The position numbers were made by a program, and so were the translations under genes. Under the pieces are notes generated by a model that had not been told where the DNA came from, made no database searches, and worked only from the letters and a program-made list of their open reading frames with translations. A DNA stretch of 35,539 nucleotides from a virus, in IMG/VR virus record IMGVR_UViG_3300018429_000011, positions 1 through 35,539 of that record; one strand, written 5' to 3'. This document shows positions 1 to 35,539 of the stretch, in pieces; position 1 is the stretch's first letter; the number at the start of each line of letters is the position of its first letter.

Positions 1-3000
1 GATCTGCGTACCGTTTGCATCGTGGACAGGCACATCCGAGAAGTCCCTACGCCCACGCTTCGGCTTGTCCGCCGTCTCCACAGGAGAAGGGGCAGGCTTC
101 TTCGGCTTCAGACGCTCAGCACCGCGAGCAAGAATCTCTTGGAGTTCCGTGTCAAGGTGCTTTGCAGTCTCTTGCTTACGTGCACGGTATGCATCGTAGA
201 TGGCTTGCTCAAGAGCGTCCGTACGGGCACGCTCAGCAGCAGTCAGACCTTCTGCATCGTACTCAGGTTCAGGGGCAACTTCAGGCTCAGGAGTTGGCTC
301 GACTATAGGCTCCGGAATCTCTTCCGGTACTGGTGCCTCTTCAACTACTGGTTCTGGAACTGCTTCCGGCTCCGGAGCAACCTCAGGTACCTCTTCCACA
401 TCAACAGGGTGCTCGTATTCGGGAAGATCCTCACCCTTCTTACGGCGTTCACCGTGTGCAAGGATATCGGTCCATTCGTTCTCAACCGGAACAAGATCGG
501 CGTCAGACTTACCACTATAGATGTCAGCCATCTGCTGGTCAAGTTCTGCAACCCTCGTAGCCTCCGTAGGAGTCAGACCGTCATCATCGTACAGGGAATC
601 TTCAGCGACATCTTCAAGAGCTTCCTCCGTATCCGGAGTGGTCTCAATCGGAGCCTCTTCTGTGACCTGTTCAGGGGCAGGAGTGGTGTCTTCTGGGGCA
701 GAGACCTCAGGTGTGGATTCCTCCACAGCCTCAGGAGCTTCTACAGCCTCAGGAGCCTTCTTCTGTCCCGGCTTGCCGCCGTTCTCACTCGTCTGCTCAT
801 AGATCCAGCTAAGGACACCCGGATCGAGTTCCTTGGCTGCACGTGTCACCGCAACATAGCCAAGCTTGTACTCTGCCGGATCTTCTGGGTAGACCATGTT
901 TCCGTCCTTGTCCTCGTAAGGAACAAAGAAGTCATCACCAATACGAACTCGGTCCCATTCAAGGCCCTTGGACTTGTGAGCGGTTGACACAGTAACATCA
1001 GACTCTCCGGAGAAAGACCTCAGCAGTGCAGCAGCTTCAGGGTCGTCCGTGAACATCCTCTTGGAACGTCGGTCGTATTCGAAACCAATGGTCTCCAGTC
1101 CGCCCTTTTCTCGATAGGCAGCGTTCTGGTCAACCCAGCTAAGCTTCTTGTCAAACGCATGTGGTGCAAGTACCTTGCCAAGCTCGACACTGAAGTTCTT
1201 GGTTGCCCAGAACTTGTTATCAGCCGTCCAGACCTTGGTAGGGTCAGGGTGAACGTCCACACCGGAAACCCAAGTGCGAGTGTTGTCCCCGATCTTCTCA
1301 TTCTCAATTTTCAGAGTCTCAAAGGTTGGAACATGTTGGACTAGATTCTTGACGGCGTTCTTAGCCTTCTCCATCTTCTCGCGAGTCATCCTCGCGATGT
1401 CCCCCGGCTCGGCACGTGCAAGTGTAAACGCGTCGGTAACCTCGAAGAGTTTGACGATTTTGCCTACACTCTTGTCACCGTTGTTGTGGGCACTGAGCAC
1501 TTCCCCCCAGTTCTTGAAACCAATAAGATCATCGTGTGGATAATCCAGAGGTTCCCCATCCTTGAGGGCTTCAACGGACTTGATCAGCTTATCAAGATCG
1601 GCGCGTGTCCCCTTAGGAGCGGATACACGTCGGCCTCGCTTCACTTCATCAAGGATAGCGTCAAGCATGCCAGCATTGGTGCGTACAAGTACAGCGTCAG
1701 CATCCTCCATACCGTAGACGATCTGGGATTCACCGCCGCCGCCAATAACACGGTCATTAGATCCAAGGAATTCAAGGAATCGGTTACCGATATCGGCAAC
1801 CTCTGGCCCAAAGCGCCATGACTTGTTCAGCGGAAGCTCAACGTCGCCGTCAGCGTCGGAGAGATAGTCGATATTCTCAGCGAACGCATAAATGGCCTGA
1901 TTGGGGTCACCAACGATAACCTTCTGCATCTTCTGGTCAGCAACAACCTTGGCGAGAACAGGCGGGGTATCCTGTGCCTCGTCAATGTAGAGGATGTTGG
2001 CACCCTTCGCGTTACCACCGGTTCCGTCTGTAAGGTCAGGCCTTGACAGCGCCCAGAACTTACGGTAGACATCGTGGGTTACACGGAAGTTACCGTTCTC
2101 GGATTCAAGATCCTTCCAGTACTCCTTTGCCAGACGCACAACCTCTTCTTTGGAGTCCTCGTGGATCTCGAAGTCCTCAGGAATAAGGTCGGTCGTGATG
2201 TCGTCCTTATCGCTAAGGGCGTACTTCTCGACGGTCTTTCGGACAGCGAGAACAGTGGTCTGATACTTCAGATTCTGTCCTGCTTCATCCTTCACATCAC
2301 CGTTCTTGATCCCAAGGTCGGATGCAATGTCACGTGCGGACGTGTGTGACCACTTATCGGCCCACCCGGTTGGCTCACCCTTCTTGTTGAACTTGACAGG
2401 CCTTGAAGGGTCCTGCCCGTTAAAACGGATCATCAGGTTCGGAGCCTTCTTGATTGCCCACTGGTACGCTACACCGTGACCGGTCTTAGCCTCAACAGGA
2501 AGACCCTTCATACGCCTTGTGGCTTCTTCCTCCACTGTCTTATTGAAGGCAATGTAGACGGCCTGCTTACCGTGTTCCTTGATACGGCGTGACAGGGCCA
2601 CGAGTGTGGATGTCTTACCGGTACCGGCCATGGCCTGCACCTTTGTATCAAGTCCTGCCAGAACAGCGTCGATAACGTCCTGCTGCTGCTGCGTAGGAGG
2701 GTAGTCCTCGCCATCGATAGCCATAGGCTCACGACGAACGATATCCATAGCATCCAGCGGGTTTACCCACTCAGATTCTTCTACAGTATCAGAGACAGCT
2801 TCCGGTGTCGAATCATCATCTTCACCGGCAAGGCGACGACGGCCCTTCTCAAGGATGTCATCGATAGCCTTCTGATACGCCTTGGTGGATTCAGGATCTG
2901 AGTCTACCTGACCGCCAAGGTTGGCTTCTTCACGAGCAACCTCAAGATCGCGCTGCTCTTCCGGGGTTAGACCGTTCTCGTCAAGCTCCGGTGCATCAGC

Positions 3001-6000
3001 TTCAGGGGCGTCTACAGTCTCCGGTGCCTCAGGGGCTTCGGGAGTCTCCGGTGCATTGGAACCTTCCTCAGGGACATCTTCAGCGGACTCCACAGGATTG
3101 CCAAGAACAGAGACAGCATTACGGTTGGTGAGGACAATGAATTCCTCATCATCGTCGTACTTGTCATTCGGTGTAAGGGAGTACCCGTCAAGGCCACGAG
3201 CAGACGCGTAACGTCCAAGGTCACCTTCGGCAAGGAACTGCGCTACAGAATCGTCGGCAGCGATAGCCTTCTCAAGGTCACGCTTACGTTCCTGATCAAG
3301 GGTATCACCATCGACAATATTAGCACCTTCTGAGAGTTTCATTTCCATCAGTGCGCCGCCGTCAGCCCTCTTGAAGGTCTCACCACGGAACTTGTTGGTG
3401 GATGTGTAGATACCAGATCCGGAGCCGCCAGCCCCAACCCAGTTAGGGCCAGACATGAACCTCTCAGCGTCTTCATCAGCACCTACACCACGGAACAGCT
3501 TCTTGCCCGGAAGAGCATCAAACTCTTCACGATCAGCGACAACCGATGGGTTTCCGTCCAGACCGTTGAGGCTCTGAATGGCTGCTGTGATCCAGTTTCC
3601 AGCGTCCTTGAAGGCAGGGTCTCCCGTTGCTTCAGTGATATCATCCAGTGAGTTCTTCCATGCATCGATGGAAGTCTTCGGGCCGGATTCGGCGGCAGGA
3701 GCGTCTACCACTGGTGCGGCAGTTTCAGGCTCGTCAACTAGTCTCTGAAGCTCGTCGCGCTCGTCAAAATCACCCGGAGCGTTTTCAAGAACCGGGCCGA
3801 ACGGCTTACCATCACGCATGTTTCGAGTGGTGATGTGATCACGCGGGGTGTTCCCACCTTGACGGCTACTCCTGACAACAACACGCTTCTTGCCTGTTTT
3901 GGAATGAGTAATGATCGTTCCGCGAGGCACGAACTCATAAGGGAATTGCTTTGGGTCCACAGTGTCAGGGTAGACCGGCATCGGTGGCGTTGAAGCCTCT
4001 CCCTCAAGGTCATTGAGGGCAGAAGTGTATGAAGAGTTTACAATCTCATACCACTCCTTGCTGAAACGCTCAACACCTTCAAGGGTTGACTGGTGTCCGT
4101 TGTCCATGGCAGAATCCCATGCGGCGCGGCGCGGATCTGACCCCGGAAGGTTCTGTGCCTCGTCAGCGAACTTGTTGTACCTGTCCTCAGCAGCCTTGAA
4201 CTCCGGGTCCACAGGCTCTACAGCATCCAGATCCGGTGTTTCGGCTACCGGCTCATCCCTGAGGGCACGGTTAGGGCGGTACTTTCCGTCACGTTCGAAC
4301 TGCTTTTTGTTGACATCAGCCAGAAGTGCATTGATGTCACGCATGGCAGCGTTGAGGCTGATCTTGATAGACCTGCCCGTCTTAGGATCACTGATCTTAC
4401 TCTGGATCTCGTTGACAAGATCACGAAGGAAGTCCTGAGCCTTGTCAACGTCAGTTACATCAGCGGTGTTGCCGTTGATCTCCACACCGGCATCAGGGTC
4501 TTCGCTGATGGCCTTTGTGAGGGTACCCTTGCCGTGACCGGCGTATCGCGAAATGACAGGCGCGAACTCGGTTTCCTCAATATCGTTGCTTCCGTTGCGC
4601 TCTGCTACGGCTGCTGCAATATCGTCCGCGTTGATTGACTCGTGGATGAGTGTGGAAAGCTGCTTGGACATGACAGACTTGTCAATTTCAAAATCGCCAT
4701 AGATGTCCTTAGAGTCATCGAAATTGCTGAGACGTACGACGGGATCTCCGTCATCGTTGTAAGTCAAGGTGACATCGACAGGTTGACCCTTATCGTTGAC
4801 AACAATGGTGGTTTCTTCGTCCCCAGTGCGCTTGTTGTTTGCCATCGTCTCGATAGCCCTAGTGTCGCCGTCCTTGACGGCCTGAGCAAAGTCAAACCAG
4901 TCGCGTATATCGGAGGCAATTTCCTCAGCACTCCATGGCTTGTCGGCGCTGTCAGCTTCCTTCTGATCCTGCTCGGCACGTGTGGGAGTCTTGGGAAGGT
5001 CCCTGTTCTCTGCTACCTTGGGGTCGCGCTTCGGCTCCGGGTTCTTGTCGAAGTACTTCTTACCGCGCTCATCAGAGTTCTTGTAGCTCTCTTCACGGAG
5101 AGCTTCTTCCTGATCCTCCACGGTGGAGACAACCAGTTCTCCGCGCTTGTGACGCTGGGCGATCTGGTCAGCAGTGAGTGCTTCCTCAAGCGGACTCTGG
5201 TCCTCATCAGGGTCCTCGGGGTCCAGAAGATCCCACGTACCGTCAGGGTGCTTCTGGTAGGTGGAGGTCTCGTCGTGTGCGTTAGTGTAGCTTACGCGGT
5301 CACGTTCTTCAAGCCCGTCAAGAGTCTTCAGGTGCTGTGCGGACTTGTCGGTACGCTTGCCCTGCTTGCTGATACCCGGAATCGGAAGCTCAAGCTCTTC
5401 ACCTTCCACCAGTGGTGGGAGTTCCGGCTTTGTAGCAGGTTCTACGAGCTTTGGGGCAGCCTTTTCGGCGTCCACACCAGCTTGGAACCATGCTTCGGCC
5501 TTCTCATCTCCGCTGTCAGCCCTTGCCATGAGCATGTCAACAATATCGTTGATTCGCTTCTGTCGCGGGGCAGTGTTGGAGTAGCGTCCCTTATTGCTAG
5601 AAACCGCAAGGTCGTACTGCTCAATTAGCTTGGCAGTTGGGAGCTTGGAGAGTTTTGAAGCCGGTACGGTTTCAACGGTGTCAGATGCAGGCGTTTCGGG
5701 GTCCGTAGGCTCCACCAGCTTAGGGACCGGCTGTTCTACCGGTTCTGGCTCTGCGGGGGCCTCAGGGGCTTCGGGAGCGTTCTTCTGGGCCTCACCCTTC
5801 TGGAAGAGGGCGTCAGCCATTGCCTGATAACGGTCAGCAGCGTCGATATCTCCCTTGTCATCAGCACGCTTAGCCATGCGGACATAGCCATCTGCAAGCT
5901 TCTGGTCATCGGCGGTCAGGCCGTTCTCATTCAGTGTACCGTCAGCGGCCTGTTCTGGGGCCTCTGGCGCGTCAGGAGAGGTCGATGTACCCTCCGGTGA

Positions 6001-7248
6001 GGATTCGCCATTCTCGGCGCTCTGAGGGGCTTCTGCGGCTGCGGCCTCATTCTCCTGTTCCTCTTCGATGAAGGCCTTGAGCGCAGACAGACCTCGGATT
6101 TTGGATCGGGCTGCGGTGCGCTCGGCAGGGGTCATGCGCTCAGAGTCATAGTCAAGGTTGTCCTGAGCTACATCGAGAGGTCCGTTGATGGTGAAGAGAG
6201 CATCATCGTAGTCATAGATTTCAACTTTGGTGCCTTTGACACGGAGACCCGGATCAACGCCGTCAGACTCCATGTTCTCGATGCCGAATTCAAGCTCGTC
6301 AAGAGCCTTACCCTTGAGGGTTGTTACAGACTTGGTAGGCTTCTCTTCAGGCTCCTGAAAATCCTCATCCTCGTCTTCCTCGGCAAGCTGCTCATCGGTG
6401 ATCTCGCGGCCAATGTGGTCAGACTGTGCATCCGGAGACTCGGGGTCAACTTCCTCTTCTTCACCGTCATCCTGTGACGTATCGGAGAAGTTCTCCTCAA
6501 GCTTGCCAGCAAGGGCAGTCTTCAGGCCCGGAGTGAGCTTGATGACAGAGTTGGACAGGCCAACGGTTACCTTGTCGGTCTGCTCTCCGGGATTTTTCTT
6601 GTCATCGACAGTGTGGCCCTCAGGAAGCTGGACGATGGCATAGCGGTCCCCTTCAATGGAGACAACCTTACCCGTCTTCGGGCCAGCGGTGTTAAGGCGC
6701 TCTGCACCCTTCTTGGCCCACGACTTGCCCATGGAGAAAGGCTTAGTCTCGTCTCCACCGTCCGGAGCAATAAGCTCATCACCAACATCAAGGCTGCGGG
6801 CAGGGAAATAAAGCTGTTCGCCGTCCTTACGCGAAATGTAGGTGTGCCCGTCAGAGGTCTCCGAAATGGAGTAGTCTTCCGGGGTGTCCGAAGGTTTGAC
6901 GAAAGCGTTGGACTGCTTACGGCCTACAGCTTCCGGCTCTTCGAATTCTGGAGTCTCAAGGTTGGACTTCTCCGCGCTCGGGTCGGACAGGGTTGCCTTG
7001 CTGGACACTACCTCAATGTGGCGTGCAGGGACCTTAACAAGGGCAGGCTCGTGGGTTGGGTTTTCCTTATTCAGGCGAACAAGAGCGTAGTCGCCCTGCG
7101 AACCCACAACGGTACCGCCGATTTCCTTTTTGCGCTTGGAAGAGTACCACTTTACTCCCCTGCCCATTTCGATCCATCGACCATTCTTATCTCGTAGCTG
7201 AAGCTTTACGAGTGCGCGACGTTTCGACGCGCTCATATTCCATGCCAT
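1..7248 (-). CDS. Giant polyvalent protein: ADP-ribosyltransferase-like domain + SF1 helicase (partial)
   Basis: One frame stays open from the ATG at 7248 to the left edge (2416 codons, no stop), so the C-terminus is missing. Residues 1-70 (start MAWNMSASKRR) look like a small beta domain. An ADP-ribosyltransferase-like domain lies near 1245-1380: KLFRGVG (Arg), GIYTSTN (STS-like) and EEFIVLTN (possible E-x-E region). A UvrD/Rep-type SF1 helicase follows: QQQQ Q-motif, Walker A AGTGKT (~1541-1546), Walker B YIDEAQD (~1754), GDPNQAIY (~1780), STAHKSKGLEW (~2085) and YVAVTRA (~2130). Both domains were checked to be in the same frame. Acidic E/P/A-rich linkers and four ~55-residue units separate the domains. 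The gene starts 3 nt after the portal stop with GGAG upstream, the place where MuF-type minor capsid proteins are usual, so it is probably a virion protein injected with the DNA. Domain calls are from motifs; ejection is inferred. Confidence 0.85.
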   Translation of the reverse strand, partial: MAWNMSASKRRALVKLQLRDKNGRWIEMGRGVKWYSSKRKKEIGGTVVGSQGDYALVRLNKENPTHEPALVKVPARHIEVVSSKATLSDPSAEKSNLETPEFEEPEAVGRKQSNAFVKPSDTPEDYSISETSDGHTYISRKDGEQLYFPARSLDVGDELIAPDGGDETKPFSMGKSWAKKGAERLNTAGPKTGKVVSIEGDRYAIVQLPEGHTVDDKKNPGEQTDKVTVGLSNSVIKLTPGLKTALAGKLEENFSDTSQDDGEEEEVDPESPDAQSDHIGREITDEQLAEEDEDEDFQEPEEKPTKSVTTLKGKALDELEFGIENMESDGVDPGLRVKGTKVEIYDYDDALFTINGPLDVAQDNLDYDSERMTPAERTAARSKIRGLSALKAFIEEEQENEAAAAEAPQSAENGESSPEGTSTSPDAPEAPEQAADGTLNENGLTADDQKLADGYVRMAKRADDKGDIDAADRYQAMADALFQKGEAQKNAPEAPEAPAEPEPVEQPVPKLVEPTDPETPASDTVETVPASKLSKLPTAKLIEQYDLAVSSNKGRYSNTAPRQKRINDIVDMLMARADSGDEKAEAWFQAGVDAEKAAPKLVEPATKPELPPLVEGEELELPIPGISKQGKRTDKSAQHLKTLDGLEERDRVSYTNAHDETSTYQKHPDGTWDLLDPEDPDEDQSPLEEALTADQIAQRHKRGELVVSTVEDQEEALREESYKNSDERGKKYFDKNPEPKRDPKVAENRDLPKTPTRAEQDQKEADSADKPWSAEEIASDIRDWFDFAQAVKDGDTRAIETMANNKRTGDEETTIVVNDKGQPVDVTLTYNDDGDPVVRLSNFDDSKDIYGDFEIDKSVMSKQLSTLIHESINADDIAAAVAERNGSNDIEETEFAPVISRYAGHGKGTLTKAISEDPDAGVEINGNTADVTDVDKAQDFLRDLVNEIQSKISDPKTGRSIKISLNAAMRDINALLADVNKKQFERDGKYRPNRALRDEPVAETPDLDAVEPVDPEFKAAEDRYNKFADEAQNLPGSDPRRAAWDSAMDNGHQSTLEGVERFSKEWYEIVNSSYTSALNDLEGEASTPPMPVYPDTVDPKQFPYEFVPRGTIITHSKTGKKRVVVRSSRQGGNTPRDHITTRNMRDGKPFGPVLENAPGDFDERDELQRLVDEPETAAPVVDAPAAESGPKTSIDAWKNSLDDITEATGDPAFKDAGNWITAAIQSLNGLDGNPSVVADREEFDALPGKKLFRGVGADEDAERFMSGPNWVGAGGSGSGIYTSTNKFRGETFKRADGGALMEMKLSEGANIVDGDTLDQERKRDLEKAIAADDSVAQFLAEGDLGRYASARGLDGYSLTPNDKYDDDEEFIVLTNRNAVSVLGNPVESAEDVPEEGSNAPETPEAPEAPETVDAPEADAPELDENGLTPEEQRDLEVAREEANLGGQVDSDPESTKAYQKAIDDILEKGRRRLAGEDDDSTPEAVSDTVEESEWVNPLDAMDIVRREPMAIDGEDYPPTQQQQDVIDAVLAGLDTKVQAMAGTGKTSTLVALSRRIKEHGKQAVYIAFNKTVEEEATRRMKGLPVEAKTGHGVAYQWAIKKAPNLMIRFNGQDPSRPVKFNKKGEPTGWADKWSHTSARDIASDLGIKNGDVKDEAGQNLKYQTTVLAVRKTVEKYALSDKDDITTDLIPEDFEIHEDSKEEVVRLAKEYWKDLESENGNFRVTHDVYRKFWALSRPDLTDGTGGNAKGANILYIDEAQDTPPVLAKVVADQKMQKVIVGDPNQAIYAFAENIDYLSDADGDVELPLNKSWRFGPEVADIGNRFLEFLGSNDRVIGGGGESQIVYGMEDADAVLVRTNAGMLDAILDEVKRGRRVSAPKGTRADLDKLIKSVEALKDGEPLDYPHDDLIGFKNWGEVLSAHNNGDKSVGKIVKLFEVTDAFTLARAEPGDIARMTREKMEKAKNAVKNLVQHVPTFETLKIENEKIGDNTRTWVSGVDVHPDPTKVWTADNKFWATKNFSVELGKVLAPHAFDKKLSWVDQNAAYREKGGLETIGFEYDRRSKRMFTDDPEAAALLRSFSGESDVTVSTAHKSKGLEWDRVRIGDDFFVPYEDKDGNMVYPEDPAEYKLGYVAVTRAAKELDPGVLSWIYEQTSENGGKPGQKKAPEAVEAPEAVEESTPEVSAPEDTTPAPEQVTEEAPIETTPDTEEALEDVAEDSLYDDDGLTPTEATRVAELDQQMADIYSGKSDADLVPVENEWTDILAHGERRKKGEDLPEYEHPVDVEEVPEVAPEPEAVPEPVVEEAPVPEEIPEPIVEPTPEPEVAPEPEYDAEGLTAAERARTDALEQAIYDAYRARKQETAKHLDTELQEILARGAERLKPKKPAPSPVETADKPKRGRRDFSDVPVHDANGTQI

Positions 7249-7251
7249 TTA

Positions 7252-8883
7252 TTACGGCTCCATCAGTGTAGGAGGGGCTTGCTCATTACTTGGTGTTTGT
7301 TCCATTGTATCAGAACCCGCTGGAGCCGCAGTCGCTGGGTCACCACCTAGGGCGGTCTGGAGCGCATTGGCACTTTCGGGATCGGACAGTGCGAGGGCTG
7401 TTTCCCTTGCTTCGGATTTCAGTTCCTCCGGGATGATGGAGTTCATGAGGGTTTCAGACATAGCGTCAGAAATCATTGCACGCTCTTCAGCCATACGCTG
7501 TGCACGCTCTAGCTCGGTTGGAGCATCGGAGTCAGTGAAACCATTGGCGCGGCGTAGTGTGGACTGTGAGATAGCCTTCATGCTGTAAAGGGTTACCGCA
7601 GCTTCGGCCTTGGAAGGCTTGGCTGTGATAGCAGAAGGATCATACCATACAACTGCTCGGTTCACCACATCGTCGCCCCAGCCCTGTGCACGGAGTGCGG
7701 GACGGAGGAAGCCAATGGTGAGGCAGTCAACGATCATGAGGATCAGCGGCTCGATGTGGGCCTTGTAAAGCTGCTCTTCAATAATGATAGCGTTTGAGTA
7801 CTTGACAGAAGACATACCGGCTGCTACGTCCTTGGGGATGTCGAGTCCGCCTAGGATACGCTCAAGCAGACGCTCGGCACGTGCGGCAAGCTGGGGGTCA
7901 AAGGAACGCTCGAACTTGATGTGGACAATCTTCTCGCCCAGATCCTCAGGACCACGGACAACGAGAGGCACAACAGCAGAGGCAGAGCCGACATCTTCAA
8001 TCGGGGTGACCATCGCCGCGATAAGCTCTTCCTCAAAGGAATCCTGCTCGTCATCGGATACACCGGACATTGCGCCGTCCTCAGTCATGTCCCCATCATT
8101 CTGGGAGACATTGGAGAGGCCGTCAGGGACGAACAGAAGGCCACCGTTGAGCCTTGACTTGGCTGTGGCAGATGCTGTACGGTCTACAAGGAGAAGCTGG
8201 TCACAGATGTCCAGTACACCACGGAGGGAGGAATCCGCTTCGTCGGAGTATCGAGGGTGGTTTCGCCAGATACGGGTGATGAAGCCCTTGGCTGGAAGCG
8301 GCAGGTACTCGGATGGTTTTGCGTCACGGCGCGGCTTGATGACAACCTGTGAGTTGCGTCCGGTGGTCGCGGTGATTTCTTCCACGCTTCGGATCTGGTA
8401 TTTTGCAGGTTCGTTGGTGGAGAAACGGGCAGGTTCGTGGACCAGCCAGCACTCGCCTGTGACGAACATGTTCAGTGCCGCGTTGCGGAGCAGGCCGGAA
8501 GTCCCACCGTTGCCTGACTCAAGCAGATATAGGATATCTTCAGCCTGCTGGATGAACTCCGGATCAAGCTTCTCGATGGAAGAGATATCGGACGGAACGT
8601 TGGCGCTCTTGTCTACATAACCCACATACAGGTTGACGCGAGACATGATAGAAGCAACAAGGTTCGCGGTGTACTTGATCTCACCAATCAGATCATAGTA
8701 CTCCCACGCCTCTTGCTGCCACTTGTCAGCCTGACGACGCTTGTTGATTGCATCAACTTCCTTTTTGTTCTTCATGTCCAAACGCGCAGCAGAGGCCGTT
8801 ATCGGGCGTGGTGCGTTGTAGGACAAAGGAACAGGATTGCCGTCGTCTGAAGGCTGAGAGTTTCTTCTATCAAAAATTGACAT
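7252..8883 (-). CDS. Phage portal protein
   Basis: This 543-residue protein matches actinophage portal proteins: the N-terminal third has the characteristic stretch EAWEYYDLIGEIKYTANLVASIMSR, followed by a long alpha/beta body and an acidic, A/P-rich C-terminal tail. Portals form the dodecameric ring at one capsid vertex through which DNA enters and leaves. The start at 8883 (MSIFDRRN) is set by GGAG 5 nt before the ATG. An extended -10 motif (TGG-TAGAAT) lies about 35 nt upstream, so this gene may begin its own structural operon. The giant ART-helicase gene follows with 3 nt between. No terminase gene sits directly upstream here, which is unusual for an actinophage head module; it must lie outside the window. 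Confidence 0.85.
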   Translation of the reverse strand: MSIFDRRNSQPSDDGNPVPLSYNAPRPITASAARLDMKNKKEVDAINKRRQADKWQQEAWEYYDLIGEIKYTANLVASIMSRVNLYVGYVDKSANVPSDISSIEKLDPEFIQQAEDILYLLESGNGGTSGLLRNAALNMFVTGECWLVHEPARFSTNEPAKYQIRSVEEITATTGRNSQVVIKPRRDAKPSEYLPLPAKGFITRIWRNHPRYSDEADSSLRGVLDICDQLLLVDRTASATAKSRLNGGLLFVPDGLSNVSQNDGDMTEDGAMSGVSDDEQDSFEEELIAAMVTPIEDVGSASAVVPLVVRGPEDLGEKIVHIKFERSFDPQLAARAERLLERILGGLDIPKDVAAGMSSVKYSNAIIIEEQLYKAHIEPLILMIVDCLTIGFLRPALRAQGWGDDVVNRAVVWYDPSAITAKPSKAEAAVTLYSMKAISQSTLRRANGFTDSDAPTELERAQRMAEERAMISDAMSETLMNSIIPEELKSEARETALALSDPESANALQTALGGDPATAAPAGSDTMEQTPSNEQAPPTLMEP

Positions 8884-8916
8884 GGCATCTCCGGGAGAAT
8901 TGGAACGTTTACGTCA

Positions 8917-8925
8917 ATTCTACCA
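8917..8925 (-). promoter_or_regulatory. Putative extended -10 promoter for the portal operon
   Basis: Read leftwards the sequence is TGG-TAGAAT, an extended -10 box without a good -35. The same 9-mer occurs upstream of 19107 and upstream of the tail gene at 25655. It lies just upstream of the portal gene and past the DUF1360 stop. Confidence 0.45.
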
Positions 8926-8930
8926 TGACA

Positions 8931-9215
8931 TCATAGACCTCTAGTGTATGCTACTCCTGTGAGGGCCGATGCTGTCAGGATTCCGGAGACGATATTGGCG
9001 ATCTCCGGGTCGATCCTTCGGAGAGCGAAGATAACCGCTGCTGCCCAGATGGAGATACACCACGGACAGCCGATGAAGTAGGATATCTTGGACTCACGTG
9101 GGAACTTCCAATAGATGTAGCTCCTGAAGTCTTCCAGAACCTTATCATCCGTGACCAGCTTAGTCAATCGGTAGGTTGCAATGATGTCGGTGGCCAGAGC
9201 TACGGCCTTATGCAC
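8931..9215 (-). CDS. DUF1360-like small membrane protein (CPWC motif)
   Basis: 94 residues from a GTG start at 9215, with AGGTGG 6 nt upstream; the GTG lies 8 nt inside the end of the preceding gene, so translation is probably coupled. The sequence has TYRLTKLVTDD, then a charged WKFPRE stretch, then GCPWCISIWAA leading into hydrophobic segments. This CPWCxSxW arrangement is typical of DUF1360 (PF07098), found in many phages and of unknown function. The longer frame starting at 9422 is rejected because it would cover the gene at 9208-9429, which has its own strong ribosome binding site. Confidence 0.75.
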   Translation of the reverse strand: MHKAVALATDIIATYRLTKLVTDDKVLEDFRSYIYWKFPRESKISYFIGCPWCISIWAAAVIFALRRIDPEIANIVSGILTASALTGVAYTRGL

Positions 9216-9429
9216 TGGGAGCCACCTGAGTCTGTGTAGCGTTGAAGACATAGGTTCCGACGTGGTTGGCGCACATGGTGGTGCCGTTCCACATATAGGC
9301 GACGTGGTTCTCTGCGGGGGCTTCCAGATTCTCATGCAGACAGTAGACACAGCCGAACTGAACTGGAGTGTCTGTGCTGATCTTGCCAATGGCTCCGAAA
9401 TTGGGGGCCTTAGGTGTTGCAAAACCCAT
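9208..9429 (-). CDS. Small phage protein, possible Cys-rich metal site
   Basis: 73 residues starting MGFATPKAP, with AAAGGA 6 nt before the ATG. The middle has CVYCLHEN and later MCANHVGTY, so three Cys and two His could hold a metal ion. I do not recognise a named family. It overlaps the following DUF1360 gene by 8 nt and lies 9 nt after the preceding gene, so it belongs to the leftward operon starting at the HTH gene (10280). Confidence 0.75.
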   Translation of the reverse strand: MGFATPKAPNFGAIGKISTDTPVQFGCVYCLHENLEAPAENHVAYMWNGTTMCANHVGTYVFNATQTQVAPSA

Positions 9430-9438
9430 AGTGTTCCT

Positions 9439-9786
9439 TTACTTTCCTAGTTGTGATACAAATGGTACACCGACAAACGGGTGAAGACCTCGTAGCCGGG
9501 AGCCGCAGCCACAGTTCAGCGCACGCTCCACGTGGAACACGACCTCTGGGGTTGTAACAGTATATCCTGTTTTGTTGCTCCCTTCAAATGCGGTCAGATG
9601 CAGCGTATGTGCGACCGCTGGGCCTTCAGGGAAGTCATCGATGATGTAGAGACGGTTGTCCGTGATGATGATCCGGTACTCTTCATGCTTTGGCTGGAAC
9701 CCATAGCCCGGATGGACGGAGAACTTGGCTGGAAACAGGTCCAGATGGATGAATGCGGCTGGCTCTACGTCAAGTGTGAATGCCAT
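9439..9786 (-). CDS. Hypothetical phage protein
   Basis: 115 residues starting MAFTLDVEPAAF. The ATG overlaps the stop of the upstream HTH gene (TAATG), so the two are translationally coupled. Composition suggests an all-beta fold: alternating hydrophobic strands (EYRIIITDNRLYIID) and a CGCGSR stretch near the C-terminus. No family recognised. A CCACGTGG core inside it resembles parS only loosely (see rejected items). Confidence 0.75.
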   Translation of the reverse strand: MAFTLDVEPAAFIHLDLFPAKFSVHPGYGFQPKHEEYRIIITDNRLYIIDDFPEGPAVAHTLHLTAFEGSNKTGYTVTTPEVVFHVERALNCGCGSRLRGLHPFVGVPFVSQLGK

Positions 9787-10280
9787 TACTGGAACTTCCT
9801 GAGTCGTTGTGCTATGGCTGAGCGGGATACTCCGCAGGCTTCGGCAAGCTGGGTCAGGGAGATCCCCTTGACGCGATATGTGTACAGTTTTGATTCGAGA
9901 AGATCCGCCGAACGTCTTGCCGGTGCGTTCTGGTCCGTATATCTTCGTACTGTGGAGGCCTCATCAGCCAGTTCTCGGAGGGTTTGACACTCTTCAACCG
10001 AGAGATTCTTCTTCTGGGTACCGCTCGTTCGCTCTTTGGGAGGCGGTACCGGGATGCTTTCCACTGCTGGGAGCGGGGTTTGGGTGGAATATTTGCTCTC
10101 CCACCCTTGTGCTGCTGTCCGGGAGACCCCGAACGGTTCAGCTATGGCCCTCAGGGGCCAGTTTGCGACTCGTAGCGCCTTCACATAGGCGAAAAACTTG
10201 TCCTTGTCTGTATCCCTGAGGGCCAGCAACTGCGTTGTGGTTTCAAGGGACAGAGAAGGAAGATTATTATCTGTTGTCAT
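9786..10280 (-). CDS. Protein with two helix-turn-helix motifs
   Basis: 164 residues (MTTDNNLPSL). The start at 10280 is chosen over the longer frame from 10355 because AAAGGAG lies 5 nt before this ATG and the longer form would overlap the previous gene. Residues ~42-62 (PLRAIAEPFGVSRTAAQGW) and ~141-162 (SLTQLAEACGVSRSAIAQRL) both read as HTH units of the Lxx-Lxx-GVSRxxx type, joined by a Pro-rich linker. It could be a regulator or a DNA-recognition protein such as a small terminase-like subunit; the sequence does not decide. It has its own near-consensus promoter (10299-10328). Confidence 0.8.
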   Translation of the reverse strand: MTTDNNLPSLSLETTTQLLALRDTDKDKFFAYVKALRVANWPLRAIAEPFGVSRTAAQGWESKYSTQTPLPAVESIPVPPPKERTSGTQKKNLSVEECQTLRELADEASTVRRYTDQNAPARRSADLLESKLYTYRVKGISLTQLAEACGVSRSAIAQRLRKFQ

Positions 10281-10298
10281 GTAGACTCCTTTTATCCC

Positions 10299-10328
10299 AG
10301 TATACCACTTATTTCTTGATCGTGTCAA
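10299..10328 (-). promoter_or_regulatory. Sigma70-type promoter for the HTH operon
   Basis: Reading leftwards, TTGACA (10323-10328), an 18-nt spacer and TATACT (10299-10304). The -35 overlaps the end of the metallophosphoesterase gene. The short leader carries AAAGGAG for the ATG at 10280. Confidence 0.75.
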
Positions 10329-11118
10329 GTACCTTGATGCGGTTTTTGACCTCATCGAAGTTGAATCGCATGGTGTAGTTGTTCAGTGAGGCCATTCCCT
10401 GATGAAGTCCTCGTACGTCTCCGGATGTGTTGTCCTCATCCTCATGGAAATAGGTTCCGTACATGCTCATGTGATAATGACCATGAATCAGGAGCCTAGG
10501 TGTGGTGACGTTCGTTACTTCAGCCAGACGGTCTCGGTGGTCAATACAATCGGCCATGGCTTGCTCTCCGAAGTACTCAATGGCTTCCATCTGGCCACGA
10601 AAGTCATCCGTGACCGAGTTGGGAGCCGTGCGCGGCGAGTCGTGCGTGAGCATGACGTCCACCGGACCACCGGACTGCGCCTTGATGATGTCCTCGACGG
10701 TGATCAGTTCCTCAGGCCACCACGAGCGGCCTACTACACGGTGACCCTTATCGATTGACGCTGCCCCACCTAGGGCGAGGAATGTGAGACCATGCCACTC
10801 CCAGCGAGAGCCACGCGGCACGTGGGTGATGTTCTCACGCACGTACCGCGTACCGTCGTCAAGGATCTTCTTCTCGTAGAGTCTCGGGAAGTTCTCATGG
10901 TTTCCGTCGATGAAGAGAAGCTGAATGTCCCACTGCTCCAGCAAGTGTTGCTGCTGGTTCAGGAAGCCTTTATCATTGTGCCAGATACCGTAATCCCCGA
11001 CCTGAAAGATGGTGTCGAGTTCGAGTTCCTTGGCGTGCCTGATGGCTTTCTCCATCTGGGACCAACTGCCGTGAACGTCACCAACTACCAACATATCGGT
11101 CTTTGGTTCTCTAAACAT
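10309..11118 (-). CDS. Calcineurin-like metallophosphoesterase
   Basis: 269 residues with the full metallophosphoesterase signature in order: GDVHG (13-17), GDYG (41-44), GNHE (72-75), THD (158-160) and HGHYH (212-216). These bind the two metal ions in phosphatases and nucleases of this superfamily. Length and motif spacing are normal, so it should be active; substrate unknown (protein phosphate, cyclic nucleotide or nucleic acid ends). It lies 3 nt after the vWA gene and is probably co-transcribed with it. Confidence 0.85.
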   Translation of the reverse strand: MFREPKTDMLVVGDVHGSWSQMEKAIRHAKELELDTIFQVGDYGIWHNDKGFLNQQQHLLEQWDIQLLFIDGNHENFPRLYEKKILDDGTRYVRENITHVPRGSRWEWHGLTFLALGGAASIDKGHRVVGRSWWPEELITVEDIIKAQSGGPVDVMLTHDSPRTAPNSVTDDFRGQMEAIEYFGEQAMADCIDHRDRLAEVTNVTTPRLLIHGHYHMSMYGTYFHEDEDNTSGDVRGLHQGMASLNNYTMRFNFDEVKNRIKVLDTIKK

Positions 11119-11121
11119 AGG

Positions 11122-11880
11122 CTACTTGATCAGTCCTTTGGATCGTACCTCATTGAGCCATTCCGGGAACTCTTCAAGCATAAGATCAAAGAGGTCGGAT
11201 TCCGGGATGGCGTCCACGTTCCCTACGTGCTGGTAATCGGCGTTGTCTACGAAGCGTGCCGTCAGGTCATCGAGCTTCTGAAGGAACTGCATCTTGGACG
11301 GGCCAATCGAGAGGAATTTCCAGAAGATCGGTGTGGTCGAGACCTCTGTCAGAGCCTTTACAGCCTCTTCCTGACTGTCCGGGCCACCGTCCGTGAGGAA
11401 CAGGGCGTAGACAGGCTGGTCAGCGGGTCCGGTGCTGGACGGCTGGGCCTTCCGGAGTCCACTGAAGAAGCCTTTCTTGACCGGAGCCGGGGCAGCGAAC
11501 CCGAAATGGTCACGGACCTTCAGGAAAGCGTCCGCGTAGTTCGTTGTTGACATGGAACGGTTCTTAGTCAGACGTGCCACCGACCCGGCAAAGTCATCGA
11601 TGCCGATCTCCCCAAGGTGGGCGGCAGTCCTGTCGAAGACGAAGAAGTCAATGGACCCGTCGTCATCAAACTGCGTCCCAAGGGCAAGCACCTTCTCCGT
11701 GAGCCGCTGCATGGCTCCGGACTGGTACTCGTTGTACATTGAGCCGGAATAGTCCAGAACAACTGCTACCTTGGCAGTCTGACCGTTCAGGCGTGCCTTG
11801 TCGATGGTTGCGGCTGCGGTTTCGGCGTTCTTGAGCAGGCTGGGAGCCTGTTTACTGATTTTTTCGAGCGACATTCCCAT
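11122..11880 (-). CDS. TerF-like von Willebrand factor A domain protein
   Basis: 252 residues. The MIDAS metal site is visible: DYSGS (43-47), a Thr in STTNY (~111-115) and TDGGPDS (163-169). The layout (short N-terminal helix, vWA domain, C-terminal FWKFLSIG and EFPEWL) resembles TerF/TerY-type proteins of tellurite-resistance and stress operons, which phages of Actinobacteria often carry; their phage role is unknown. AAAGGAG 6 nt before the ATG at 11880 favours the first Met over Met3. Its neighbour, a metallophosphoesterase, is a common companion of such proteins. Confidence 0.85.
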   Translation of the reverse strand: MGMSLEKISKQAPSLLKNAETAAATIDKARLNGQTAKVAVVLDYSGSMYNEYQSGAMQRLTEKVLALGTQFDDDGSIDFFVFDRTAAHLGEIGIDDFAGSVARLTKNRSMSTTNYADAFLKVRDHFGFAAPAPVKKGFFSGLRKAQPSSTGPADQPVYALFLTDGGPDSQEEAVKALTEVSTTPIFWKFLSIGPSKMQFLQKLDDLTARFVDNADYQHVGNVDAIPESDLFDLMLEEFPEWLNEVRSKGLIK

Positions 11881-11916
11881 TGTGTTCTCCTTTGTGTTGG
11901 TGTGGATGATGTCTTT

Positions 11917-11946
11917 AGACTAGCATCTGTCTCTTGAGTATTTCAA
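11917..11946 (-). promoter_or_regulatory. Putative promoter for the vWA/phosphoesterase genes
   Basis: Leftward TTGAAA (11941-11946), 18-nt spacer, TGC-TAGTCT (-10 at 11917-11922). TAGTCT is also the main -10 of the right-arm promoters. Confidence 0.5.
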
Positions 11947-11950
11947 GCGT

Positions 11951-13465
11951 TCAGTTGATAGAACCGTTCCGTTCCAGAATACCGGTGGTGCGCTTCAACT
12001 GCTCGCGTGCCTCTGCAAAGCTGAACGTTTTCAGGAACTTGCCGTTCTCCCAGACAGGCTGGAGGACGCTCTGAGCGATCTGATCATCCGATGCGTCCTG
12101 TACTTGGTACAGGTTGCCGTTGGCCTCGTGGAGGACCGCCAGACGCCCTGTAGCGGACTTCTTGGTGCCATCGTCGGTCTTCGGGTTCTTCTGGATGTTG
12201 TGGCCAACACCATTGATCTCGACGTAGGTAGCCTTGACAGCGGAGCCGAACGAATCTCGTGTGGTGCCTTGGAAGAACCACGACCCCAGACCGCTTACCC
12301 AGACGATGGATGCGAAGCCCTTAGCTTTGAGGCGTGCGTTGATGTCCTTGATACGGCCCTCGTACATACCGTCACCGTAGATCAGGCCGATGTGGGAATC
12401 CAGTTCCTTGAAGCCAGCTTCGTTTACAGTGCCGCCGAAGATGTCCCAGAGGATTTCGATGGAACCCTTGTCCTCAGCAATTACCCCCGGATACCGGTCG
12501 GTAAGAGGGATCAACTCAGCCCCATACTTACCGCAGATGATGTCGGCAGGGTCACCGGAATCCGGTCGGACGACGAGCTTGCCGTCGCGGGCCAGAACTT
12601 CATCCTTGATTTCGCGGAGGGTCTCCGTAATGAAGTGGAAGTAATCCCACGTATCGACCACGATGGAGAGGATGCCGGTCGGGAACTCACGCATGAGGCG
12701 CAGAACGGTTTCCTTCTCGCCCTCTTCGCCACCGGCACACATCACAGAGTGCTCCGTAGCGGGCACAGAAGCCGCAATGGGGCCGTTGTCTCCGGGGTAG
12801 TAGTGGTTGACCCACTGGACAGCCGGAACAACGTCAGAGCCGGTAAAGGACAGAAGGTGTGCGGCACCGGAGGACATTGCTGCCTCTTTGTTGACCTGTC
12901 CACGGTAAGAGAAGTCGTGTGCCTGCCAATCAACAGCTTCAGCAGCACCACCGGTCTCTTTAGCGGCCTTGTCGAATACACGCCGGATGTTCCACGAAAG
13001 GGTTGCGGACGTGGACGTGTGCCAGTAGCCAGCGGACAGGTCGGATTCAAGGTAATTGACCAGCCATGCGAACTTCTTGTGCGTGGACTTGATCAGGATG
13101 GACGGGACGCCAATCGGGACAAGCGAACCTTCCGGAGCAGCGGAGAACTGAATAGGCAGGTAGCCCAGATCGTGCAGATCTTCGATGTGATCCAACGTAA
13201 AGCCGGGAGAAACGAAGGTCGAAACAGCGTCCTTGTACTCCTGTACGACCGTGGCCTTGTCAGCAGCGAAGAACCGCTCAAAGCTTTCGGTCAGGTCCGA
13301 GAGCCAAGCCTGAAGGCCGAACTGTACGACGTGGTTGATGCCATCGACGCGGGACTTGCGGTTGGTGTAGTTGGACTCGACGTGTTCCAGACCATCCGGG
13401 TACATGAAAACGTGTGAGAGTTTGTAGCTGTCGGTGGCCAGAAGGGGGTTAAGAAAGAAAGTAAT
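11951..13465 (-). CDS. nadV: Nicotinamide phosphoribosyltransferase (NAMPT/NadV-like; possible Namat)
   Basis: NAMPT joins nicotinamide to PRPP to make NMN; the phage homologue Namat instead uses ADP-ribose pyrophosphate and yields NAD+ directly. Motifs, numbered from the start proposed here: NPLLATDSYKLSH (6-18), HDFSYRG (183-189, with the nicotinamide-contacting Asp), PATEHS (235-240), VVRPDSGDP (298-306, phosphoribosyl site) and GDGMYEGR (364-371). The first in-frame ATG, at 13405, would cut away the conserved N-terminal motif. The only upstream start in frame is an ATT at 13465, 7 nt after AAAGG, giving 504 residues, the normal NAMPT size. So either ATT is the start or one base is misread. 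It follows the PRPP-synthetase-like gene in one operon, with a small membrane gene between. Confidence 0.9.
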   Translation of the reverse strand: MTFFLNPLLATDSYKLSHVFMYPDGLEHVESNYTNRKSRVDGINHVVQFGLQAWLSDLTESFERFFAADKATVVQEYKDAVSTFVSPGFTLDHIEDLHDLGYLPIQFSAAPEGSLVPIGVPSILIKSTHKKFAWLVNYLESDLSAGYWHTSTSATLSWNIRRVFDKAAKETGGAAEAVDWQAHDFSYRGQVNKEAAMSSGAAHLLSFTGSDVVPAVQWVNHYYPGDNGPIAASVPATEHSVMCAGGEEGEKETVLRLMREFPTGILSIVVDTWDYFHFITETLREIKDEVLARDGKLVVRPDSGDPADIICGKYGAELIPLTDRYPGVIAEDKGSIEILWDIFGGTVNEAGFKELDSHIGLIYGDGMYEGRIKDINARLKAKGFASIVWVSGLGSWFFQGTTRDSFGSAVKATYVEINGVGHNIQKNPKTDDGTKKSATGRLAVLHEANGNLYQVQDASDDQIAQSVLQPVWENGKFLKTFSFAEAREQLKRTTGILERNGSIN

Positions 13466-13479
13466 TGTAAAGCCTTTCG

Positions 13480-13674
13480 TTAGTCGAAAATGTTGATGTC
13501 ATCTATCCAGATGAAAGTGCTTGAGCCGGAAGTACCACCGGCAGTTGCCATCAGGATAAATGTTAGCAGGACTGCAAGGATAAGGCAAATCAGCGCCGCC
13601 CAGCCGTGGCCCGCGAAGAATACGACGATGGCAGCAATGTAAAGCGCACTGTTAAGTGCGATCCACCAGCCCAT
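13480..13674 (-). CDS. Small two-TM membrane protein
   Basis: 64 residues, two hydrophobic segments (ALYIAAIVVFFAG and ALICLILAVLLTFILMA), then a Ser/Gly linker and an acidic tail IDDINIFD. The ATG overlaps the stop of the PRPP-synthetase-like gene (TGATG) and its own stop is 14 nt before the NAMPT start, so it is locked into the NAD operon. It could anchor the enzymes at the membrane or be unrelated; no family recognised. Confidence 0.75.
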   Translation of the reverse strand: MGWWIALNSALYIAAIVVFFAGHGWAALICLILAVLLTFILMATAGGTSGSSTFIWIDDINIFD

Positions 13675-14558
13675 CAGTACTTGATCTTGGACTGGAGCAG
13701 TCGGATTACGTCGAAACGCTTGAAGACGCGGTGGTTGAACTCGTTGAGGTTGCGCGTGGGGCCATACGAGTTCGTCGTGTAGACGTACTCGAAGAACTCC
13801 GGAAGTGTTTCCAGCGCGTCCTTCGAGAATACACCATGGGATACGAACAAATCAAGGTTCTCTGGAGGAAGACCTGTCGCGGTTGCGAGGCCTTTGAAGG
13901 TACCGCCACGGTCACAGATGTCATCGATGAACAGGTAGAAACCGTCCGGATCAAGGCCCTCAATCCGGAAGTCCGAGAGCTTGCCGGTCTCTTCGTCACG
14001 GTGCTTAGTGGCCGTGAAGACAGGGATTCCAGCGAGATCAGCAACAGCCTTGGCCCGTTTAGCCGCGCCAGCATCGGGTGCAATGATACCAGTGTACTGG
14101 TTGATGACAGCCCGCATGTGGACCTGATCGAAGAGTTCATCGGAGTGCACAACGGTAAGATTGTCAATACCGTCACCGAGAAGTTCCTCGGTGACCCCAG
14201 AGTGCGGGTCAAAGACGATGATCTGATCAAGGCAGAGATCATTGATGAACTCAGCATAGACCATAAGTCCCCAAGGAGTGCCACGGTCGGCACGTGCTCC
14301 GGGAACATACGGGAGAATCAGGACCCGCTTTGGGCCGTCATACCCTTTGCCAAAGGTGAGAGCATTACTCCACATGGCAAGGTCGAACAGGTCCTTGTGT
14401 AGGGAGTCTGCGTCGGGCTGGATGATGGCGATCTCGATCTTCTCAAGATCTCGGCGCTCTTCGCGCTTGATGTGGGACTCGCCAGCGGGGAAGGTGAATG
14501 GGGAAAGGGCGGAATTGATGATCTCGCCGTCAGGGGCTTTGGCTTTGAAGGTAATCAT
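13674..14558 (-). CDS. prs: Ribose-phosphate pyrophosphokinase-like enzyme (Prs; possible Adps)
   Basis: 294 residues. Prs moves pyrophosphate from ATP to ribose-5-phosphate, giving PRPP. Visible motifs: PYVPGARADRG (83-93, the catalytic PYxxxxRQDR region with A instead of Q), FDPHS (116-120), PDAGAAKRA (161-169), KHRD (185-188) and the ribose-phosphate loop IDDICDRGGT (211-220). It is shorter than cellular Prs (~310-320), as are other phage homologues. In phage NARP1 systems an enzyme of this fold (Adps) pyrophosphorylates ADP-ribose. It heads the operon with the NAMPT-like gene and has its own promoter with almost no leader. Confidence 0.88.
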   Translation of the reverse strand: MITFKAKAPDGEIINSALSPFTFPAGESHIKREERRDLEKIEIAIIQPDADSLHKDLFDLAMWSNALTFGKGYDGPKRVLILPYVPGARADRGTPWGLMVYAEFINDLCLDQIIVFDPHSGVTEELLGDGIDNLTVVHSDELFDQVHMRAVINQYTGIIAPDAGAAKRAKAVADLAGIPVFTATKHRDEETGKLSDFRIEGLDPDGFYLFIDDICDRGGTFKGLATATGLPPENLDLFVSHGVFSKDALETLPEFFEYVYTTNSYGPTRNLNEFNHRVFKRFDVIRLLQSKIKY

Positions 14559-14567
14559 ATTGCTTGT

Positions 14568-14596
14568 AGTTTAGTCCTTTTCTTATGGAGTGTCAA
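14568..14596 (-). promoter_or_regulatory. Promoter of the NAD operon, nearly leaderless
   Basis: Leftward TTGACA (14591-14596), 17-nt spacer, TAAACT (14568-14573). The expected start of transcription (~14561) is only 3-4 nt before the ATG at 14558, and there is no good ribosome binding site in between. Confidence 0.75.
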
Positions 14597-14597
14597 A

Positions 14598-15017
14598 TCA
14601 GAGAACCCAGATGGTTCCAAGGAAGATGATGGCTGCGGTGTTGATGGCGATGTGCGCGGCATTATCCGCGAAAATCATCAACCATGTGGCAAGCCAGACA
14701 GGGGTTGTCTCAGCATATCCGGTTGTCTTCAGGGCTGCTCGGGGCGGACGGAATGCCTTTGGGGCAAACTGGTTCTTGAACCAGACAAGGTGGCGGGCCA
14801 GACGGTAATGGTCAATGATGATGTGCGTGATGCAGATGATCAGCAGGGCTGCTACTGACTGTGTGCAGAGCAGGAACGGGATGGTGTAGGTGATGCCGTG
14901 CCAGATGGCAGGGGACCATTTGGAGGTCTTTTGAGTGGCCATCCAGTCATTTTGGATGATGTAGTCCCCAAATGCGTGCGCGATTAGGGACAGGATGAGT
15001 GCTAGTTCTAGGCTCAT
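14598..15017 (-). CDS. DUF3307-like membrane protein
   Basis: 139 residues. The N-terminus AHAFGDYIIQNDWMATQK and THIIIDHYRLARH match the AHxxGDxxxQ...K and THxxxD features of DUF3307, a polytopic membrane family of unknown function common in phages. About four hydrophobic segments are visible. The start overlaps the stop of the preceding gene (ATGA, 15014-15017), indicating coupling. Confidence 0.75.
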   Translation of the reverse strand: MSLELALILSLIAHAFGDYIIQNDWMATQKTSKWSPAIWHGITYTIPFLLCTQSVAALLIICITHIIIDHYRLARHLVWFKNQFAPKAFRPPRAALKTTGYAETTPVWLATWLMIFADNAAHIAINTAAIIFLGTIWVL

Positions 15018-15202
15018 GAGTATTTCCAGAAGAACATGACCGGGCCGAAGGCTACACCAATTGCCGGTACCTTTACTAGGACACCATCGACCCAGCCCTT
15101 ATTGAGAAGACGGGGCTTCCATCCGTGACGCCAGTATCGTATATGCTCCCAGTCCAAGTGGAAGCCGCACTCGGTTGTCAATTTGAATTTCCAGTTTTTC
15201 AT
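15014..15202 (-). CDS. Hypothetical small basic protein
   Basis: 62 residues rich in Trp, Lys and Arg (MKNWKFKLTTECGFHLDWEHIRYWRHGWK) with a hydrophobic C-terminal segment (VPAIGVAFGPVMFFW). AGGA lies 4 nt before the ATG. It sits between the CPNCGYC-type gene and the DUF3307 gene with overlaps or near-overlaps on both sides. Function unknown. Confidence 0.7.
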   Translation of the reverse strand: MKNWKFKLTTECGFHLDWEHIRYWRHGWKPRLLNKGWVDGVLVKVPAIGVAFGPVMFFWKYS

Positions 15203-15208
15203 TTGATC

Positions 15209-15538
15209 CTACTCGTTTTGGAGGCCACGTTCACAGTAGCCGCAGTTGGGGTTGTCGCATTCTTCGACGCCGAATTCCAGATCCTCTATGGCATGGCCCC
15301 ATCCGTCAGCCTTGGTGCCTTCGTAGGCGTTGGGGCGGTCTCCGGGCTGGAGCCGGGAGAAGGATGTAGCTGCCGTGTGGCACTCAGTGGCCTTGAACCG
15401 GAGTCCCTTGGGCGTATAGAGCATGATCTGTACGTAGTCGCGGTCAGTTTCATCATCGACTGCGACGTTGAGATTCTTGGCTAGGGTCTCTACTTGTGCC
15501 TTGGTAGCCGTTCGCTTGGTGTGGTTGTTCTTGAACAT
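15209..15538 (-). CDS. Hypothetical protein with C-terminal Cys cluster
   Basis: 109 residues, starting MFKNNHTKRTATKAQ with AAAGGGG 6 nt before the ATG. The C-terminus has ECDNPNCGYCERG, a possible small zinc knuckle; the middle is predicted alpha/beta. First gene of a three-gene operon (15538 to 14598) behind a strong promoter. Confidence 0.75.
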   Translation of the reverse strand: MFKNNHTKRTATKAQVETLAKNLNVAVDDETDRDYVQIMLYTPKGLRFKATECHTAATSFSRLQPGDRPNAYEGTKADGWGHAIEDLEFGVEECDNPNCGYCERGLQNE

Positions 15539-15567
15539 TGAAATCCCCTTTCGTTGTTGGTATCTAC

Positions 15568-15596
15568 AGCATACCGTACAACAGAGGGGATGTCAA
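15568..15596 (-). promoter_or_regulatory. Sigma70-type promoter
   Basis: Leftward TTGACA (15591-15596), 17-nt spacer, TATGCT (15568-15573), about 30 nt before the ATG at 15538. Confidence 0.8.
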
Positions 15597-16178
15597 CTAG
15601 AGACTGATGCGAGTGATCGGGAAGCAGTTCTCTGCGGTGCTCTTGCAGAAGTTGATTCCCTCTCCCCAGTGGCCTTCTTCCGGGTTCTGGAAGGTCGCGT
15701 AGAGATGTCCCACGGAGTTCTCAAGGTCGATGTAGGGTCCGTAGCCTTCCATATCCCCTGTCACTTCGAGGATAACCTCTTCGATGGCGTCCAGAAATTC
15801 TACAGGATCTAGGTGCCCGTAAGCTATCCACTCACCCTTCTCATGCTCAATCAGCGGCACATCCGTGATGGATGGGAAGCCGTGAAAGAACTCTTTGATC
15901 CGGCGCTCTCGGGACTGGAAGTCCTCTACCGTGACAAATTCCTGATAGAAAAGCTGGACGGTGACCACCATAATGATAAGTATCAGAAAGGCAGAGAAGA
16001 GCGCACTCGTACCGAGACCGAAGATCGGCAATGCCGTGAGGAAGGTCACCACGACAAGGGACACCGGCACCAGCACCGCGATGGCACGGCTCGTCCAGAT
16101 CAGGGAGGGAGAAGTCGTGTAGACCTCAGGCCATTTCCATGCGGCGGTATACGCCTTTACTACTCTGTTTTCTCTCAT
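15597..16178 (-). CDS. Hypothetical membrane protein, two TM segments
   Basis: 193 residues. A basic N-terminus is followed by two hydrophobic segments (AIAVLVPVSLVVVTFLTAL and ALFSAFLILIIMVVTVQLF, ~30-80) and a soluble C-terminal domain with many acidic residues. GAGGA stands 3 nt before the ATG at 16178. No family recognised. It appears to be a single-gene unit with its own promoter. Confidence 0.75.
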   Translation of the reverse strand: MRENRVVKAYTAAWKWPEVYTTSPSLIWTSRAIAVLVPVSLVVVTFLTALPIFGLGTSALFSAFLILIIMVVTVQLFYQEFVTVEDFQSRERRIKEFFHGFPSITDVPLIEHEKGEWIAYGHLDPVEFLDAIEEVILEVTGDMEGYGPYIDLENSVGHLYATFQNPEEGHWGEGINFCKSTAENCFPITRISL

Positions 16179-16210
16179 AAATCCTCTAACGTATCAGTTG
16201 CTTTTCATTA

Positions 16211-16239
16211 AGTGTATCATGCCCCTTTAGATTATCCAA
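16211..16239 (-). promoter_or_regulatory. Sigma70-type promoter
   Basis: Leftward TTGGAT (16234-16239), 17-nt spacer, TACACT (16211-16216), about 33 nt before the ATG at 16178. Confidence 0.6.
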
Positions 16240-16244
16240 ACGGT

Positions 16245-17039
16245 TTACATTCTCGTAACATTCTTGCTTCGTCGTCCCTCATGATACTTCTTCACAATGG
16301 CAAGAGTCTGCTGCTTTTCCTTCTCCTGATCCGGCATGGGGACATGGGGGTTTATCGTGTAGTCCGCCGTAGATGTGGCGTACGTCATATCTGGGAGTCC
16401 GGTTGTGGATCGGTTTGTGGTGGCAATGGAATGGACATACTTACGCAGTCCGGAACCTTCTCCAATATAGACAAACCAGATGTCATTCCCAGCCACAGCC
16501 TCTCCGTAGACGTATCCGTCAAAATGCACGATAGATCCGCCATCAGCGACGCCGTATGTGCTGGCCTTGGTGTTAGGCTCGGAGCGGACAAACGCACCAG
16601 CACGCTGGATACGTCGATCAGTGTAGGTCAGTCCCTCATCAGGGTCTCCCTTAGTGTAGGGGAGAGGCACCCACTCGGGGCCGTCCTCGACCAGTGGCAT
16701 CATCCGGCCTGCATTATCCAGTACAAACTTGGCTTCCTCGACCTTGACGCCCTGAAGTCTTGCGTTGTGTGTGATCTTCTCCGGGTCGGTGTCCGGGAGC
16801 AGTTCGATGTAGCTGTTCTGCCAGTTGCGCAGCAGCAGTTGATGTTCCTCCTGCTTGGCTTGGCGCAGTGCCCTCATGGAGGACGCCACAGACGCGTAGC
16901 CGCGCACAATGTCCTCAGCGGGACTGAGATTGGTTTTGGCGATTTTAAGCGCTCTCTGGCCCTCCTGTGACTTCCTGAGGTACAGGAACAGGCAGACCAC
17001 GATACCCAGAATCCCACCGGGAAACAGAAGGAAGTCCAT
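16245..17039 (-). CDS. Membrane-anchored protein with SH3b-like domain
   Basis: 264 residues from the ATG at 17039 (MDFLLFPGG), chosen because AAAGG lies 5 nt upstream and the macrodomain gene ends 1 nt before it; the longer frame from 17075 overlaps that gene. An N-terminal TM segment (GILGIVVCLFLYL) precedes a helical region (~25-90). A bacterial SH3-like domain follows around residues 145-205: GAFVRSEPNTKASTYGVADGGSIVHFDGYVYGEA...IWFVYIG is the usual VRxxPxxxSxxxGxxxxG...W pattern. Such domains bind cell-wall peptides, so it may face the wall from the membrane. No catalytic lytic domain is visible. Confidence 0.75.
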   Translation of the reverse strand: MDFLLFPGGILGIVVCLFLYLRKSQEGQRALKIAKTNLSPAEDIVRGYASVASSMRALRQAKQEEHQLLLRNWQNSYIELLPDTDPEKITHNARLQGVKVEEAKFVLDNAGRMMPLVEDGPEWVPLPYTKGDPDEGLTYTDRRIQRAGAFVRSEPNTKASTYGVADGGSIVHFDGYVYGEAVAGNDIWFVYIGEGSGLRKYVHSIATTNRSTTGLPDMTYATSTADYTINPHVPMPDQEKEKQQTLAIVKKYHEGRRSKNVTRM

Positions 17040-17040
17040 G

Positions 17041-17580
17041 TTACCTTTCCGGTTGCTCCACCAGTACGAACTCAACTTCTGAATCGGACAGGAAACGGCG
17101 GAACAGGTGCTCGACGTTGTAACGCTTCAGGCCACCGACACCACAGCCGATCCACGGAAGGCCTACACGGAACTGTCCGTCGATCAAGTCGGGAACGAGA
17201 TCCGGAACCAATTCGTCATAGCTCTTGAAGACTTCCATAGCATCCTCAGCCTCCTGAAGCATCAAGTACGTGGCACGTTCCAGAAGCTCGTAGGACGCGT
17301 TACCTACACCCGGATGGACCTGCGAGAACAGGTTGTAGACGGCAGGACGCTCAACGCAGACACCGCCGTCCTCGTCATACCATGTGTGAAGCAGGCCCGG
17401 AAGTACCGAAGAGTGCTTAGAGCACTCATCCAAGTAGCCCTCGTACATGGCGGGGAACTTCTCGCGGAAGTCCACGGCAATGCCGGAACCCATGATGCCT
17501 CGGGTGTTGACGCCCTGTGCGAGCGCGTTGAAGTTGTGGGACGGGTCAAAGAGGTCGCCCTGAATGATTTCGAAGCTCAT
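17041..17580 (-). CDS. Macrodomain protein (ADP-ribose binding / ADP-ribosylglycohydrolase type)
   Basis: 179 residues, one macrodomain: IIQGDLF at the N-terminus, then VNTRGIMGSGIAVDFREKFP (24-43), the Asn plus glycine-rich loop holding ADP-ribose, and LPWIGCGVGGL (141-151), the second loop. This pattern is closest to the DarG/TARG1-like group, which removes ADP-ribose from DNA or protein; some macrodomains only bind ADP-ribose or dephosphorylate ADP-ribose-1''-phosphate. AAAGGA is 5 nt before the ATG. It could counter a DarT-type defence, reverse the phage's own ADP-ribosylation, or act on the ADP-ribose pool used by the NAD genes 3 kb downstream. Fold call is strong; role is inferred. Confidence 0.85.
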   Translation of the reverse strand: MSFEIIQGDLFDPSHNFNALAQGVNTRGIMGSGIAVDFREKFPAMYEGYLDECSKHSSVLPGLLHTWYDEDGGVCVERPAVYNLFSQVHPGVGNASYELLERATYLMLQEAEDAMEVFKSYDELVPDLVPDLIDGQFRVGLPWIGCGVGGLKRYNVEHLFRRFLSDSEVEFVLVEQPER

Positions 17581-17616
17581 GTGTTCCTTTACTTTGGTGT
17601 TGGGTTGGTAGTGACT

Positions 17617-17645
17617 ACGATACCCTACTATCGGAGCGGTGTCAA
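17617..17645 (-). promoter_or_regulatory. Sigma70-type promoter of the macrodomain operon
   Basis: Leftward TTGACA (17640-17645), 17-nt spacer, TATCGT (17617-17622), about 37 nt before the ATG at 17580. Confidence 0.7.
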
Positions 17646-17912
17646 CTACTCATCGAACGGGTCTTCCGGAACGATGTTGTAGATCTCGTTGGGGATGTCG
17701 TTGGCGAGCATCTCCTGATGGCGGTCCATCTGGGAGAGGGATTCGGCAATGGACTGAAGCTCGTGGTCTTCAATGCTCTGCCAGCCGATGACCTCCGGAG
17801 AGATGTCCACTACGGAGTTCTGAGTGTACTCTCCGTCGAGATCGGAAAAGGTTTCCTCTTCAAGGGTGATGTGGAGCCGGATGTCGATGTAACCGTCGAT
17901 GAATTTGGCCAT
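17646..17912 (-). CDS. Hypothetical acidic protein
   Basis: 88 residues, very acidic (MAKFIDGYIDIRLHITLEEETFSD...PEDPFDE). The ATG overlaps the stop of the preceding gene (TGATG). Part of a leftward chain of small overlapping genes from 19107 to 17646. No family recognised. Confidence 0.7.
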   Translation of the reverse strand: MAKFIDGYIDIRLHITLEEETFSDLDGEYTQNSVVDISPEVIGWQSIEDHELQSIAESLSQMDRHQEMLANDIPNEIYNIVPEDPFDE

Positions 17913-18130
17913 CAGTCCAGTACCTCGTTCAGTAGGGACTTGAGTTCATAGATGGTGTCGAAATCTACGTCATCGTCGTGCCTCAGGTATTGCAAGAGGA
18001 GGGACAGATGCTCTTGAGAGACATCTCCGGTGTCAATGAAAACAGGCCAAAAGCCTACAAGCTCACGCTCATCCTCTGTCTCAAAGATTTCAAGCTCGAA
18101 TTCAACAGTGATCTTCTGCTTCTCAGACAA
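17912..18130 (-). CDS. Hypothetical acidic protein (TTG start)
   Basis: 72 residues. The start is a TTG at 18130, preceded by GAGG at a 6-nt gap and lying 8 nt inside the end of the preceding gene. The sequence is acidic with a beta-rich N-terminus (ITVEFELEIFETEDEREL) and a helical C-terminus. It resembles 17646-17912 in its alternating-strand opening (IxIxLxITLEEE versus ITVEFELEIFE), so the two may be distant duplicates. Confidence 0.65.
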   Translation of the reverse strand: MSEKQKITVEFELEIFETEDERELVGFWPVFIDTGDVSQEHLSLLLQYLRHDDDVDFDTIYELKSLLNEVLD

Positions 18131-18350
18131 TGTCGGCCTCGTATTCTTCGCCGTGCTCGATGACGGAGATCAGGTTGGTTGCGTCCGCGTAGAGATCCTG
18201 TTCGTTCAACTTTTTCATAATTTCTGCTTTCTCATTGGCTTGGACAGCCATCAATAGATACTCCAGAGCTTCGGGTCGGAATTTGTCAAATACGGCAACG
18301 GCGTCATCGTCGTGCTCAGTAATTTCGTGGGCCAATGTCCATCGCTTCAT
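18123..18350 (-). CDS. Hypothetical small protein
   Basis: 75 residues from the ATG at 18350 (MKRWTLAHEITEHDDDAV), with AAGG 9 nt upstream; it overlaps the preceding gene by 35 nt. The frame is open to 18410, but that start would overlap 95 nt. A TTG at 18335 is another possible start. Helical and acidic; no family recognised. Confidence 0.55.
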   Translation of the reverse strand: MKRWTLAHEITEHDDDAVAVFDKFRPEALEYLLMAVQANEKAEIMKKLNEQDLYADATNLISVIEHGEEYEADIV

Positions 18351-18651
18351 AGAAGGATACCTTGCGGTCTGAGTACAGGTTGTGGTATGCGTACCGGCAA
18401 CCTTTTCCAAGCTCTTGATCCATCTTTCCGGGGTACTTCTGTATGTGACTCGTCATGAAGGATACAACATGCGAGGCCTGCACCACGTCGTTCTGGTCGG
18501 AGATCTCGATCAGGAGCTTCGTCCAGTTGATCACCTTTCCCGGAACGGTGCTGCTGTCGCGGTCGATCTGGTGATAGGAGAGTGACCAGTACCAGTCCTT
18601 GGGGAGGGCCGGAATATCGGTGCAGGTCTTCAGGTAATCGCTACGGGGCAT
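18316..18651 (-). CDS. Hypothetical phage protein
   Basis: 111 residues starting MPRSDYLKTCTDIPAL. The ATG overlaps the stop of the preceding TM gene (TGATG). Aromatic-rich (DWYWSLSYHQ, YAYHNLY); predicted mixed alpha/beta. No recognisable family. Confidence 0.65.
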   Translation of the reverse strand: MPRSDYLKTCTDIPALPKDWYWSLSYHQIDRDSSTVPGKVINWTKLLIEISDQNDVVQASHVVSFMTSHIQKYPGKMDQELGKGCRYAYHNLYSDRKVSFYEAMDIGPRNY

Positions 18652-18830
18652 CAGTTCTCTCTCAGGCTAAGAACGGCGGCGGTCGTGCCAGTGAGGGCGA
18701 CCACGATGGCTCCGGTGACAAGGATCAAGGAACCCACGAACGCGCCAATAATCAGTGTCACCATGGACAACAGGACGGCGACCAAAGCAACAAGGGCTGT
18801 TGGAGAGGTCTTAGGCTTCTGGGACGGCAC
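18651..18830 (-). CDS. Small membrane protein, two TM segments (start uncertain)
   Basis: 59 residues from a GTG at 18830, overlapping the preceding gene by 20 nt. The frame is open to an ATG at 18908, but that adds a Ser/Thr/Pro-rich stretch that is just the shifted frame of the upstream gene and has no ribosome binding site. Two hydrophobic segments (ALVALVAVLLSMVTLIIGAFV and LILVTGAIVVALTGTTAAVL) make it a hairpin-type membrane protein. Confidence 0.55.
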   Translation of the reverse strand: MPSQKPKTSPTALVALVAVLLSMVTLIIGAFVGSLILVTGAIVVALTGTTAAVLSLREN

Positions 18831-19107
18831 CCATGAAGAACCGGACTTCGAACTCAAAGTAGAGGGCGAGGTCGTCTTTGGAGATTTCGGTGTACCAGTA
18901 GGCGTCATAGCTGTTCTGTCCTTCGTTGATCGTGATGGATTGGAAGTCTTCGTCGTCGGCCCGGCCCGAAAGCTCGATAGTGTTCAGGAGATCTTCGATG
19001 GATTCCTTGTACTCGGACTGGATTCGGACGGTATTGGGGTCCAGCAGGTCCGGAATGATGTCGTAAGCGTGGTCCGGAGTGGTGAACGTGTAGTTGTAAG
19101 TGCTCAT
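18811..19107 (-). CDS. Hypothetical acidic protein, probably leaderless
   Basis: 98 residues from the ATG at 19107 (MSTYNYTFTTPDHAY). There is no ribosome binding site; instead a TAGAAT box ends 7 nt before the ATG, so the transcript probably begins at the start codon. Acidic, alpha/beta; no family recognised. It heads the small-gene chain that runs down to 17646. Confidence 0.7.
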   Translation of the reverse strand: MSTYNYTFTTPDHAYDIIPDLLDPNTVRIQSEYKESIEDLLNTIELSGRADDEDFQSITINEGQNSYDAYWYTEISKDDLALYFEFEVRFFMGAVPEA

Positions 19108-19114
19108 GGGTAAG

Positions 19115-19143
19115 ATTCTACCAGCTTTCTTAGGGGAAAGCAA
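19115..19143 (-). promoter_or_regulatory. Leaderless-type promoter overlapping a terminator T-tract
   Basis: Leftward TTGCTT (19138-19143), 17-nt spacer, TGG-TAGAAT (-10 at 19115-19120), then 7 nt to the ATG at 19107. The -35 box uses the T-tract of the terminator at 19146-19172. Confidence 0.65.
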
Positions 19144-19145
19144 AA

Positions 19146-19172
19146 GACGCCCTCCGGAGTATGGAGAGCGCC
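19146..19172 (-). terminator. Rho-independent terminator
   Basis: 10-bp stem with two G.U pairs in the leftward RNA, 7-nt loop, then TTTTGCTTT. It ends the operon that finishes with the holin-like gene at 19187. Confidence 0.8.
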
Positions 19173-19186
19173 TTCTGTCGTAGGTG

Positions 19187-19621
19187 TTAGCCCTTGGCTG
19201 GGGTTTCGGTGTTCAGTTCATCCGGTGGAGTAACGATCTGCACCGGAGTCTCAACGGAGATGTGGTCACCGGTTTCCTTGATCGTAGCGTCCGATGTAAT
19301 GTCCACACTGCCGGTTGTGGCCCCCGGAGAGACAACCAGCGAACCAAATTCGGTGATAGCCTCAAACTTCGTTGCAATGTTCTTCAAGAAGAACTGGAAT
19401 ACGAGTTGCTGCAAGCCATATACCGCAGGAATGACTACCGCAAGCTGTGACCAGTCGGCAATAGTGCCCGTCATGGCAAGGTAGGCAACCGCAATCAACA
19501 GGGACATGGCCAGTGCCAGCAGGGTCTTGGTCTTTGGAGACCAATTCACCTTCTGGATGTAGGCGGAAAGGAACGGGCTAAGGAATGTTAGCACGAGGGT
19601 TAGAGGAATAGCAAGTTCCAC
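19187..19621 (-). CDS. Membrane protein, possible holin
   Basis: 144 residues from a GTG at 19621, 6 nt after AGGAG. Three hydrophobic segments (MELAIPLTLVLTFLSPFLSAYI, LLALAMSLLIAVAYLAM, LAVVIPAVYGLQQLVFQFF) are followed by a soluble Thr/Glu/Pro-rich tail. Size and TM count fit a phage holin, and it sits with other lysis-type genes (TM-coiled-coil and collagen-like), but no endolysin is in the window, so holin is only a possibility. A terminator follows directly. Confidence 0.65.
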   Translation of the reverse strand: MELAIPLTLVLTFLSPFLSAYIQKVNWSPKTKTLLALAMSLLIAVAYLAMTGTIADWSQLAVVIPAVYGLQQLVFQFFLKNIATKFEAITEFGSLVVSPGATTGSVDITSDATIKETGDHISVETPVQIVTPPDELNTETPAKG

Positions 19622-19630
19622 TTGAATCTC

Positions 19631-20494
19631 CTAGGGGATTAGTGTAGTGTTAGCGGACGGTGGAATAGGTGCGGACGGTGGAGCAGGGACTGCGTCCGGA
19701 GTACAGTCCACTGTGGTGGAAAGAGAAGTTCCGTCAACCATCTTCATGGTGAAGGTGTCGTCCTCACACGTGATCATCTGCACAGTGTTTACAATAATTC
19801 TACCAGCAGGACGGACGGTGCCGTCAGAATACGAGACGTTGACGAAGCCTGCTGGGTCAACCTGAAGATCGAGCACTGAGATACCGTCCACGCCCGGAGC
19901 GCCGTCATTCCCGTTAGCTCCCGTCGCGCCGTCAAGCCCGTTCAAGCCGTCCTGCCCTGCTGGGCCAACAACAATGCCAAGGTTTTCCGTCACGCCGTCC
20001 GTGAAACCGATCATCAGGTTGCCCCTGTCAATGGTGACAGAGAGAATACCGCGTCCGTCCTTGCCGTTGATGCCGTCAATGCCGTTCTTGCCAATAATGT
20101 GGCCGTAATTCTGTATGGTGCCGTCCGTGAAAGTAACAATCAGGTCGCCAGCGTCAGAGACATCGAATGTCGTTACGCCTTTACCGTCTTGGCCGTTCTT
20201 ACCGTCCTTACCATCCTGTGGGACGACAGTTACGGTAGGGTTCGCGACTATTTCGCGGGCCATCTCGCATACGTCATCGTCCGGATAGATGGAGCACCAC
20301 GAGGACTGTTTGGTGGTCTCGGCCTGAACCTGTTGGTTCTGTACCGCTACCTCCTTCTCCTGTGAGACTTTCCAAAAACTAAAACCAGACATGATGCCGA
20401 CGAGTATCAGACAGGCCAGCCCAATGGTCATGTACTTGATTAGTTGAGCAATTCTCTGTTCAAGTGCAGACTCTTTATTTTGAGGGTCATTCAT
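19631..20494 (-). CDS. Membrane-anchored collagen-like protein
   Basis: 287 residues. One TM segment (~20-42, GLACLILVGIMSGFSFW), a short Gln-rich stalk, CSIYPDDDVC, then three blocks of Gly-X-Y collagen repeats (GKDGKNGQDGKG, GKNGIDGINGKDGRG, GPAGQDGLNGLDGATGANGNDGAPG). The blocks alternate with a repeated beta unit of the form VxxxGxLxVxFTDGTxxxxG. The C-terminus is Pro/Ser-rich. AGGAG is 6 nt before the ATG, and 8 nt overlap the preceding gene. Such proteins are common near actinophage lysis or tail genes; their role is unknown, possibly a trimeric surface fibre. Confidence 0.75.
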   Translation of the reverse strand: MNDPQNKESALEQRIAQLIKYMTIGLACLILVGIMSGFSFWKVSQEKEVAVQNQQVQAETTKQSSWCSIYPDDDVCEMAREIVANPTVTVVPQDGKDGKNGQDGKGVTTFDVSDAGDLIVTFTDGTIQNYGHIIGKNGIDGINGKDGRGILSVTIDRGNLMIGFTDGVTENLGIVVGPAGQDGLNGLDGATGANGNDGAPGVDGISVLDLQVDPAGFVNVSYSDGTVRPAGRIIVNTVQMITCEDDTFTMKMVDGTSLSTTVDCTPDAVPAPPSAPIPPSANTTLIP

Positions 20495-20801
20495 CTCTAA
20501 CTCCTAGTTTAGCTTCGGCTGTCTCTGCTCGACGCCTCTGCTTATCTTCTCGGTCTTCAGCTTCCCTACGTTCACGTCGTAGTGTATCGATTTCGTTTTC
20601 CTTGATGCGGATTTCCTCTTTTAGAAGATCAATTTCTTCCTTGAGATCCAGCGTCTCGGCGGTAAGCCTTTGAAGGGAGCCGTTGATATCCGTACGGACT
20701 CCGGATTCTTGTTTGCGAAGGTAGAACAAGAGCATCAGGCAGATTCCCACGAAGCCACTTGGGTATCCAGCGGTACCTAGTATTTCCATAAGCTTGTCCA
20801 C
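20487..20801 (-). CDS. TM plus coiled-coil protein
   Basis: 104 residues from a GTG at 20801 (GGGGGA 6 nt upstream). One TM segment (GYPSGFVGICLMLLFYL) is followed by a long charged coiled coil with heptads (LDLKEEIDLLKEEIRIKENEIDTLRRE...). Proteins of this type often neighbour holins in actinophages. It overlaps the collagen-like gene by 8 nt and follows a strong terminator. Confidence 0.75.
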   Translation of the reverse strand: MDKLMEILGTAGYPSGFVGICLMLLFYLRKQESGVRTDINGSLQRLTAETLDLKEEIDLLKEEIRIKENEIDTLRRERREAEDREDKQRRRAETAEAKLGVRDE

Positions 20802-20833
20802 TAGATATCCCCCTATCTGCTTGCAAAAGAAAA

Positions 20834-20864
20834 ACGACGTAGCCAGTGGGAGTGGCTACGTCGT
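20834..20864 (-). terminator. Rho-independent terminator, perfect 12-bp stem
   Basis: ACGACGTAGCCA and TGGCTACGTCGT form a perfect 12-bp stem around a 7-nt loop. In the leftward direction it is followed by TTTTCTTTTG. It ends the operon whose last gene stops at 20904. Confidence 0.9.
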
Positions 20865-20879
20865 TTCGTTGGTTCTCTC

Positions 20880-20888
20880 AGTATAACA
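20880..20888 (-). promoter_or_regulatory. Extended -10 box just before a terminator
   Basis: Leftward TGT-TATACT (-10 at 20880-20885), no clear -35. A transcript starting ~20873 would read straight into the terminator at 20834-20864 before reaching the gene at 20801, so it is either an attenuated promoter, a tiny RNA, or chance. Confidence 0.35.
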
Positions 20889-20903
20889 GATGAATTAGGT
20901 GGC

Positions 20904-21419
20904 CTAGCTCACGGTCGGAATGTGGACTGCGGACCATGCATGATAGCTATAAGGCTTGTTATGGATTTCGGCCTGTATTCTAGCCTCTTCTTCGGTGTAT
21001 GGCTCCTTGAAATAGTCCGTCAGTTGTCCTTTTAGGGTGCTGTCACGGTCCACGCAGACCAAGTACCACTCCTTGGGAGGCGGTGGCGGGAGGACGCGCT
21101 GAATGGTCGAGAATTCGGCGTCGAAGAGGAAATCCGAGAGGTCATTGACGATTTTCCAGAACGCGTCGGAAGGATAGTCGTCAATCAGGCCGTTTTCGTC
21201 CGTCCGGAGCCAGATCAGGTCCGCATTGGCGAAAGCGAGGATGAGCGGGTCCTCCCAGTCACCGGAACCGAACACACGCTTGGAATCGAAGCCGTCCTGA
21301 AGCCGTGTGAACTTGCGAAGCGTGGACATGAGGTACTGTCCGACCGTATTGGACACCAGAAAGCCGGGTCCGTCCAAAGGAAGGCTCAAAATCTCCTGTG
21401 GGGGCAGATCTGCTCTCAC
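20904..21419 (-). CDS. Hypothetical phage protein
   Basis: 171 residues from a GTG at 21419, 5 nt after the stop of the preceding gene. Soluble, acidic, with a central PPPPPKEWYLVCVDRD stretch: a Pro linker between an N-terminal helical half and a C-terminal domain ending AWSAVHIPTVS. No family recognised. Last gene of an operon, before a strong terminator. Confidence 0.7.
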   Translation of the reverse strand: MRADLPPQEILSLPLDGPGFLVSNTVGQYLMSTLRKFTRLQDGFDSKRVFGSGDWEDPLILAFANADLIWLRTDENGLIDDYPSDAFWKIVNDLSDFLFDAEFSTIQRVLPPPPPKEWYLVCVDRDSTLKGQLTDYFKEPYTEEEARIQAEIHNKPYSYHAWSAVHIPTVS

Positions 21420-21424
21420 CGCGC

Positions 21425-21709
21425 CTACTTACCGGCCTTCTCGGTGTCGGAGAGGCCAAGGAGGGCCTTCATGAGGGTGATTTCCTTGTCCTGACGGTCG
21501 AGTTCGTCCGTGGCGGTGTCGATGGCCTGTGCTGAGGTCTTCAGAAGGGACGCGAGGTTGAAAATGTCGTGCAGAAGCTGCTTCGTCTCGGAAGTGGTGA
21601 GGGTTTCGCCCGCATTGACGCGTATGGTGAGAGGATCAGTGCGCTTTGCGAGGGCAAGTATGGCAATATCGATCATGGCAGTGACCATCGGGAAGTTTTC
21701 GTTAGTCAT
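21425..21709 (-). CDS. Hypothetical helical protein
   Basis: 94 residues, almost wholly helical with a coiled-coil C-terminus (SAQAIDTATDELDRQDKEITLMKALLGL). It overlaps the preceding gene by 8 nt. Similar in size and layout to 21976-22278 and 22279-22551, which may be members of one duplicated family. Confidence 0.65.
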   Translation of the reverse strand: MTNENFPMVTAMIDIAILALAKRTDPLTIRVNAGETLTTSETKQLLHDIFNLASLLKTSAQAIDTATDELDRQDKEITLMKALLGLSDTEKAGK

Positions 21710-21986
21710 AGTGTCTCATTTCTTGGATTTGTTCGGATAGTTTGTCATTTTGGAAATGCAAGTCAGCGTTTTCCGTCTGAAGGGAGTGGATAATTCTGTT
21801 ATCAAGCTCAAGGATCTCGGAAGACTTGATATCGATCCGGATGTAGGTCATCAGCGTGTCCAAAAGCCAGCCCTGCTCGGCCTTGGAAAGCTTACGGAAG
21901 GGTCTGCCGTGCTTTTTACAGAGAGGGTGCATGTAGTTTAGGATTTCCCGGCCCTTTGAGTAGGCCTCTGGGTAGTCAGTCTCCAA
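21702..21986 (-). CDS. Hypothetical protein (TTG start)
   Basis: 94 residues from a TTG at 21986, with AAGG 6 nt upstream and an 11-nt overlap with the preceding gene. The N-terminus has HPLCKKHGRPFRKLSKAEQGWLLD, the rest is a coiled coil (LELDNRIIHSLQTENADLHFQNDKLSEQIQE). No family recognised. Confidence 0.65.
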   Translation of the reverse strand: METDYPEAYSKGREILNYMHPLCKKHGRPFRKLSKAEQGWLLDTLMTYIRIDIKSSEILELDNRIIHSLQTENADLHFQNDKLSEQIQEMRHYD

Positions 21987-22278
21987 GTTTGGCCTTCAGG
22001 TGGTTGATTTCGAGGATCAGGTTGAGCTTTTCGCGGTTGAGGGCGTCGATTTCCTCGTCCTTGATCTCGATGAGGCGTTCCTGCTTGAGTGCGGTGTTGG
22101 ACAAGTTTAGCACGGTGGCACCGAGTTGTCTAACAGCGCTGATGAGGTAGGAAATCTGGTACTTCGGGACATGACGGAAGAAGGAATCGTTGTTTTTCTC
22201 GACTATATCGGTAAATTCGAAGGTAGTAGCGATGGTTTCTTCGGCCATGTCGTGGACTTCTTGGATCGATTTAGCCAT
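21976..22278 (-). CDS. Hypothetical coiled-coil protein
   Basis: 100 residues starting MAKSIQEVHDMAEETI. The ATG follows directly on the TAA of the preceding gene. The second half is a coiled coil (LIEIKDEEIDALNREKLNLILEINHLKAKL). No family recognised. Confidence 0.65.
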   Translation of the reverse strand: MAKSIQEVHDMAEETIATTFEFTDIVEKNNDSFFRHVPKYQISYLISAVRQLGATVLNLSNTALKQERLIEIKDEEIDALNREKLNLILEINHLKAKLGD

Positions 22279-22551
22279 TTAGGTCTCTTTTCTGCAATGG
22301 GCGAGGGCTTGGGACAGTTCGTAGATCTCCATATCCTTGGAAAGGAGGGATACGGCGGCATCTTCGGCGGATTTCTCGGCCTTGAGGACCCGATCAGAGA
22401 GCTTTACGTTGTGCTGGATGAGGGCTTGAGCCGCAAGAAGCATGGACGCAAGATCCCGAACGAGTTCCGGTAGCGGATAATCGTCGTCCGGGTCCTGTGG
22501 GTTGTTGATCTTGTTGCTGATGTGCAGGTATGTGGCAACAGGGTCGATCAT
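22279..22551 (-). CDS. Hypothetical coiled-coil protein
   Basis: 90 residues from the ATG at 22551 (MIDPVATYLHISNKI). The frame is open further to 22710, but that part is only the shadow of the gene at 22568-22759. No clear ribosome binding site, so translation may depend on coupling with the gene ending 17 nt upstream. Helical C-terminus (SDRVLKAEKSAEDAAVSLLSKDMEIYELSQAL). Confidence 0.6.
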   Translation of the reverse strand: MIDPVATYLHISNKINNPQDPDDDYPLPELVRDLASMLLAAQALIQHNVKLSDRVLKAEKSAEDAAVSLLSKDMEIYELSQALAHCRKET

Positions 22552-22567
22552 GGGATTTGGTGGGTGG

Positions 22568-22759
22568 CTAGAAATTGTGTCGCCCCATGATTTTGAGCTT
22601 CTGGGCCAATGCAGTCTCGAAATAATCCATAGTGTTGAACTTTTTGTCGTACTCTCGGGCAAGGGCGTCGTAAATGGGCGTGTCAAGGTGCGGTCCAAGG
22701 GCGTTTGCACGGATTTTGTGGACTTCGGCCTTGATGGTCTCTACGGGATTGGGTGTCAT
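22568..22759 (-). CDS. Hypothetical protein, leaderless
   Basis: 63 residues starting MTPNPVETIKAEVHKIR. No ribosome binding site; a full-consensus-like promoter ends 6 nt before the ATG, so the mRNA should start at the AUG. Helical and basic. First gene of the operon that runs down to 20904. Confidence 0.7.
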   Translation of the reverse strand: MTPNPVETIKAEVHKIRANALGPHLDTPIYDALAREYDKKFNTMDYFETALAQKLKIMGRHNF

Positions 22760-22765
22760 GGGTTC

Positions 22766-22794
22766 AGTATACTCGGGTTGTTAGGGTTTGTCAA
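22766..22794 (-). promoter_or_regulatory. Near-consensus leaderless promoter
   Basis: Leftward TTGACA (22789-22794), 17-nt spacer, TATACT (22766-22771), then 6 nt to the ATG at 22759. The -35 overlaps the stop region of the preceding gene. Confidence 0.85.
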
Positions 22795-23218
22795 CTTCGA
22801 GAAGCACCAAAGCGGCCTTCTTCTTGGCGATGTTGAGTTGGGCTTCGAGAATGGTTACGCGTTTAAGGGCATCGGCTTTCTTTTTGGCTGCTCGACGGGA
22901 GATTTCCTCAGCGGCGTGGGTTCGTCGCATGTTGGAGTAACCTTCAGGGTCTTCGATGAAGGCAAACGGCATGGTGAGAGAGGGTGTGTAATCTTCTCCG
23001 TACTCGTAGACATCCTCGGCTTCAAAGTAAAAGGCGTGGCCCTCAGTCTCCTTGTAGAGCATGGTCTCGGTCCTGAGATCCCGCTTGTCATAGTCGGGGC
23101 TCAGTTCCACAAGGAGGTCAGCGTACTGACGCAAGAATGGCAGCAGGAAGCCATTGAGGTTGGCTTTGGCTAGGTTGAAGTCGGCTTCGAATTTGTTGGC
23201 GAGATCTAGGGCGTTCAT
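22781..23218 (-). CDS. Hypothetical phage protein
   Basis: 145 residues starting MNALDLANKFEADFNLAKANL, with AAAGGA 5 nt before the ATG and a 4-nt overlap with the preceding gene (ATGA). The middle is aromatic/acidic (HAFYFEAEDVYEYGEDY), the end a coiled coil with RRAAKKKADALKR. No family recognised. Confidence 0.7.
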   Translation of the reverse strand: MNALDLANKFEADFNLAKANLNGFLLPFLRQYADLLVELSPDYDKRDLRTETMLYKETEGHAFYFEAEDVYEYGEDYTPSLTMPFAFIEDPEGYSNMRRTHAAEEISRRAAKKKADALKRVTILEAQLNIAKKKAALVLLEVDKP

Positions 23219-23448
23219 TCGGTTCCTTTCGTGGATGGGTCTTCGGCGTACCAGTCGAGGTACGTTTGCTGGAAGACGGTCTTGGAGTAGTCGGAGAGAT
23301 GCAGGATGCCGTTGGAGAGGGCAAAGGTGCCCCCTGCCTTGGTGAGGGCGATGATCATCTCGTGTGCCCGTTCCTTGCCAACTCCTTCGTCGCGGAATTC
23401 ACGGAAGTTGAGTGCGTAGGTGAGGGCCTTGTCCCAGTTTGTGCTCAT
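23215..23448 (-). CDS. Hypothetical protein, leaderless
   Basis: 77 residues starting MSTNWDKALTYALNF. No ribosome binding site; a TACACT box ends 6 nt before the ATG, so it is probably leaderless. Helical then beta; no family recognised. Confidence 0.7.
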   Translation of the reverse strand: MSTNWDKALTYALNFREFRDEGVGKERAHEMIIALTKAGGTFALSNGILHLSDYSKTVFQQTYLDWYAEDPSTKGTE

Positions 23449-23450
23449 GG

Positions 23451-23678
23451 TTATAGTGTAGGGGTCTGCTCAGGATCTGTCAAGGTACAGCCGTCTCCAC
23501 CACAGAGGACGATCTCAAAGAGGTTACTCCAAAAGTACGGGTCGTCTGCGTTGGGGCTGATCAATGGGTTGGCTGTTAGCCAGTCTACGGCTTCGTCGTA
23601 GGTTGCGAAGGTGAACTCGGAGGCGAGGATACCTGCCTGTTTGGCAAGGATCTCGAAGTGGAGTGGGTTCGTTGTCAT
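23451..23678 (-). CDS. Hypothetical small acidic protein, leaderless
   Basis: 75 residues starting MTTNPLHFEILAKQAG. A TACACT box ends 6 nt before the ATG and there is no ribosome binding site. It lies directly after the terminator of the tail operon. A CGGDGC pair of cysteines is near the end. No family recognised. Confidence 0.65.
   Translation of the reverse strand: MTTNPLHFEILAKQAGILASEFTFATYDEAVDWLTANPLISPNADDPYFWSNLFEIVLCGGDGCTLTDPEQTPTL
23455..23483 (-). promoter_or_regulatory. Leaderless promoter
   Basis: Leftward TTGACA (23478-23483), 17-nt spacer, TACACT (23455-23460), then 6 nt to the ATG at 23448. It lies inside the end of the preceding gene. Confidence 0.8.
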
Positions 23679-23684
23679 GGGTGT

Positions 23685-23712
23685 AGTGTAGCAGGGTTCG
23701 GGGGAAAAGCAA
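23685..23712 (-). promoter_or_regulatory. Leaderless promoter overlapping a terminator
   Basis: Leftward TTGCTT (23707-23712), 16-nt spacer, TACACT (23685-23690), then 6 nt to the ATG at 23678. The -35 shares bases with the T-tract of the terminator at 23711-23738. Confidence 0.6.
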
Positions 23713-23738
23713 ATGCCCCTCTGGTGGGAGGGGCATTT
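23711..23738 (-). terminator. Rho-independent terminator of the tail operon
   Basis: AAATGCCCCTC and GAGGGGCATTT form an 11-bp perfect stem around a 6-nt loop; leftward it is followed by GCTTTTCCCC. It lies 53 nt after the stop of the hydrolase gene. Confidence 0.8.
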
Positions 23739-23790
23739 ATTGCGATAGTGTGTGATGTGGCAGGGAACTTAACCGGGTCTTTCGTGGCCC

Positions 23791-24675
23791 TTAGGGCGCT
23801 ACAGCCTTGAGCGTGCCAAGGATCGGGTAGCGTCCAAGGTCTTCACCCACGAGATATCGGCCTGACACCCTGTAGAAGAACCTCTCTTCCGGCGCCTGTC
23901 CGGTCACCTGTGCGAGGAACTCCGTCATGGGCGCGGTTGCCGTGTACAACCCATTGCCAGTGGAGTGGTCCCCGCCGATCCGTTCATACAGGCTGTCGAT
24001 GGATGGCTGTCCAGCGTAATGCGTGCGCATGGCATAACCGTGATCGGCGGGCGGGACGGTGGTGTCTGCGGTGCCCACGAGTTGTAGGACGTTCAGGCCC
24101 GCCCACTCCGACGCGGAGAACAGCAACGGATCATACCCAATTGACGCGGCGTTGAATGTTGCGTCGTCGGCCGCCCCGTAGGCTGCCCGAATTTCTGTGG
24201 TCCAGTTACCGGATGCATAAGCGGCAGCGAGCGACTGCACACCACTGTTGACGATCAGCCCCACGCTGACGGGGGCGAGGACTGCCGACTGTGTGTAGAG
24301 CCACTGGACGACAAGCCCGCCCATGGACCGGCCCAAAGGCACTACGGACCCGAGATCCAAGACGCCAGCAACATGCGTGTAGGCGTTCTCGTAGGCGACG
24401 CGGGACGCGGTGTTTCCCCACGGCTGGGACCCGCCACCGCTGCCCTCAATCCACGCCCAACCGTTGTCGATCAGCCACTCCCGCAGGCCGAGCCATGAAC
24501 TGAAACCTTCGAACTGGTTGGATGATCCTCCCGCGCCGTGCGCGTACAGCAGGACGGGAATGTCAGTGTCGCCAAGGTGGGTGTCCCCAACGCCCCAGCG
24601 GACGGTACCCGCGCCGGAAACAACGGCTGAGTAGGTGGTCCATGCGTTCCCGTTAGTCGTTACCCCTGCACCCAT
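23791..24675 (-). CDS. Alpha/beta hydrolase, probably tail-associated
   Basis: 294 residues. Motifs of the alpha/beta hydrolase fold: HGAGG (46-50, oxyanion region), nucleophile elbow GRSMGG (115-120, Ser117), Asp204 in VGTADTTVPP and His237 in GGDHSTG, a complete Ser-Asp-His triad. It could cleave ester bonds in cell-surface glycans or lipids during adsorption. The ATG overlaps the stop of the preceding LamG-like gene (TGATG), so both are probably parts of the same tail tip or fibre. Codon third positions appear more GC-rich than in the neighbours, hinting at separate acquisition of this pair. Fold sure; location inferred. Confidence 0.82.
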   Translation of the reverse strand: MGAGVTTNGNAWTTYSAVVSGAGTVRWGVGDTHLGDTDIPVLLYAHGAGGSSNQFEGFSSWLGLREWLIDNGWAWIEGSGGGSQPWGNTASRVAYENAYTHVAGVLDLGSVVPLGRSMGGLVVQWLYTQSAVLAPVSVGLIVNSGVQSLAAAYASGNWTTEIRAAYGAADDATFNAASIGYDPLLFSASEWAGLNVLQLVGTADTTVPPADHGYAMRTHYAGQPSIDSLYERIGGDHSTGNGLYTATAPMTEFLAQVTGQAPEERFFYRVSGRYLVGEDLGRYPILGTLKAVAP

Positions 24676-25655
24676 CAGGCAGGCACTCCGAACGACACAT
24701 CATCCACGGCGAGAGACAGGTCAGCGGAGGATGCGTTGATGCCGAACTTCGTTGCAGTCGTGTGGTAATTGATCGGCCCGGACCATGCGAGGACGTCGTT
24801 GATTCGGATTGAAACGTCCTGCCCGGAAAGGTCGATCTGGATCACGTCGCCGTCTGTGGAGAGTTGTGTCAACGTTGCCATGACCGTCGCTGTGCCAGAG
24901 ACGCGGCGCATGATACGGTAACGGTTATCTGCTGCTGCGGTACGCAAGGCGAGAATAACCTCATTGGCGGCATCGACGTGCCGGAAGATGACTGCGCCTT
25001 GGTGATTCGGTCCGGTCGCGGCGATGGTGAGCTTGTACCGTCCGTTCGCTACCCCTGCGTCAACGAACGCGTTGCCGGTGGAGGACGCAATGCCGGTGAT
25101 GGTGAGCCGGTTACTGGCAATGGTCGCGGTGGTGCCTGCCTGTCCGTCTACCTGCCACGCCTTCGCGCCGATTGGGGTTGAGCCTGCCGCTCCATTGGCA
25201 CGGTTGAAGTCGTCGGACAGGATAGCCACGTATGACTCTTCGGAAACTTCAATGATATGGTCCCCGGCAATAGCGTTGATCGGGAAGCCTCCTACGACGG
25301 TGGTAACCCAGTAGATAGGCCCCGCCCATGTCGGTCGGGCGATGGTCAGGTTTGACCCAATGAGGACTTGCTTGGGCACGTCGGCTGGTGTGAAGACAGC
25401 AAGGGAGCCGTCCACGATGGCCTGCACCGCAGCAGCAACCGGCGTCTCAGGGTTGCTGATTGCGCTTTCGGCTTGGTCAAGAATCATGGCAGAGAGTGAC
25501 ACATCTGACAGGCGAGTGGGGAGGGCGGATTCAACAAGTTCAGGGGTCACGGAATACTCTATGAGAGTTCGGGCAGCTTCGCCTGACTCGCTTGTGGTGC
25601 TGGCAAGGAGTTCAGCGATCTTCTTGTCCCCCATGGGAATATCGATGTTGGGCAT
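24675..25655 (-). CDS. Minor tail / receptor-binding-type protein
   Basis: 326 residues. The N-terminal half is helical (MPNIDIPMGDKKIAELLAST...), then a bridging region, and from ~150 a jelly-roll-like domain opens with DDFNRANGAAG and runs to the C-terminus (FGINASSADLSLAVDDVSFG), a pattern seen in lectin/LamG-like domains of actinophage tail proteins. AAAGGA lies 5 nt before the ATG. First gene of a two-gene operon with the hydrolase. Receptor-binding role is inferred from architecture. Confidence 0.7.
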   Translation of the reverse strand: MPNIDIPMGDKKIAELLASTTSESGEAARTLIEYSVTPELVESALPTRLSDVSLSAMILDQAESAISNPETPVAAAVQAIVDGSLAVFTPADVPKQVLIGSNLTIARPTWAGPIYWVTTVVGGFPINAIAGDHIIEVSEESYVAILSDDFNRANGAAGSTPIGAKAWQVDGQAGTTATIASNRLTITGIASSTGNAFVDAGVANGRYKLTIAATGPNHQGAVIFRHVDAANEVILALRTAAADNRYRIMRRVSGTATVMATLTQLSTDGDVIQIDLSGQDVSIRINDVLAWSGPINYHTTATKFGINASSADLSLAVDDVSFGVPA

Positions 25656-25681
25656 GGTAATCCTTTGTTGGTTGTTGATTA

Positions 25682-25690
25682 ATTCTACCA
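25682..25690 (-). promoter_or_regulatory. Putative extended -10 promoter for the tail genes
   Basis: Leftward TGG-TAGAAT, 27 nt before the ATG at 25655. Same 9-mer as upstream of the portal and of 19107; no convincing -35. Confidence 0.5.
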
Positions 25691-25817
25691 GAGGGGAGAG
25701 GGAGGATTACAGGTTGACGTCTGGTTATACTGAGTATTTTTAGCTTTTTTGCGTGAGGTACCAAGTGCTGGTGTTTCAAAACGACCCCCAAAAGTTTCGA
25801 GATGGGCACCGCATCCA

Positions 25818-25847
25818 ATCCTACCCGCATACGGAGCCGCATGTCAA
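25818..25847 (-). promoter_or_regulatory. Sigma70-type promoter towards the tail genes
   Basis: Leftward TTGACA (25842-25847), 18-nt spacer, TAGGAT (25818-25823); would give a ~155-nt leader for the gene at 25655. Confidence 0.45.
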
Positions 25848-25880
25848 GCCTACTCCACTTACAAAAATTGCTAAGGATCT

Positions 25881-25893
25881 TGCACGTCGTGCA
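25881..25893. repeat. Short inverted repeat next to parS
   Basis: TGCACG-T-CGTGCA, a perfect 6-bp dyad one base before the parS palindrome; possible operator or spreading boundary site. Confidence 0.4.
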
Positions 25894-25894
25894 G

Positions 25895-25910
25895 TGTTTC
25901 ACGTGAAACA
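25895..25910. promoter_or_regulatory. Exact bacterial parS site
   Basis: TGTTTCACGTGAAACA is the canonical 16-bp parS palindrome bound by chromosomal ParB in Bacillus, Streptomyces, Mycobacterium and most bacteria. A chance match in 35 kb is very unlikely (of the order of 1 in 100,000). No parA or parB gene is in the window, so host ParB is the natural partner. Confidence 0.9.
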
Positions 25911-25931
25911 TTCGAGAAATTCTCACGTCAC

Positions 25932-25980
25932 TTACAAAAATCTCTAGCGTGTAGACATATCTCCCAATGTCCTATAGTCT
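25932..25980 (+). promoter_or_regulatory. TTACAAAA element plus promoter
   Basis: TTACAAAAATCTCTAG (25932-25947), then TAGACA (25952-25957), 17-nt spacer and TAGTCT (25975-25980). Drives the metallopeptidase gene at 26021. A partial hairpin spans the promoter. Confidence 0.65.
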
Positions 25981-26020
25981 TTCTATATGCACACAACGTG
26001 CGAGTCATAAGGGAGACAAC

Positions 26021-26467
26021 ATGAAGCACTTCATCAGCCTCACAGCCACTATCATCCTTTCTATGTCAGCCCTCTTTGGCTTGCACGAACAGCCCTCACA
26101 GCCTGTCTCACAGCCTGCACCATTCAGTGCATACCCTCTCAAGTCATCGTCTGTGTGGGTGTCTGAGATGCTTGCCACTATGAACGTCACAGTGAGCGAT
26201 AACGTGAAGTTCGTGTTCCAGAATGAGGATAACTGTGGCGCTGAGATATCCTCTATAGGTATGGGAGGATGCACAGTGACACAGAAAGATGGGACCTTTG
26301 TAGTCCTCATCTCCCCTGAACTCGCTTACACATATGAGGGCAATCACATCCTGTTTCATGAGATCGCGCACACGCTCGGCATGGGAGAATGTGATGCCGA
26401 ATACTACGCCCACCGCTTCGAGGAAACCCCCATCTGGTCATACCCGAGTTGTGCACCGCAGGCCTAG
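26021..26467 (+). CDS. Secreted HExxH zinc metallopeptidase-like protein
   Basis: 148 residues from the ATG at 26021, chosen for AAGGGAG 5 nt upstream; the frame is open from 25967 but that start has no ribosome binding site and would hide the signal peptide. A signal peptide (MKHFISLTATIILSMSALFG) is followed by a Ser/Pro/Gln linker and a compact domain with HEIAHTLGMGE (113-123). This is the HExxHxxG zinc site of metallopeptidases, with downstream E/H candidates in DAEYYAHRFEE. Four Cys suggest disulphides. It is far shorter than usual metzincins, so activity is open. A secreted protease could act on the cell surface or on other phages' receptors; this is inference. Confidence 0.75.
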   Translation: MKHFISLTATIILSMSALFGLHEQPSQPVSQPAPFSAYPLKSSSVWVSEMLATMNVTVSDNVKFVFQNEDNCGAEISSIGMGGCTVTQKDGTFVVLISPELAYTYEGNHILFHEIAHTLGMGECDAEYYAHRFEETPIWSYPSCAPQA

Positions 26468-26512
26468 TGTGGTACTCTCATAGAGTAATATCATCCAACA
26501 AAGGGGAACATC

Positions 26513-27055
26513 ATGAAAGCACGCATACTGGCCGTACTCGCTGCGCTTGCCTTGACAATAGGTTCAGTATCGTCTGCACCAGTAGCCACCGCAGATGAAG
26601 CTGTACCTGTATTATCCGTCCAAGAGACTCCAACCATCACGGCAGACCCTGCTGTGTTGACGGCAGACTCACCCACCGTAACCACGGAACCGGCAACGGC
26701 AACCGAAACCGAAACCGAAACCGAGACACAACCCACCGTAGTCGAATCTGTGGAAACTGAGACGGTATTCATACCGGACACGCCTACTGCACCAGCTACG
26801 ACGGTTGATGACGCTGCACCACCAGTAACAGCACCAGAGACGACGGTCGATACTCCCACAACGGAGCCTGAGACGCCTACGACGGAGCCTGAGACAGTTA
26901 TGGAGGCCGCGCCCACGTTTGATCCAGCCGTATTCGAGTACCTCGGCGTAGGCTCACAGCAACACCCTTGTTCGTCTGTCTCGTTCGCATCAGCAGCGAA
27001 TCCCGGTGTGATTTACTCATACCGAGAAATCGAGTTCGGACCCTGCACGGTCTAG
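26513..27055 (+). CDS. Secreted Thr/Glu/Pro-rich protein
   Basis: 180 residues. Signal peptide MKARILAVLAALALTIGSVSSA, then a ~110-residue low-complexity stretch of T, E, P, V and A (TETETETETQ, PTTEPETPTTEPET), then a small C-terminal domain with two Cys (QQHPCSSV... FGPCTV). The stalk looks like a wall-spanning or O-glycosylated spacer that displays the C-terminal domain. AAAGGGG lies 7 nt before the ATG. It follows the metallopeptidase by 45 nt and may share its transcript, although a small hairpin and a TAATAT box lie between. Confidence 0.75.
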   Translation: MKARILAVLAALALTIGSVSSAPVATADEAVPVLSVQETPTITADPAVLTADSPTVTTEPATATETETETETQPTVVESVETETVFIPDTPTAPATTVDDAAPPVTAPETTVDTPTTEPETPTTEPETVMEAAPTFDPAVFEYLGVGSQQHPCSSVSFASAANPGVIYSYREIEFGPCTV

Positions 27056-27109
27056 TTACAAAACTTGCTTAGCCTATGGCTTGTGTCAAACCATTCTGTA
27101 GGCTAAGCT
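27056..27109 (+). promoter_or_regulatory. TTACAAAA element, hairpin and promoter
   Basis: TTACAAAACTTGCTTAG (27056-27072) overlaps a 10-bp hairpin GCTTAGCCTA/TAGGCTAAGC (27067-27076, 27099-27108). The loop holds TTGTGT (27081-27086); after 17 nt comes TAAGCT (27104-27109). Confidence 0.65.
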
Positions 27110-27147
27110 CGTTGTATCAGTCAGGAACAAACAACCCGGAGGTCACA

Positions 27148-27396
27148 ATGACTACCCTGCACAACGCAACTGAAGTCTTTGGTTCATCTGCTGAAGGTCT
27201 GGAGCTTCACAGTTTCCCCGTCCGCAGTATGGGGAACGCCACCGGTACGGGGTACTGGATCGGCATGGAAGTAGACAACACGCGCCGAGTCTACACGCTG
27301 TATCGGATCTGCATCATCTGGGACAACGGCGACGTGGAATATTCCACAGCCGAGTCCGAGCAGGAACTCAAACTGTGGACCGAACACCTTCAGTAA
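27148..27396 (+). CDS. Hypothetical small protein
   Basis: 82 residues from the ATG at 27148 (MTTLHNATEVFGSSAEG), set by GGAGG 5 nt upstream; the frame opens earlier at 27076, inside the promoter. Beta-rich middle (RRVYTLYRICIIWDNGDVEYSTA) and helical end (SEQELKLWTEHL). No family recognised. Confidence 0.75.
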   Translation: MTTLHNATEVFGSSAEGLELHSFPVRSMGNATGTGYWIGMEVDNTRRVYTLYRICIIWDNGDVEYSTAESEQELKLWTEHLQ

Positions 27397-27435
27397 CCAC
27401 CAGCTAGGACGGTAGGCAATCGCCTACCGTTCTAG

Positions 27436-27490
27436 TTACAAAACTTTCTTACAAAAGGGGTTGTGCATCCCACCAATAGTGTGAGACACT
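27436..27490 (+). promoter_or_regulatory. TTACAAAA element and putative promoter
   Basis: TTACAAAACTTTCTTA (27436-27451), then TTGTGC (27461-27466), 18-nt spacer and GACACT (27485-27490). The hairpin is weak here. Confidence 0.45.
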
Positions 27491-27527
27491 TGTATCAGGC
27501 CGGAAACACCAGCCGCGAAAGGAACTC

Positions 27528-27761
27528 ATGTTCAAGCTCACCGAAAACCAGACCGTCAAGCTTAACCACGACGTAGAAATCTGGAACGACGATGATTCGC
27601 TCGCTGCTCGAATCGATGCAGGGACCACGCTCGAAATCACAGATATCTGCCTTGAACCGGTATACACCGGAGACAGCTACAACGTGGATATCAAGGTGAT
27701 CAGCCCGGTCTATGGTGGGTACACTGCAAACCTTGATATCTCAGCCGACGATATCGCATAG
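27528..27761 (+). CDS. Hypothetical small acidic protein
   Basis: 77 residues starting MFKLTENQTVKLNHDVEIW, with AAAGGA 4 nt before the ATG. Alternating strands suggest a small beta-barrel, SH3-like in size, similar in layout to the gene at 28877-29077. A terminator follows. No family recognised. Confidence 0.75.
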   Translation: MFKLTENQTVKLNHDVEIWNDDDSLAARIDAGTTLEITDICLEPVYTGDSYNVDIKVISPVYGGYTANLDISADDIA

Positions 27762-27774
27762 CCAGCCTAAGATC

Positions 27775-27802
27775 AGCCACTCTACGGAGTGGCTTTTCTT
27801 TT
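27775..27802 (+). terminator. Rho-independent terminator
   Basis: AGCCACTC-TACG-GAGTGGCT, an 8-bp stem with a TACG tetraloop, followed by TTTCTTTTG. The ~100 nt after it are strikingly C-rich and G-poor on the plus strand. Confidence 0.85.
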
Positions 27803-27905
27803 GCCCTCCAGCAGCCACCACAGCCACGCTCGCAGCCTCCCAGACCGCCAGACGCCCAATCACCCACACCCACGCTGCCAGACGCTCACAGCGCCACACA
27901 GCGAC

Positions 27906-27959
27906 TTACAAAAGTTTCTAAGCCACATCTAGACAAACCATCAAACACTATGCAATACT
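27906..27959 (+). promoter_or_regulatory. TTACAAAA element and promoter
   Basis: TTACAAAAGTTTCTA (27906-27920), TAGACA (27930-27935), then 17-18 nt to CAATACT (27953-27959). No strong hairpin. Confidence 0.5.
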
Positions 27960-28002
27960 CATTACAGCAACACTCCACAACTCCACAGAGAAAGAGATTC
28001 CA

Positions 28003-28422
28003 ATGGAACTCAAAACCAAAACCCCGGCGTTCATCCTGAAGCTGGCAGTAAAGGTCTTCGAATCCTACCGGAAACAGTGGGCAGAGTACGACGCAGAATG
28101 TGCAGAGTACGCGGCACAAGGCTACCGTCCGCACACCTGCTTCCACGGAACCAGCCTTTGGGTTGACTACGACGTCATGTGTGGTCCGTGCGAGGATGGT
28201 TACGGTTGGTTCGATCCCATGCTGTACCGCCAAATGGCACTCAGTGAGGCTAAGCAGGCCTACGAGAGCTTCGACAAGCGTCTAGAGGTTTACACAAAGG
28301 CAAGCAGCCTTGACGCTCCTATCGATCATGGCAAGATGATCAAATGGGTTGCCGCTCCACTCACCAAGTGGAACGCGGAAGTCCCATCCAACACAGCAGT
28401 AGCAACCGACCCACCGTTCTAA
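28003..28422 (+). CDS. Hypothetical actinophage protein, CxxC motif
   Basis: 139 residues starting MELKTKTPAFILKLAVKVF. The central HTCFHGTSLWVDYDVMCGPCEDGYGW resembles a conserved phage motif (C-HG-x-WxDYDxxCGxCE) with three Cys and two His that may bind zinc. Helices flank it. Function unknown. A GNRA-loop terminator follows. AAAGAG stands 7 nt before the ATG. Confidence 0.75.
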   Translation: MELKTKTPAFILKLAVKVFESYRKQWAEYDAECAEYAAQGYRPHTCFHGTSLWVDYDVMCGPCEDGYGWFDPMLYRQMALSEAKQAYESFDKRLEVYTKASSLDAPIDHGKMIKWVAAPLTKWNAEVPSNTAVATDPPF

Positions 28423-28427
28423 AGATC

Positions 28428-28457
28428 AGGACCTCGAAAGGGGTCCTTTTCTTTTGC
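28428..28457 (+). terminator. Rho-independent terminator
   Basis: AGGACCTC-GAAA-GGGGTCCT (8-bp stem, one G.U, GAAA tetraloop) followed by TTTCTTTTG. Sequence after it resembles that after the 27775 terminator. Confidence 0.85.
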
Positions 28458-28515
28458 CCTCACAAAGCCACCAGCGCCGTTCTAAGCCTCCCAAACCACC
28501 ACACCGGCACTCACT

Positions 28516-28554
28516 CCCGCACAGGCCCGCACAGGCCCGCACAGGCCCGCACAG
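28516..28554. repeat. Tandem 10-bp repeat
   Basis: CCCGCACAGG repeated 3.9 times without change, in the C-rich non-coding spacer after the 28428 terminator. Confidence 0.9.
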
Positions 28555-28578
28555 CAGCATCTCAGCACAATGACAAAA

Positions 28579-28616
28579 GCTCCGGAGAGATTGTTAGTCA
28601 ATCTCCGGAGCCTTTG
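28579..28616. terminator. Bidirectional terminator between converging genes
   Basis: GCTCCGGAGA...TCCGGAGC long stem with a 2-nt bulge. Rightward it is followed by CTTTGT, leftward by TTTTGTC. It separates the plus gene ending at 28422 from the minus gene ending at 28634. Confidence 0.7.
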
Positions 28617-28633
28617 TAAGATTGTAACACGCC

Positions 28634-28819
28634 TCACATGCCAAGCAGTCGTTCCGCCACGCTGTCAATCACAGATGATCCGCCCACCAGCAACACAGCA
28701 GCCGCCAACGGGAGCAGTGGAGATCCCACTACAAATTTTTGTAAGTCTCCAAGCCGTTCGGCCTGTACTTCCATCCGAGCCACACGCGCGGCACGTGCTG
28801 GGGAACATTCTTTACACAT
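28634..28819 (-). CDS. Hypothetical small protein, CxxC and hydrophobic C-terminus
   Basis: 61 residues from the ATG at 28819, with AGAGG 6 nt upstream. MCKECSPARAARVARM at the N-terminus could be half of a zinc site or a WhiB-like remnant; the C-terminal half (SPLLPLAAAVLLVGGSSVIDSV) is hydrophobic enough for one TM helix. A perfect TACAAA-TT-TTTGTA dyad lies inside the frame, which is unusual, so the gene is less certain than its neighbours. Confidence 0.5.
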   Translation of the reverse strand: MCKECSPARAARVARMEVQAERLGDLQKFVVGSPLLPLAAAVLLVGGSSVIDSVAERLLGM

Positions 28820-28838
28820 TTACAGCCTCTTTCAGAGT

Positions 28839-28864
28839 GGGACGGGACCGCTAGGCCCCGTCCC
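28839..28864 (-). other. RNA hairpin between two genes
   Basis: 11-bp stem GGGACGGGGCC/GGTCCCGTCCC with a TAGC loop and one G.U pair only in the leftward RNA. No T-tract, so more likely a processing or leader structure than a terminator. Confidence 0.5.
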
Positions 28865-28876
28865 GGTTTGAGTGTC

Positions 28877-29077
28877 TTAGACAGCTTCCAGCGTGTCCTC
28901 GTTCAGTCCGAAGTATTCGCCGTCCGAGTTCCGGAGTTCCAGCAGCGCCGAACCGTTCCAGTCGTTGGCTGTGATTACATCATTCACTACCAGCAGCCCG
29001 CCGATCATGTCGTCAGGGATACCCATGAATGAGATCTGTGCCAGATCCACCTTGACCAGATCGCCTACCTTGAACAT
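28877..29077 (-). CDS. Hypothetical small protein, SH3/KOW-like N-terminus
   Basis: 66 residues from the ATG at 29077 (MFKVGDLVKVDLAQISFMG), with GGGAG 5 nt upstream; the longer frame to 29137 runs through the promoter. VGDLVKV is a typical first strand of small beta-barrels that bind nucleic acid or protein. No family named. Confidence 0.75.
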   Translation of the reverse strand: MFKVGDLVKVDLAQISFMGIPDDMIGGLLVVNDVITANDWNGSALLELRNSDGEYFGLNEDTLEAV

Positions 29078-29108
29078 TTTGTCTCCCTTGTGCGTTGTTG
29101 GTAGTTCT

Positions 29109-29145
29109 AGAATGACAGCATCAGGGCAGGATGTCAAGCCTGCCC
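29109..29145 (-). promoter_or_regulatory. Hairpin promoter with -35 in the loop
   Basis: Leftward GGGCAGG/CCTGCCC stem (29139-29145, 29124-29130) whose loop holds TTGACA (29132-29137); 17 nt on is CATTCT (29109-29114). No TTACAAAA copy here. Confidence 0.55.
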
Positions 29146-29158
29146 CGACACAATCGCG

Positions 29159-29332
29159 CTAGTAGTCCAGAATCTCATCCACATGGATGATTCGGCCCGC
29201 TTCGCCGTGCTGTTCTTCCAACTCTTCCAGCGAGTCGTACCAGAACCCACCGACACCATCCGGAGACCAGAAATACATTTCAGCCTTTACGTCGTAGTAA
29301 GCTACATCGGCCTGAAGATCTTTGCGTTCCAT
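29159..29332 (-). CDS. Hypothetical small acidic protein
   Basis: 57 residues: MERKDLQADVAYYDVK at the start, FWSPDGVGGFWYDSLEE in the middle and RIIHVDEILDY at the end. AGGAG lies 5 nt before the ATG and the gap upstream has the full regulatory cassette. No family recognised. Confidence 0.7.
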   Translation of the reverse strand: MERKDLQADVAYYDVKAEMYFWSPDGVGGFWYDSLEELEEQHGEAGRIIHVDEILDY

Positions 29333-29370
29333 TGTGACTCCTAAGTCGTTCGCGTTGTTGCGATATAGAA

Positions 29371-29424
29371 AGACTATCAGTGATGGGACCGGATTACCAG
29401 CCCCACCACTAGAAAGTTTTGTAA
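29371..29424 (-). promoter_or_regulatory. Regulatory cassette: TTACAAAA element, hairpin, promoter
   Basis: Element 29410-29424; 13-bp hairpin (29397-29409 with 29380-29392) whose three non-Watson-Crick pairs are all G.U in the leftward RNA; -35 TGGTAA at 29394-29399, 17 nt, -10 TAGTCT at 29371-29376. Confidence 0.7.
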
Positions 29425-29673
29425 CTACAGCGGGTTGTTCTGAAACTCGATCCGACCATCCCGAATCAGGATCGTGTAGTGAGCCGTGATCCTGTCCAAT
29501 TCGGGTACATCGTACTCCACAGCAGCCCAGAAACGATTCATGTTCAGGTAACCACTCCGGACCTCATACCGGAGGATAGAGCCGTCTGCCAGACGCTCCG
29601 CGTAGTGAGGTTCGATCTCTGCCTCAATACGTGCGAGGTCTGCCGTTACGTTTGCCGGGTTGTAGGGTTCCAT
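29425..29673 (-). CDS. Hypothetical small protein
   Basis: 82 residues from the ATG at 29673 (MEPYNPANVTADLARIEAE), with AAGGAG 4 nt upstream; the longer frame from 29754 covers its promoter. Helical start, beta-rich end (HYTILIRDGRIEFQNN). No family recognised. Confidence 0.75.
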   Translation of the reverse strand: MEPYNPANVTADLARIEAEIEPHYAERLADGSILRYEVRSGYLNMNRFWAAVEYDVPELDRITAHYTILIRDGRIEFQNNPL

Positions 29674-29702
29674 GATGCTCCTTAGTTCGGGTTGTATAAA
29701 GA

Positions 29703-29731
29703 AGACTAGCGTACAAAAAAGCCAAGCGCAA
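29703..29731 (-). promoter_or_regulatory. Promoter TTGCGC-N17-TAGTCT
   Basis: -35 TTGCGC at 29726-29731, -10 TAGTCT at 29703-29708, both inside the end of the small TM gene at 29706-29822. Same boxes as the promoter at 32439. Confidence 0.65.
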
Positions 29732-29822
29732 GATAGGCCGCAAAGATGAAACAAACCGAACCTTTGAGTCCCAGTTCCATCCGGTGGAGGAATCCATCAT
29801 GCTTTACAAAAAATTCTTCCAC
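29706..29822 (-). CDS. 38-residue single-TM protein
   Basis: Small frame from a GTG at 29822, with GGAG 7 nt upstream: MEEFFVKHDGFLHRMELG then a hydrophobic segment (SVCFIFAAYLALGFFV). It sits between the terminator at 29889 and the gene at 29673. Phage membrane peptides of this size are common, but only the ribosome binding site and the TM segment support it. Confidence 0.5.
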   Translation of the reverse strand: MEEFFVKHDGFLHRMELGLKGSVCFIFAAYLALGFFVR

Positions 29823-29888
29823 GGTCCTGCTCCTATCTTGTCGGCTCGTTCCGATACTCAATACTCTCATACCCTAGAACAAAAGTAA

Positions 29889-29908
29889 AGCCAGTCCGTA
29901 GACTGGCT
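29889..29908 (-). terminator. Rho-independent terminator next to a TTACAAAA element
   Basis: AGCCAGTC/GACTGGCT 8-bp stem with a TACG-type loop, leftward tail TTTACTTTTG. Directly preceded by the element at 29908-29922 and the stop at 29923. Confidence 0.8.
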
Positions 29909-29922
29909 AGAACTTTTTGTAA

Positions 29923-30102
29923 TCAGATGTGCCAATGTCCATGGGTCTCCCCGACCCATTCCCGCTGCACCAGATGCACCGGAGTCGCTACCGCGTACTC
30001 TGTGATCCAGCGGCTGATAAAGTCCAGTGAGTCGCTTTTGATATAGACCGTCCCGCTGCGGGTAAGCTGTGCGGCGTATTCAAGGCGAGTTGTAGCTGAC
30101 AT
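29923..30102 (-). CDS. Hypothetical small protein
   Basis: 59 residues: MSATTRLEYAAQLTRSG, then a strand-rich core and a His/Trp-rich end (THGHWHI). AGGGG lies 6 nt before the ATG. Its leader shares a hairpin with the gene at 30611. No family recognised. Confidence 0.65.
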   Translation of the reverse strand: MSATTRLEYAAQLTRSGTVYIKSDSLDFISRWITEYAVATPVHLVQREWVGETHGHWHI

Positions 30103-30120
30103 TTTGGACCCCTACCTAAG

Positions 30121-30139
30121 TTCAAGCTCCCTGCTTGAT
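30121..30139 (-). repeat. Leader hairpin, copy 1
   Basis: Leftward TCAAGC-AGGGA-GCTTGA inverted repeat about 25 nt before the ATG at 30102. An identical copy is at 30629-30647. Confidence 0.8.
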
Positions 30140-30306
30140 ACTCCATTGTCTCACACTTTCACAGCTAATTGTGAGCCATGCCACAAAAAACTTTTGTAAC
30201 CTCACTCCTTGACTCTCACGCTCCAAGACGTTAGTCTTACAGTATGAAGCGACGGAGGATGCAGGGAAACGAGAGGACCCCAAAAACTCCAGCCCAAAAC
30301 CAAAAA

Positions 30307-30333
30307 GAAAGGACCGCCGTAGCGGTCCCTTTC
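30307..30333 (-). terminator. Rho-independent terminator
   Basis: GAAAGGGACCGC/GCGGTCCTTTC stem with a TACG tetraloop, leftward tail TTTTTGG, 3 nt after the stop of 30336-30611. The ~165 nt beyond it (30140-30306) hold a TTACAAAA-type element (30184-30199) and no gene that I can support. Confidence 0.85.
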
Positions 30334-30335
30334 TC

Positions 30336-30611
30336 TTACTTGTCCAGAGCTTTCTGGATGCTGGGGGAGACGTCCCAGCCGTTGTAAAGCTCTTTCATTT
30401 TGGCTACCGCGTTCCGGAGTCCAGCAGGCTTTGTAGTGCGTCCAGCGGGCAGCAGGCCCTGAATCCGGCACGCATCCAGTCCGGAACCGTTCCGTGAGAG
30501 TTTCATGCCGGTGACGATTTCGATTGCCAGCCCGCGAAGTGCAGCGTTGCGCTGGAAGAATGCGATGCCTTCGCCGGTAACGACGGTTCCGGCTGCTGTG
30601 TTCTCTGACAT
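30336..30611 (-). CDS. Hypothetical phage protein
   Basis: 91 residues starting MSENTAAGTVVTGEGIAFF with AAGGAG 6 nt before the ATG. Helical, with GRTTKPAGLRNAVAKMKELYNGWDVSPS near the end. Resembles small conserved phage proteins of unknown function. Confidence 0.75.
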   Translation of the reverse strand: MSENTAAGTVVTGEGIAFFQRNAALRGLAIEIVTGMKLSRNGSGLDACRIQGLLPAGRTTKPAGLRNAVAKMKELYNGWDVSPSIQKALDK

Positions 30612-30628
30612 GGGTGTCTCCTTAGTTC

Positions 30629-30647
30629 TTCAAGCTCCCTGCTTGAT
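30629..30647 (-). repeat. Leader hairpin, copy 2
   Basis: Second copy of the TCAAGC-AGGGA-GCTTGA hairpin, 18 nt before the ATG at 30611, preceded as in copy 1 by a GTGTGAGA motif. Confidence 0.8.
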
Positions 30648-30720
30648 GTCTCCATCCTCTCACACATCCAAACACTATACAAGTCCACACCCACACTAAT
30701 TATTTTTGTAACTCCCCCAA

Positions 30721-30824
30721 AAGCAAAAGGGCAGCTTTGGTTTCCCTGCCTCCGGAGCTTCATACCTCCAGCATACGCGTAAGGCTCCCACCTGTCTAGG
30801 TGAGAGCCTTACAAAGTTTTGTAA
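30721..30824 (-). ncRNA. Candidate structured small RNA
   Basis: After a perfect TTACAAA-AC-TTTGTAA dyad (30809-30824) the leftward strand folds into a ~15-bp hairpin (GTAAGGCTC.../...GAGCCTTAC), a GGAG/CTCC hairpin and a GGCAG/CTGCC hairpin followed by TTTTGCTTTT (30721-30728). No credible coding frame spans it. It could equally be a terminator plus leader. Confidence 0.35.
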
Positions 30825-30826
30825 CT

Positions 30827-31015
30827 CTAGTCTTCCTCCCGGAAGTCTTCGCGTCGGTCTTCCTTGTAATCCCGAATCCGGTCCTGCTCTGCTTCCCACT
30901 TAGGGGAAAGTTCCCAGTACCGCGCGGACTCTTCAGCCGTGAGACCAGTTCCGTCTTCGCACAGATCCACCAGTGCCGCGAATTCCCGAGCTTCTCCGAG
31001 AGTGAGCTTTTCCAT
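30827..31015 (-). CDS. Hypothetical small helical protein
   Basis: 62 residues starting MEKLTLGEAREFAALVDLCEDG, AAGGAG 4 nt before the ATG. Very charged, ending in an acidic/basic tail (RIRDYKEDRREDFREED). No family recognised. Confidence 0.7.
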   Translation of the reverse strand: MEKLTLGEAREFAALVDLCEDGTGLTAEESARYWELSPKWEAEQDRIRDYKEDRREDFREED

Positions 31016-31120
31016 TTGACTCCTTAGGTTCGGACTGTTCCGATAGATAAGATCCTCTCACACATCGCGCGCTACTGTCAAACACTATCGAAAACCCGCA
31101 CACGCGCCTCTAAGCCACTC

Positions 31121-31151
31121 AAAAGGAAAGGACCCTACCGGAGTAGGGTCC
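31121..31151 (-). terminator. Rho-independent terminator
   Basis: GGACCCTAC/GTAGGGTCC 9-bp stem with a TCCG loop, leftward tail TTTCCTTTT. It follows the stop at 31163. A TTGACA lies further on (~31060) but no good -10 pairs with it. Confidence 0.85.
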
Positions 31152-31162
31152 CATCCTCTAAG

Positions 31163-31585
31163 TCACTCAGCAGGCTTTGTAGCCACTACCCATCCAGCAG
31201 GCTCACAGTCGCAGCCCGATTCTTCCGAACAGAATTCTTGAGTGTAGCCACAATCCGATTCCATCACCAATGCCACGTAATCGCCGGGAGTCTCCAGAAT
31301 GTACCGGGCAATTCCTCCTCCGATGTACTCCGAGGGATGCATGACTGGACCGTTGTAGCTGTACTGGCCAGTGAAACCGCTAAGCAGGCTCCAACCCTCC
31401 GGAAGGTTGATTTCATCCTCCCATTCCCACGTCTCAGGGTTCACAAGGTAGGACCGGACAGCCTCATCAAAGTAAACACGCTCCGGAGAATCCGTTACGG
31501 TTCCATCAGCGTGCACGCGGATCACGTGGTCAAACTCCATAACAGAGTTCAGGTTTTCTTCAGTGACTTTCTGACCTTCGCGCAT
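31163..31585 (-). CDS. Hypothetical acidic protein
   Basis: 140 residues from the ATG at 31585 (MREGQKVTEENLNSVMEF), with GGAGG 4 nt upstream; the frame opens further to 31633 but into the promoter. The C-terminal part has four Cys (SDCGYTQEFCSEESGCDCEP), perhaps a metal site. No family recognised. Confidence 0.75.
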   Translation of the reverse strand: MREGQKVTEENLNSVMEFDHVIRVHADGTVTDSPERVYFDEAVRSYLVNPETWEWEDEINLPEGWSLLSGFTGQYSYNGPVMHPSEYIGGGIARYILETPGDYVALVMESDCGYTQEFCSEESGCDCEPAGWVVATKPAE

Positions 31586-31629
31586 GATTCCTCCAGAATC
31601 TTTTGGGAGCCGGTTGCTCCATAACTCAA

Positions 31630-31683
31630 ACACTACAGGTCCGGAGCCGCCTACGCAACTCCGGACCCTAAAAACTTTTGTAA
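31630..31683 (-). promoter_or_regulatory. Regulatory cassette: element, hairpin, promoter
   Basis: Element 31669-31683; ~9-bp hairpin (GGTCCGGAG type); -35 TTGCGT 31653-31658 in the loop, 17 nt, -10 TAGTGT 31630-31635. Confidence 0.7.
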
Positions 31684-32079
31684 CTAGTGGTTACCCGATG
31701 CAACCTGAAACGCCTCGCGTTCCTCCGGAGTAAGGAAGCCCTCCAGCCGAGCCGCTACACGCTCACAGGCCCGATACACGCTCTTAGCCTTGGCAGTCTG
31801 GGAAATGCTGTCCGTGTCGTAACCCATGGATTCCATGAACCCTTCAAGGGATTCATAAGCAACCAGAACCGCGTCCGAGATCATGGTATCCATGAAGTCA
31901 ACCAGACCGGGAGCTTTGCCACCGTGGCCAAATCCCATGAAGTATTGGCGCTGGAACGTCTTGCCACGCGGATTCGTGATCCGTACCCGCCACGCGTCCA
32001 TGTTGGCCATGTCGTCGTTGTAGTGGTTGTTATCGATCCGAGTAGCAGTGATCTTGAATCCTGCGAGTACATCAGACAT
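31684..32079 (-). CDS. Hypothetical phage protein
   Basis: 131 residues starting MSDVLAGFKITATRIDNNH; an N-terminal beta domain (WRVRITNPRGKTFQRQYFMGFGHGG) and a helical rest ending LEGFLTPEEREAFQVASGNH. AGGAG 6 nt before the ATG. No named family. Confidence 0.75.
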   Translation of the reverse strand: MSDVLAGFKITATRIDNNHYNDDMANMDAWRVRITNPRGKTFQRQYFMGFGHGGKAPGLVDFMDTMISDAVLVAYESLEGFMESMGYDTDSISQTAKAKSVYRACERVAARLEGFLTPEEREAFQVASGNH

Positions 32080-32120
32080 TTTGTCTCCTAAGACTGGGAA
32101 CCGGTTGTTCCGATATGTAA

Positions 32121-32178
32121 AGACTATCAGAGTTGGGACCGATCACCTAATCGACCCCAACCCTAGAAACTTTTGTAA
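32121..32178 (-). promoter_or_regulatory. Regulatory cassette: element, hairpin, promoter
   Basis: Element 32164-32178; 12-bp hairpin with two G.U pairs (32150-32161 with 32132-32143); -35 TAGGTG 32144-32149 in the loop, 17 nt, -10 TAGTCT 32121-32126. Confidence 0.7.
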
Positions 32179-32400
32179 CTACTCGTCGTACACTCCGAGA
32201 CACCATCCGGCAATCGGTTCAACAAACACACCGGGAACCTTGGATTCGAACCGGAACGTCCAGTCGTCGCCGCCTTCCCATGCAATGGAGAACGAGCCCT
32301 TCGAGAGTCCCTCGTGGTCCGCGTCGTACAGTTTCGGTTCGTCCGTTCCGAACTGTGCCTTGATTTCTGCCAGTACTTTTTCAGCCTTTGTGCGCCGCAT
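32179..32400 (-). CDS. Hypothetical small protein
   Basis: 73 residues from the ATG at 32400 (MRRTKAEKVLAEIKAQFG), AAGGAG 6 nt upstream. Helix followed by a beta sheet (GSFSIAWEGGDDWTFRFESK). No family recognised. Confidence 0.75.
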   Translation of the reverse strand: MRRTKAEKVLAEIKAQFGTDEPKLYDADHEGLSKGSFSIAWEGGDDWTFRFESKVPGVFVEPIAGWCLGVYDE

Positions 32401-32438
32401 GGTGTCTCCTTGTTCATTCGGACTGTTCCGATAAAGAA

Positions 32439-32493
32439 AGACTATCGGAGTTACGTCCAACGCGCAACCCCGATAGCCTAGAAACTTTTGTAA
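32439..32493 (-). promoter_or_regulatory. Regulatory cassette: element, hairpin, promoter
   Basis: Element 32479-32493; 14-bp hairpin with two G.U pairs (32463-32476 with 32442-32455); -35 TTGCGC 32462-32467, 17 nt, -10 TAGTCT 32439-32444, then TTCTTT. Confidence 0.75.
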
Positions 32494-32988
32494 CTACTGC
32501 TCAAGTTCCCGTAGACCGTCGTAAACCAGCGAACCGAACAGGTAATCGCTCCCGTATGTTCCGGGATCGGCTTCGTTGTGGAACTGAACCAGCGCGGTTT
32601 CCTCCCAGAATTTCCCGCCAAGGTCACCGGCTTCCTGTTCAGGGTCCACAACCAGCACTAGATCGAACTGGAACCACTCCGAGCCGCTATCGTCGGTCTG
32701 GAAGTCTTCGCCCTTGTAGCGCTCTTCTATGAGCTTCTGAAGGGCAATCAGGACGGCTTCCTTAGGCTGTCCATCCTCCGAGAACATACGGTCTTCCGCG
32801 TCCTTAGTAACGCTCTCATCGAGTTCACGATGGAACCGGAAGTCTTCCTGTACGGTGAGGATTGCCAGCATCTTTCCCGTAGGCTCCCCTGCATCGTCGG
32901 CGTGCTCCGAGATATTGCAGTACACGTGAGGGTTCAGGCCTTCCAAGCCAAGTTCTACCGCTGAAAAGTATTCGTCCTGTTCAAGCAT
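32494..32988 (-). CDS. Hypothetical acidic protein
   Basis: 164 residues, strongly acidic (MLEQDEYFSAVELGLEGLN). Mixed alpha/beta; DNA-mimic-like charge but no recognised family. Its ribosome binding site lies in the GTCCTAGGAGGAC mini-hairpin (32992-33004). Confidence 0.75.
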   Translation of the reverse strand: MLEQDEYFSAVELGLEGLNPHVYCNISEHADDAGEPTGKMLAILTVQEDFRFHRELDESVTKDAEDRMFSEDGQPKEAVLIALQKLIEERYKGEDFQTDDSGSEWFQFDLVLVVDPEQEAGDLGGKFWEETALVQFHNEADPGTYGSDYLFGSLVYDGLRELEQ

Positions 32989-33024
32989 TTTGTCCTCCTA
33001 GGACATTCGTAGTTGGTACTTGTA

Positions 33025-33078
33025 AGACTATCAAAGTCTACGGTTCATTACAAGCCGTAGACTAAGAAAGTTTTACAA
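33025..33078 (-). promoter_or_regulatory. Regulatory cassette: variant element, hairpin, promoter
   Basis: Variant element (leftward TTGTAAAACTTTCTTA, 33063-33078); 9-bp hairpin AGTCTACGG/CCGTAGACT; -35 TTGTAA 33048-33053 in the loop, 17 nt, -10 TAGTCT 33025-33030. Confidence 0.7.
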
Positions 33079-33387
33079 CTACAGCCATTCCAGTTCATCG
33101 GCTGTCAGTTGGTCCCGATCAAGCCGCTTCACGTCGATGTCATACGGCGCGTGCTGCATGATTGCCATGATGTTGTCCCAGAATTCGGCCTGATAGTGTG
33201 TCCCGTCAAAGGACATCGAAATGGCTTCCTCCCGTTCGTCATCGGTCATCGGTTCCGCGTCGCTGTACGCCTCCGTGGTGAGCGCGTCGTTGATGGCTTC
33301 AAGCAGGTCCTGCTTGCCAACTTCAGTCGCAGGGTAGAGGTCCCCTTCGAAACGGTAAGCAATTTCGGTAGCGGTAGCTGTAGTCAT
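33079..33387 (-). CDS. Hypothetical acidic protein
   Basis: 102 residues starting MTTATATEIAYRFEGDLYPATEVG, very acidic, helical. Its ribosome binding site is in a variant mini-hairpin, GGTCTGGAGGACC, where both arms changed together. No family recognised. Confidence 0.75.
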   Translation of the reverse strand: MTTATATEIAYRFEGDLYPATEVGKQDLLEAINDALTTEAYSDAEPMTDDEREEAISMSFDGTHYQAEFWDNIMAIMQHAPYDIDVKRLDRDQLTADELEWL

Positions 33388-33432
33388 TTGGTCCTCCAGA
33401 CCTAAGGGATTCCATTTGAATCCGATATAGAA

Positions 33433-33491
33433 ACACTATCATGGTTGGGAGCCGATACCTAATCGACTCCCAACCTTAGAAACTTTTGTAA
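33433..33491 (-). promoter_or_regulatory. Regulatory cassette: element, hairpin, promoter
   Basis: Element 33476-33491; 14-bp hairpin (33462-33475 with 33443-33456); -35 TAGGTA 33456-33461, 17 nt, -10 TAGTGT 33433-33438. Confidence 0.7.
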
Positions 33492-33779
33492 CTAGACCAA
33501 CGTCCGCATGTGGTCCTGTACCGCGTGCAAGAGCTTTACGGACTCTGCAAGGCTCAAGTCCTTGACCTGTTCGTCAAGCTTGGCACCGTCCGCGAACGCT
33601 ACGCCTCGAAGCTCTCTCAAAGCATCTTCAAGCTTGTTGATGTACCGCTGCCGAGCCTCCTTGAAAGACGCTGACATTGAACGGTCATTGCCCAACGACT
33701 CCCGCAATCCGTTGCTGTGGATACTGGCCGCTCCCGTTACGAGTTCCAACGCATCCTGCTTAGCTTTTACATCAATCAT
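33492..33779 (-). CDS. Hypothetical helical protein
   Basis: 95 residues starting MIDVKAKQDALELVTGAAS, fully helical (FKEARQRYINKLEDALRELRG). Ribosome binding site in a mini-hairpin (33783-33795). No family recognised. Confidence 0.75.
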   Translation of the reverse strand: MIDVKAKQDALELVTGAASIHSNGLRESLGNDRSMSASFKEARQRYINKLEDALRELRGVAFADGAKLDEQVKDLSLAESVKLLHAVQDHMRTLV

Positions 33780-33816
33780 CTTGTCCTCCTAGGATTTCGG
33801 TTGTTCGGTACTACTA

Positions 33817-33871
33817 ACTCTAGGCTATGGGAGCCATTCGCACAACTCCCATAGCCTAGAAAGTTTTGTAA
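33817..33871 (-). promoter_or_regulatory. Regulatory cassette: element, hairpin, promoter
   Basis: Element 33857-33871; perfect 14-bp hairpin (33846-33859 with 33820-33833); -35 TTGTGC 33840-33845 in the loop, 17 nt, -10 TAGAGT 33817-33822. Confidence 0.75.
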
Positions 33872-34114
33872 CTAGTCGATGCTCCAGATGGCCATCCGGT
33901 AGCGCGTACCGCCTAGAGTGGAGCCGCAGCAACCGCACGCGCTCCAAGAAAAGTCTGTGATCCCGGCCTCTTCGTCTTCGCCGTTCTCTTCAGTTGGGCC
34001 GGTGTTGTCCGTCCAGTCAACCGATTGATCCTTCATCGGTCGGCCTTCGTGGTGATCGAAGTAGCAGTCAACGCAAACATCAACGTCATCGTTCAGCAGT
34101 TCGTGAGCGGCCAT
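33872..34114 (-). CDS. Putative zinc-binding phage protein
   Basis: 80 residues. CVDCYFDHHEG near the N-terminus and CGCCGSTLGG near the C-terminus give two CxxC pairs with histidines, a likely zinc ribbon; the linker is acidic. Actinophages carry many proteins of this layout (ELLNxDVDVCVDCYF...CCGSTLxGxRY), unknown in function. Confidence 0.8.
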   Translation of the reverse strand: MAAHELLNDDVDVCVDCYFDHHEGRPMKDQSVDWTDNTGPTEENGEDEEAGITDFSWSACGCCGSTLGGTRYRMAIWSID

Positions 34115-34161
34115 TGTGTCCTCCTAGGACATTCAGCGGATTCGGTTGATCCGATATAGAA

Positions 34162-34216
34162 AGACTACAGGCTCCGGAGCAGTTTGTCTACTCCGGAGCC
34201 TAAGAAAGTTTTGTAA
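34162..34216 (-). promoter_or_regulatory. Regulatory cassette: element, hairpin, promoter
   Basis: Element 34201-34216; perfect 11-bp hairpin AGGCTCCGGAG/CTCCGGAGCCT (34191-34201 with 34169-34179); -35 TAGACA 34185-34190 in the loop, 17 nt, -10 TAGTCT 34162-34167. Confidence 0.78.
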
Positions 34217-34218
34217 CT

Positions 34219-34518
34219 CTACGCGGCGTACTCCCGGTAGAACTGTGCGCGGCCCTTGTTTGCCGTTGTAACGCGTGCGTTGGGGAGCAACCTACGCGCT
34301 ACCGCGTCCAGTGTTGACAGCGGCTGTGCGGGTACTCCATCGGCTGCAAGAGCGGTAATCCGGATCTTGGTCACCTTGCCGGATTCCACATCGATGAAAC
34401 GGGTTGCCTTGACGCGCGGTTCAGGCTGTCCCTTGATCTCCAGCTTGAAAGGTGTCACTCCCATCGTCATGTTTTCGGTATCAGCGACAAGAGCGGTAAT
34501 GACTGAAGGTGTTGCCAT
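34219..34518 (-). CDS. Hypothetical phage protein
   Basis: 99 residues starting MATPSVITALVADTENMTMG, AGGAG 8 nt upstream. Beta-rich N-terminus, then LSTLDAVARRLLPNARVTTANKGRAQFYREY. It follows the gene at 34549 by 30 nt without a cassette between, the only such pair in this arm, so the two form an operon. Confidence 0.75.
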   Translation of the reverse strand: MATPSVITALVADTENMTMGVTPFKLEIKGQPEPRVKATRFIDVESGKVTKIRITALAADGVPAQPLSTLDAVARRLLPNARVTTANKGRAQFYREYAA

Positions 34519-34548
34519 GGTGTTTCTCCTACTAGGGTTGATGGTTGG

Positions 34549-34737
34549 TTAGACGGTGGCGGGTTCGGATGCTTCGTGAAGTGCGCGTTCGTGGCTCCCG
34601 AACCATTCGGAACTCTTGTCCCAGTTGTCCCAGAAATCCACCGTAACCACAGCGAACCGTCCGGAGCGTGATGCAATCCAAACGTTGGGGTTCTTCGTGC
34701 CGGTGAGCTTGAATCCGCGCTTTGTCCAGTAATCCAT
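34549..34737 (-). CDS. Hypothetical small protein
   Basis: 62 residues starting MDYWTKRGFKLTGTKNPNVW, aromatic-rich (VDFWDNWDKSSEWFG). Ribosome binding site in a GTCCTAGGAGGAC mini-hairpin. No family recognised. Confidence 0.75.
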   Translation of the reverse strand: MDYWTKRGFKLTGTKNPNVWIASRSGRFAVVTVDFWDNWDKSSEWFGSHERALHEASEPATV

Positions 34738-34776
34738 TTTGTCCTCCTAGGACGGTTGTTGTTTGGTTATGTGTAA

Positions 34777-34831
34777 AGCATCTCACGGTCTGCTTGTCTT
34801 GTCAACAAGCAGACCGTAAGAAGTTTTGTAA
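34777..34831 (-). promoter_or_regulatory. Regulatory cassette: element, hairpin, promoter
   Basis: Element 34817-34831; perfect 13-bp hairpin (34805-34817 with 34785-34797); -35 TTGACA 34800-34805 in the loop, 17 nt, -10 GATGCT 34777-34782. Confidence 0.8.
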
Positions 34832-35248
34832 CTACCGGATGTAGTAGTCTTCGCCGTCAAGCCTAACGGATGTGTAATCCGTAAGCAGATCACTAGCTAC
34901 ACCCTCCCAGTCGATGTTGGCTGAAATGATATCGGAAAGACCTTCCGGAATCATCCCGAGGTCTTCCACCAACTGCTGAGCGTAGTCTCCGAAATAGCCT
35001 TCTGCAATGAGGCCGGAAGAGAAGCTACCCGATGCACCATAAAGAGCATCGGCTACGCTTTCAGCGTCCGTTTCATCGGACGCGTGTCCGAGTTCGGCAG
35101 CGAGTGTAGAAAGCTGTACAAGAGCCTGTACAGACTCTTCACGATCTACTTCGTCCGTTTCCACGTCCGCGATTTCTTCGCCGCATTCGCGTGCCAGTTC
35201 AGCGAGATCCTGAAGATCCAGAGTGTTACTGTGATCGATGGTAGGCAT
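34832..35248 (-). CDS. ArdA-like antirestriction protein
   Basis: 138 residues. The C-terminal half (EGYFGDYAQQLVEDLG...ISANIDWEGVASDLLTDYTSVRLDGEDYYIR) matches the end of ArdA proteins, DNA mimics that block type I restriction enzymes: a helical acidic domain with the YIDWExxAxDL-type motif and a final strand. The N-terminal half is acidic and helical but lacks the usual ArdA start, so it may be shortened. First gene of the right arm, which suits an early anti-restriction role. Its ribosome binding site is in a mini-hairpin. Confidence 0.6.
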   Translation of the reverse strand: MPTIDHSNTLDLQDLAELARECGEEIADVETDEVDREESVQALVQLSTLAAELGHASDETDAESVADALYGASGSFSSGLIAEGYFGDYAQQLVEDLGMIPEGLSDIISANIDWEGVASDLLTDYTSVRLDGEDYYIR

Positions 35249-35251
35249 TGT

Positions 35252-35264
35252 GTCCTCCTAGGAC
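35252..35264 (-). promoter_or_regulatory. Shine-Dalgarno mini-hairpin (one of six)
   Basis: Leftward GTCCTAGGAGGAC: GTCCT pairs with AGGAC around AGG, hiding the AGGAGG. Other copies before the starts at 34737, 34114, 33779, 32988 and (variant) 33387. Confidence 0.7.
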
Positions 35265-35290
35265 TTCGTTTGGTTTGCCTTACAAGAGAA

Positions 35291-35348
35291 ACAATACCCT
35301 ATAGACGTTCCGTTGTCTATTCGAACTTGTAAGAATCTCTTACAAGTT
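35291..35348 (-). promoter_or_regulatory. Promoter and palindrome of the first right-arm gene
   Basis: Perfect palindrome with 11-bp arms AACTTGTAAGA/TCTTACAAGTT (35324-35348), then TAGACA 35314-35319, 17 nt, TATTGT 35291-35296. The spacer also forms a TAGAC/GTCTA hairpin. The palindrome replaces the usual TTACAAAA element. Confidence 0.65.
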
Positions 35349-35539
35349 GCCGCTTGCATCTGCCGCCGTTGTGTGGGAGAATTGTTTAGACGCAAAGACG
35401 CGTAAACAGCGGCCCACAAAGTGGGGTCGCGGGGAAGGCCGGTTCTGAGCTTCGCTCTAGGCACCGTATAGTTTTTTGGGGTCTCCTAGTTACCCTGCTT
35501 ACGCCCGGTGGCGTGTCCGCTTCATACTCCAAGCTTACA
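35349..35539. other. Right-end stretch without a supported gene
   Basis: About 190 bp with GC-rich short hairpins (e.g. CCCAC-AAA-GTGGG). A minus frame 35258-35464 begins with GTG but has no placed ribosome binding site and runs through the promoter and palindrome. I see no RNA gene. It may be the far end of another cassette or a genome-end region. Confidence 0.4.

Follow-up and report, generated by a model that had tools for sequence, protein, structure and literature searches.

The stretch of viral DNA analysed here (hereinafter the window) is a complete 35,539-bp IMG/VR record, yet represents only a fragment of a phage genome. A scan of the window recovered a 16/16 match to the bacterial parS site, the palindrome TGTTTCACGTGAAACA at 25895-25910, which matches the consensus TGTTNCACGTGAAACA and is the sole perfect palindrome of at least 16 bp within the window. 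Allowing up to three mismatches recovered no second parS-like site in the window, the next best having four, and the expected number of exact copies per window is 5.5e-6 from its base composition and 1.0e-5 under a second-order Markov model. The palindrome lies in a 365-bp divergent intergenic region (25656..26020) bounded by gene starts at 25655 on the minus strand and 26021 on the plus strand. An earlier note, made from the letters of this DNA, had claimed both the base-for-base match to the ParB site and the setting between divergent genes, and both are confirmed. Its description of the locus as a control region stands with respect to the divergent intergenic placement but is incomplete: the same segment also forms the inner boundary of a long direct terminal repeat (DTR), and about 130 bp separate parS from the predicted end of the genome. 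Given the exact match and the exact copies in relatives, we annotate the palindrome (25895..25910) as a chromosomal-type parS and predicted host ParB loading site.

The left divergent gene (24675..25655, minus strand) encodes a 326 aa protein with no family matches and is the first gene of the unique region of the genome. The right divergent gene (26021..26467, plus strand), on the DTR side, encodes a predicted secreted protein of about 148 aa with a zinc-protease-like HEIAH motif recognized by eye, and this protein gave no Pfam or PHROG match. In the interval separating parS from the DTR end, motif matching identified a sigma70-like promoter, TTGACA-18-TAGGAT (25818..25847, minus strand), which is directed into the unique region and has parS about 47 bp upstream of it; one such match on the minus strand of the window (25847-25818) is close to the shuffle expectation. 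By eye, the phages Racecar (TTGACA-18-GATAAT) and Atuin (TTGACA-18-TACGAT) likewise have -35 and -10 elements 18 bp apart at the equivalent place. To the left of parS lies TTACAAAAATT (25859..25869, plus strand), a copy of a repeat that by count is confined to the DTR side, while direct reading identifies a variant copy of the same type, TTACAAAAATC, to its right (25932..25942, plus strand). Copies of the repeat TTACAAAA(G/C)TT are distributed over positions 25859-34831 of the window, all on the DTR side, and the repeat frequently appears as TAGTTACAAAAGTTTCTAG right after a stop codon; it is followed by a hairpin, an AT-rich -10-like TATAGTCTTTCTATAT and then the next small gene. It looks like a modular terminator-promoter unit of early genes. 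The early DTR region further encodes an ArdA-like antirestriction protein (PF07275; 34832-35248, minus strand), and a short tandem repeat of cacaggcccg is found at 28527-28556. Elsewhere, the window carries an NAD-related gene set comprising nicotinate phosphoribosyltransferase and phosphoribosyltransferase genes (11951-14558, minus strand) and a Macro-domain protein (17041-17580), which the annotation of relatives labels an ADP-ribosyltransferase.

The closest named relatives of the window are the Arthrobacter phages Racecar, Mimi, Talia1610 and Atuin (~192-194 kb each), to which it shows 73-77% nucleotide identity in alignable parts. Collinearity of the genes with these relatives runs from the portal protein (7252-8883) through the parS region and past it. 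By comparison with these genomes, the window would be a piece of a ~190 kb Arthrobacter phage, the host assignment coming from the relatives. In Racecar parS is found at 20314 and 194023, and in Atuin as pairs at 15670/16194 and 192558/193082; the constant offsets between these copies suggest direct terminal repeats. Accordingly, the first and last 20,468 bp of Racecar are identical, and the equal parS offset in Atuin implies a deduced DTR of 17,312 bp. The deduced repeat ends of the two phages (20468 and 17312) fall at the same sequence, GCAC|TAGCC. This forms part of an end block, CTCGAAACTTTTGGGG ... GCAC|TAGCC ... CCGAAATAGCTAAAAAATA, which is recognizable in the window and in four IMG/VR relatives (L269, L271, L272 and L273). 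Alignment of the end block places the predicted right-hand DTR end, and with it the genome end, at 25764..25765 of the window (GCAC|TTGG), with 25765 as the last DTR base and the DTR extending from there upwards. Thus, the synteny from the portal gene to the DTR end and the conserved end block place the window in the Racecar-Atuin group with its long DTR. The repeated motif TTACAA(A/G)ANTT separately points to this boundary, all of its copies lying on the DTR side: 15/15 in the window, 30/30 in positions 1-50000 of Racecar and 6/6 in positions 1-18500 of Atuin. The distance from parS to the genome end is 130 bp in the window (to the predicted end) and 139 bp in Racecar. As parS lies inside the terminal repeat, the packaged genome should carry it twice. 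We claim no broader association of parS with genome termini, since the ends of many deposited phage genomes are arbitrary.

The exact 16-mer is present in all four named relatives. Between the window and Racecar the flanking sequences retain only ~60% identity on the left and ~67% on the right (ungapped columns), while the 16-mer itself is identical at 16/16 positions. The number and location of the sites vary within the group: Atuin has two exact sites, at distances of 1.1 and 1.6 kb from the genome end, and the three sites of the metagenomic IMG/VR relative L273 fall within ~140 bp of one another at a distance of ~1.0-1.1 kb. No parS at up to four mismatches is present in the available DTR sequence of L271 and L272 (7.2 and 6.8 kb); it is absent from the visible 2.0 kb of L269 (89% identity in one protein), and, at up to two mismatches, from the distant 174 kb contig L274. 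Hence, parS occurs in four lineages (the window; Racecar, Mimi and Talia1610; Atuin; and L273) and is missing at that place in at least two. The earlier note had regarded absence from close relatives as telling against the site, and the outcome is mixed, with four lineages having parS and two lacking it in the ~7 kb examined. Since parS number and position shift between relatives, these patterns suggest that the site was repeatedly gained under selection in the Racecar-Atuin group rather than being passively inherited. Its absence from L271, L272 and L274 indicates that it is useful but not essential in this group.

Six-frame searches of the window and the four complete relatives for the ParB domains ParB_N (PF02195) and HTH_ParB (PF17762) recovered none in these five records (0/5), and the ParA family AAA_31 (PF13614), the only ParA-type family searched, was likewise absent from them (0/5); the controls for these searches gave matches. 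The claim that the window lacks parAB is therefore borne out for these families and extends to four whole relative genomes. Thus, neither of the genes expected of a phage-encoded ParABS system, parB or an AAA_31 parA, is found in the five records. We also considered Racecar gp5 (L122:1985-3634), annotated as having a 'ParB-like nuclease domain', as a reader of parS and rejected this candidate: it matches DndB (PF14072) and has neither ParB_N nor HTH_ParB. Atuin gp4 (L130:1600-3102) also matches DndB PF14072 and not ParB_N. The 'ParB-like nuclease domain' label on Racecar gp5 is thus probably misleading. Because ParB_N, HTH_ParB and AAA_31 ParA are all absent from the window and its relatives, the likely reader of the phage site would be the ParB of the host. 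Of 39 genomes sampled across the order to which Microbacterium gubbeenense belongs, without Arthrobacter being singled out, 23 contain the exact 16-mer and none the reversed control. The 16-mer also agrees with the parS consensus of Corynebacterium glutamicum (TGTTNCACGTGAAACA) and Mycobacterium smegmatis (GTTTCACGTGAAAC) (Livny et al. 2007; Table 1, PMC7022226).

We then turned to phages at large. A query consisting of the 16-mer plus N14 found the exact 16-mer in 286 of 50,697 phage records (2.3 Gb), where ~0.5 copies are expected; many of the 286 are nearly the same phage, and the records are not independent. They are distributed across phages of Listeria (87), Microbacterium (49), Arthrobacter (29) and Gordonia (25), with Microviridae, inoviruses, phages of Bacillus, Lactobacillus and Enterococcus, and others making up further groups. 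Two permuted half-site palindromes gave no matches among the same 50,697 records (0 and 0), and in IMG/VR the 16-mer occurs in at least 120 contigs as against 5 for one permuted palindrome. An 18-bp palindrome (36 Escherichia/Salmonella records) was dropped as a control, being of the wrong length. The unrelated carriers that we inspected include Gordonia phage Woes, Roseobacter phage DSS3P8, Glutamicibacter phage Voltaire, Enterococcus phage Athos, Bacillus phage Chedec 11, Lactobacillus phage Lpa804, Listeria phage P100, Arthrobacter phage Nubia and Microbacterium phage Paschalis. The inovirus bajarodino virus 6 (L268) has six exact sites in a filamentous phage genome of 5.9 kb. The T5-like Vibrio phage phi 3 (L257) has a near-exact and an exact site in its left terminal repeat, listed at 821-836 and 2934-2949, the exact one lying between A1 and A2. 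ParB_N was detected in 1 of 12 sampled phages (phi29 included) and in 2 of 49 IMG/VR contigs, many of which are fragments and some of which may be chromosomal or plasmid DNA. Among the IMG/VR matches listed (120 loci), parS fell outside ORFs of at least 100 aa in 68 of 117 cases, compared with 123 of 585 random positions.

Variants of the site speak only in part for a match between phage and host. The Pseudomonas consensus parS is TGTTCCACGTGGAACA (PMC7022226). It occurs in 58 phage records and is commonest in Pseudomonas phages (17/58); it is also present in 10 Klebsiella phage records, a misfit with host matching. To our knowledge, Klebsiella hosts have no chromosomal ParABS. In one of these viruses, Klebsiella phage RaK2, the Pseudomonas-type site lies inside a coding sequence (JQ513383.1:62491-62506). 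For the Streptococcus-type variant AGTTTCACGTGAAACT host matching was ruled out: its 4 records are all Sulfolobus viruses, with the sequence inside the integrase. On the whole, we think it rather probable that borrowing the host chromosomal centromere is a widespread, convergent phage strategy, in which ParB-less lytic dsDNA phages, inoviruses and microviruses whose hosts have ParB carry a host-matched parS, often intergenic and sometimes in terminal repeats (as in the Racecar group and Vibrio phage phi 3), that would place incoming or replicating genomes under the control of host ParB, ParA or SMC.

The exploitation of host ParB via parS by a phage is already known from phi29, which according to Meijer et al. 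2005, as cited in PMC9437464, uses the host ParB (Spo0J) for entrapment of its genome in the spore. In the phi29 genome we found TGTTTCACGTGGAACA, which differs from the consensus at one position, four times. The earlier note had stated that it knew of no described phage use of the site, and the Spo0J-dependent entrapment, together with the four one-mismatch sites, corrects this. The virulent phi29 has parS-type sites, no ParB_N protein and a use for host ParB, and the occurrence of parS without a phage ParB is shared by the window and its four named relatives. However, the phi29 sites are one-mismatch versions distributed genome-wide and serve spore entry, whereas the window has a single exact site at the terminal-repeat end of a ~190 kb phage. 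The genus Arthrobacter is not known to sporulate. The phage copy has the same sequence as the consensus of the chromosomal parS of Actinobacteria and other bacteria, but comes without parA or parB and is not beside a chromosomal origin. Partition elements are found on other actinophages: the parABS cassettes of the RedRock type, from extrachromosomal prophages, comprise their own ParA, ParB and centromeres. In contrast, the window and its four relatives lack ParA (AAA_31) and ParB and have a host-type site. A comparable dependence on another replicon is seen in SGI1, a mobile element without a complete system of its own, which is described as hijacking the parABS system of an IncC plasmid (PMC10954446). 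There the provider is a helper plasmid, rather than presumably the host chromosome as here, and the elements are unrelated. What is new is the exact parS at the long terminal-repeat end of large Arthrobacter phages, along with the evidence for ParB-less phages of many groups carrying host-type parS. The literature searched yielded no direct description of parS in phages, which is weak evidence, as subscription journals and preprints were mostly outside its scope.

It is established for ParB that binding to parS is followed by closure into a CTP clamp and by spreading across kilobases of DNA. By analogy, host ParB dimers would bind the phage palindrome and then close as CTP-dependent clamps, which may move along the DNA into the terminal repeat and its surroundings, covering the adjacent promoters. 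In this way the phage genome would be linked to the segregation machinery of the host, namely ParA and the nucleoid and possibly SMC, such that infecting or stalled phage genomes could be positioned and inherited, as a non-sporulating counterpart of the Spo0J-dependent entrapment of phi29. Our preferred explanation, which we consider moderately probable, is that the phage parS is a selected chromosomal-type site for loading host ParB in a ParB-less, probably lytic Arthrobacter-type phage, with positioning and inheritance as its favoured use. The individual parts differ in strength. That host ParB binds and spreads from the site appears very probable; that the site serves genome positioning is more tentative, being quite possible but short of what we would call probable. 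We favour positioning or retention because phages that differ widely in their gene content share the site and because phi29, the one described case, relies on Spo0J to bring its genome into the spore. The claim in the earlier note that the phage could recruit host ParB is well supported by the conservation or re-gain of the site in the family, its strong enrichment in unrelated phages and the lack of a phage ParB, while the uses that it proposed, among them partition, condensation and silencing, are candidates. Against our explanation, a single parS in a fast-replicating, fast-lysing phage has no obvious need for partition, and L269, L271, L272 and L274 lack the site within the stretches and mismatch limits searched.

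Silencing of promoters is a serious rival, even if we judge it unlikely to be the principal role. Here ParB at parS would act as a transcription switch, its clamps spreading over the divergent promoters and early DTR genes to repress or delay one of them until replication dilutes ParB. The placement between divergent genes just upstream of the predicted TTGACA-18-TAGGAT promoter agrees with this, and there is a precedent in Pseudomonas aeruginosa, where native ParB represses genes beside the intergenic sites parS3 and parS4 (PMC5521831). However, 1-1.6 kb separate the sites in Atuin and L273 from the DTR-end promoter, so that the spacing to the promoter is not kept, and the gene contexts of parS differ greatly among other phages. 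Somewhat less likely again is that the replicating phage DNA acts as a decoy, drawing ParB or SMC off the origin of the host, or that ParB-loaded SMC compacts or protects it. The loading of SMC by ParB at parS is established in other bacteria (PMC10197239). Moreover, by lying in the DTR the sites number two per packaged genome in Racecar and four in Atuin, and the inovirus has its six sites; yet one or two sites per genome make a weak sponge before replication. In T5 the left terminal repeat region enters the cell first; by this analogy the site in the left terminal repeat of Vibrio phage phi 3 would be among the first to enter, which fits an early role better than late titration.

The remaining alternatives dispense with ParB altogether. 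That the palindrome is the operator of a phage-encoded regulator, its likeness to parS being coincidental, would suit a regulatory region in a family that has conserved helix-turn-helix proteins (e.g., window 9786-10355). We nevertheless regard it as very improbable, as the identical 16-mer, unlike the permuted palindromes, is shared by bacterial chromosomes and by tailed phages, inoviruses and microviruses that are unrelated to one another, and as L271 and L272 retain the end region without it. The lack of the site at this place in the same two genomes might be taken to favour a chance occurrence or functionless captured host origin DNA. This is scarcely credible against an expectation of ~1e-5 per window and the 16/16 preservation of the site in several lineages, where the flanks have diverged and the copies do not all occupy the same position.

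Taken together, these observations suggest that phages repeatedly borrow the chromosome-partition protein of their hosts. ParB is known as a chromosome-segregation protein, and its described use by phages is, as far as we found, limited to phi29 and sporulation. If many phages carry functional host parS sites, ParB would be a host factor in ordinary infections. Racecar and Arthrobacter provide a direct test system for this, in which the phage lacks a ParB of its own and the site is a single defined 16-mer. More generally, parS sites may explain how phage DNA is retained through host division in stalled or slow infections.
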